From the IMG/VR virus record IMGVR_UViG_3300035180_000721, positions 1-41,484 of that record: 41,484 nucleotides of DNA. The stretch is one strand, 5' to 3'. A program made the translations under genes and the position numbers. Positions within the stretch are counted from its first letter, which is position 1. The number at the start of each line of letters is the position of its first letter. The notes under the pieces are model-generated. The model saw only the letters and a list, made by a program, of their open reading frames with translations, did no database searches and had not been told where the DNA came from. Below are positions 1 through 41,484 of this stretch, piece after piece. The stretch comes from a virus.

Positions 1-2
1 GT

Positions 3-1031
3 ATTGCCGATACATTAGGTGTGCCTATTGATGATGTTGGTTATTATAATATGTGTATTTGGGTAGCTGATAGCACCGTCATTAAAGCGATGTTAAATCC
101 TGACCCTCTGGGACATAAACCATATACCAAAACATCATTTGTTGAAATACCAGATAGTTTTTGGGGGTTATCAATAGCTGATATTCTAAAGCCACTGCAA
201 GAGGCGTTAAATGCATTAGCTCGTAGTGCTATTAACAATTCAATTATATCATCAGGGCCTATTATTGAAAGGAATGTTGACCGTATCAATGTATCAGAAC
301 AGAAACAAGTTTTTCCATTTATGATGATAGATGCGCATGAGTCAGCTATGAATAGTGCTCCTGCTGTACGCATGTATAATGTTCCGCCTACCGTGCAACA
401 GTTAATAGAAATGATGCAAACGATTTATAAATTTGCAGAAGATTTATCAGGTATTCCATCTTATGAGTCTGGCACTTTAACACAGGCTTCATTAGGTAGA
501 ACAGCATCTGGGTTATCAATGTTACATACTAATGCGTCAAGGGGTATTAAAGATGTGGTGAATAATATTGATACAAATTTAATTGAACCAATAGTAAAGA
601 AACAATATTACTTTAATTTACAATATTTAACTGATATAGAAGATGTGCCTGATTACGAGATTAATGCTCAAGGTGTATCTATCTTGGATGAGAAGGCCTC
701 GCAAGTGCAGCGTGCATTGGAATTCTTACAGATTACATCTAATCCTATGGATACACAGTTACTTGGTGTTGAGGGCAGACGTTACTTATTGGAGCAGATT
801 TCTAATAATTTAGGTTTAGATACTGATAAGATATTTGCAGCAAGCCCTGAATTACAGCAATTCTTGCAGCAATTACAACAGCAGCAAGGTCAAGCGCCAG
901 TTCCAAATCAAGGCCAACCACCACAAGGGCAAGTTCCATTTACAAACCAAGGCAATGGTAATCCAGTTATTGACAAAGCGCAGGATTTAGGGCAGAATGT
1001 TAATCAATTTAGTTCCGAAAATGGGAGATAA
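3..1031 (+). CDS. Portal protein, C-terminal part (5' end outside window)
   Basis: The reading frame is open from the first bases, so this is the 3' part of a longer gene; the first in-window start-like codon (GTG at 21) is not the true start. The portal is a dodecameric ring at one capsid vertex through which DNA is packaged and ejected. Portal-like text of podovirus type includes SFWGLSIADILKPLQEALN, then 'SGPIIERNVDRI' and the block 'GRTASGLSML..NASRGIKDVV..NID..LIEPIV'. The C-terminus (about the last 60 residues) is rich in Gln, Pro and Asn, as in many portal barrel tails. Family portals are about twice this length, so roughly the N-terminal half is missing. Only 23 bases separate it from the next gene. 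The family call comes from recalled sequence pattern, not from a search. Confidence 0.85.
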   Translation: MADTLGVPIDDVGYYNMCIWVADSTVIKAMLNPDPLGHKPYTKTSFVEIPDSFWGLSIADILKPLQEALNALARSAINNSIISSGPIIERNVDRINVSEQKQVFPFMMIDAHESAMNSAPAVRMYNVPPTVQQLIEMMQTIYKFAEDLSGIPSYESGTLTQASLGRTASGLSMLHTNASRGIKDVVNNIDTNLIEPIVKKQYYFNLQYLTDIEDVPDYEINAQGVSILDEKASQVQRALEFLQITSNPMDTQLLGVEGRRYLLEQISNNLGLDTDKIFAASPELQQFLQQLQQQQGQAPVPNQGQPPQGQVPFTNQGNGNPVIDKAQDLGQNVNQFSSENGR

Positions 1032-1054
1032 CGTAGTTACTGAAGGAGATAACG

Positions 1055-1282
1055 ATGTCATCAAAGATAACAACTAATGAGGATTTACAAAGGGTGCTAC
1101 ATAGTTTGCCAATTGAGCATAAAGAACGGTTAGTTAATACATTACAAGAGTTAATATCATCACAAGTTAACTTATTATTAGGTGCCTCTGAAATAGGCAC
1201 TGTAAGGTTTTTACAGGGCTATACAGCGGCAATCGTTGAAATCGTTGGTATTTTGCGTAATAAACTTACTTTTGGAGGGTAA
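1055..1282 (+). CDS. Small helical phage protein, unknown function
   Basis: 75 residues, with a good ribosome site (GAAGGAGA) just upstream of the ATG. The sequence is predicted largely helical, with leucine-rich amphipathic stretches (for example LHSLPIEHKERLVNTLQELI) and no Cys, membrane segment or signal peptide. It sits directly behind the portal gene and 5 bases before the next small gene, so it is probably co-transcribed with the head genes. It may be a minor virion or morphogenesis protein. I recognise no family. Confidence 0.75.
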   Translation: MSSKITTNEDLQRVLHSLPIEHKERLVNTLQELISSQVNLLLGASEIGTVRFLQGYTAAIVEIVGILRNKLTFGG

Positions 1283-1287
1283 TAACC

Positions 1288-1473
1288 ATGGCTAAAGATA
1301 AAAAATGGCTTTCAAAGTTGGCACCTACATTGAAAAAAGGAGCTTTTACACAGCAGTGTGGTGGTAAAGTTACTGATGAATGTATTCAGCAAGGGTTAAA
1401 TAGTCCTAATCCTACTACCAAAAAGAGAGCTGCATTAGCTAAAACGTTTAGAAAAATGGCTAAAAAGAAATAG
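1288..1473 (+). CDS. Small basic phage protein
   Basis: 61 residues, very basic: it starts MAKDKKWLSKLAPTLKKGAF and ends KKRAALAKTFRKMAKKK. The ribosome site is GGAGGG. Small Lys-rich proteins with a 'KKGAF..' start and an 'AALAKTF.KM.KK' end are common in phage structural clusters, and some are virion components. The charge suggests contact with DNA or with acidic virion proteins, but this is inference. Two Cys are present (CGGKVTDEC), not in a recognisable zinc motif. Confidence 0.75.
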   Translation: MAKDKKWLSKLAPTLKKGAFTQQCGGKVTDECIQQGLNSPNPTTKKRAALAKTFRKMAKKK

Positions 1474-1484
1474 GAGGTGGGTAA

Positions 1485-1718
1485 ATGGCGGCACCTCCAT
1501 GTTTAGATGAGTCAGAAGTTAGGAATTTAATTAATGAAATATTATCCCAAAATGCTGTTTTTAAGCAATATTGTGATGAACGACATAAAGAAGTTGCTAA
1601 ACTTTCTCAACTTCTTGAAAAATTAGAAAGTAAAATTAACCAGTTTTATACTATTTTAATTATGACATTAACATCAGTAGTTATAAATTTAGCACTGCTA
1701 ATATTTCAGAAGGTGTAA
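1485..1718 (+). CDS. Tail-anchored coiled-coil membrane protein (XhlA-like architecture)
   Basis: 77 residues, preceded by a perfect AGGAGGTG ribosome site. Residues about 30-52 form a charged heptad-like helix (HKEVAKLSQLLEKLESKIN). About 20 hydrophobic residues follow near the C-terminus (ILIMTLTSVVINLALLIF), ending in a short positive tail. This N-in coiled coil plus C-terminal membrane helix is the architecture of XhlA-type holin-associated proteins. The gene is 3.5 kb away from the main lysis cassette, which weakens a lysis assignment; a membrane-contact role during infection is an alternative. Confidence 0.7.
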   Translation: MAAPPCLDESEVRNLINEILSQNAVFKQYCDERHKEVAKLSQLLEKLESKINQFYTILIMTLTSVVINLALLIFQKV

Positions 1719-1720
1719 CT

Positions 1721-1924
1721 ATGCAGATTGAATTTTCTATTTGTCATAATGAAGGTTGTGAATTAAAACAGCGTTGTATTAGGAATATATCACATCATCT
1801 TGAGCATAAAGATAATGTTATTTCTAATTTTATGGCGAGTCCTCAGCAAGGGTTTTGTTATTATTTTTTACCATTAGAGGCTTTTGCTATGCAGAAAGAA
1901 ATTGACCCAACGTTTAAGGGTTAG
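1721..1924 (+). CDS. Small Cys-containing protein, possible metal binder
   Basis: 67 residues; the ATG follows the upstream stop by 2 bases, so translation is probably coupled. Four cysteines (ICHNEGCELKQRC near the N-terminus and GFCYYF near residue 47) could bind a metal ion, but the spacing does not match a zinc-ribbon family I know. There is no signal peptide or membrane segment. It lies between the membrane-anchored protein and the first adsorption gene. Function unknown. Confidence 0.7.
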   Translation: MQIEFSICHNEGCELKQRCIRNISHHLEHKDNVISNFMASPQQGFCYYFLPLEAFAMQKEIDPTFKG

Positions 1925-1933
1925 GTGAATGAT

Positions 1934-2263
1934 ATGGATGTTAAATTATTTCGTGGTGATACCTGGTTGCGCACATGGGTCTTGAAAGATGCAACCGAAG
2001 CACCAATAAATTTAACAGGGGCGTCAGCTCGGTTGTATTTACGAGATAGTCAACAAACACTTGTGTTACAGGCAACGAGTGCAAATAATTTATTGACTAT
2101 AACACCACTTGAAGGTCGTATTGATTTACAGGTGCCTTATAGTCAGATGAATTTACCTGTTGGAAAATATAAATATGATTTAGAAGTTACTCATGCTAAT
2201 GGTGTGCGTAAAACATATGAGCAAAATATGCTACAAATTCTTGAAGATGTAACACATGATTAA
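1934..2263 (+). CDS. BppU-like N-terminal module / baseplate or fibre-attachment protein
   Basis: The text 'VKLFRGDTWLRTWVLKD..' followed by 'INLTGASARLYLRD' is typical of the Ig-like N-terminal domain of BppU-type baseplate and fibre-linker proteins of Gram-positive phages, and of similar modules elsewhere. Here the domain stands alone (109 residues), so it is probably an adaptor for the fibres encoded just downstream. I prefer the ATG at 1934 over the in-frame GTG at 1925 because AGGTGA at 1923-1928 is correctly spaced for it. The role is inferred from domain pattern and position. Confidence 0.6.
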   Translation: MDVKLFRGDTWLRTWVLKDATEAPINLTGASARLYLRDSQQTLVLQATSANNLLTITPLEGRIDLQVPYSQMNLPVGKYKYDLEVTHANGVRKTYEQNMLQILEDVTHD

Positions 2264-2265
2264 CT

Positions 2266-2484
2266 ATGAGTGATGAAATAATTATTTATACAAGTGATAA
2301 CACAAATGTTTGTATCGTAGAGCAACCTGTTGTTCTATCCGATAATGTATTACCAGGTCCTCCAGGACCTTCGGGACCTCCTGGTATTGGTAGTATAAGT
2401 AAAGATACTGATAATACAATTACACTAGGTTCTGATAATGGTATTTATTGTTCAGCCGTGTTAAATGGCACAATTCATTGGTAG
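2266..2484 (+). CDS. Short fibre-type protein with collagen-like repeat
   Basis: 72 residues. A short Gly-X-Y run (PGPPGPSGPPGIG, about residues 30-42) is a collagen-like trimerisation element, common in phage fibres. No strong ribosome site precedes the ATG; the upstream stop is 2 bases away, which suggests translational coupling. The C-terminus (DNGIYCSAVLNGTIHW) looks like the end of a small beta-structured tip. Probably a small component of the adsorption apparatus. Confidence 0.65.
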   Translation: MSDEIIIYTSDNTNVCIVEQPVVLSDNVLPGPPGPSGPPGIGSISKDTDNTITLGSDNGIYCSAVLNGTIHW

Positions 2485-2493
2485 GAGATTATT

Positions 2494-3060
2494 ATGGCAG
2501 TTATTAAAATTCACAAAGTTACAGCGTTACCAGCCACATTAGACGGTCATGCAGTTTATTTAGTAGCGCCTGCGGCCAAGCCCAATTATGTTGAGATGTA
2601 TGTTACGAATGCTGATGCAACAGTTACCAAACGTGTTATTACCAGTGATGACGTTCAGGCAATGATTGATGCTTCTATATCTGCGGCTGGGGGTGGTGTT
2701 ATAATTGTTAACACTATTTCCGATAGAGATGCCTTGACGAAGCATAATGGGATGTATGTTCTTGTGCTTGATGCCACAGGAGATAATACTGTTTCATCTG
2801 GTTCAGCTTCTTATGTATGGCGTGATGCTAATTCGAGCTGGATTAAACTGACTGAATATGAGTCATTAGACTTACAGTTAACATGGGACAAGATAACTGG
2901 TAAGCCATCGTCAACCCCTGCCCAGCTTGATACTGCGGTTACTAATAGTCATACTCACAGTAATATGACACAATTGAGTAAGATTGATGAGGACGCAAAT
3001 GGGAATTTAATTTATGGTGGTAATCCACCCAGGGCAAGACTGGAGACAGCGGGGTGGTAA
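2494..3060 (+). CDS. Tail fibre protein
   Basis: 188 residues. The N-terminus (residues 1-50: VIKIHKVTALP...VYLVAPA...YVEMYVTNAD) shares a pattern with the N-terminus of the next protein and is probably a virion-docking module. The middle has 'VNTISDRDALTKHNGMYVLV', a common fibre domain. The C-terminal part 'WDKITGKPSSTPAQLDTAV..SHTHSN' is a well-known phage tail-fibre segment. The ribosome site is AGGAGA. It abuts the next gene with no gap. Confidence 0.75.
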   Translation: MAVIKIHKVTALPATLDGHAVYLVAPAAKPNYVEMYVTNADATVTKRVITSDDVQAMIDASISAAGGGVIIVNTISDRDALTKHNGMYVLVLDATGDNTVSSGSASYVWRDANSSWIKLTEYESLDLQLTWDKITGKPSSTPAQLDTAVTNSHTHSNMTQLSKIDEDANGNLIYGGNPPRARLETAGW

Positions 3061-3630
3061 ATGGGAGTTATTAGCTTTGCAAAGGTAGTATCAAATCTTC
3101 CAAATCCTATAGTGGCTGATACCGTTTATTTGGTGCGGAATGGGTCTGGGTTTGATTTATATGTTACAGATACTACGGGTTCCATTGCTTACACCACTAA
3201 TACTGTATCGAAAGCTGGTGATACCATGACAGGCCCGCTGGTGCTTTCAGATAACGCAACAACAGCATTGCAAGCGGTGCCAAAACAACAGCTTGATGCA
3301 GCGATAGCAGGTGTTAATATCTTTTCGATAAATGCCCAGACAGGAACTACCTATACCCTGGCGCTTACAGATACCTCGAAGCTGATAACTCTTAACAATG
3401 CTTCCGCCATTACGGTTACAGTGCCAGCAAATTCCTCCGTTGCATTTTCTATCGGGACACAAATCAACTGTATCCAAACAGGCGCTGGGAAGGTTACATT
3501 TAGCCCAGCATCAGGTGTAACTATCAACTCCAAAGCAGGGAATAAGAGCATCTCGGCACAATGGGTTGGGGTTTCACTTATCAAAACTGATACTGATGTG
3601 TGGGTATTATTAGGAGACTTGACGAGTTAG
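3061..3630 (+). CDS. Tail fibre protein with classic fibre repeat
   Basis: 189 residues. The N-terminus (VISFAKVVSNLP...VYLVRNGSGFDLYVTD) parallels that of the preceding protein. Residues about 50-75 (KAGDTMTGPLVLSDN, then ALQAVPKQQLD) are the standard tail-fibre repeat of many phages. The C-terminal 95 residues (TYTLALTDTSKLITL...TVTVPANSS...) form a beta-rich domain typical of fibre tips. The ATG follows the previous stop directly. The stop TAG at 3628-3630 overlaps the start of the next gene by one base. Confidence 0.8.
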   Translation: MGVISFAKVVSNLPNPIVADTVYLVRNGSGFDLYVTDTTGSIAYTTNTVSKAGDTMTGPLVLSDNATTALQAVPKQQLDAAIAGVNIFSINAQTGTTYTLALTDTSKLITLNNASAITVTVPANSSVAFSIGTQINCIQTGAGKVTFSPASGVTINSKAGNKSISAQWVGVSLIKTDTDVWVLLGDLTS

Positions 3631-4667
3631 TGTTTACACCAGGTATTATACAATATAGTATTTCAGTAAGTGCACATTACCAAATTGCCATTGTGCATGC
3701 TACGAGCCCTTATATTTCGGCATACTCTTGGTCTTCGGCTGGATTTGGCACTAAGTTTGCCAATCCTGCTAAATTACCACCTAATACTGGCCGTGGTGTA
3801 GTATTCTCACCTAATGGTAATGCTGTCGCTCTTGCACATTCTACCAGCCCTTATATTTCAGCATATCCGTGGTCATCATCTGGATTTGGTACTAAGTTTA
3901 CAAGTCCTGCTACCTTACCTGCTGGTACTGGATATGGAGTAGCATTCTCCCATGATGGAACTGTGGTTGCCGTTGCACATGCTAATAGCCCTTATGTTTC
4001 GGCATATCCGTGGTCTGCATCATCTGGATTTGGTACTAAGTTTACCAATCCTTCCACAGTACCTGCTGGTACTGGAGATGGTGTAGCATTTTCTCCTGAT
4101 GGCACTACTATTGCTGTTGCACATGCTACTACGCCTTTTGTTTCGGCATACTCTTGGTCATCGTCTGGATTTGGTACCAAGTTTGCAAATCCTTCCACAG
4201 TACCTACAAGTACTGGCAATGGTATAGTGTTTTCGCCTGATGGTACTGCGGTTGTTGTTGCGCATTCTGGAAGTCCTTATGTTGCAGCATATTCTTGGTC
4301 GTCATCTGGTTTCGGTACCAAGTTTTCCAATCCTAACACATTACCTTCTGGTACTGGTGATGGTGTAGCATTTTTCCCTGATGGTACTGCTATTTCCATT
4401 GCGCATGTTAACAGCCCTTATGTTTCAGTATATCATTGGTCATCGTCTGGTTTCGGCACCCTATTTAACGACCCTACCACATTACCTGCTGGGGATGGAT
4501 ATGGAGTAGCATTTTCGCCTGCTGGTACGGAGATTGCCATTGCACATACTAATAGCCCTTATGTTTCGGCATATCAATGGTCATCGTCTGGATTTGGTAC
4601 CAAGTTTGCCGACCCTGCTACATTACCTGCTGGTAATGGCAATGGTGTAGCATTTACTTCAAATTAA
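3630..4667 (+). CDS. Seven-repeat beta-propeller protein, probable adsorption protein
   Basis: 345 residues, nearly all made of seven repeats of about 47 residues with the core 'SPYVSAYxWSSSGFGTKF' followed by 'LPAGTGxGVAFSPDGTxIAVAH'. Seven WD40-like blades of this size predict a closed seven-bladed propeller. The C-terminal strand (NGVAFTSN) and the N-terminal strands would supply the two parts of one blade, a velcro closure. I place the start at GTG 3630 (overlapping TAG) with AGGAGA at 3612-3617; a GTG at 3600 would also be in frame but has no ribosome site. Its place among fibre genes suggests receptor or glycan binding. No signal peptide and no catalytic motif seen. Confidence 0.75.
   Translation: MFTPGIIQYSISVSAHYQIAIVHATSPYISAYSWSSAGFGTKFANPAKLPPNTGRGVVFSPNGNAVALAHSTSPYISAYPWSSSGFGTKFTSPATLPAGTGYGVAFSHDGTVVAVAHANSPYVSAYPWSASSGFGTKFTNPSTVPAGTGDGVAFSPDGTTIAVAHATTPFVSAYSWSSSGFGTKFANPSTVPTSTGNGIVFSPDGTAVVVAHSGSPYVAAYSWSSSGFGTKFSNPNTLPSGTGDGVAFFPDGTAISIAHVNSPYVSVYHWSSSGFGTLFNDPTTLPAGDGYGVAFSPAGTEIAIAHTNSPYVSAYQWSSSGFGTKFADPATLPAGNGNGVAFTSN
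3705..4667 (+). repeat. Seven tandem 141-bp coding repeats
   Basis: The SPY-encoding segment (agccct or variant) begins at 3705, 3846, 3987, 4131, 4272, 4413 and 4554. Spacing is 141 bp except for one 144-bp unit, where an extra codon gives SASSGFG. DNA identity between units is high (for example ggtaccaagttt recurs), so unequal recombination could change the copy number. Confidence 0.85.
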
Positions 4668-4682
4668 AAGGAGATATAAATT

Positions 4683-4988
4683 ATGCTTTACACACAATTA
4701 CCCGCTAATTACAAGTATGATGTTATCGCAGATGCTATTTATGCCCGTGAGATTGAATACTTCCACTATGATTTTGACCGTATTAACTTTGAGAATATGC
4801 TTGAAAGTTTACCAGATGGGTCAGATAAAGATGATATAAAGTCACGACTATCTATTACTATTGAACAGATGCAGAAGGTTGAGTTAATAATAAAGGCCTT
4901 GAAGGCACAAATAGATGATACCGAAGCATACAATGCAGCTGTTGAACGCATGACTGCGAAACGACTTGCTGCAAGTAATACCGAATAG
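4683..4988 (+). CDS. Small helical protein behind the fibre genes (possible fibre chaperone)
   Basis: 101 residues with a strong AAGGAGATATAAATT leader before the ATG. The N-terminal half is aromatic and acidic (YDVIADAIYAREIEYFHYDFDRINF); the C-terminal half is a charged helix (EQMQKVELIIKALKAQIDD). Small helical proteins at the end of a fibre block are often fibre-assembly chaperones, but I recognise no specific family. No Cys, membrane segment or signal peptide. Confidence 0.65.
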   Translation: MLYTQLPANYKYDVIADAIYAREIEYFHYDFDRINFENMLESLPDGSDKDDIKSRLSITIEQMQKVELIIKALKAQIDDTEAYNAAVERMTAKRLAASNTE

Positions 4989-5023
4989 GTGGTGAAATTA
5001 AAATAACTAAAAACGGAGGTATT

Positions 5024-5428
5024 ATGATGAAAAAATTTTGTGTATTTTTGCTATTATTAGGATTGTTGATTTACCAGAAGGCTGATGCATTTCTTATTGG
5101 CTCGTGCCCTGTTGATGGTAAGACATTAACTGGGTCATTTAATGGTATGACTTATCAGACATCATCTATTGATTGTGATGATTATGGTGTATGTAAGACA
5201 ATGTTGATGTGGACTACTGATAATTTATCTTACCAGATTTCTAACTTGACTTTTAATTGTTCTGGTTCATCTTTTCTTATTGATACTGTTAGGTGTTTTT
5301 TTAATGCTAATACTTATAATTTAACTTGTGTTTTGGCTAATGATAATGATATGATGAATTTTACAGCAAATGGTCAGACCTATTCATATCCAAAAACTAC
5401 TCCTATGGTGTTATTTATGGTGCGTTGA
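5024..5428 (+). CDS. Secreted six-cysteine protein at the head of the lysis cassette
   Basis: 134 residues. The N-terminus MMKKFCVFLLLLGLLIYQK followed by ADA is a textbook Sec signal peptide with an Ala-X-Ala cleavage site before FLIG. The mature part (about 110 residues) has six cysteines, enough for three disulfides, and is beta-rich and Asn/Thr-rich. It should therefore act outside the cytoplasmic membrane. No lipobox and no C-terminal membrane segment, so it does not look like a standard spanin. Candidate roles are envelope disruption, lysis control or superinfection exclusion. ATG 5027 has better spacing from GGAGG (5015-5019) than ATG 5024. The next gene starts directly after the stop. 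Confidence 0.75.
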   Translation: MMKKFCVFLLLLGLLIYQKADAFLIGSCPVDGKTLTGSFNGMTYQTSSIDCDDYGVCKTMLMWTTDNLSYQISNLTFNCSGSSFLIDTVRCFFNANTYNLTCVLANDNDMMNFTANGQTYSYPKTTPMVLFMVR

Positions 5429-5914
5429 ATGCAAAACAAAGACTATTTACTTAAAATTGTTGATGAAATAGCGGCTAAATACAATTTAGATTCAGCATTA
5501 GTTAAAGCTATAATAGAAGTTGAAAGTGGTTGGGATGAAACATCCTTTCGCTTTGAAAAGAGTCTATATGACAAATACATACAGAAATCTGACTCATTCA
5601 AAGTTGTTCCACCCGAAACTATTGATACTACTTTAGTTTTATTATCATCATCGATGGGATTGATGCAAATGTTAGGGTCAACTGCAAGGAGTATAGGTTT
5701 TAACCAACGGCTTTCAGCTTTATTTAATCCTGAAGTTAATATTGATGTTGGATGTAGATATTTAGCAATGTTGTGGAAGAATTATTCTAATAAGTATGGC
5801 GTTAAAGGTGTAATTTCAGCTTATAATGCTGGTAAGCCATTACTAAACAATGATGGTACTTTTGTTAATGCTGATTATGTAAATAAAGTTAGTGCAATTA
5901 TGCCTTGGTATTAA
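5429..5914 (+). CDS. Lytic transglycosylase (SLT/goose-lysozyme fold), endolysin
   Basis: 161 residues. The SLT family pattern is complete: catalytic Glu32 in 'IIEVESGWD', 'SMGLMQML' at 75-82 and 'YNAG' at 132-135. Such enzymes cleave the MurNAc-GlcNAc bond of peptidoglycan, forming 1,6-anhydro-MurNAc. No signal peptide, so it would depend on the holin encoded immediately downstream to reach the wall. The start ATG directly follows the upstream TGA. An insert between residues 40 and 70 is longer than in minimal SLT domains. Most likely the endolysin; a virion-associated wall hydrolase is less likely given the neighbours. Confidence 0.9.
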   Translation: MQNKDYLLKIVDEIAAKYNLDSALVKAIIEVESGWDETSFRFEKSLYDKYIQKSDSFKVVPPETIDTTLVLLSSSMGLMQMLGSTARSIGFNQRLSALFNPEVNIDVGCRYLAMLWKNYSNKYGVKGVISAYNAGKPLLNNDGTFVNADYVNKVSAIMPWY

Positions 5915-5931
5915 TGGTTGGAGGTAATTTT

Positions 5932-6183
5932 ATGAATTTTTTAGATTGGTGGCAAGTTATTTATAAAGGTTATGAATTATCTAATGCCACTGCTTGGAAA
6001 CATATTCAGAATGCTATTAACGTTGTGGCAGGGATTTTGTTTTTTGTTGTTCAGAATTACCAATTACCTATTGATAAGGATATGGTTAATTTATTAGCTG
6101 GTGGAATTGTGGCTGTTGTTAACATTATTTTAACGATTGCCACAAGTAAAAGAATTGGATTACCAACAGGAGGTGATACATGA
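5932..6183 (+). CDS. Holin, two membrane segments
   Basis: 83 residues with two hydrophobic helices (INVVAGILFFVV and VNLLAGGIVAVVNIILTIAT), separated by a short polar turn with two acidic and two basic residues, and a C-terminal KR-containing tail. This size and topology, directly after a transglycosylase, is a holin that would permeabilise the inner membrane. The start is ATG 5932, because TTGGAGGT at 5918-5925 is well placed; an in-frame upstream TTG at 5905 is unlikely. It ends in an ATGA overlap with the next gene. Confidence 0.8.
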   Translation: MNFLDWWQVIYKGYELSNATAWKHIQNAINVVAGILFFVVQNYQLPIDKDMVNLLAGGIVAVVNIILTIATSKRIGLPTGGDT

Positions 6184-6452
6184 ATATTTCAACTATAATT
6201 CAGCAGAATGCTTTGATTGGGTTAGCTAAATGGATTACAGCACCAGAAGCTTGGGACAATGTTAAACAAGCTGTTGCAGCAATAAATGAAAATCCAAATT
6301 TATCTGGTGATGAGAAACGAGCTATTATTTTTACTAATTTGAAAGAAGCTGGTTGGAAATGGGCTAATTGGGCACTTAATTTAGTAATTGAGATTGCAGT
6401 TTCAATTATTAAAATGCAGGCCCAACAGCAATCATTAAATGGTGAACATTAA
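6180..6452 (+). CDS. Holin-associated protein with LL-H-like C-terminus
   Basis: 90 residues, translationally coupled to the holin by ATGA. The pattern 'NLSGDEKRAIIFTNLKE' followed by 'LNLVIEIAVSIIK' resembles the cytoplasmic C-terminal part of LL-H-type holins ('G.EK...A..V' then 'IE.AV'), but there is no clear membrane helix. It may modulate holin timing or form a split holin with its neighbour. The resemblance is from memory of the family pattern and is weak. Confidence 0.6.
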   Translation: MNISTIIQQNALIGLAKWITAPEAWDNVKQAVAAINENPNLSGDEKRAIIFTNLKEAGWKWANWALNLVIEIAVSIIKMQAQQQSLNGEH

Positions 6453-6457
6453 TATAC

Positions 6458-6486
6458 TTGACATAAATTTTATTTTACTTTATATT
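6458..6486 (+). promoter_or_regulatory. Near-consensus sigma70 promoter for the capsid genes
   Basis: TTGACA at 6458-6463 (6/6), exactly 17 bases of AT-rich spacer, and TATATT at 6481-6486 (5/6 against TATAAT). It lies in the 66-base gap before the decoration, scaffold and coat genes, which are followed by a strong terminator at 8837-8860. Expected start of transcription is near 6493, leaving a short leader with AGGAGG at 6505-6510. Confidence 0.8.
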
Positions 6487-6518
6487 TTTTATAAATTTTC
6501 TTATAGGAGGTCATTAAA

Positions 6519-6938
6519 ATGGCTATCGTTAATGCAACTAAAGGTTCTGGTCTTCCGTATCGTGGTGCACAGAAAGTATTTGTTATTGATGCACTGGTTG
6601 ATTTTGATGCGCTTAATGTTGCTTCTGGTGATACAGTTGAGGCATTGAATGTTGGGACAGGTACTCGTGTATTAGGCACCGAGGTTGAAATTGTGAAAGC
6701 ATCTGATGCTGCTACGAGTGCTGCCGCAACACTTGGTGATACAGAGAATGCTACGGGATTTATAAACACTGTTGATTTAAAGGGCGCAGTTGGTAGTGTA
6801 ACTACTACTCCTGGTTCTTATGGTTATGCTCGTAGATATACTGCAAACGATACTATAAACATTGTTCCAACATATACTGGTGCAGTTACTATTAAGGGTG
6901 CAGTAAAAGTTAGAGCTATTTGTGCTTATATGGGTTAA
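6519..6938 (+). CDS. Probable head decoration / minor capsid protein
   Basis: 139 residues, Ala/Thr/Val-rich and predicted all-beta, with 'DTINIVPTYTGAVTIKGAVKVRAIC' near the C-terminus. It is the first gene behind the strong promoter and directly precedes scaffold and coat, the usual place for decoration or head-stabilising proteins. The strong promoter and ideal AGGAGG suggest a high-copy virion protein. No specific family recognised, so the name rests on position and composition. Confidence 0.65.
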   Translation: MAIVNATKGSGLPYRGAQKVFVIDALVDFDALNVASGDTVEALNVGTGTRVLGTEVEIVKASDAATSAAATLGDTENATGFINTVDLKGAVGSVTTTPGSYGYARRYTANDTINIVPTYTGAVTIKGAVKVRAICAYMG

Positions 6939-6950
6939 TAAGGAGCTTTT

Positions 6951-7895
6951 ATGACAGAAGTAATAGATAAAATTAGAACAGAGACGGATGCGTTGGCAAA
7001 AGAATTTTTTGGTGATGGAACCACACCGCCTGTTCAGTCAAATGATAATCAACTTACAACAGTTGATGACCAGACTGGAGTAACACCAGCGGTATCTTCT
7101 GTATCCGACGATGAGACTCAACAGACTATTGAGCCATCTCAAGATACTACGGAAAATTGGGAAACCAAATATAAAACATTACAGGGAAAGTATAATGCAG
7201 AAGTTCCTCGGCTTAATCAGGAAGTTAAAGGTTTAAGAGATGAGTCTGCAAAATTAAAGGCAAAAGTTGAACTGTTTGAACAGTTAGTGGCTCAACAGGT
7301 TGCTCAACAGCCAGTTCAGAAACAGGACACTGAAGAGCTTGAGCCAGAAATTAAACAGCTTCAAGAGGATTTTCCAGAAATATACAAAGCTGTAATGAAA
7401 GTAGTTGAGAAACATGGAGTCTCTAAACAAGACTTACAGAATGTAAACCAGCAAGTGCAGAATGCACAGATGTCATCGTTTTATAGTAGGTTAGCACAAA
7501 AAGTTCCTGATTGGGAAACATTGAATACTGATAAGGACTTTCTAACTTGGCTACAGGAGCCAGCTGATTTTACTAATAAAACGAAGCAGCAGTTGTTGCA
7601 GGACGCTGCATATGCTGGGAATGTTGATTTAGTGGCTAAATTCTTTTTAACATACAAAAATCAAAATTCTACGTCAGCAGCAGATGAGTCTAAATTTTCT
7701 AATATGGTAGCTCCTCCTAAAGGTAGGTCACCTACAGCGGTTACAAGTAATTCAGCTTCTAAACCGATATTTACGGCACAGCAGGTTGAACAATTTTACC
7801 GTGATAAGAGTTTAGGTCGCCTTTCAAAGGAAAAAGCTAATCAAATGGAAGAGGCTATTCTGGCTGCTGCGAAGGATAAACGAATTAAATTTTAG
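6951..7895 (+). CDS. Capsid scaffolding protein
   Basis: 314 residues, highly charged and Gln-rich, with no Cys or Trp-rich core. The N-terminus is disordered and acidic. A coiled coil spans about residues 65-125 and includes 'YKTLQGKYNAEVPRLNQEV', a motif common in phage scaffolds. The C-terminus is a basic helix-rich tail (LSKEKANQMEEAI...KDKRIKF), as in scaffolds that bind coat through a basic C-terminal helix. It sits immediately before the coat gene. It would act inside the procapsid and leave during maturation; I see no protease gene here. Confidence 0.85.
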   Translation: MTEVIDKIRTETDALAKEFFGDGTTPPVQSNDNQLTTVDDQTGVTPAVSSVSDDETQQTIEPSQDTTENWETKYKTLQGKYNAEVPRLNQEVKGLRDESAKLKAKVELFEQLVAQQVAQQPVQKQDTEELEPEIKQLQEDFPEIYKAVMKVVEKHGVSKQDLQNVNQQVQNAQMSSFYSRLAQKVPDWETLNTDKDFLTWLQEPADFTNKTKQQLLQDAAYAGNVDLVAKFFLTYKNQNSTSAADESKFSNMVAPPKGRSPTAVTSNSASKPIFTAQQVEQFYRDKSLGRLSKEKANQMEEAILAAAKDKRIKF

Positions 7896-7906
7896 GAGGT
7901 TTTATT

Positions 7907-8827
7907 ATGTCTATTGCAAGAGCAGCAGGCTATCCTGATTATACATTTGATGATGCGTCGAAATATATTCCTTTGATATTTGCGGGCAAGACTCTTGAAA
8001 AGTTCTATGCTAAAACTATTGCTACGCAGATTTCTGTAACGGATTATTTTGGTGACCTTAAGAATGTTGGTGACCGTGTTATAATTCGTACTGTTCCCAA
8101 TATTACCATTCGTGATTACCAGAAAGGAGCACAGATTCAGTTAGAATATCCAGAGTCTCCTGCTGTTGAATTATCAATCAATCGTGCAAAGTATTATAAT
8201 TTTGCAATTGATGATATTGATATTAAACAGATGGATATGAATTGGATGTCTAAATTCAGTGATGATGCAGCCCATCAGTTAAAGATTGTGTATGATACTG
8301 AATTTTTTCAGACTATTTATACACAGGCTGATGCTAATAACCAGGGTGTAACGGCTGGTAAAATAAGTCATAACCTAAATTTAGGTGCCACTGGAGCACC
8401 TGTAGTTATTGGTTCTACTAATAATGCTGCGATTGATGTTATTGTTCGTTGTTGGCAGGCTCTCGATGAGCAGGATGTTCCAGAAACTGATAGGTTTATG
8501 GTAGTTCCGCCTGCTATTATGGCTAAATTTATGACTTCTGACCTTCGCATGGCGCATGAAATGGGTGATAATAAATCTATTGTTCGCACTATGGATGTTG
8601 GGTCAGTAGCCAATTTTAGCTTTTATACCTCGAATTTGTTAGCTAAAGACGCTAATGGTTACCATTGTGTGTTTGGTTCAAAGAAATCATTAGTGTATAT
8701 TATGCAGCTAACAAAGAATGAGCTTTATAGGCCACAGCAGACCTTTGCTAATGCTATGAAGGGTTTGGCGGTTTATGATTTTGCTGTTTTATATCCAAAA
8801 TTGTTTGGTCATTTGTATGCTATCTAA
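7907..8827 (+). CDS. Major capsid (coat) protein
   Basis: 306 residues, the expected size for an HK97-fold coat without a large pro-domain. Typical text includes 'TDYFGDLKNVGDRVIIRTVPNI', 'YYNFAIDDIDIKQMD', 'VPETDRFMVVPPAIMAKF' and the closing 'MKGLAVYDFAVLYPKLFG'. These resemble coat proteins of short-tailed and related phages encoded after a scaffold. The ribosome site is a full AGGAGG. The gene ends just before a strong terminator, consistent with high expression from the promoter at 6458. Confidence 0.9.
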   Translation: MSIARAAGYPDYTFDDASKYIPLIFAGKTLEKFYAKTIATQISVTDYFGDLKNVGDRVIIRTVPNITIRDYQKGAQIQLEYPESPAVELSINRAKYYNFAIDDIDIKQMDMNWMSKFSDDAAHQLKIVYDTEFFQTIYTQADANNQGVTAGKISHNLNLGATGAPVVIGSTNNAAIDVIVRCWQALDEQDVPETDRFMVVPPAIMAKFMTSDLRMAHEMGDNKSIVRTMDVGSVANFSFYTSNLLAKDANGYHCVFGSKKSLVYIMQLTKNELYRPQQTFANAMKGLAVYDFAVLYPKLFGHLYAI

Positions 8828-8836
8828 ATGAATTAG

Positions 8837-8860
8837 GGGGGCACTTCGGTGCCCCCTTTT
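8837..8860 (+). terminator. Rho-independent terminator after the coat gene
   Basis: GGGGGCAC (8837-8844), a TTCG tetraloop, GTGCCCCC (8849-8856), then TTTT. An 8-bp GC-rich stem with a UUCG loop stands out in this AT-rich DNA. It closes the capsid transcription unit; the next gene's GGAGG begins immediately after. Confidence 0.9.
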
Positions 8861-8869
8861 GGAGGATTT

Positions 8870-9061
8870 ATGCGATATATTAAAAATACAGATACAGATG
8901 TTTTATTTGAAGCAACACCTATTTTGGAGAAAGAGGTAGAACGTCGTAGATTTACCAATTTAATTCTAATTGATGACGATGAGATAGATTCTTCCGACGA
9001 GACTACTGAAACAGATTCAGAGGATGTTACTACAAATAAAAAGCGTGGTAGGAAAGCATAA
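8870..9061 (+). CDS. Small acidic head protein, unknown role
   Basis: 63 residues: an N-terminal 'MRYIKNTDTDVLFEATPIL', an acidic Asp/Glu/Ser/Thr stretch in the second half, and a basic end (NKKRGRKA). The start is ATG 8870 with GGAGG at 8861-8865; a GTG inside the terminator hairpin at 8849 is in frame but implausible. Small proteins of this layout often follow the coat gene in phage genomes. Abuts the adaptor gene. Confidence 0.7.
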   Translation: MRYIKNTDTDVLFEATPILEKEVERRRFTNLILIDDDEIDSSDETTETDSEDVTTNKKRGRKA

Positions 9062-9706
9062 ATGACTTACCAAGATATTATTGATGCAACCAGACGTAGA
9101 TTAGATGACTTGGTTGACCCATTCTTATGGTCAGATGATGACTTAATAGATGCGTTAAATCAAGCATTATCTTATTTAGTTACTAATGCCAGTTTATTGC
9201 ATAGTGATAGAACTATGCCTGTTACGGCTGGTTCGTCTGTAATTACTGTTGATAATAGTATTTTTGGTATTTTAAGTTGTAAATTTAATACATCTGTATT
9301 GCAAAAAGTTGATTATAGTTATTTAGTTAATCTATATTCAATAATTGAGATTCCTACGACTGATATTCCTCAATTATATCATTTTGATAATGTTTCAAAA
9401 CAGATATTTTTCTACCCAATCCCCAAAATAGATGGTACATTATTTTTAAGAACGCAGGATACCATCTTTATTACTGTAAGTAATCTTAATACTTCAATTG
9501 CATTTGAAGCAAGTTGGCAACCTTCATTAGTAGATGGTGTTTGTGCTTTTGCTTACCGTAAGGCTGATACTGAAGTTTATGACCGTCAAGTAGCTGATAG
9601 TTATTTACAGCGGTTCAATCAATGGGTAGAATACTTAAAACAAAAAGTGTTATTACAAACACAAAGTTATATCCATACAACTGGAATACCACGAGGGTTA
9701 TTGTGA
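9062..9706 (+). CDS. Head-tail adaptor (connector) protein
   Basis: 214 residues. The start 'MTYQDIIDATRRRLDDLVDPFLWSDDDLIDALNQAL' is the hallmark helical N-terminus of phage adaptor proteins that form a ring under the portal. The later part (YPIPKIDGTLFLRT, then a helical C-terminus 'LVDGVCAFAYRKADTEVYD') also fits. It lies directly between coat and nozzle-like genes, as expected. The stop overlaps the next start as GTGA. Confidence 0.85.
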   Translation: MTYQDIIDATRRRLDDLVDPFLWSDDDLIDALNQALSYLVTNASLLHSDRTMPVTAGSSVITVDNSIFGILSCKFNTSVLQKVDYSYLVNLYSIIEIPTTDIPQLYHFDNVSKQIFFYPIPKIDGTLFLRTQDTIFITVSNLNTSIAFEASWQPSLVDGVCAFAYRKADTEVYDRQVADSYLQRFNQWVEYLKQKVLLQTQSYIHTTGIPRGLL

Positions 9707-10587
9707 AACCTATAGTTTTTAATAAATTTGAAGGGTCACAAAAATTACAAGATAATTCTATTAGATTTTTATATAATTATTTAGTGACTCGTGATAGGCG
9801 TTTACACAAAGTTCCTAAATTTGACGTTTTTCAAGCATTTTATAAAGCACATTCGCTTTTTACTTTTGGTGATTATTTATTTTTTGTTGCCAGAGCCAAT
9901 TCAACAGATAATGATTCTTTATTTTTATATAATTTAGGAACTAACCAACAACAAATGTTACGTTCTTTATCCTCTAAAGATAAACCTGTTTTTTATACTA
10001 TGTTAGATGAGGATACATTTTTGATAGGAAACACAGATTTCTTATCTATGTTTATTGAGGATACATTTAAGGATATTGATAGTGGATTACCACCGTGTGA
10101 TAATTTAGTTATTTATCAGGCACGGTTAATGGGTAATCGTGGTAATATATTACTTTTTACGTTTCCGTTTAATTTCGACTTTGATGGCACAACAAATAGC
10201 ATACCATTTGATGCTACTATTACAAATTTATATGTTTTGGCCACAGGTTTATTAGTCACCACAACGCAAGATATTTCTTTATTGAGTGATGAATTTCCGT
10301 TACCAAAACGCACAATTTTAGCACAAGAAGGTGTTTTGCCTAATACTATTAGTTCATTTTATTATAAAGATACTGAATTTTTAGTTTGGGCAAGTCCAAC
10401 TGGTTTGAGACTATATAATGGACAGCAAGTAATGCCTGTTAGTGATAATAAAATAGATTTTCAAGCATCTGGTAGAGGTGCTATATTTTCAGTACCAGAG
10501 CTTGATTTGACTGGTGTAGGCTTACAGCAAGTTGGTTTTGGTGACCAAATGGATGCTGTAATTATTCGAAATGGTAAATTGATTTAG
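9703..10587 (+). CDS. Tail nozzle / stabilisation-like beta-propeller protein
   Basis: 294 residues from GTG 9703, chosen because it overlaps the upstream TGA as GTGA and has GAGGG at about 9693. The longer in-frame opening from 9622 would lie inside the adaptor gene. The sequence is beta-rich with propeller-like phrases: 'LYVLATGLLVTTTQDISLLSDEFP', 'FLVWASPTGLRLYNGQQVMPVSDNK'. This pattern fits the nozzle or head-completion proteins of short-tailed phages (P22 gp10 type), supported by its place just after the adaptor. A tail-tip beta-propeller is the alternative. Confidence 0.65.
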   Translation: MKPIVFNKFEGSQKLQDNSIRFLYNYLVTRDRRLHKVPKFDVFQAFYKAHSLFTFGDYLFFVARANSTDNDSLFLYNLGTNQQQMLRSLSSKDKPVFYTMLDEDTFLIGNTDFLSMFIEDTFKDIDSGLPPCDNLVIYQARLMGNRGNILLFTFPFNFDFDGTTNSIPFDATITNLYVLATGLLVTTTQDISLLSDEFPLPKRTILAQEGVLPNTISSFYYKDTEFLVWASPTGLRLYNGQQVMPVSDNKIDFQASGRGAIFSVPELDLTGVGLQQVGFGDQMDAVIIRNGKLI

Positions 10588-10597
10588 GAGGTTTCAT

Positions 10598-11107
10598 ATG
10601 AGTAATATGAAATTACATGGTTTATGGGAAATACAGCACATTCGTGATGGAAGAGTGCTGCATAAAGAATGTGGCGAAAACATAGTTCCTTATGAAGGTA
10701 TGAACCGTATTTTAGATGCTTTGCGTGGTGGTGTTACTTTGTCGACTACTTGGTATGTATCGTTGTTTAAAGGTAATGTTACACCTGCTTTAACAGATAC
10801 TGCTGCTTCGGCATTAAGTGCGACTGGTAGTTATGGTGAATGCCAGGATACTGATTTTTCACCAGCTACTAACCGCACGCAAATTACATTTGGTTCCGCA
10901 TCTAATGGGAGTATGACTTCTACCAATACTATGCAGTTTACAGCGATACAGAATTTGACTGTATATGGTGGTTTTGTTACTGATACTCAACCAAAAAATG
11001 ATAAAACAGGTGTTTTGTTATCTGCTAAACGATTTGCTTCAGCTCGTGCTGTATTGGCAAATGATATTATTCAGGTAACAGTAACTTACACTATGACATC
11101 CAGTTAA
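10598..11107 (+). CDS. Tail/virion structural protein
   Basis: 169 residues, ribosome site AGGAGG. It begins 'MKLHGLWEIQHIRDGRVLHKECGENIVPYEGMNRILDALRGG' and continues 'TWYVSLFKGNVTP'. This N-terminal pattern (a short strand, then an 'N.V...G....LD..L.GG....WYV.L' segment) is common in small phage virion proteins near the tail genes. The remainder is Thr/Ser-rich and beta-structured. A terminator hairpin follows. Precise role unknown. Confidence 0.7.
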   Translation: MSNMKLHGLWEIQHIRDGRVLHKECGENIVPYEGMNRILDALRGGVTLSTTWYVSLFKGNVTPALTDTAASALSATGSYGECQDTDFSPATNRTQITFGSASNGSMTSTNTMQFTAIQNLTVYGGFVTDTQPKNDKTGVLLSAKRFASARAVLANDIIQVTVTYTMTSS

Positions 11108-11113
11108 AATCGG

Positions 11114-11135
11114 GGTGGCCGCAAGGCCACCTTTT
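11114..11135 (+). terminator. Rho-independent terminator before the tailspike gene
   Basis: GGTGGCC (11114-11120), loop GCAA (a stable GNRA tetraloop), GGCCACC (11125-11131), then TTTT. The tailspike ATG is only 12 bases later, so there is no room for a new promoter. It may act as a partial terminator that sets the ratio of connector to spike expression. Confidence 0.85.
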
Positions 11136-11146
11136 GAAGGTTTAGT

Positions 11147-13327
11147 ATGACTACATATTGTTTAGATTATAAAAAAGGTAATGATAATAATGATGGATTA
11201 AGTTGGTCAACAGCTAAAAAGACATTATCAGCATTTAGTGGATTTAATCCAGGTGATATTATTAAATTTGCTAAAAGTCCAGCACCAGTTGCTATTGGTA
11301 ATGCTACGTGGACAAATTTATCAAAAGCAGTTCAATTATCGACATTGCAAAATGCTATAATCGAGCCTTGTGAAACTGCATGGACAGCTGCAAATAGTTA
11401 TGTAACATGCAGCACTACAACCACCCGTAAATCTGGTTCATATTCCAGCACAATTTCTCTTCAATATGCTTTTACAACTGGCAAAATTGCTTATAAATCA
11501 TTAGCAAATTTAGATTTGAGTAGTTATTCGAGAATTTCATTCTGGTTATACTTATCAGGAACTATTACAATAGACCAGGTATTTCAAATTAAATTATGTT
11601 CAGATAGTTCTGGGAATACACCAGTTAAAACATTCAATTTTCCACCATTACCAGCAATAGGTAGTTGGATTCCAATTACTTTATCATCTAATGAGGGTGG
11701 TAATATCGGTTCTGGTATAAATTCTATTGCTCTATATGCTTTAGTTGACCCTAATACTCCTACAATTTATTTAGATAATATTGTTGCTTGCACTGATATA
11801 GGACCACATTTGTGTGCATTGATTTCAAAAAATAATTTAGAGCAAGGTGGTGATGAACCATGGCTTGCTATTCAATCAATTGATACTTCAAGTGGTATTG
11901 AAACTATTTATCTTGACCAACAGGTAAATTCTTATTCATATGAGGGTAGAGGTTATTATGGAGTTACCGAGACAGTTCCAACATATATTCGAGACCCAAT
12001 ACCCACAGATGTAACATCTACTAATACAACTATTATTCAGGCATTATCATATAGTGGGTCATCAAGTGGGTATATTGAATTACAAGGTGGCTATAACCCT
12101 TCAACCGACATACAAGATGGTGAGACAATCTTTAGTGGCCAGTGTGGTAATGGAATAGGATTAAACATTGATACTCAAAATTACATCAAAATAAACAGAT
12201 TAAATTTTTCACGATATTACCATGGATTAATGTGTAAAGGTAATTACAATTACATTCAAAATCTTTGCAATAGTAATAATAATACAGATTATGGAATATA
12301 TATCTCTGGAAATAATATAATAATAGATTATATTGGTAATGTCTGTAATAATTATTCTCATGGATTGCAATTAGATACGTGTAATTATGCAACTATAACA
12401 ACAATTAAACATTGTAATAATAATAATACAGGTACAGGTTTATATATAAATAATTGTAATTATGCCCAAATAAATGAAAATACCCAAGCTTGTAACAATA
12501 GTAATAATGGTATTTTTTTATCAGCATCTAAATATAATATATTTAATTTTATAAAAGAAATAAATTATAATAATACTAATTTATCGATATCTGATGATAG
12601 TTCTTTTAATTTATTTAAGTCAATTCATAATATTAAAGCACCAAATGGACAAGCTACAATATCTTTATATGGTCATCATAATATATTTTATAAAATTGAT
12701 GAGATATCTGATTCTTATATAAATTTAATAGGTAAAGAGAATAAATTTTGGAATTTAATATTTAATAATTCGAGTTATGCTTTTTATCTAAATTCTAATA
12801 CTGGAACAAATTACTTTGCTAATGCGAAATTTAGTGGTATTACGTATTGGACATATAATAATTGGCCAACTAATTATGAAGCATATATTTATATTCATAA
12901 TTATCAACAGACCGCTAATAACCATTTAATTTTAATGTTGGATGGACAAATAAACTCAACGATAGTTACCAGACATTCACCAACAGGGATTGCATGGGAA
13001 TTAAAACCAACTGGTGTTAATCGAAATGAATATAGACCTGTTGAATTAGTTATTGGAAGATTTGCTATTGAAGCTAACCAACCCACTACAATATCAGCTT
13101 GGTTCAGACGCACAAATACAGCCATTACAGGTAAATTAGTATGTAAAGCAAGACAATTAGCTGGTATTACAGATGATGTAATAGCAACTACAGCAGCTGT
13201 CTCAAATACATGGGAACAGTTAAGTATTACGGTTACACCAACGGAAACAGGAGTTATAGAAGTTGTGGCTCAAGCGTTTGGTGGCACCACATATTCTGTG
13301 TTTGTTGATGATGTGATGACGAGTTAA
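11147..13327 (+). CDS. Tailspike with right-handed beta-helix and sugar-binding-like domains
   Basis: 726 residues. The N-terminus (KKGNDNNDGLSWSTAKKTLS) is the entry motif of many beta-helix spikes. Residues about 90-220 form a jelly-roll-like module (LDLSSYSRISFWLYLSG, then WIPITLS and IYLDNIVAC). Residues about 340-560 form a parallel beta-helix made of short Asn-rich rungs (for example 'YGIYISGNNIIIDYI', 'HGLQLDTCNYATI', 'TGLYINNCNYAQI'). The last 150 residues look like a second carbohydrate-binding module (ISAWFRRTNTAITGKLVCKA...TWEQLSITVTPTETG). It probably binds and perhaps cleaves a surface polysaccharide; catalytic residues cannot be assigned by eye. Confidence 0.8.
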   Translation: MTTYCLDYKKGNDNNDGLSWSTAKKTLSAFSGFNPGDIIKFAKSPAPVAIGNATWTNLSKAVQLSTLQNAIIEPCETAWTAANSYVTCSTTTTRKSGSYSSTISLQYAFTTGKIAYKSLANLDLSSYSRISFWLYLSGTITIDQVFQIKLCSDSSGNTPVKTFNFPPLPAIGSWIPITLSSNEGGNIGSGINSIALYALVDPNTPTIYLDNIVACTDIGPHLCALISKNNLEQGGDEPWLAIQSIDTSSGIETIYLDQQVNSYSYEGRGYYGVTETVPTYIRDPIPTDVTSTNTTIIQALSYSGSSSGYIELQGGYNPSTDIQDGETIFSGQCGNGIGLNIDTQNYIKINRLNFSRYYHGLMCKGNYNYIQNLCNSNNNTDYGIYISGNNIIIDYIGNVCNNYSHGLQLDTCNYATITTIKHCNNNNTGTGLYINNCNYAQINENTQACNNSNNGIFLSASKYNIFNFIKEINYNNTNLSISDDSSFNLFKSIHNIKAPNGQATISLYGHHNIFYKIDEISDSYINLIGKENKFWNLIFNNSSYAFYLNSNTGTNYFANAKFSGITYWTYNNWPTNYEAYIYIHNYQQTANNHLILMLDGQINSTIVTRHSPTGIAWELKPTGVNRNEYRPVELVIGRFAIEANQPTTISAWFRRTNTAITGKLVCKARQLAGITDDVIATTAAVSNTWEQLSITVTPTETGVIEVVAQAFGGTTYSVFVDDVMTS

Positions 13328-13331
13328 ACTT

Positions 13332-15158
13332 ATGGGCTTAATTAATGCAAAAGACATAATTACATTAGATTATGCGTATTTAGGTAAACCTTTTTGTGAT
13401 ACCACTGTAGGAGCTGGGTTAAGCCTTAATACTTTAGATTATGCCCATTTAGCTAAACCATTTAATGGTAATTATTCTGGAATTTTTGACGCTTTAGGTT
13501 ATATTGTTTTTGGGGATGATATTACCTTTGCTCGATATATAAGTGATACTTTTTATGACTCTCCTGGTCTTAATGATACCACAATATTATCAAAGGTTAA
13601 TATAGATACTTTACCAGATACTTTTGACACACAAGACGATTGTGCAACTTTGGTAAAATTTTTGAATGAACTTACTCATGTTATTGATATTGATAAAATT
13701 TTAACTCCTTTATTTAAGTATTTTTTTACACTATCAGATATTTTGAGTATACAAGCAGATGTTGATGGTGTAATATTTTTTCCATTTTTATTGGATGGTG
13801 AATTATATTTTTTCGATTGGATTGTTCAAGGTGACCACGCTTTTACTGTATCACATGTATCTGATGATATTACTCCAATTATTATTTATAATCTTGGCAG
13901 TAATGTTACATGGATTGATGATTCACGTATTGCACAATTATTTAATCATGATTTAACTGATAATCCCAATTTTGTTCAAGATTTTATTTATACAATTCTT
14001 GAAACATTAGTTGATACAACTGATGTTGGAGATTTTGTAACAACCCTTCAACATATTCTGGATACTCTTGCAGATACATGTAATATCCAACAATCTATAC
14101 AAGATAAAATTTCTTGGGCTATTACATCAGTATTAAACTTTACTGATTCAAGTTTTACTGGAAAAATTATTTGGGGTTTAGCAGATAAATTACAACTAAC
14201 TGATACATTTAATACAATCTATCAGTTTTATGAAAACGTTTTCATTTTTTTGCAGAATAATTTAGATATAACAGGAAACAGATGGTTTGGGCATAATATT
14301 GATGATATTCTTCAAATTCAAAGCCAAATAGAACATTTTGGAAATGCAATTGAAGAATTAAAATCCGTTATAGATGTAGCTGATACATGGGTTAAATTAT
14401 TAGCTTTCCAATGTGCATTAAATGAACTTTGCAATCTATTAGAACAATTTTATTGGGTTCAACAGGTAAGTATTACTGATGAGTTCAATGCTAATGATAA
14501 TGTATTTCAACAGTTAAGTTTTAAGCTGGAACAAGCAGAACAATTTATTTTAGCTGGTGAAGTAACTCTTGCACAACAAGCTTTATTAGTTACTCTACAA
14601 GAGTTAATACAAATTGTACCAGAGCTCAAATTAGACCTTCAACAGATTTATAATTTACTTGAAACACTTATTGTTGATGATAGAGCTGATACCTTTATTG
14701 TGCCATATTTTGGTGCTGGGGTTTCAGTTAATGTTCCTGATACAACTACGACTGTTTTATTATATCATCCAACATTAGGTATGGGGTCGGCCAGTTATCC
14801 ATATGTATCTTACACATTTAACAATACACATAAAATGTTATTTTCAGCTGGGTTAGGTGGAGTATATCAACTAACCAAAGAAAAGACTAATGATACGGCT
14901 GGGTTAGTATTAGATATGGCATATTTATCTTCGCCAACAAAGAAATTTTTATATGATTTGTATGTTGATGGAGAAATTACTAAACCATATCAAGTCAAAA
15001 TTCAAACAGATATGCAGCAAACAACATATACTGGTCAATATAAAAGATTAAAAATTGGGAAAGGTTTAACTGGCACAAAATTAAAATTTATTTTACAAGA
15101 TATTGATGCTATCAATGAACTTGTATTTACTCCAATTGAAAGTAGGAGGAGTAAATGA
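13332..15158 (+). CDS. Large repetitive structural protein with LDYAYLxKPF motifs
   Basis: 608 residues. Residues about 11-45 carry two copies of 'TLDYAYLGKPF / TLDYAHLAKPF', and a looser third copy, 'LDMAYLSSPTKKF', lies near residue 530. This motif recurs in fibre-like virion proteins of other phages. The middle (about 90-450) is an irregular series of helical segments with recurring Asp-Thr-Leu/Phe turns (ADTW, TDTF, LADT). It ends in a beta-rich C-terminal domain. It starts 5 bases after the spike gene and overlaps the next gene by 4 bases (ATGA). Probably a fibre or tail appendage; no enzyme motif seen. Confidence 0.6.
   Translation: MGLINAKDIITLDYAYLGKPFCDTTVGAGLSLNTLDYAHLAKPFNGNYSGIFDALGYIVFGDDITFARYISDTFYDSPGLNDTTILSKVNIDTLPDTFDTQDDCATLVKFLNELTHVIDIDKILTPLFKYFFTLSDILSIQADVDGVIFFPFLLDGELYFFDWIVQGDHAFTVSHVSDDITPIIIYNLGSNVTWIDDSRIAQLFNHDLTDNPNFVQDFIYTILETLVDTTDVGDFVTTLQHILDTLADTCNIQQSIQDKISWAITSVLNFTDSSFTGKIIWGLADKLQLTDTFNTIYQFYENVFIFLQNNLDITGNRWFGHNIDDILQIQSQIEHFGNAIEELKSVIDVADTWVKLLAFQCALNELCNLLEQFYWVQQVSITDEFNANDNVFQQLSFKLEQAEQFILAGEVTLAQQALLVTLQELIQIVPELKLDLQQIYNLLETLIVDDRADTFIVPYFGAGVSVNVPDTTTTVLLYHPTLGMGSASYPYVSYTFNNTHKMLFSAGLGGVYQLTKEKTNDTAGLVLDMAYLSSPTKKFLYDLYVDGEITKPYQVKIQTDMQQTTYTGQYKRLKIGKGLTGTKLKFILQDIDAINELVFTPIESRRSK
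14231..14244. promoter_or_regulatory. Palindrome TGAAAACGTTTTCA (cre-like), copy 1, inside a gene
   Basis: Exact 14-base palindrome within the 13332-15158 gene, where it encodes part of YENVFIF. It is identical to the copies at 22524-22537 and 33926-33939. It matches the CcpA cre pattern TGWAANCGNTNWCA at every position. Confidence 0.55.
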
Positions 15159-16930
15159 TACCATTACCATCAGTTCCAGACTTATTAGACCCTCAATATA
15201 GTATTGAGGATTTTCAACCATCATTTACAGAGGTATCTGCACTTACTATTCTTGCGCCTCAAATTCAAATTCCAAACATTACACAAGAAACTTTACCAGA
15301 TATTGATATAACTCCACCTAATTTTTCTATGGATACAATATTATCTTCTGCTAAAGATAAAGTTGAAGAATTTGTAACACAATATATTTCAGCTTATTTA
15401 ACAGATTTTTATAATAATAGGGTCATAAATCAATTAAATGCGTCTAAATATAAGGTTTTTATTGATAGTTTATTAAGTGATATTTTAGTGCAACTATCAA
15501 ATTTAGGTATCTTACCAAATGTAACTATACCTACTATTGTTGACCCTGTGAGAGAGGCTATTACTAAATGTATTTTAGATATAAATACAGTTGTTGATAA
15601 GAACATTATTGATAAAATTACTACTACTGATAAACTTGCTGCATTAGGTTTTAAAAAACAAACGGGACCTATGACAGAGGTCTTGGATAGAATTGATTAT
15701 GATTCGTGGACGCAGCGAAATGCTATTGTTTTACAAACTAAAGCGCAGGTTATAAACCAAGTATTACAGTTAATATCAAACATGCTTGATAAGTTAATTT
15801 ACGCTCAATATGATTATTATTCATATTCATATAGAAATTTAAGAGATGTTTATTTAGATGCAATTAGACAAGTATTTTATTCATTTGGTTCTATAGCACA
15901 AGTTTGGAGTGAGAGTATATTTGACCCAATTTTTCAACGTATTATGTGGTATTCAGATGTTGCGATTAATTTAGATAATATAAGGGTTGAAACTCAAGCG
16001 AATATTGCTGCTACTACATATCAAGCTCAAGTTAAAAAATATCAAAGTCAACTTGAATTAGAAGTTGCATTTAATTCGGCATTAGTAAATTTGTATAATT
16101 TAAATTTAGCTAAAGCTAAAGCTTGGATTGAAGCTGAATTTAATGCTAATAAAATAAACATAGAAACATTAAAAAATAGCATAGCCAGAGTAGAAATGGA
16201 ACAACTTGAGCATAGTAAGCAAGCTACTTTAATAGACTTATTAACTACAAGACAAAAATTTGAAATTGAACGTAAACGGTTACTTGCATTAAGATATTTA
16301 CAATTACTTGCTGAAATCACTCATTACAAAAATACAATTGATATTTACCAAGCAAATGTTGAACGCATGTCTGCTGACATTGATAAATATAGTTTAGAGT
16401 ATAAAAAATTCAAAGCCAAAGCATCATTGGCAGAAACACAAATTAACAATGTTAAATTACAATATGATTTACAATCACAGCAATTAAATGTTAACGAGAA
16501 ATTATTATCTGCTCTTATTAAATTGGGTCAAAGTGATGTTCAATTATTTGATTCTGCTGATAGAATTTTCCAGAGACGAATACAAGCTTTTGAACAAGAA
16601 TTACAAATTAAAGAACGAAACGCTAAAGCGACATTAGAGGACGAATTGGCAAATAATAGAATAACTAATTTCCAACAATTATTTGATTATGATAGAGAAC
16701 AAAGAAACCAATTAAGTCATCGTTATAATAGTGACAGAACAGATTATGCTCTTGATAAAGCCCACATTGAAAATGATAAAATAATGAATACAACAACAAA
16801 TAAAACAAATGCTACTGCGGCAGCAATATTTGGTGTTGCGAGGTATCAACACATTGAAGAATTGATTAGAGCTTGTGCTATGGCACATGCAAAGGTAACC
16901 GCAACAATTTATGAAGCGGCTAAACCATAA
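15155..16930 (+). CDS. Large coiled-coil virion protein A
   Basis: 591 residues. Residues 1-60 are Pro/Ile-rich and extended (SVPDLLDPQYSIEDFQPSF ... ITPPNF). A globular helical part follows, then a very long charged coiled coil from about 270 to 520 (for example 'FEIERKRLLALRYLQLLAEI', 'YKKFKAKASLAETQINNVK'). The C-terminus (TAAAIFGVARYQHIEELIRAC) is Ala-rich. The architecture matches the next protein closely, so the two are probably paralogs. It could form a fibre shaft or tail rod, or be packaged in the head; it lacks the hydrophobic segments typical of tape-measure proteins. Starts by ATGA overlap. Confidence 0.6.
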   Translation: MIPLPSVPDLLDPQYSIEDFQPSFTEVSALTILAPQIQIPNITQETLPDIDITPPNFSMDTILSSAKDKVEEFVTQYISAYLTDFYNNRVINQLNASKYKVFIDSLLSDILVQLSNLGILPNVTIPTIVDPVREAITKCILDINTVVDKNIIDKITTTDKLAALGFKKQTGPMTEVLDRIDYDSWTQRNAIVLQTKAQVINQVLQLISNMLDKLIYAQYDYYSYSYRNLRDVYLDAIRQVFYSFGSIAQVWSESIFDPIFQRIMWYSDVAINLDNIRVETQANIAATTYQAQVKKYQSQLELEVAFNSALVNLYNLNLAKAKAWIEAEFNANKINIETLKNSIARVEMEQLEHSKQATLIDLLTTRQKFEIERKRLLALRYLQLLAEITHYKNTIDIYQANVERMSADIDKYSLEYKKFKAKASLAETQINNVKLQYDLQSQQLNVNEKLLSALIKLGQSDVQLFDSADRIFQRRIQAFEQELQIKERNAKATLEDELANNRITNFQQLFDYDREQRNQLSHRYNSDRTDYALDKAHIENDKIMNTTTNKTNATAAAIFGVARYQHIEELIRACAMAHAKVTATIYEAAKP

Positions 16931-16945
16931 TTAAGGAGATTTGAT

Positions 16946-19060
16946 ATGGGTGCTGATTGTAATTACGGAGATTTATGGATTACCTTATCTGACCCAGCCT
17001 ACCCTCAATCAGGTCAGGCTACACCACCTGTATCATTAACATTAGCAAATAGATTAGGGTTTTTATCACAGCAGCAACAACAACAAAATAGTGGTATAGT
17101 AGGTTTTTTCCCGAATATAGCATTTGGTAATGGTAATGCTCCATCAAATCAATCTACCGATGGTCTATTACCACCACCTGCATTAAATCAAATTCATGCA
17201 CCAATGATTGAAATGCAATGGTTACAAAGTGGTTGCACAACTCTTAAGTTAACCCCATATAACCCTGATTTTAGTTTTAGTGATATTGTTAATCAAGCAC
17301 AATCTCAAATATCAATACCAGAATTAGGTAACATACAGTCTATAAATACAGATGTTGGTAACTTTGGAGAATTACCTAATTTAGATGTAAACTGGGCTTA
17401 TCCAACTATTCAAATCCCTGCATTAAATTTAACAATACCAAACATACAGCCACAAGCACCATCCTTATTATCCAGTGCGACTATACCAACAAATACTTTA
17501 GATAATTTTACTTTACCCAAGCCAGGTCAATTAACACCCATTACTATAACATTATTAAATATTGCTGATTTATTATTACAGATACAACCGACTCAAATTA
17601 CAACAAGTATTGGTGATGTTGCTAAATCTAAAATTGCTGAAATTGTTAATGATATTTTTACATATATTAATGATTTTTTAACAAAATTAAACTTTACAAT
17701 ACAAGATTATAATTTTGAACTGTTAGCTAACGATGTTATTCAAAAATGTTTAAGTTTTATTCCAAACTGCCAAACCCCAATTCAAAATTTAACTTACTCA
17801 TTAGTCAATACATTTATTCCAACCACAAATCGTGTATTAAAACAACAAATGCAAAGTGATAAACTTTTTACAGCATTACAGAACTATTTAGATACATGGG
17901 TTGATGACCAACAGTTAATTGCACAATTTCAAAATAATATACAACGGTTGCGACAAGTTAACTTAAATAGAACTATAACATTAAACAATGTATCTGGGTT
18001 AGTCAGCCAGATATTACAACAGATTTTAGATACTAAATTACAACAAGATAATACTACTTTACAAAATATCCTACATTTATTTACCTTAAAAGGGCAAATG
18101 GAAGGTTTTGTGACAATGGCTAAAGAAGTGCCTTTACAAGTCCAAGAATGGCGGGCTCGTATTGAATCTAATATAGATATGGTGTTAGCTTATAGCCAGC
18201 GTAAATCACAAGAGTATCAAATTTTATATGATAGAATTAAATCTGATGTAACAGCATATGAGCTGCAAATTCAAAAATTGGTTAATACGAAATTAAGTGA
18301 ACACATGGCAGCAGACCTTCAAAATCAACTTCAAATGAGTTTAGCTAAATTAGCTGAATTAGATAATAAATTAGCAGCACAATATGTAAATCAAATCAAT
18401 GAATTAAATAGTGGGTTATTTAATTTAGCACAAACATATTTTAATTTATATGAAAAACTCATTACTTGGGAAACTTTATCAGCATATAGATTAAGAGCTG
18501 AAGCTATGTATGCTAAAGAATTAGCCCGATATGAAGCGGCACAAGTTAATAATCAAATTGCTGAAGCTGAAAAAGAAGAATTACAAATTAAATTGCAGCA
18601 GTTATCAATGATTTATCAGATTTTAATGCAAGAACAGACGATATTACATAAACGATATAATGCAGAATATATATTTTATAAAACACAATTAGATACAGCC
18701 CAAAAACTTTATGAAATAACACAACAACACATTTCACTTTTTCCAAGTATGGTTGAAGCAGCTAATAAAGAATTAAACGCTATAGCAGCAGAACACTTTG
18801 TTCGTGAAGCAACAAAAAGCATGACTATTTATATGAATTTGTATGAAAAATATCTAAACATTTTGACTGAAGAAACGACTTTAAGTATGGATGAAATTAT
18901 AGAACAAACTATCGCTGAAGCACATAAACGTGCTACAATAATTGAGAATAAGGTTGAAATTAGTAAAGTTTCAGCCGCTGAAGATGGTGCAATAACAACA
19001 GGTAACATTACTGATATTTTAGCAGACGCTGAAATTGAAAGTCATATTAGATATGGATAA
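16946..19060 (+). CDS. Large coiled-coil virion protein B (paralog of A)
   Basis: 704 residues, ribosome site AAGGAGA. After an N-terminal segment with a poly-Gln run (QQQQQQ, about residues 40-45), residues 100-200 are extended and Pro-rich, with repeated 'IPxLxxI' phrases like those of protein A. The 210-300 region (DVAKSKIAEIVNDIFTYIND) parallels 'SAKDKVEEFVTQYISAYLTD' in A. A long coiled coil runs from about 390 to 650, and the end is Ala/Thr-rich (AEDGAITTGNITDILADAE). Same order of parts as protein A, hence a probable duplication. Confidence 0.6.
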   Translation: MGADCNYGDLWITLSDPAYPQSGQATPPVSLTLANRLGFLSQQQQQQNSGIVGFFPNIAFGNGNAPSNQSTDGLLPPPALNQIHAPMIEMQWLQSGCTTLKLTPYNPDFSFSDIVNQAQSQISIPELGNIQSINTDVGNFGELPNLDVNWAYPTIQIPALNLTIPNIQPQAPSLLSSATIPTNTLDNFTLPKPGQLTPITITLLNIADLLLQIQPTQITTSIGDVAKSKIAEIVNDIFTYINDFLTKLNFTIQDYNFELLANDVIQKCLSFIPNCQTPIQNLTYSLVNTFIPTTNRVLKQQMQSDKLFTALQNYLDTWVDDQQLIAQFQNNIQRLRQVNLNRTITLNNVSGLVSQILQQILDTKLQQDNTTLQNILHLFTLKGQMEGFVTMAKEVPLQVQEWRARIESNIDMVLAYSQRKSQEYQILYDRIKSDVTAYELQIQKLVNTKLSEHMAADLQNQLQMSLAKLAELDNKLAAQYVNQINELNSGLFNLAQTYFNLYEKLITWETLSAYRLRAEAMYAKELARYEAAQVNNQIAEAEKEELQIKLQQLSMIYQILMQEQTILHKRYNAEYIFYKTQLDTAQKLYEITQQHISLFPSMVEAANKELNAIAAEHFVREATKSMTIYMNLYEKYLNILTEETTLSMDEIIEQTIAEAHKRATIIENKVEISKVSAAEDGAITTGNITDILADAEIESHIRYG

Positions 19061-20336
19061 ACATATTAAAGATTTAACTTCATTAGATTTTTTTCAATAT
19101 CGGGTTGAGCATGACAGCCCTGAATTTTGGAAAATCTTTTTTTATATAGAAGAACTTACTGAAGATATTTGTGTAAATATGTATGTATATGAAATATATA
19201 ATCTAACAAATGGTTTATTTGAGATTATAACAACAGATTACAGCGAAAGTTATTATACCCCTATTAAAGAACATGTTAACAAAGAGTTCTTATATGAATA
19301 TAATTCTATATTAGATTATGGATACATGCAGATGAATGCATATAGTCCACATCAGACTCTTCCTGGTTATTATGTTCCAACAGGTTTAGCTTTGGCATCA
19401 GCAAATGGATTTTTATATACATATAAAATTGATAAGCTACGAACAGATACCAAAGAGTTTCAATTTTCTATTTTTCATGGTGAATTAGGAAATCAAATTC
19501 CTATTGTAGGTTATAATGGGGATAGAAAATTTGCTCGTCTGCTTTATCATAATCAACTGGTTGATATTCAACATAAATGGGATAATATTTGGGAAAATAA
19601 AGCATTTTTTTCAGGTCTTGAAGGAGCAGACCCACCCTCACCTCCACCAAAAGCTTCAAATAGTAAACCATATCAAGCAGCATATGGTGGTTGGACTTTT
19701 AATGTAATAATTGGGATGGTATCAGGAGATTGTATATGTCCTGAATTACCAGTAACAGCACTACTTAACCGAGATGATGTCTCTCCATGTTTTGCATTCT
19801 ATGATACATATAGGCAGTATGATAATTTATATGTTAGTGCAATACAATATCAGATATTAAAAGTGTGTGGAGGGGGGCCTTTTGGTTCAACATTTTGTGC
19901 ACCATATGATTGTTACATTGAATTAACACATGATATAGATGATTATTATTCAATATATGCTAAAAATATACCGTTTTCTCATCCTACCTTAAGTAATTTA
20001 ATAAAACATCATGATGTTATATTTATGAGTGAAGGTTCTGAAACATCAAAAATATATTCTTCTTATTATTGCAACTATTGGTTTATAGTTGCAGCAGGTT
20101 TTAATTATACAACAACTATTAAACATACATTATTTGATTATACAATTACAGAGAGTGGTTTTTCAAACGGTTTACGTTGTTATCCAGAGGCATCAAATGT
20201 TTTATCACCTGAAGCACAAGATTTATATTATAAATATCAACAACTTTACCGTTATCAACAGTTACGATATACTTGTGTTCCAATAAGGTTTGAACAATCT
20301 GATTTACAAAATGGTCATATAGAATGGGTAATATAA
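19053..20336 (+). CDS. Uncharacterised aromatic-rich virion-region protein
   Basis: 427 residues from ATG 19053, which overlaps the previous gene's end by 8 bases; a TTG at 19035 is also in frame. The protein is unusually rich in Tyr, Phe and Asp, has a Pro run (PPSPPPK, near residue 195) and several Cys (ICPEL, KVCGGG, FCAPYDCY). No signal peptide, coiled coil or nucleotide-binding motif. It is encoded between the coiled-coil pair and the ejection proteins. I recognise no family. It may be a capping or adhesion protein of the preceding rod proteins. Confidence 0.6.
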   Translation: MDKHIKDLTSLDFFQYRVEHDSPEFWKIFFYIEELTEDICVNMYVYEIYNLTNGLFEIITTDYSESYYTPIKEHVNKEFLYEYNSILDYGYMQMNAYSPHQTLPGYYVPTGLALASANGFLYTYKIDKLRTDTKEFQFSIFHGELGNQIPIVGYNGDRKFARLLYHNQLVDIQHKWDNIWENKAFFSGLEGADPPSPPPKASNSKPYQAAYGGWTFNVIIGMVSGDCICPELPVTALLNRDDVSPCFAFYDTYRQYDNLYVSAIQYQILKVCGGGPFGSTFCAPYDCYIELTHDIDDYYSIYAKNIPFSHPTLSNLIKHHDVIFMSEGSETSKIYSSYYCNYWFIVAAGFNYTTTIKHTLFDYTITESGFSNGLRCYPEASNVLSPEAQDLYYKYQQLYRYQQLRYTCVPIRFEQSDLQNGHIEWVI

Positions 20337-21076
20337 AAAGAGATTGGTTTACATGGGCACACCCAATTTTAATTGGTGGACAAGACCCTAAATCTGCCAC
20401 ATCATTTGCGGCCATGCGAGTTTTACAACCATTAATGGGTAATAATAGAGAGGATAGACAAAGTTCTACCATTCCAATAGTGCCAGGATTAGGAGATATT
20501 CATCATGCTTCTTTACATCAAGAACAATTTGCCTGGTATATAAATAAAAGTGGTTGTAAAAAAGCGTTTGCATACACTTTAATAGCTCCCATACACTATA
20601 TGCCAGGTGATTTTGTGCAAGATAATAACGAAAATTTAACAGGGTTTGCATTATATGTTGGTATTGGAGCACAAGTTAACTTATGTGATATATGGACATT
20701 TATTAGACAGAAATATAAACTATCTAAAGTTGACTTAATTGATAATGATAAAATACAAGATAGTATAAAAAATTTATTACAAAATGGACAATTACAAGAT
20801 TATTATTTAATATATATGGTTTCATATGTAAAACCAGACCTGTTTGATTTGTATATTCCATCAGATTATCAGCTTCAAATAGATACAGCAATATGGCAAA
20901 ACTTTGTTTTACAAGCACATCAAAAATATCCATTAAAAAAATATATTGCAAAATATACAAACGATATATATACTAATTATTTGGATAATCCAGATTTTAA
21001 AATTGTGTTAGATAGTTTATCTCCAATATGTTTATCTCGTTTTAAGTTAAGAGTTTGGATGAGTAAAATAAAATAA
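20324..21076 (+). CDS. Uncharacterised structural-region protein
   Basis: 250 residues; overlaps the preceding gene by 13 bases, so expression is coupled. The N-terminal half has compact globular text (DWFTWAHPILIGGQD, then 'TIPIVPGLGDIHHASLHQEQFAWYIN', two adjacent His). The C-terminal half is helical and Tyr/Lys-rich, ending 'SRFKLRVWMSKIK'. No motif that I can assign to an enzyme. It is the last gene before a 69-base gap holding an imperfect inverted repeat, so it may end an operon. Confidence 0.6.
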   Translation: MGNIKRDWFTWAHPILIGGQDPKSATSFAAMRVLQPLMGNNREDRQSSTIPIVPGLGDIHHASLHQEQFAWYINKSGCKKAFAYTLIAPIHYMPGDFVQDNNENLTGFALYVGIGAQVNLCDIWTFIRQKYKLSKVDLIDNDKIQDSIKNLLQNGQLQDYYLIYMVSYVKPDLFDLYIPSDYQLQIDTAIWQNFVLQAHQKYPLKKYIAKYTNDIYTNYLDNPDFKIVLDSLSPICLSRFKLRVWMSKIK

Positions 21077-21083
21077 AATAAGT

Positions 21084-21124
21084 GGAGCTTCATAAAACAT
21101 AATTAAATATATTTATGTGGCTCC
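21084..21124 (+). other. Imperfect hairpin between structural and ejection genes
   Basis: GGAGC (21084-21088) pairs with GCTCC (21120-21124). After a 2+2 internal loop, CATAAA (21091-21096) pairs with TTTATG (21112-21117) around a 15-base AT-rich loop. No T-run follows, so it is not a standard terminator; it could be a processing site or an RNA stabiliser. GGAGG for the next gene lies 10 bases downstream. Confidence 0.45.
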
Positions 21125-21145
21125 GAGATAATGGAGGCAAAATAA

Positions 21146-21781
21146 ATGTATTGGTCAGATAGTGGTAAATTTGAACCAAACCCAACATTAATGGCATTAT
21201 TTCAACGGGCACATGAAGACAAAATGTCAGAATTAAGTGCCATTAGAGCGGCGCAAGAAGCGCAAGCACAAGCTGGTTTACTAAATGCACAAAGTGCTGC
21301 TGCTTTAAGACCAAGCCAGTCAGTTGAAAATCTGGCTCGTGCTGACGCCTACCGAGCCCAAGCACAATATGCTATACCAGCACAAGGTAGTGAGTCGTAT
21401 GCTCGTGCAAATGTATGGCAAGCACAAGCAAATGAAGCAAACGCTAAAAATAATGCAGCTTTACAGCCATATTATAAACAAATTAGTGATATTGCCGACC
21501 TGTGGAATAAGACACATGGCCAAAACCCTCCCAATGGAATTGGTCAACAAGTTACATTGGCAAATCCTCAACAGCCGACTGGGTCATTGTTCCCCTCATT
21601 TGATTTGTTCGATAACTATAAACTTCCATCTGCTGCAAATCTTCAGCAAAATCTATTTAATGAAGATAACACATCTACTGTTAATAATGATAAACAGGCA
21701 TTACCTTCAAATATAGGAATACCAGGAATTCAGAGAATAAACCAAAATAATGGTGTTCCTTTATATACTAATAATACCTAA
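21146..21781 (+). CDS. Probable internal virion (ejection) protein 1
   Basis: 211 residues. The first 110 are Ala/Gln-rich and helical with repeating 'AQA' and 'RANVWQAQANEANAKNN' phrases, typical of small internal virion proteins of short-tailed phages. The C-terminal half is disordered, Asn/Gln/Pro-rich, and includes KQALPSN. It is the first of three such genes. The frame stays open for 13 codons beyond the TAA (21782-21820, encoding QIALPEYDEATGG), containing the same Ala-Leu-Pro motif. This suggests a recently created stop or occasional readthrough. Confidence 0.65.
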   Translation: MYWSDSGKFEPNPTLMALFQRAHEDKMSELSAIRAAQEAQAQAGLLNAQSAAALRPSQSVENLARADAYRAQAQYAIPAQGSESYARANVWQAQANEANAKNNAALQPYYKQISDIADLWNKTHGQNPPNGIGQQVTLANPQQPTGSLFPSFDLFDNYKLPSAANLQQNLFNEDNTSTVNNDKQALPSNIGIPGIQRINQNNGVPLYTNNT

Positions 21782-21825
21782 CAAATAGCTTTACCAGAAT
21801 ATGATGAAGCTACAGGAGGTTAAAA

Positions 21826-22479
21826 ATGGCAGGCACAACTGACTTACTTAAATGGCTAATTCCTATTGGAATTGGAGGTTCTTTAGCACGTTCATATATG
21901 GGTGGTAATAATACTACTCAAGCACTACCACAATCTACTGCATTACTACCACAACAAAATAATAGTTTCTATGAAGCTCAACAGGAAATACATCCTTATA
22001 TAAAAAATCATCAAAATTTTATGGGTAAAGTTACTAATTATTTATCTAATTGGGTTAATCAAGAAAAACCTAATTTATATGAATTCAATGCAGTTATGAA
22101 CGCTATATCTCCGTTAATAGAACAATCAAAATATTTAGCTGATAGTGCTGTAAAAACAGCTCAATCACGGGCAGCTGAAAGAATACATATGTTCGATACT
22201 CTATATGGTGGGGATAATCAAACCCCAGGAGCGGCTAATGCCACAAATAGCGCTACGAGATTAAATCAAGCATACAACATTGTTTATGGAAATAAAGATA
22301 TGGATGCTAATGCACTTACTTTAGCGCAACGTTTAGGATTAACACAACAAAATAATCCATCATCAGGAACTAATAATACCCAGCAAGCATTACCAGGTGC
22401 CACAACACAATCAAATAATAATGATACAGATTATTTGAATAATGATTGGGACATTTACAAGGGTAATTTATTACCATAA
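21826..22479 (+). CDS. Probable internal virion (ejection) protein 2
   Basis: 217 residues, ribosome site AGGAGG. The N-terminus has a weakly hydrophobic helix (LLKWLIPIGIGGSLARSYMGG). The middle is helical (EFNAVMNAISPLIEQSKYLADSAVKTAQS), and both flanks are disordered and Asn/Gln-rich. 'QALP' occurs near residue 32 (TQALPQSTALLPQ) and again near residue 187 (QQALPGATT). The neighbour order small, small, giant resembles the internal virion gene order of P22- and T7-like phages. Function inferred from context and composition. Confidence 0.6.
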   Translation: MAGTTDLLKWLIPIGIGGSLARSYMGGNNTTQALPQSTALLPQQNNSFYEAQQEIHPYIKNHQNFMGKVTNYLSNWVNQEKPNLYEFNAVMNAISPLIEQSKYLADSAVKTAQSRAAERIHMFDTLYGGDNQTPGAANATNSATRLNQAYNIVYGNKDMDANALTLAQRLGLTQQNNPSSGTNNTQQALPGATTQSNNNDTDYLNNDWDIYKGNLLP

Positions 22480-22519
22480 ACTGACTCTGAAGTAATATAA
22501 AATGCTTCCGAAGGAACAT

Positions 22520-22541
22520 AAAATGAAAACGTTTTCATTTT
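22520..22541. promoter_or_regulatory. Perfect 22-bp palindrome with cre-like core, copy 2, upstream of the giant gene
   Basis: The core TGAAAACGTTTTCA (22524-22537) is extended by AAAA and TTTT to a 22-bp perfect palindrome ending 13 bases before the ATG at 22555; GAGGTG (22544-22549) follows it. It could be an operator for a LacI/GalR-family protein or, as RNA, a hairpin followed by T residues. A weak promoter-like pair TTTACA-17-TAAACT lies upstream at 22454-22482. Confidence 0.6.
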
Positions 22542-22554
22542 TTGAGGTGCTATA

Positions 22555-25500
22555 ATGGACGATTTACAGCAACGTATTCAATTATTTGAAAATACATTAA
22601 GACAACAAGGTTATAATGATGACCAAATAAATTCATATAAACAACAGTTTGGAATACCACAAGTTCAACAGACTGCATTGCCTGTAGGCCAACAGTTACT
22701 ACAAGCACCTTTTCATGCTGCCGAGAGTATGGCTCCTCAAACATTAAATTTAGTTGGCCAAGCCCTTGATTATGTTCCTGATAGAATATTTGGGGCACAA
22801 CCTGATAGTATATTCAGAGTTCTACAACAAGGAATGCAACATGTAGCACAAGATTGGCAGCAACGGGTTAATCAAAATTATGGAGGAAACCCTGAACAAA
22901 TATACACAAATCCAATTGCTAAAATAGAGCATGGAGTTGTAAGTGCTTTACCAATTATGGCTGCTTCTGCTGCCGCTCCAGAAGTAACACTCCCAGCACT
23001 TTTTGCATCATCTGCTGAACAGGCACATCAAGAAATGCCTCCTAACCAATCGAATGGTCTATATCCTGAAGCATTTGGGTTAGTCAATACAGTAGCCCCT
23101 GGTATTCTTGGCAAAGTTACTCGTGGGGTATTAGCATCTAATGTTGTGCCTGATACATTAAAAGCAAAATTGCTGGAAGCTGGTAAGGCTGCATTAGCTG
23201 ATGCTGTTACGATGGGAGCGCAAGGCGCTTTGAATAAAACTCTTGAAGGGGCATCAGGTATTAATCCAAATGTTACTGCATCAGATATAGGCAAAGAAGG
23301 CCTTGAAAATGCTCTTGTTGGTGCTGTTCTTGGCGCAGGAACAGTAGGTGCTAAAACTCTAAAGGAAAGGTTGGCAAAGAATCAACAAAATGCAACGTCT
23401 GGAGCACAATTATCACCTGAAGACGCAGCTAAATTACATGCACAATTTAGTCTTTTACATAATGAGAATTACGATAACTTATCTCCTGAAAACCAACAAT
23501 TAGTTCAACAAGCCTATACTAATTGGACAGATAATCCAGATGAAATAGCTCAAAATTTTGCTAAATATAAAGATATTATACCATTAGTTATGGACTTAAA
23601 TAAAGTTTATAATAAAGATAATCAGCAAATACCTGATGTAATTAAAGAAGCAATGCCTTATACAATGCACTCAGGTGATTTACCAAAAATAGATTTAACA
23701 AAACCTGGCAATAATCAATCACAAGAACCAATAATGAATGGTAACTTTGAAGTTTACCATAAAGATAATTTTACACAATTACTTGATAGACCTAATAAGC
23801 TTGTCATGACTTTAGTCAAAGATAATGATGGTAAGGTTAAGACATATGTTTTACAGGATTTGACTGAAATAGACCCAAAGACAGGCACATATCCAATTTT
23901 ACATGAAACATCTGATGTGGCAGATATAAACAAGGTATATACAGATACCGTTAATGCTCGTCAACAGGAAGCAGTAAATCAAGCAGCACAGCCTGAACCT
24001 ACTGAAACATCACAGGAAGCGCAGCCTGTTCCAGAAGCCCCTCCTGTTCAAGAAGCACAGTCTGAACCTGAAACATCACAGGAAGCGCATCCTGAACAAG
24101 TATCTGATTATCCGAATATTCCAAAATCTTATCATATGCCAATTGAAAAGGTTAGAGCTGGTCAATTGGAAGATACAATACATGATGGGTCTATTCCAGA
24201 GGGGTTTATACCAGTTAAAGTATTAGATAGAAATGAAAGTGGCACAGAAGTTTTTTATGACCCTCAAACTCAAAAATATTTTCAAACAGAAGTTGAACCA
24301 GGACAACGTCGAGCTATTGTAGGTATTACAGATGAATCGCCAACCTTATCCTCCCAAGAATTTTCAGAACCTCTACACGATACAGATATTATAAATCAAA
24401 TTACTTCCACTATGTCTGGTGAAAAAATACCAGGATTACAACTTGTTGGACGAAATTTGAATCATGAGAGTAACAGTGGTATTTCTATTGATATATATAA
24501 AGACCCTAATAGTCCTGAACCAACATTTTTTGCAGTTCAAAATGTGCCAGGTAAGCCTTATGAAGTAATTGGGTATGGTAAAACTGCCGAAGAAGTTTTA
24601 AGGAATACACAACCTATATTAGATAGATTAGAAGAAAATGCTAAACTAAGTTCTATGGCAGCTCCCACTCAACCTGAAGCTACAACATCAACTGAACCTG
24701 AAACTACACAACCAACGGAAACTCCATCAATAAAGACGCAACCAACAAATTTTGAAACAATAGAAGATAGGATTAATGCAACACCATATAAAGAATCAAT
24801 TCCTGGAACACAATATGTTGCAAGAGCATATAGTGAAACAAATAAAGATTATTTTGTTGATATACGCAAAGATACAAAAACTAACCAATATTATGCTATT
24901 TTTAATCAACCAGGGAAGTCACAAGAAATAATTGGTCAAGATAAAAGTGCTACGGAATTACTAAAAAAATTTAAGTATTATGCTGATAGACGGCTTGACG
25001 CTAAAGAGTCATATCAAAAATTACAAAATCCAACAGAACAAAATCTTCAGAGTAATAGAGTTCAAAATCCAACAGCTTCAGAAAAAAAAAGTCCAATTGA
25101 AGAAACTAATGTAGTAAACCAAAAATTACCTGAAACGTCACCAGAAATAAATATACATAATGTGGAAAAACAATCAGTAGAAGAACCAAATAATGAAGCA
25201 AATTCAAATACTACAAATAGGAAAACTTTAAAAATAACACCAGAACAAAAACAGGCCATTGATAATATTACTACAGTAGATAAGGAATCCACACCTATAG
25301 ATGTTCAACAAAATCCAGAAGTAGGAAAAAATCCAGAGGTAGCATCAAGTGAATCTAAATTACAAGAAAAGCAAGGTACTGTTCCTGAACTTAAAAATAC
25401 AAACGAACAAATACCCAATACATTTGTAGAAAACCCACACTTAACTCCAGGGGAATTAATTACATATAATAAATTAAAAGCAAATATTGTAAATCACAAC

Positions 25501-28500
25501 TTATTTGAAACATTTAAAAATCAAACTACAGATAATGATATATCTACAATAGCTAAAGTTTTAGGGGAAACTGATAATCTTAAAGCTAAAGAAGATGCTG
25601 TCAAAGAGGCCAGATATGAATCACCACAAGATTACCCCGCTAAACGTGATGAGTTACAGACATATAAAGAACAATTGAAGCAAAGATTTTTTGATGCTGT
25701 CACAAAAAACCAAACTATTCAACCACAAATTAAACCAACCATATCAAAAAAAGAATTAACACATCCAACCGAACAAACTATTAGTCAGTTACAAGATGAT
25801 TTAGCAACAGGTAAAATGACAGTGCCACAAGTATTAGATATGGTGCAAAAAGTACCTGAAGATATTAAACCAGTTTTACAGGAACAAGCTAAACGAGATA
25901 TTCAAAATGGTAATGTTGTTTATTATCAAAATTCAATATCACAAAAATTAACTAATTGGTTGCGTCAAACATTAGGTGACCTAACTCCAGCTAAAATTGA
26001 ATTTGTTAATTTTGATAACATATCTGACAAATTAAAATCTCTTGGATTTACAGATAAAGATATTTTAGAAGCCATTGGCAGACATGACCAAACCATACCT
26101 GCTGATTTAGCCTTAAAAGCCTATTTACAAAAAGTTCGAGGTGTTAATATAATTCTATCAAATTCAAATGCTCCATTAATTTGGTTGCGTGCGGGTTTAA
26201 AAGACGCCGAAGCTAAACGCACAGCTTTGCATGAAGTTTTTGAAACATTAGTAAACAGTGGTTATTTTACACCAAAAGAAATTACAACTCTAAAAAAGGC
26301 TTTTAGTAATGGTAAAGAACATTGGATGGAACAAGCTGCTGATGCCTTTGCTGATAAAATAATGGAACCTAATCAAACAGGTATATTTAAGAAAATTGCA
26401 AACTTCTTTGAAAGAGTAAATAACGCTATAAACGGATTAGGTTTTAATAATGCTGATGATATTTTTGAGGCTATACAAAAAAATAAAGATAGGTCTATTT
26501 TTGCAGATTTTAGAAAAGCTCAAAACGAATTTGAAACTAAACAACTTAAAGCACTTGGTTTTTCTGTTGATAAAGATGATATAGTTCCTACACAATTTAG
26601 TATTATTAAACATGTTGTTGATTCTCTTAAAGGAGATAAACGTTTAAGCTCATTCGCCAGGATGTTTCTTAGTTCTCAATGGTTCAATCATCCTGTTATT
26701 AAATCATTGTTTAACATTTTTAAAACATCAGAGGAAAGAAGTAATTTACTCATAGCAGCATTCAAACAATTTTATAGGGATATTGAAAATGTTAAAAACC
26801 CAATGTTTGCAAAGGCCGTCTGGGATAGTGATGCTCAAGGTAAATTATTAGATAACAATACATTAAAAAATAAATATAAATTAACTAATGATGAAATTAA
26901 CATTTATCACCAAACCAAACAATTTTTTGATAAAATGGCTACCGAATATTTCACTGCATTAAAAAATTCTGTGATTTATGCTTTGAGTAATACGCCTGAA
27001 TATGCTAATTTATCTGATAATGCTCGGAAACATTTGGTTGAATGGATAGCTCAAAATAGTGATTCTTTAAGAGACAACCCTATTGTCATCCCAAAAGAAT
27101 TTAATATAAAAGAAGATGAGACTGTTAATCAATTTATTGGGCATGCGTTAAGCAAAATTAAACCTTTTGATGACCAAATTAATGCTTATACAGCAGCTGA
27201 TAAATTTTATACCCCTCGTTTACGGCAACGTGGCGAATGGGCTATTAAAGTTTACCAAGGGGTTAATGAACAATACCCTGATGGTACTACAAAATCATAC
27301 TGGGCTGAATTACATAGAGAGCATACTCCTACTACAATCACACAAACAGGTGGTCATTATCAAGCCGCTAAAATAATGAAGAGGTTACAAACCCAATATA
27401 ATGGGCGTATTGTTGATGAATTACCACGAAATGTTAAAGACAATGATATTGTTATTGTAAAAGCAAAAAATCCAAATAATGTATCTTCATTATATGAAGG
27501 AACTACTAATACAGCTGTGCAACAGTATCTTGAGTATATGACTGAAAGACTAAAGCAAGAACATCCTGTTGATGAAAAGGCTATTGATAACCTAATATCA
27601 ATGATTCAGAGTGATATACAAAATGATTTTATGAGTAGAGGTTTTGCAACATCTCGTTTCATTCAGCGCCAAGAAAATCTTGTAGAAGGATTTGAAAAAA
27701 ATCTTCCAAAGGTTATTTCTACTTATTTACCAGCAATGTCAAATAGCATTGCAAGACTCACGGCCACAAGTCAATTACAAGCATATCTAAATAGTCCTGA
27801 TGTTAGACATCAGTTACAAAATGATACACAACTTTTCAAATATTATAACGAATATACTGGAGCAATGTTAAAACCAGCCAGCGTACTTGATAAAGCAACT
27901 GCAACAATAAAGACATTTTTAACTGTGCGTATGTTAGGTATGAGTCTTAAAAGTGCTTTATCACAGTTAACACAACCATTTACAGTAGGTCTGCCTGAAA
28001 TTCTTGGTTTTATGAATGCTGAAGCGGATGCTTTGCGGCAATATAAACCAGAACGCACATCAGGTATGGATTTTGTTAATGCCAATATAAAAGCATTAAG
28101 TGGACTATCACAAAGTTCTTGGTCACTTCTTAAAAATTTAATGCGATTAGATACAATAAATCCAGAAGAACAAAACGCATTAGATAAAATTTTAGGCACC
28201 AGTGTAGCAGCAAATACTTTTGTTTCACAAATACGAAATGAAGCATCCATGATTTTGCCATCATATTTACATAGTCTATTTACTTCTTTAATGGCTCCTA
28301 TGCAATCTATGGAATTAGCAAGTCGTAAAATGGGTGCTTTAATGGCATATCGGTTGGCTAAACAAAAAGGGTTATCAAATGAGGACGCTATAAACTTTGG
28401 TACTAAATATAATGATAATGCATTTTTTATTTTTTCAAAAGTTAATAAACCACTAATAGCTCTAAAGAATCCTATAGTATCATCAATGTTAACGTTACGA

Positions 28501-29385
28501 GGATATGAAGTAAATTATTTAGGTTGGTTATATAAAACTATCAGGAATGAACAAAATAAAGTTTATTTTGATAAATTATTGGCAAATGGTTTATATACAA
28601 CTCTGTTTGGTGGTGCTTTAGCTGTGCCTTTTGTAACCCAAATATTAAAAGCATTTCAATGGATTACAGATGATGATAAAGATACTAAACAAGCGTTCTA
28701 TAAAACATTACAAAAACATGTTGGGCAAACAGGAGCAGATGTCTTGACCTATGGAGCACCATCATTATTAGGCTCTGATATATCAACATCGTTGTCTGTT
28801 GGCTTAATACCTGATGATTTATCTATACCCAGTTTAATGAATACATTATTTGGTGTATGGCGTGGAACATCATCGGATACAGAGGCTCTTTATAGAGCAG
28901 TACAACGAGGTGATTTCAAAAACATGTTCTTGGGAATAGCCCCACCATCACTTTCAAAAGCTGTATCCGCATATTCAAATTATGCTGAAAATAAACCTTT
29001 ACTCACAAAATATGGAAATGTTGTTACAGATGTTTATGGGCAACCAATTAAATACACAGGCTCTGAAGCTGTACTTGCAGGATTAGGGTTAAGACCAATT
29101 CGACCTGTAAAAGAAACAGAAGCAAAATTAGCCGCTGATACTACAAAGAAATTATATGATGAACAAAGAAATACAATTTATGATAAGTTACGTTGGGCTC
29201 CTGATGAGAATGCTATTCGCCAAATTATTACAAATGATGTTACAAGATACAACCAGAAGGCTGCCAAATATGGTGGTGTTATTCCTCTTATTACAATGAA
29301 TACAATCAAACAAACTCTGAAACGAGCATCTGGCAAACCATCCAAACTTGGCATCCTTCTGGCGAATGCTGACGAAACAGATTAA
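22555..29385 (+). CDS. Giant internal virion protein (ejection protein 3)
   Basis: 2276 residues. In order: an Ala-rich helical start that includes 'TALPVGQQLL'; a spacer of Pro/Glu/Thr repeats (about 480-520); a duplicated domain of about 75 residues (about 623-700, starting IPGLQLVGR, and about 748-820, starting IPGTQYVAR); a long disordered linker; a possible metallopeptidase remnant with 'ALHEVFETLV' (His1226-Glu1227) and 'EQAADAFADKI' some 35 residues on; then more than 1000 helical residues with a hydrophobic stretch near 2013-2032. Giant multi-domain proteins of this kind are carried in short-tailed phage heads and ejected into the host. No transglycosylase motif found in it. Its stop overlaps that of the opposing gene. 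Confidence 0.75.
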   Translation: MDDLQQRIQLFENTLRQQGYNDDQINSYKQQFGIPQVQQTALPVGQQLLQAPFHAAESMAPQTLNLVGQALDYVPDRIFGAQPDSIFRVLQQGMQHVAQDWQQRVNQNYGGNPEQIYTNPIAKIEHGVVSALPIMAASAAAPEVTLPALFASSAEQAHQEMPPNQSNGLYPEAFGLVNTVAPGILGKVTRGVLASNVVPDTLKAKLLEAGKAALADAVTMGAQGALNKTLEGASGINPNVTASDIGKEGLENALVGAVLGAGTVGAKTLKERLAKNQQNATSGAQLSPEDAAKLHAQFSLLHNENYDNLSPENQQLVQQAYTNWTDNPDEIAQNFAKYKDIIPLVMDLNKVYNKDNQQIPDVIKEAMPYTMHSGDLPKIDLTKPGNNQSQEPIMNGNFEVYHKDNFTQLLDRPNKLVMTLVKDNDGKVKTYVLQDLTEIDPKTGTYPILHETSDVADINKVYTDTVNARQQEAVNQAAQPEPTETSQEAQPVPEAPPVQEAQSEPETSQEAHPEQVSDYPNIPKSYHMPIEKVRAGQLEDTIHDGSIPEGFIPVKVLDRNESGTEVFYDPQTQKYFQTEVEPGQRRAIVGITDESPTLSSQEFSEPLHDTDIINQITSTMSGEKIPGLQLVGRNLNHESNSGISIDIYKDPNSPEPTFFAVQNVPGKPYEVIGYGKTAEEVLRNTQPILDRLEENAKLSSMAAPTQPEATTSTEPETTQPTETPSIKTQPTNFETIEDRINATPYKESIPGTQYVARAYSETNKDYFVDIRKDTKTNQYYAIFNQPGKSQEIIGQDKSATELLKKFKYYADRRLDAKESYQKLQNPTEQNLQSNRVQNPTASEKKSPIEETNVVNQKLPETSPEINIHNVEKQSVEEPNNEANSNTTNRKTLKITPEQKQAIDNITTVDKESTPIDVQQNPEVGKNPEVASSESKLQEKQGTVPELKNTNEQIPNTFVENPHLTPGELITYNKLKANIVNHNLFETFKNQTTDNDISTIAKVLGETDNLKAKEDAVKEARYESPQDYPAKRDELQTYKEQLKQRFFDAVTKNQTIQPQIKPTISKKELTHPTEQTISQLQDDLATGKMTVPQVLDMVQKVPEDIKPVLQEQAKRDIQNGNVVYYQNSISQKLTNWLRQTLGDLTPAKIEFVNFDNISDKLKSLGFTDKDILEAIGRHDQTIPADLALKAYLQKVRGVNIILSNSNAPLIWLRAGLKDAEAKRTALHEVFETLVNSGYFTPKEITTLKKAFSNGKEHWMEQAADAFADKIMEPNQTGIFKKIANFFERVNNAINGLGFNNADDIFEAIQKNKDRSIFADFRKAQNEFETKQLKALGFSVDKDDIVPTQFSIIKHVVDSLKGDKRLSSFARMFLSSQWFNHPVIKSLFNIFKTSEERSNLLIAAFKQFYRDIENVKNPMFAKAVWDSDAQGKLLDNNTLKNKYKLTNDEINIYHQTKQFFDKMATEYFTALKNSVIYALSNTPEYANLSDNARKHLVEWIAQNSDSLRDNPIVIPKEFNIKEDETVNQFIGHALSKIKPFDDQINAYTAADKFYTPRLRQRGEWAIKVYQGVNEQYPDGTTKSYWAELHREHTPTTITQTGGHYQAAKIMKRLQTQYNGRIVDELPRNVKDNDIVIVKAKNPNNVSSLYEGTTNTAVQQYLEYMTERLKQEHPVDEKAIDNLISMIQSDIQNDFMSRGFATSRFIQRQENLVEGFEKNLPKVISTYLPAMSNSIARLTATSQLQAYLNSPDVRHQLQNDTQLFKYYNEYTGAMLKPASVLDKATATIKTFLTVRMLGMSLKSALSQLTQPFTVGLPEILGFMNAEADALRQYKPERTSGMDFVNANIKALSGLSQSSWSLLKNLMRLDTINPEEQNALDKILGTSVAANTFVSQIRNEASMILPSYLHSLFTSLMAPMQSMELASRKMGALMAYRLAKQKGLSNEDAINFGTKYNDNAFFIFSKVNKPLIALKNPIVSSMLTLRGYEVNYLGWLYKTIRNEQNKVYFDKLLANGLYTTLFGGALAVPFVTQILKAFQWITDDDKDTKQAFYKTLQKHVGQTGADVLTYGAPSLLGSDISTSLSVGLIPDDLSIPSLMNTLFGVWRGTSSDTEALYRAVQRGDFKNMFLGIAPPSLSKAVSAYSNYAENKPLLTKYGNVVTDVYGQPIKYTGSEAVLAGLGLRPIRPVKETEAKLAADTTKKLYDEQRNTIYDKLRWAPDENAIRQIITNDVTRYNQKAAKYGGVIPLITMNTIKQTLKRASGKPSKLGILLANADETD

Positions 29386-29657
29386 AAAACTTTATTATAC
29401 TTTAATACTTTTTCACAAAGAATTATTGGGTATCCTGTCATACAGGTAATTTGACTTAATCTATATCCCTGTTGCCAAAAACTAATTATCTGGTCTTTGG
29501 CAACAGGGTAATATCTCCATGTAGTTATTTGTTCATTAGGTATTTGGCACAAAATCTTCTCTAATCGTTGTTTACCTATTTGATAAGTTTTACGAATTTG
29601 AGATGCTTTTTCACCATTCAAAAAATCCTGTTGTATTTGTTGGCTTAAATCATCCAT
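29382..29657 (-). CDS. Small protein with two helix-turn-helix-like segments
   Basis: 91 residues. Two similar segments, 'FLNGEKASQIRKTYQIGKQRLEKIL' (residues 12-36; key positions Gly, Ile, Ile, Leu) and 'FWQQGYRLSQITCMTGYPI' continuing to 'KVLKY', fit the resolvase/sigma-region-4 style HTH pattern 'G.s...I....g......v...l'. Two HTH units in so small a protein suggest a DNA-binding regulator. It is the last gene of the early operon, 14 bases after the reductase, and its stop shares TTAA with the end of the giant virion gene. Target unknown. Confidence 0.6.
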   Translation of the reverse strand: MDDLSQQIQQDFLNGEKASQIRKTYQIGKQRLEKILCQIPNEQITTWRYYPVAKDQIISFWQQGYRLSQITCMTGYPIILCEKVLKYNKVF

Positions 29658-29671
29658 TGTATCAATTTCCT

Positions 29672-31807
29672 CTAATTACATTTTGAATATCCACATACTG
29701 AACAAACAAAACAGCCGCTGTCAGGTTTCATATCAGCCCCACATTCAGGGCAAGGAATCTGACCCACAGGCTGTGGTGATTTAACATCTATATTAAATTC
29801 TTCTTTCAATGCAGTAGCAATCGCATCAGGACATGATAAAATTTGGCCACCTTCATACCATATAGGTGAAGGACACCTAATACCATGTAACTGTTTAATA
29901 ATTCTATCAGGTCCTATACCTGCTCTTAAGCCAAGCGAAACTAACCTACAAACTGCTTCACCTTGACATATGGCACATCCTCCTGCTTTACCTATATGAC
30001 TCAATACTTCAACAGGTTTATCATCAATCTTGTTAATTGTAATGTAAAAATTACCACAACCAGTCTTTACTCTTTTTGTTATACCTTCCAATTTAGTTGG
30101 CCTCTCTTGCAAAATTGATTCCGCTTGAGGTGGTTCAATCTTTACAGTATCTTCTTTTTTAGTTCCAGTTACAGTCAACACTTGATTTAATCGTGACCCA
30201 TCCCTATAAACTGTGATGCCCTTACAGCCCCATTCATGTGCCATAAGAATAGCATTTTTAACATCTTTAATAGTCATATTATTTCTAAAGTTAATTGTTT
30301 TAGATATAGAACTATCAACAAGTGTTTGAAATGTTGCTTGCATTTTTATATGTTCTGTATAGTATATATCTAAAGCAGTTACAAAAATCCTTTTAATATC
30401 ACCAGGGATTTCTTTGATGTGCTGAATACTACCTGTCCGCTTTATCTCATTTATTATTTTTGCTTTATCCAAATTTAATTCTTTTAATTTCGCAAGCAAA
30501 TACTCATTGATATATGTAAAACTTTTACCGTCCATTACATTCTTTGTATAGCTCAAAGCGAACAGAGGTTCAATTCCAGAAGAACAATTCGCAATCATTG
30601 ATAGAGTACCTGTTGGTGCTATACAAGTAAGTGTTGTATTATGTTTATTTTTATATATACAACCATGAGAATGCCCTAATATGCTACTTTCATTGTTAGC
30701 ATATGATGTAATAGCATACATAAGCTCATGAGCTTTTTCTAACGCTTCCGTAGAATCATATGGTATGCCTAACTGTATCAAAGCATCAGCAAATCCCATT
30801 ATGCCAAGCCCAATCATCCTGTGTTTCTTGGTTACCTCTTCTATTTGAGGTAATGGATATTTGTTTGCGTCAATAACACAATCAAGGAAATCAACAGCTA
30901 TTTCAACAGTATGTCTTAAGTTTTCATAATCAAAATCTGTTTTGTCTTTATTGATAAATTTTGATACATTTATAGAACCCAGATTGCACGACCCATATGG
31001 TGGCAACGGCAACTCACCACACGGATTTGTAGCGGTTATAGGTCTAATTGAAGCTGGAGCATAATTATTGATTGTATCATAAAACAACACACCTGGTTCA
31101 CCTGTTTTCCAAGCCTGTTCAGCTATCATATTGAATAATTCATTGGCATCAACTTCTTCAACTATTTTACCTGTATTAGGGTCTATCAAAGACCATGACT
31201 TTTTTTCTTTAACTGCTTTGATGAAAGCATCAGGTATCATTACAGAGATATTGAAGTTATTGAGCTTATTTAAGTCAGATTTTACAGTTATAAATTCCTT
31301 TATTTCAGGATGTCTGATAGACAAGACACCCATGTTAGCACCTCGACGTCTGCCGCCTTGTTTTATCTCACCAGTGGCTGCATCAAAAATAGACATGAAA
31401 GAAATAACACCACTTGCCACACCATGGGTTGAACTCACCATTGAACCTTTAGGCCGCAATTTACTAAAATCAAATCCCGTACCACCACCTGTCTTATGAA
31501 TCAAAGCTGTATTTTTCAAAGTCGTAAAAATACTATCCATGTTATCTTCAATAGGTAAAACAAAACATGCTGATAGCTGCCCAACATTTGTGCCAGCATT
31601 CATTAAGGTAGGTGAATTAGGCAAAAATCTTAAATTATAAATCTCGTTAAATACTTGTTGTGTCAACCATTGGTTATCAATTTTATGATTGACAATGTGA
31701 GCAACCCGATAGCAAAGCTGTTCCCAATCTTCCATAATTCTACCTTGCTTATCCCTACGATAATATCTTTCCATTAACACTTTCTCTGCCGTGTCAGACA
31801 ATTTCAT
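29672..31807 (-). CDS. nrdJ: Adenosylcobalamin-dependent (class II) ribonucleotide reductase
   Basis: 711 residues. It reduces ribonucleotides to deoxyribonucleotides for phage DNA synthesis, using vitamin B12 rather than an oxygen-made radical. Seen in the sequence: NSPTL (64-68), Cys81 in 'QLSACFVLP', the active-site NPCGE (261-265), and the family block 'GSIQHIKEIPGDIKRIFVTALDIYYTEH'-like text about residue 460. The block 'GCKGITVYRDGSRLNQVL' lies further on. A C-terminal zinc-ribbon (Cys686, 689, 702, 705) probably re-reduces the active-site disulfide. Full length with no gap. Works with the thymidylate synthase-like gene two positions upstream in the operon. Confidence 0.93.
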   Translation of the reverse strand: MKLSDTAEKVLMERYYRRDKQGRIMEDWEQLCYRVAHIVNHKIDNQWLTQQVFNEIYNLRFLPNSPTLMNAGTNVGQLSACFVLPIEDNMDSIFTTLKNTALIHKTGGGTGFDFSKLRPKGSMVSSTHGVASGVISFMSIFDAATGEIKQGGRRRGANMGVLSIRHPEIKEFITVKSDLNKLNNFNISVMIPDAFIKAVKEKKSWSLIDPNTGKIVEEVDANELFNMIAEQAWKTGEPGVLFYDTINNYAPASIRPITATNPCGELPLPPYGSCNLGSINVSKFINKDKTDFDYENLRHTVEIAVDFLDCVIDANKYPLPQIEEVTKKHRMIGLGIMGFADALIQLGIPYDSTEALEKAHELMYAITSYANNESSILGHSHGCIYKNKHNTTLTCIAPTGTLSMIANCSSGIEPLFALSYTKNVMDGKSFTYINEYLLAKLKELNLDKAKIINEIKRTGSIQHIKEIPGDIKRIFVTALDIYYTEHIKMQATFQTLVDSSISKTINFRNNMTIKDVKNAILMAHEWGCKGITVYRDGSRLNQVLTVTGTKKEDTVKIEPPQAESILQERPTKLEGITKRVKTGCGNFYITINKIDDKPVEVLSHIGKAGGCAICQGEAVCRLVSLGLRAGIGPDRIIKQLHGIRCPSPIWYEGGQILSCPDAIATALKEEFNIDVKSPQPVGQIPCPECGADMKPDSGCFVCSVCGYSKCN

Positions 31808-31809
31808 TT

Positions 31810-32709
31810 TTATAAATCTCCTTTCATATGTTTTATTAAATGAACAGCTTTAGGATTAGAATAAACACATTCAGTTCTTGGAACATGCTGCATAACAGAA
31901 TTGTTACCTTGTAATTTAGAATTTCGGGTTTTACAAACAGCATGACAAGCAGTATTGTATTTAGTGCAACTCCAACCAGCATCAAGTAATGGCTTGTAAA
32001 TTTCATGTTCATATCCAGATACTATTACAGCACCTTTACAATCTACAATAATTTGAACTAAATTTTGATGATACTTATTAGTTAATTCTTGATTGTAAAC
32101 ATTTTTAGATTTCCTTGTGTCATGAATATAAGGTGGGTCTATGTAAAATATAGCTTCATCTGTATCCCAATACTTAATAACTTCTAAAGCATCTCTGTTA
32201 TCAATCTGTGCCATAAGCAAACGTTTGTGCCAATCTTCTAACATTGTTAGCCGCATAATCCAAGAATTTGTATTACACGCACAATCTCTTTTACTTACAA
32301 AAGCTCTACTCCAGCTACCAGCAGAATTTGCTATATTGCTTATGCCCATGTTAAGTTTAACAAAAAACGCCCAAGCACGTATTACCTTATCTGTGATTGA
32401 TTTATCTTGTAATATCTCAATTGATTTAATATATTCCGCTCGTGCATAAAGTGTATAGCGTAACTTATGCGCTAATTCATCGAATGTATTTTTATCTTGA
32501 AGACATCTAAATAAATTAACAAGGTCTCCATCTGTATCATTCAAAACTTCTACTGGTGCAGGTGGTCTTGCAAAGAATAAACTGGCAGCACCCATAAAAG
32601 GTTCACAATATGGTTTACCCCCTAATGGAACATGGCGCATAAGTTTAGTTATCATTCTACCTTTACCTCCAAACCATTGGATAGGCGCTCGTAATATATC
32701 TCGTTTCAT
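31810..32709 (-). CDS. D12-class DNA N6-adenine methyltransferase (Dam/DpnII-like)
   Basis: 299 residues. Motif X/I region 'QWFGGKGRMI' (11-20) with FGGKG, 'EPFMGAASLFF' (36-46) for S-adenosylmethionine binding, 'EVLNDTDGDLVNLF' (54-67), and the catalytic DPPY at 191-194. It transfers a methyl group to adenine N6 in duplex DNA. No partner restriction enzyme is encoded nearby, so it is an orphan methylase, probably for protection or regulation. Family members read GATC, GATATC or other sites; since I find no GATC in this window, the target is open. Starts after AAAGGA; 2 bases before the reductase start. Confidence 0.88.
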   Translation of the reverse strand: MKRDILRAPIQWFGGKGRMITKLMRHVPLGGKPYCEPFMGAASLFFARPPAPVEVLNDTDGDLVNLFRCLQDKNTFDELAHKLRYTLYARAEYIKSIEILQDKSITDKVIRAWAFFVKLNMGISNIANSAGSWSRAFVSKRDCACNTNSWIMRLTMLEDWHKRLLMAQIDNRDALEVIKYWDTDEAIFYIDPPYIHDTRKSKNVYNQELTNKYHQNLVQIIVDCKGAVIVSGYEHEIYKPLLDAGWSCTKYNTACHAVCKTRNSKLQGNNSVMQHVPRTECVYSNPKAVHLIKHMKGDL

Positions 32710-32734
32710 GTTCTTTTTAATCCTTTCATTTAAC

Positions 32735-33400
32735 TTAAAAATCTTTTAATATATTTCTTCCAACTCGTTGCTTTACAAATTCTTCAACAAATCCATATAC
32801 ATGAAGGCCTTTGCTTGAAGCGATGATTTCACCATCATTTACACCAACCTCTTCGGCTATAAATTCTTTGAGCATTTGTAAACCAGCTAAATTTACTGGC
32901 AATCCACCCCAAGCATCCCATGACCTGAAATAACAAATTAAATGTAATTTATCATCTTGAATTCTAAAATCTAATAATCGTAAACATGGTGGGTGTTCCA
33001 AGGTTACAGAATTAACATCTCCGATATTTATACAGGCTTGATTAGTATTTGGTGTTTTCTTTAGCATGGTTATAACTTCCGATAACTGTGGCTCAATAAA
33101 TTCACCATATGTATATTGTTCATTTTCTTGCTTTTCGGAGGTCATTAAGTAAGCCACATATTTTTGTAAATACTCTTCTGATGCTGGAACTGGTATAGGT
33201 AAGCCAGGTGGAATATCTGGTAACAATGGTCGTGTGTTTGGATAAGTTATATGTAGTGTTATATAATCATATTCAATTCGTTGTTGTCCTTCATAACTAC
33301 CTCGTTCAATAGTATATCGACGTCCTTTAGCCAATAGATAATACAAAACCTGAAACCAAGCATCAGGAATATCTCTGGCTTTAATATTATGCAAAAACAT
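32735..33400 (-). CDS. Thymidylate synthase-like protein (ThyA family, archaeal-type pattern)
   Basis: 221 residues. The second half carries the ThyA active-site order: Cys139 in 'HPPCLRLLDFRI', Arg159-Ser-x-Asp162 in 'YFRSWDAWGGLPVNL', Asn170, then His200-x-Tyr202 in 'GLHVYG'. The protein is short and its 'KLHLICYFRSWD' and 'EEVGVNDGEII' phrases recall archaeal-type ThyA. Retention of Asn170 (the residue that reads uracil, replaced by Asp in dCMP hydroxymethylases) suggests dUMP as substrate, giving dTMP. The first 120 residues are divergent. Overlaps the resolvase gene by 14 bases. Confidence 0.78.
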   Translation of the reverse strand: MFLHNIKARDIPDAWFQVLYYLLAKGRRYTIERGSYEGQQRIEYDYITLHITYPNTRPLLPDIPPGLPIPVPASEEYLQKYVAYLMTSEKQENEQYTYGEFIEPQLSEVITMLKKTPNTNQACINIGDVNSVTLEHPPCLRLLDFRIQDDKLHLICYFRSWDAWGGLPVNLAGLQMLKEFIAEEVGVNDGEIIASSKGLHVYGFVEEFVKQRVGRNILKDF

Positions 33401-33905
33401 TTGGAACCTCCGTAAAACAATTGCTTTTATAAGTTAAAAAAGCGCCGATACTATCTGCAATATGTTCAAAGTATTTTTTAGGGATTTTAGGTAATGATGG
33501 GTATAAATACTTAATTTGATTCATCATATCATCTTTTGTTGCTTTTGAATTATTACAAGTAATAGTTTTTATACGCCTCGGTGTAACTTTATATAACGTT
33601 AATTGATATTGCATTACTAAACTTGCGAGCACAGCATTTGACATACTCATGGAAGATAAAGCAATAGCACTCTTACTGCCTCCAGTAGGCATTTCACAAA
33701 TAATACTTTTAACCGCTGTTGTTGTTATTAAATCCGATAACTTGCTATATAAATATTGTGATTTATAAAACGTAGCTAATTGTTTAGTTTTAACGTTTGT
33801 TTGTTCAGGATTATGGATACAACCACAATTTACCAAATTATCATCAAGAAATAAAGACCATCCAGTAAAAGATAAACCTAAATCTAATGCCAATAATTTA
33901 GACAT
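33387..33905 (-). CDS. RuvC-like Holliday junction resolvase
   Basis: 172 residues with the RuvC/RNase H fold acidic set: Asp8 in 'LLALDLGLSFTGWS', Glu71 in 'SIICEMPTGG', and Asp151 (with His148, Glu147) in 'EHIADSIGAF'. It would cut four-way junctions left by replication and recombination, clearing DNA before packaging. 'YKVTPRRIKTITCNNSKATKDDMM' is the usual middle helix region with Lys residues for DNA contact. Ribosome site AAAGGAGA is well spaced. It lies after the polymerase with the third cre-like palindrome between them. Confidence 0.85.
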   Translation of the reverse strand: MSKLLALDLGLSFTGWSLFLDDNLVNCGCIHNPEQTNVKTKQLATFYKSQYLYSKLSDLITTTAVKSIICEMPTGGSKSAIALSSMSMSNAVLASLVMQYQLTLYKVTPRRIKTITCNNSKATKDDMMNQIKYLYPSLPKIPKKYFEHIADSIGAFLTYKSNCFTEVPNVFA

Positions 33906-33921
33906 AATATCTCCTTTCCCA

Positions 33922-33943
33922 AAAATGAAAACGTTTTCATTTT
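33922..33943. promoter_or_regulatory. Perfect 22-bp palindrome with cre-like core, copy 3, at the polymerase stop
   Basis: The core TGAAAACGTTTTCA is at 33926-33939; with AAAA and TTTT flanks it is a 22-bp perfect palindrome identical to that at 22520-22541. The polymerase TGA stop (33937-33939) lies inside it, and the resolvase ribosome site follows. Either an operator or a small hairpin at an operon joint. Confidence 0.6.
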
Positions 33944-35760
33944 AACAAAGCCCAGGATTTACCAATTTTAGCTTCACTTTCAATAGGGTATGCAACATCA
34001 ACATTAAAATATTTTTTAATATATTTTTTGGTTTCTTCAGCTAAACAAACTTGAGCTAACTCAACGGCTTCTTGTAAAACATCATCATGTGCCTGGAAAC
34101 AAATTGCATCATGTATAAACCATAATAATTTAACTTTATCTTTTAACTTTGGATTATCTTTATACTGTTGATAGAATAGATACATTCCTAATAAACCTAA
34201 ATCTGATGAAAAACTTTGAATCCTAAAGTTAATAGCTTGTCGAAAAGCACTGGATTGCAATGCTGGATTATTAGAATTTACTTCTGGGAGATGTCTTATT
34301 CTGCATAATGGTGAACTAATATATCCATTTCGCCGCACAAAATTTATAACATCATGATGGTATCGTAAAACATTAGGATACGCATCGAAATATCTTTCCC
34401 TAAATGTTTCAGCCTCTTTTTGGGTAATGGATAATCCATAGGTTTCTTTAGCATAAGTCACAAAGGTTTTGGCCGCCATACCATAAATAAATCCAAAGTT
34501 AATACTTTTAGCAGCCTGGCGTTCTGGTTTACCAATTTCAGTTAAGGGCTTATTCATAACTAAACTGGCAGTTAATTTATGGAGGTCAATACCATTATTA
34601 TACGCATTTAACATATTCGGTTCATTAGCAAGCCATGCCATAATACGCAATTCACTTTGGCTTAAATCAACTGATACCATTGACCAATTGTCATCTGCTA
34701 CAAACAACTCTCGTACTAAATCAACATATGCTGACCCTCGTTGTGGTATCTGTTGAATAGGAGGATTAGACATAGCGGTGCGTCCTGTTACTGTGCGATA
34801 TAAAAATAAATCAGGATATACTCTACCATCATTAGCAATATATTCATACATTGGAGTAATATAAGTATTCAATATTTTGTGTATTTTCTTGAAATCTAAT
34901 AAATGTTTAACAAAAGGTTTATTCTTAAACTGTTTCAAATGTGCTTCGGATACAGCAGGCGTATTTGTTTTTTCAGTAAATATTTGTGGTTTTAATCGTA
35001 ATCCATCTGAATGTGTAAATAAATAATCTACCAATAAAGCATTACGAGTTAAACTACAATTATCTCTATACTTATATTTAATAGTATCTGGAATTAAATT
35101 TAAGGCACTATCAATTTTTTCTTGTGCCATGTTTTGTAACTTATGTTCATTTTCTTTAAGTTTTGAAATCTCAATATGACACCCATATTGTTGTAATACA
35201 GGCAATAAATTAGAAATAGGTTGTAAAAAATGTTGATAATAATTTAATAATTTTTTATCTTTAAGAATATAAGATTTTAATTTTTCAAATAACTGATGGG
35301 TTAAGGCCGCATCTTGACCTGAATAAACTACTAATTGGTCAAGTGATAATTCATCTAATTTATGGCGCTTACCTTGAGCTGTGGCTTTCATGTTTACAAT
35401 GCCTAAATGCTCTTCAACAAGTGCATTCAATGAGAATTTTGGAATGTTCTCATCAACAATATGCCCCATTAAAAAGACATCGTTAATAATACCTGTAACT
35501 TTACAGCCGTATTGTAGCAGCTTTTGTTCGTCTGCAGGACGATTAGCAACAACCTTTTTAACTTTGGGATTTTCTAAAAGCGCCTTTAACTCATCCGGAA
35601 TAATATTGTTTTGAAAAAAATAGACATACCCTTTATCATGGTTATCAGTTAAGGATATACATAGTAGATTATCAGGCGTCCATTCCACGTCCATCGTAAT
35701 TAAATGACTGTTCTTGAATAGTTGTGGAATTTGTTGTGCTGTTATCTCCAGACACTCCAT
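33937..35760 (-). CDS. polA: Family A DNA polymerase with 3'-5' exonuclease
   Basis: 607 residues from the ATG at 35760, chosen over an upstream ATG (35799) for the AAAGGGGA ribosome site. The exonuclease domain comes first (Asp24 and Glu26 in 'ITMDVEW'; later 'YSGQDAALTHQLF' with the third Asp). The polymerase domain follows: motif A 'SVDLSQSELRIMAW', motif B 'RQAAKSINFGFIYGM', motif C 'WFIHDAICF' (His550, Asp551). No 5'-nuclease domain. It is the phage replicative polymerase, working with the SSB, primase and helicase of this operon. Its start overlaps the upstream gene by 89 bases, unusually long here. Confidence 0.95.
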   Translation of the reverse strand: MECLEITAQQIPQLFKNSHLITMDVEWTPDNLLCISLTDNHDKGYVYFFQNNIIPDELKALLENPKVKKVVANRPADEQKLLQYGCKVTGIINDVFLMGHIVDENIPKFSLNALVEEHLGIVNMKATAQGKRHKLDELSLDQLVVYSGQDAALTHQLFEKLKSYILKDKKLLNYYQHFLQPISNLLPVLQQYGCHIEISKLKENEHKLQNMAQEKIDSALNLIPDTIKYKYRDNCSLTRNALLVDYLFTHSDGLRLKPQIFTEKTNTPAVSEAHLKQFKNKPFVKHLLDFKKIHKILNTYITPMYEYIANDGRVYPDLFLYRTVTGRTAMSNPPIQQIPQRGSAYVDLVRELFVADDNWSMVSVDLSQSELRIMAWLANEPNMLNAYNNGIDLHKLTASLVMNKPLTEIGKPERQAAKSINFGFIYGMAAKTFVTYAKETYGLSITQKEAETFRERYFDAYPNVLRYHHDVINFVRRNGYISSPLCRIRHLPEVNSNNPALQSSAFRQAINFRIQSFSSDLGLLGMYLFYQQYKDNPKLKDKVKLLWFIHDAICFQAHDDVLQEAVELAQVCLAEETKKYIKKYFNVDVAYPIESEAKIGKSWALLK

Positions 35761-36076
35761 TTGATTTTCCCCTTTCTGTATAAAATTTGAACATTTCAAT
35801 AAAATCTTTCAATTCAATTAAAACAATATCCTCGGAATGTTTATGGCGTGGTAAATGAATGATAATAATAGGTTTCCGAGGGTTAATACTTTCTTTTAAT
35901 TTCTGAAATTTTTGTATAAGAATATTATCCCATTTTAATTCAATTCGTTTAACAAAAAAATTTTTTAATAATATTCCATATTTATATATATCACCATTTA
36001 ATAATGATTTATATAAATTAAGATGATATTGTAATCTTTTATTAGACTCGATTTTTAGTATTTGTTTTATACTCAT
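35672..36076 (-). CDS. Unknown protein between Cas4-like nuclease and polymerase
   Basis: 134 residues from ATG 36076, which forms an ATGA overlap with the upstream gene; a longer in-frame opening to 36139 would run inside that gene. 'KIESNKRLQYHLNLYKSLLNG' is helical, 'NPRKPIIIIHLPRHKHSEDIVLIELKDFIEMFKFY' looks like a strand-turn-strand-helix unit. Its final strand pattern is similar to C-terminal parts of small phage nucleases, but no full catalytic set is visible. The last 30 residues are Ser/Thr/Asn-rich and overlap the polymerase reading frame. Probably a recombination accessory protein. Confidence 0.6.
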   Translation of the reverse strand: MSIKQILKIESNKRLQYHLNLYKSLLNGDIYKYGILLKNFFVKRIELKWDNILIQKFQKLKESINPRKPIIIIHLPRHKHSEDIVLIELKDFIEMFKFYTERGKSNGVSGDNSTTNSTTIQEQSFNYDGRGMDA

Positions 36077-36765
36077 ACAGCAAAACACAAATCCTTCACA
36101 GGACAATTTGTTAAACTTGCATGAACTTGTGTAGCACAAGCACGGTCAGGCATCGTATTACTACATAACCCTTTCGCAAATTGTTTGAATTGTTGTTCAA
36201 AGGTTTTATTTAATGACATTGGATATATTTTAATAGGTGGTTTCCAATGTCCTTTAGAAACGTAAACTAAAAATCCTTGTGTTACCTTTAATTTATTCTT
36301 TTTTGCTAATAATAAATATGTTAATAATTGATGTTCATGTTTATAAATAGGTTGTTTTAACTGCTTAAATTGTTCTAAACTCATAGATTTAATTTCTAAT
36401 ATATATAATTTTCCATTGTTTTCTATAATAATATCTGGATGTCCTTTAATAGTAAAAGCGCCTATTTTATATGACAGTAAAGGCACATTGATATGATATT
36501 GTAGTAGTGCTTCATTTATAATTTCTTCTATTTTCCAACCTAATTTGAATACTAATTTCAAACTATCATCTATGGATTTTTCTTGTTGATGAACCAGTAA
36601 TTTATTATTATAAATTAAATGACAGCCTCGTGGGCATATATTATAAAGTAAAGAAGCATTTAAGACTGAAAAATCGTTGCCTCTGGTAGAAGATATTTTG
36701 ATATTATCTACAATCAACCGATATAACTCATCAGCCGTAAGAATATTATTATCAGTATGGGTCAT
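36073..36765 (-). CDS. Cas4/RecB-like PD-(D/E)XK nuclease with probable Fe-S cluster
   Basis: 230 residues. Nuclease core: 'KGHPDIIIENNGKLYILEIKS' split as Gly108-His-Pro-Asp111 and Glu124-Ile-Lys126, followed by a Gln-containing helix 'HEHQLLTYLLLAK' (QxxxY). One Cys region near the start (Cys44 in 'NICPRGC') and Cys210, Cys221, Cys227 at the end are placed as in Cas4/AddB-type 4Fe-4S nucleases. Such enzymes trim DNA ends to single strands, which would feed the RecA-type recombinase. No CRISPR genes nearby, so a phage recombination role is likely. Short overlaps with both neighbours show coupling. Confidence 0.85.
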   Translation of the reverse strand: MTHTDNNILTADELYRLIVDNIKISSTRGNDFSVLNASLLYNICPRGCHLIYNNKLLVHQQEKSIDDSLKLVFKLGWKIEEIINEALLQYHINVPLLSYKIGAFTIKGHPDIIIENNGKLYILEIKSMSLEQFKQLKQPIYKHEHQLLTYLLLAKKNKLKVTQGFLVYVSKGHWKPPIKIYPMSLNKTFEQQFKQFAKGLCSNTMPDRACATQVHASLTNCPVKDLCFAV

Positions 36766-37039
36766 ATTCTTGTATCCTTTGTAAACTGTCTTTCAATTTA
36801 GCCGCATTTAAAAAATACTGTTTTTTAATTCGCATCAATGACTCTACAATAAAAAACAATTCTCGAACTTGGTCAACATCTGGTGGTAATTCAGCCATTT
36901 TTATTTTTATATCATCTAATAACTTATTAAGCAAGATAAAAAGCATATCCACATGCTCTTGTTTAACTTCAACATCTTTTTTCCTGGGCACAAAATACAT
37001 GAAAATATCTGATAATTTTAGATATTCATCAATGTCCAT
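36752..37039 (-). CDS. Small helical protein between two nucleases
   Basis: 95 residues, predicted all-helical and charged, with no Cys and no motif I can name (residues 25-95 look like two or three long helices, e.g. 'QVRELFFIVESLMRIKKQYF'). Its ATG lies in the last codons of the upstream nuclease gene and its stop overlaps the next start by 14 bases. Position suggests a partner or loader for the adjacent nucleases; this is inference only. Confidence 0.65.
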   Translation of the reverse strand: MDIDEYLKLSDIFMYFVPRKKDVEVKQEHVDMLFILLNKLLDDIKIKMAELPPDVDQVRELFFIVESLMRIKKQYFLNAAKLKDSLQRIQEYDPY

Positions 37040-37487
37040 TTAGTATCCCTATCCGTTTCAAAAAATGTCCATCTAAAAGCCAATAATAATCAGGATTTTG
37101 TTTACAAGCATTTACAAAAAGAGTCTTATACCCAGGATACCACCTTCCTTTTACTTCAAGATAAATTCCACTATCATGTAAATAAAAATCAGGAATATAT
37201 TTTTTCTTTCCCACAGGGATAGCTATAGCTTCATATAAATATGGAATTTGATAATAAGTTAAAAAATTGGCAACACGACGTTCCCAATCATTGCGAAAGT
37301 CATTTTCATTGCAGTGAATTACTGGAGTAACATCAGTTAATGGCTTATTAGAAAATTGTGCTATCCACCAAATAAAACATTCGGTGGAACACACAGGTGG
37401 TTCCATAGTTAAAAATGGTGTAGCTTTCCCTGTAAATGGTTGATTACAACAAATACATCGTAATATCATATTAGGCGTCTTCATCAT
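37029..37487 (-). CDS. PD-(D/E)XK endonuclease with N-terminal zinc finger
   Basis: 152 residues. Cys11, Cys14 (CICC) with Cys33 and Cys37 (CSTEC) form a likely zinc site. The nuclease core follows: Glu69 in 'DWERRVANFL', Asp100 in 'YIPDFYLHDSG', Glu111 and Lys113 in 'IYLEVKGRW'. This is the layout of Vsr/T7-endonuclease-I-like and homing-type nicking enzymes. It may resolve branched DNA or nick recombination intermediates. The start is uncertain: two tandem ATGs at 37487/37484 overlap the RecA gene, while an ATG at 37469 lies directly after the RecA stop. Confidence 0.8.
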   Translation of the reverse strand: MMKTPNMILRCICCNQPFTGKATPFLTMEPPVCSTECFIWWIAQFSNKPLTDVTPVIHCNENDFRNDWERRVANFLTYYQIPYLYEAIAIPVGKKKYIPDFYLHDSGIYLEVKGRWYPGYKTLFVNACKQNPDYYWLLDGHFLKRIGILNGH

Positions 37488-38490
37488 CCCCTACCAATAA
37501 ACTCAAATCTGTTGTTACTTTATCCAAAATTAGATGATATAACTGCTGTTTAATTTCTGGGTTGTGTAACAACTGTTCTTCAACTTCAATCAAATTTTTG
37601 AATATATTACCATTATAAACCCATTTATTACCATCTCGTTGTATTAAATGTAATTTTTTCATCATTGCAAGATATAAATCATTATCTTCACAATCACCAA
37701 TTTTTAATCCATTAGATGGCACTAAACAAATCTTAAATTGTGCAGTGCGTTTTGGGTGTCCACCGACTTTATTTTTTTCAACATTGATTTGATGTGTAAC
37801 AGATACAGGAACATTTGAAACAACTTTATACTCTTTAGAGTAAAAACGAATATCCATAGAAACAACAGCATCCTGCATTTTACCACATGGTTTGGTAACT
37901 TGATTAGGTTGACCATAACCACCAATCTTCATTCGAATTTGGTTTAATAAAATAACTGTAATAGGCGTTTTATTTTGATTATTTTTTGAAATACAAGGTA
38001 ATGCTCTGCGAAGCATACTACTAACTAATCGAGCTTGTGTGGCAACATGTTGTGCTAAAGCATCATCATCAACCTCTTTAGTTGGAATAATCATGGCTAA
38101 ACTATCTAAAATAATAAAGCCTATTTCATCTGCATGTTTATGTAATTCAATAAATAAATCAACGCCCAATTCTCCATAGTCTGGTTGAACAACAATAACT
38201 CTATCTAAATCTTGAATAAAACATTTTGCCCATGCGGCATCATATGTATTTTCAAAGTCTAAATAAACTGCTTTTCTATCATCTCGCTGAAGAAATTGGT
38301 TAATAAATCGTAAGGATGTGGTGCTTTTACCAGTGGATTTATCACCATAAAATTCAGTAAAGCGCCCAATAGGAATACCACCACCTGTTACAATATCAAA
38401 TGCTAAAATACCACTTGGTAATCGTTGAATAGGTGGCACCTTATCACCAACATAATATTGATATTTAGATAACATTTTGGTTAGTTCCAT
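37471..38490 (-). CDS. RecA/UvsX-type recombinase
   Basis: 339 residues. Walker A 'GDKSTGKST' (49-57), catalytic Glu80 in 'YLDFENTYD' (matching RecA 'DAEHALD'), Walker B 'IILD' (126-129) with 'SLAMI', and a loop 'LLNQIRMKIGGYG' before the L2 region. It forms filaments on single-stranded DNA and drives strand exchange, used by phages for repair and recombination-dependent replication. It follows helicase and SSB genes and precedes two nucleases. ATG 38490 has GGGGG nearby and overlaps the upstream gene by 26 bases; ATG 38475 is an alternative. Confidence 0.92.
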   Translation of the reverse strand: MELTKMLSKYQYYVGDKVPPIQRLPSGILAFDIVTGGGIPIGRFTEFYGDKSTGKSTTSLRFINQFLQRDDRKAVYLDFENTYDAAWAKCFIQDLDRVIVVQPDYGELGVDLFIELHKHADEIGFIILDSLAMIIPTKEVDDDALAQHVATQARLVSSMLRRALPCISKNNQNKTPITVILLNQIRMKIGGYGQPNQVTKPCGKMQDAVVSMDIRFYSKEYKVVSNVPVSVTHQINVEKNKVGGHPKRTAQFKICLVPSNGLKIGDCEDNDLYLAMMKKLHLIQRDGNKWVYNGNIFKNLIEVEEQLLHNPEIKQQLYHLILDKVTTDLSLLVGDDEDA

Positions 38491-38728
38491 GGGAACCCCC
38501 TGTTAATTCTTTTACTTTAATATCTAATAATTCTTCAACATGTGCTGTAATAGCTTTGAATTTATTATCAATCTGTAATTTGGTAGCTTTACAAGGCATA
38601 CTTAATCCAACCTGAATTTTCAAAGACTCAAAGTTACCCATATTGATTGTGGCTGTTAAGCTATAAGATACATTTGCTGGAACACCTGTAAAGACTACAT
38701 CATCTTTTTCTTTTTTTGGCCGTGTCAT
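38465..38728 (-). CDS. Conserved-looking small replication-region protein
   Basis: 87 residues from ATG 38728, with AAAGGAGA ideally placed; an in-frame ATG at 38773 lacks one. The core 'ANVSYSLTATINMGNFESLKIQVGLSMPCKATKLQIDNKFKAITAHVEELL' looks like a small beta-alpha domain seen beside RecA or SSB genes in other phages ('NxGNxExxKxxVGxxxPC'), whose function I do not know. The start is very basic (MTRPKKEKDD). It is encoded directly upstream of the recombinase. Confidence 0.65.
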   Translation of the reverse strand: MTRPKKEKDDVVFTGVPANVSYSLTATINMGNFESLKIQVGLSMPCKATKLQIDNKFKAITAHVEELLDIKVKELTGGSHGTNQNVI

Positions 38729-38744
38729 AACTAATTTCTCCTTT

Positions 38745-38972
38745 CTAAAATTCAATTTCTGGAAACGCTTCAAGAAATTCTAAAATTTGTGGAATAGTAT
38801 CAAACATTTTTTGAAGTTTATCTTTACCTCTTTTTCTTTGTTGAATAATAGGATTATGCTCTCGATTAGATTTATGAACTTCTAAAGTTTTTCTCAACTT
38901 TCGCTTTTTATGTCTTCGGAAACACTCATGGTCATAATATAACTTAAAATATAGAGGTAATTTTTTACTCAT
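38745..38972 (-). CDS. Small basic protein, unknown
   Basis: 75 residues from ATG 38972, which overlaps the helicase stop as ATGA. Very basic (FRRHKKRKLRKTLEVHKSNRE, then QQRKRGKDKLQK), with an acidic C-terminal end (LEFLEAFPEIEF). Charge suggests nucleic-acid or protein-complex binding. No family recognised. It may aid the helicase it is coupled to. Confidence 0.65.
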   Translation of the reverse strand: MSKKLPLYFKLYYDHECFRRHKKRKLRKTLEVHKSNREHNPIIQQRKRGKDKLQKMFDTIPQILEFLEAFPEIEF

Positions 38973-40249
38973 TTCCAAAAAACCAATTCCCTTAAATTAC
39001 AACCTAAAGATGCATAAACCTTCTTTCTTTTCTGCCACCAAGCTACCATCATTTTATCATTCACATCAATTAAATCAATAATAACGGGTTGAATATCTTT
39101 AGCCCTGGTTACACGACCAACTGGTTGTAAAACATCCGTTCGAGGTGTTGCTAAAATTAAACAGCTTAAAGATGGAATATCTAATCCCATACCAGCCGAA
39201 CCATATGTCCCAATAATAATTGGTTTATCAAGCTCTTTTATATTCGCAGTTAAAATACCAATATGGTCAGCAGGTATTTTAGATATGAGTAATTGTTTAA
39301 GTATATCAATATGTTCTAATCGTTCTGTTAGAATTAAAGTTTTATAATCATTTTGATACGCCTTTATGGCATATTTCATAATCATTTGATTACGAGAAGA
39401 AACATTTACTAATTGATTATAAAATTTGCCTAAATTTAATTTACCATTCCATCTACGGCAGGTATATGTCGTAACATCATTTTTCAGAAAGACAGCATTA
39501 ACTCGTGGAACACTATCAACTTTTTTCATTGAAGCATATATAGGTCCGATATGCCACAAAAAGACATTAGCCATTCCATCTTTACGATATGGCGAAGCAG
39601 ATAATCCTATATTAAATTTACTATGAAATTTACCACAAGCATTATGAAAAAGCTGGGTAGCTACTGTATGCACTTCATCATAAATAACCAAACCAAATTC
39701 TTTATGTAAATGCTTAAACTTTGGTTTTACAATTGTATGCAACATAGCAACTGTAATCGGAGCATCGGTCTTACAAACAGCACCTCGAATTATGCCTATA
39801 TTTGGCACGTCCAAGAATGTTTGTATTCGGTCTATCCATTGTTTGAATATCATATCCGTAGGCACAATAATCAATGTCTTCAACCCATAAAGAGCTGTTA
39901 ACCACAATCCCATTACAGTTTTGCCTACACCAGTGCCAGCAGATAAAATACCACCACAAACATCCATGCGTTGTAAGAATGCGTTTAACAACGTTTGCTG
40001 AAGAGGCCGCAGCTTAATATTATGCTTAAAATGAAAACGTTTCCATTCGATAGTATCTACTGGTTGCTGCGCAATAGCCCGAGGTATCCATAACAACGAT
40101 GGGTCATCTGTAGTTTTATACACAGGCAAAATTAAAGATTTCTGGGTATTCTGTAAAGTTAATGCCTTTTTCAAGGCATCAGGCGCTGGTGTATGAACCA
40201 GCGCCATACCCTCGACTCGTATAACTTTATCAAAGGGAAAATTATTCAT
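38969..40249 (-). CDS. SF2 DNA helicase (UvsW/ComFA-like)
   Basis: 426 residues. Motif I 'AGTGVGKT' (104-111), motif Ia 'LIIVPTD', motif II 'YDEVH' (DEVH at 191-194), motif III 'GLSASPYRKDG', and motif VI 'QPVGRVTRA' (about 383-391), in the right order for a single-subunit SF2 ATPase. 'IKLRPLQQTLLNAFL' is the Q-motif region. Such phage enzymes remodel forks and branched DNA. Probably the operon's only full helicase visible here; a replicative DnaB-like helicase would lie outside. The fourth cre-like site (one mismatch) falls within it. Confidence 0.92.
   Translation of the reverse strand: MNNFPFDKVIRVEGMALVHTPAPDALKKALTLQNTQKSLILPVYKTTDDPSLLWIPRAIAQQPVDTIEWKRFHFKHNIKLRPLQQTLLNAFLQRMDVCGGILSAGTGVGKTVMGLWLTALYGLKTLIIVPTDMIFKQWIDRIQTFLDVPNIGIIRGAVCKTDAPITVAMLHTIVKPKFKHLHKEFGLVIYDEVHTVATQLFHNACGKFHSKFNIGLSASPYRKDGMANVFLWHIGPIYASMKKVDSVPRVNAVFLKNDVTTYTCRRWNGKLNLGKFYNQLVNVSSRNQMIMKYAIKAYQNDYKTLILTERLEHIDILKQLLISKIPADHIGILTANIKELDKPIIIGTYGSAGMGLDIPSLSCLILATPRTDVLQPVGRVTRAKDIQPVIIDLIDVNDKMMVAWWQKRKKVYASLGCNLRELVFWK
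40032..40045. promoter_or_regulatory. Degenerate copy of the cre-like palindrome (one change)
   Basis: TGAAAACGTTTCCA, differing from the other three copies at one base and preceded by AAAA like copies 2 and 3. It lies in the helicase gene (coding text KRFHF). It still fits the cre pattern at all but one position. Confidence 0.35.
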
Positions 40250-40251
40250 AC

Positions 40252-40908
40252 TTAAAAGGGAATATCATCTGTATTATCAACATCGGCAGTGACTTCACCC
40301 AAAGCTCTATTTCCAAAACCCAATGTATCTAATTCTTCTGGCGTCGGTGGTGCCAATATCTTTTCATAATTATAAACTACCTCCGCATCAGTGCCCAACG
40401 ATTTCAACGCAATACGTTTATCAGAAATAACTTCAAAATAATCACCACAATTCGGGGATTTCTGCCCATATCGCTTAACCTTAACAGCCAAACCAATCAA
40501 TGAGTTATATTTCTTCTTCAAATCAGCTATCATATTGATAGCTACATTTTTGGCAGGAAACAATACCCTACGATTTTTAGCTCTCGTGCCATCCTTAAAT
40601 TGAATTTCCCTGGTATCAATCACGGTATAATAACCAATTAACGATGGCCTATCACCACTATTACAAACAGGACACGGTTGAAAATCTGCTGTGCAAGTAA
40701 CAAAGTTATTCCAAGAACCTGCAATGTTTAGTTGATGTGTTTTAGCATAGAAACCAGTATCATCCACAAATACAATTACCGCTTCTTCTCCCACCCTTAA
40801 CCAAAAACGAGGTGCATTTTTTGATGCTCTGATTTGATTAGCTGAATCCATTGAAAGTTTTTCTTGTAATCCATCTTGCCCAAGTTTGAACCAATTTTTT
40901 GCTGTCAT
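40252..40908 (-). CDS. Single-stranded DNA-binding protein (SSB-like, zinc-containing)
   Basis: 218 residues with ribosome site AAGGAG. 'FWLRVGEEAVIVFVDDTGFYAKTHQL' opens an OB-type fold. Cys72, Cys79 and Cys82 ('FVTCTADFQPCPVC') with His58 could bind zinc, as in T4 gp32. The C-terminus is acidic and ends DNTDDIPF, the tail that SSBs use to recruit partner proteins. It coats ssDNA for the primase, polymerase and RecA encoded around it. The exact SSB subfamily is not certain. Confidence 0.85.
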   Translation of the reverse strand: MTAKNWFKLGQDGLQEKLSMDSANQIRASKNAPRFWLRVGEEAVIVFVDDTGFYAKTHQLNIAGSWNNFVTCTADFQPCPVCNSGDRPSLIGYYTVIDTREIQFKDGTRAKNRRVLFPAKNVAINMIADLKKKYNSLIGLAVKVKRYGQKSPNCGDYFEVISDKRIALKSLGTDAEVVYNYEKILAPPTPEELDTLGFGNRALGEVTADVDNTDDIPF

Positions 40909-40921
40909 TTTTTTAATCTCC

Positions 40922-41484
40922 TTATAGTTTTGTAATTGATAAGATTGCTTGTTTTAACTTTTTATTCTCAATAAGTTCCGCAGGGTCTTTGCAACCACCA
41001 TATTCATTAACAACATATAATTCATTAAACAAATTACATGCGTCAATAATTTGACGCTGCATATTCTGCCCTGCATTATCATTATCAAAAAATAAAACAA
41101 ATGGTATATTTGATTGTCTTACTATCTGAATTTGTTTTTTAGTTAATGAGCCTAATGCACCCCAAGCAGTAAACCCTCGTCTGGACAACAAGATAACATC
41201 TCGTTCACCTTCACAAAGGATTATCTTCGAGGGATGCTTATCACCTGTCATATCCATACCATACCATAAGCCCTCCTGTTTTATATTAGCTGAACCTTCA
41301 TAATACATAAAACCTTTTTGTCTTAAATTACGACCCTTCAGAGCTTTTAATTCATGCCTATATGTTATAGGAAAAACTAATGTATTTTTATCTTTATCAT
41401 ACTTCAATTGCCATTTAGTTATATCATCTTTTGTTAAATTTAATACTTCATGTGCTTCTTCAAATGTGTTAAATAACTCTCGGA
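40922..41484 (-). CDS. DnaG-type primase, TOPRIM C-terminal part (5' end outside window)
   Basis: The frame is open from the right edge through 41407, so the TTG-like codon at 41407 is not the start. The TOPRIM domain is clear: 'KIILCEGERDVILL' (Glu for metal/phosphoryl chemistry) and 'FVLFFDNDNAGQNM' (Asp-x-Asp), with 'YGGCKDPAEL' closing the fold. It makes RNA primers for the lagging strand. It stops after the TOPRIM, so no fused DnaB-like helicase is present. The zinc-binding and N-terminal catalytic parts must lie outside. First visible gene of the minus-strand operon, 13 bases before SSB. Confidence 0.85.
   Translation of the reverse strand, partial: RELFNTFEEAHEVLNLTKDDITKWQLKYDKDKNTLVFPITYRHELKALKGRNLRQKGFMYYEGSANIKQEGLWYGMDMTGDKHPSKIILCEGERDVILLSRRGFTAWGALGSLTKKQIQIVRQSNIPFVLFFDNDNAGQNMQRQIIDACNLFNELYVVNEYGGCKDPAELIENKKLKQAILSITKL

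What the first reader, a model, noticed from the sequence alone, without database searches (positions are those of the whole stretch)
22555..29385. Giant ejection protein with a duplicated domain and a possible metallopeptidase site
Two copies of a ~75-residue domain (start IPGLQLVGR and IPGTQYVAR, sharing 'KPYEVIGYGKTAEE'/'KSQEIIGQDKSATE' ends) lie in the first third. Near residue 1226, 'ALHEVFETLV' plus downstream 'EQAADAFADKI' resembles the His-Glu...Glu layout of zinc peptidases found in large polyvalent phage proteins, although the strict HExxH is missing. The protein would be delivered into the host at infection.
Basis: partly seen in the sequence, partly recalled or inferred. Interest (0 to 1): 0.5.

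Follow-up and report, generated by a model that had tools for sequence, protein, structure and literature searches.

The report
Phage ejection protein, altered peptidase site
A giant phage protein, of a family thought to ride inside the virus particle and enter the host, carries a repeated small domain and a protein-cutting domain whose metal-binding site has been changed in an unusual, conserved way.

Summary
ORF 22555-29385 (+) encodes 2276 aa. Two copies of an ~83-aa block (res 615-697, 739-818) are homologous (35% over 92 aa, E 6e-14; 0 of 2000 shuffles) and predicted as a four-strand, one-helix unit. HEVFE lies at res 1226-1230, EQAADAFA at 1259-1266.

The C-terminus (res 1697-2256) is a PLxRFG domain: NCBIfam NF032893, 125.6 bits, cut-off 100. 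The HE region aligns with zincin-like domains of polyvalent-type phage giants. Of 24 ORFs reached by the profile, 14 carry HExxH and 10 HExxE; the 10 are copies of three near-identical contigs plus one 31%-identical relative, L015. These keep the first His, the base Glu and the distal Glu and lose only the second His; trees group them.

Whether the domain still cuts is open: I favour a derived zincin that is no longer a standard zinc protease, with an active HExxE variant as live rival. Delivery into the host is inferred from family context, not shown. A modest new variant of a known kind.

The parts
22555..29385 (+). Giant ORF, 2276 aa, last gene of the + strand late block
22555..23484 (+). 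N-terminal region, res 1-310, Ala/Gly-rich; function unknown
   Evidence: No Pfam match up to E 10; phrog_342 internal virion protein only at E 0.023; no 19-residue stretch with mean hydropathy over 1.5 in the whole protein
24397..24645 (+). Repeat copy 1, res 615-697, predicted beta-beta-beta-beta-alpha
24769..25008 (+). Repeat copy 2, res 739-818
25042..25944 (+). Polar linker, res 830-1130, rich in Glu, Lys, Gln, Asn, Thr
26020..26544 (+). Zincin-derived domain, res 1156-1330
26230..26244 (+). HEVFE, res 1226-1230: first ligand His and base Glu kept, second ligand His replaced by Glu
26320..26352 (+). HWMEQAADAFA, res 1256-1266: distal ligand Glu1259; His1256-Trp shared with L015 only
27208..27234 (+). 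YTPRLRQRG, res 1552-1560: degenerate PLxRFG motif
27643..29322 (+). PLxRFG domain, NF032893, res 1697-2256

Best explanation
This is a giant PLxRFG-family phage protein, probably packaged in the virion and released into the host with the DNA (inferred). It has an N-terminal region, a lineage-specific tandem repeat of a small four-strand one-helix domain, a polar linker, a zincin-derived domain and a large C-terminal PLxRFG domain. The zincin-derived domain descends from HExxH metallopeptidase-like domains of related phage giants; in this lineage its second metal-ligand histidine became glutamate. The domain most likely survives as a folded module that is no longer a standard zinc protease: it may join the N-terminal part to the C-terminal part, or hold a much altered metal site. 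Descent and layout are shown by sequence; packaging, delivery and loss of standard activity are inferred.
For: PLxRFG: 125.6 bits against a cut-off of 100; a C-terminal profile of window plus L015 reaches 68 of 70 giant proteins at E<=1e-3, though 62 of these were fetched by that likeness. Zincin kinship: iterated profile, 14 HExxH ORFs; His1226, Glu1227 and Glu1259 invariant in 12 of 12 rows. Loss of the second His in window and L015 alike, sisters in two trees. The site stretch 1219-1273 is 47% identical to L015 against 33% overall, so it is under constraint. Fold second look: 24 of the first 25 rows are chains of zinc metallopeptidases. Family context: DarB-like gp69 found in JC1 virions by mass spectrometry (PMC9144972, passages); P1 DarB is a head protein believed to translocate (PMC9024508, passages). 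Substituted zincins are described as probably inactive (PMC3650047, passages).
Against: His1226, Glu1227 and Glu1259 are all kept, which a dead enzyme need not do. The model is poor and all fold matches are under Z 5. The profile was seeded with the window itself. No Pfam peptidase or polyvalent family matches the window. Virion presence was not tested for this phage, and I could not fetch JC1 to test that its C-terminus is of this family.
Confidence: 0.6

Rival explanations
1. The HExxE domain is an active variant metallopeptidase. Glu1230, or the lineage-specific His1256, takes over the third metal ligand, possibly with a metal other than zinc, and the domain cuts the giant protein before or after delivery, as proposed for HExxH polyvalent proteins.
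For: First His, base Glu and distal Glu kept in window and L015; HWxE shared by these two only; high local identity. Two papers name HEXXE as the motif of working metalloprotease families, CLCA (PMC6851300, one passage) and fungal M35 (PMC7215534, passages).
Against: Another paper gives the CLCA1 motif as HEXXH (PMC3861482, passages), so that precedent is unsure. A His-Glu-Glu set is not the usual zinc site (general knowledge). Only two distinct sequences carry it.
Confidence: 0.28
2. The protein is mainly a structural tail or ejection-channel protein that stays with the particle or envelope, and nothing in it acts as an effector in the host.
For: NCBIfam calls the domain tail-700; Epa33's member is deposited as a structural protein; no catalytic Pfam domain found.
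Against: Relatives carry methyltransferase-like and LPD39 segments and a sub-threshold ART-PolyVal match, which suggests cargo; P1 DarB is believed to translocate (PMC9024508).
Confidence: 0.25
3. The HE and EQAADAFA motifs are a chance resemblance and the segment is not zincin-derived.
For: No significant fold or Pfam match; weak model.
Against: Homology spans ~175 residues and reaches HExxH domains by iterated profile; zinc peptidases lead the second-look list.
Confidence: 0.06

Closest known systems
PLxRFG domain-containing phage proteins (NCBIfam NF032893 tail-700; phrog_11358)
   Same: C-terminal domain passes the curated cut-off; giant late gene next to structural genes
   Different: PLxRFG motif degenerate (PRLRQRG); zincin site HExxE; tandem beta4-alpha repeat not seen in relatives
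DarB-like antirestriction giants (phrog_10089; phage P1 DarB, Bcep22-like phages)
   Same: C-terminal kinship through L005 and POI1126; very large late gene
   Different: No methyltransferase or helicase domain found in the window protein
Zincin-like MPTase of polyvalent proteins (Iyer et al. 2017, PMC5512222)
   Same: HE helix followed by a helix with the distal Glu, embedded in a giant phage protein
   Different: HExxE instead of HExxH; that paper's text mentions HEXXXH but the term HEXXE does not occur in it
Phage N4 virion RNA polymerase C-terminal half (PMC12633501, passages)
   Same: Zincin-motif domain followed by a large C-terminal domain (mostly helical in N4) in an ejected giant protein
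   Different: No sequence match of the C-terminal profile to any PDB chain at a useful E-value; no polymerase domain found here

Membership tests
PLxRFG domain-containing protein (NF032893) | Score above NCBI's curated cut-off of 100 bits | tested here: met
   125.6 bits, res 1697-2256, profile 106-660 of 681
PLxRFG domain-containing protein (NF032893) | Literal PLxRFG motif | tested here: not met
   PRLRQRG at the aligned place
Zincin-like metallopeptidase | HExxH | tested here: not met
   HEVFE; HEVME in L015
Zincin-like metallopeptidase | Distal Glu in a second helix | tested here: met
   Glu1259 invariant in 12 of 12 rows and in a predicted helix
Zincin-like metallopeptidase | Zincin core fold | tested here: inconclusive
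   Model mean pLDDT 54.9; best Z 4.9 to 8sln_A, rmsd 3.5, 91 aligned
Zincin-like metallopeptidase | Metal-dependent proteolysis | not testable with these tools
   Needs an assay
Pfam MPTase-PolyVal (PF18818) | Score above the gathering cut-off | tested here: not met
   No match to the window; relative L032 only 14.1 bits against 27.5
Polyvalent protein (Iyer et al. 2017) | Several domains of unlike activity in one polypeptide | tested here: inconclusive
   Repeat, zincin-derived and PLxRFG domains found, but no clear second enzyme
DarB-like antirestriction protein | Methyltransferase and helicase domains | tested here: not met
   No such Pfam or PHROG match
Virion ejection protein | Present in virions and released into the host | not testable with these tools
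   Only family and position evidence

The most novel reading that the evidence does not exclude
A metallopeptidase clade within phage ejection proteins has switched from HExxH to a conserved HExxE site, with a new conserved His (HWxE) beside the distal Glu. It works with a rearranged ligand set, perhaps with a metal other than zinc, to process a giant virion protein.
Probability: 0.2. Interest if true: 0.55.

Novelty: new variant of a known kind. Interest (0 to 1): 0.33.

Why it matters
Zincin-like domains are called the commonest domain of polyvalent phage proteins (PMC5512222, passages), and their cutting role is mostly predicted. A clade that keeps every key residue but one over deep divergence is a natural test of whether metal binding or only the fold is needed. 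The repeated beta4-alpha unit is a small candidate domain for structure work. Otherwise the find is a new member of a family already known for its giant late proteins.

Tried and rejected
Chance motif: rejected, because the homology spans ~175 residues. Close relative in named phages: tblastn of the whole protein gave 2 of 50,697 records at E<=1e-5, both through the C-terminus. The peptidase segment alone gave only three records at E 4. The repeat copies gave nothing better than E 6.

A third repeat copy at res 565-591 was considered and dropped (domain i-Evalue 4). Repeat fold: Foldseek against PDB and BFVD gave 0 matches at E<=0.001; the second look was topped by 6d7k_D (Z 6.6, rmsd 2.5, 63 aligned), then WGR domains near Z 5, under the level to trust, so DNA binding is not claimed. 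Bacterial (prophage) relatives: the first genome-contig scan found none; the second gave 8 loci for the C-terminal alignment, none with the zincin profile at E<=1e-3. More HExxE members: two further viral scans returned only the window's phage and L015. N4 vRNAP kinship by sequence: not found. PDB profile search with the zincin alignment: best was an FtsH zinc protease at E 0.23, not significant. DUF4404 (E 0.008, 17.2 bits against 27) was treated as noise. Promoter and terminator scans were at shuffle level. The N-terminal 320 residues found no relative beyond the window's phage (best other E 0.037). The codon comparison with L004 failed because of an indel and is not used. One search was an out-of-frame translation and is not used.

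Full report
Setting. The window is a virus record. Its + strand carries a portal-like fragment at its very start, a major head protein and further head genes, then a run of large late genes without PHROG function, ending with the ORF in question. The - strand carries ribonucleotide reductase, methyltransferase, thymidylate synthase, RuvC-like resolvase, DNA polymerase, recombinase, helicase and primase matches. Both ends seem to cut into genes: the first ORF matches only positions 243-543 of 560 of phrog_332 and the last - strand ORF matches 171-334 of 947 of phrog_47. The record is probably a fragment or a permuted genome (inference).

Observation. ORF 22555-29385 is 2276 aa. The two named blocks, at res 625 and 749, are true repeats: 35% identity over 92 aa, E 6e-14, 0 of 2000 shuffles. 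With copy 2 as its only alignment partner, copy 1 is predicted as four strands and a helix, mean pLDDT 77.4, pTM 0.69. The copies are joined by a Thr/Pro/Glu-rich linker. A profile of both found no match at E<=1 outside the window's phage among 2888 ORFs of 83 loci plus the window, and named phages gave nothing better than E 6. No fold match reached a trustworthy level. The repeat is real, lineage-specific so far, and of unknown activity.

The C-terminus. Res 1697-2256 match NCBIfam NF032893, 'PLxRFG domain-containing protein', at 125.6 bits against a cut-off of 100, and phrog_11358 at E 1.5e-10. The same model scores 882 and 786 bits in the giants of Vibrio phage 1F273_PE002 and Pseudomonas phage Epa33. 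Named relatives reached with L015 (18 records) are mostly annotated DarB-like antirestriction, PLxRFG or DNA methylase proteins. The signature motif is degenerate here (PRLRQRG). In Microcystis phage Mel-JY34 the homologue is likewise the last + strand gene before a block of - strand genes.

The peptidase-like segment. A scan with the C-terminal alignment brought 62 loci. Of their 62 ORFs, 42 contain at least one HExxH somewhere and 20 do not; several are cut by locus ends. The nearest relative, L015, is 31% identical over 1248 alignment columns and reads HEVME...HWKEEAADAFA where the window reads HEVFE...HWMEQAADAFA. L016 and L017 read HEAWH...IEKQADIFA at the same place. A profile seeded with window, L015 and L016 and iterated reaches 24 of 2888 ORFs: 14 with HExxH and 10 with HExxE, the latter being nine copies of three near-identical contigs (the window's among them) and L015. 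Some of the 14 are also near copies of each other. In a 12-row alignment His1226, Glu1227 and Glu1259 are invariant, and Glu1230 stands in the column of the second ligand His. His1256-Trp is shared with L015 only. Window and L015 are sisters in a C-terminal tree (100/100, 15 rows) and in a domain tree (99/98, 12 rows), so one change from HExxH to HExxE is the simplest history, although long branches make deeper forks unsure. The stretch 1219-1273 is 47% identical between the two against 33% overall; 56 of 1090 windows of that size are higher.

Structure. The model of res 1070-1345 is weak (mean pLDDT 54.9; best ten-residue block 83, just after the HE helix) and shows two short strands, a helix with HEVFE and a later helix with Glu1259. 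Foldseek had no match at E<=0.001; its first two rows were PPEP-1 and its sixth PprI, at E 0.37 to 3.0. In the second look 24 of the first 25 rows are chains of zinc metallopeptidases, many of them repeated entries of a few proteins, with Z 3.9-4.9; by the ranges, 17 cover a catalytic region and 7 fall on the N-terminal domain of one of them, which I recall as a non-catalytic zincin-like domain. This agrees with the sequence evidence but does not prove the fold.

Function. Iyer et al. (PMC5512222, passages read) describe zincin-like domains as the commonest domain in polyvalent proteins, suggest autoprocessing, and mention HEXXXH; the term HEXXE does not occur in that text. Substituted zincins are known in general and described as probably inactive; the second His there is most often changed to Lys, Arg or Leu beyond expectation (PMC3650047, passages). 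The term HEXXE gave 1 paper with metallopeptidase and 5 with motif in the library; no title among them concerns a phage, and I opened two. I conclude that the domain is a zincin by descent with an altered site, and I put loss of standard zinc-protease activity ahead of a still-active variant by about two to one. Packaging and delivery rest on family evidence: JC1 gp69, a DarB-like protein, in virions (PMC9144972, passages) and P1 DarB, a head protein believed to translocate (PMC9024508, passages). I could not fetch Bcep22 to test its C-terminus directly and did not hold JC1.

Noticed in passing
25354-25545 (res 934-997): 11 of the 12 amino-acid differences from the near-identical contig in L002 lie in this stretch of the linker, a local hot spot or a small recombination tract.
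   Followed up: no
1-1031 and 40922-41407: Both end ORFs match only parts of their PHROG families (portal/head-tail adaptor, primase), so the record looks cut or permuted; the near-identical contig of L002 is 63183 bases long.
   Followed up: partly
11147-22479: A run of eight + strand ORFs of 211-726 aa just before the giant gene has no PHROG match better than E 0.01; they may be further tail or ejection proteins.
   Followed up: no
36073-36765: A - strand ORF matches phrog_1706 (CRISPR/Cas system associated) and Cas4-domain exonuclease families.
   Followed up: no
L084:2832-14193: In Pseudomonas phage F116 the giant is split into two genes (methyltransferase part and PLxRFG part), while its relative Epa33 (L086) has one fused gene.
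   Followed up: no
L016:3-5813: This relative has a sub-threshold ART-PolyVal match just after its zincin-like domain (25.3 bits, cut-off 31.2).
   Followed up: no
L018: A relative close by its C-terminus (tree) has no HExxH and no significant zincin profile hit, so the domain may have been lost there.
   Followed up: no
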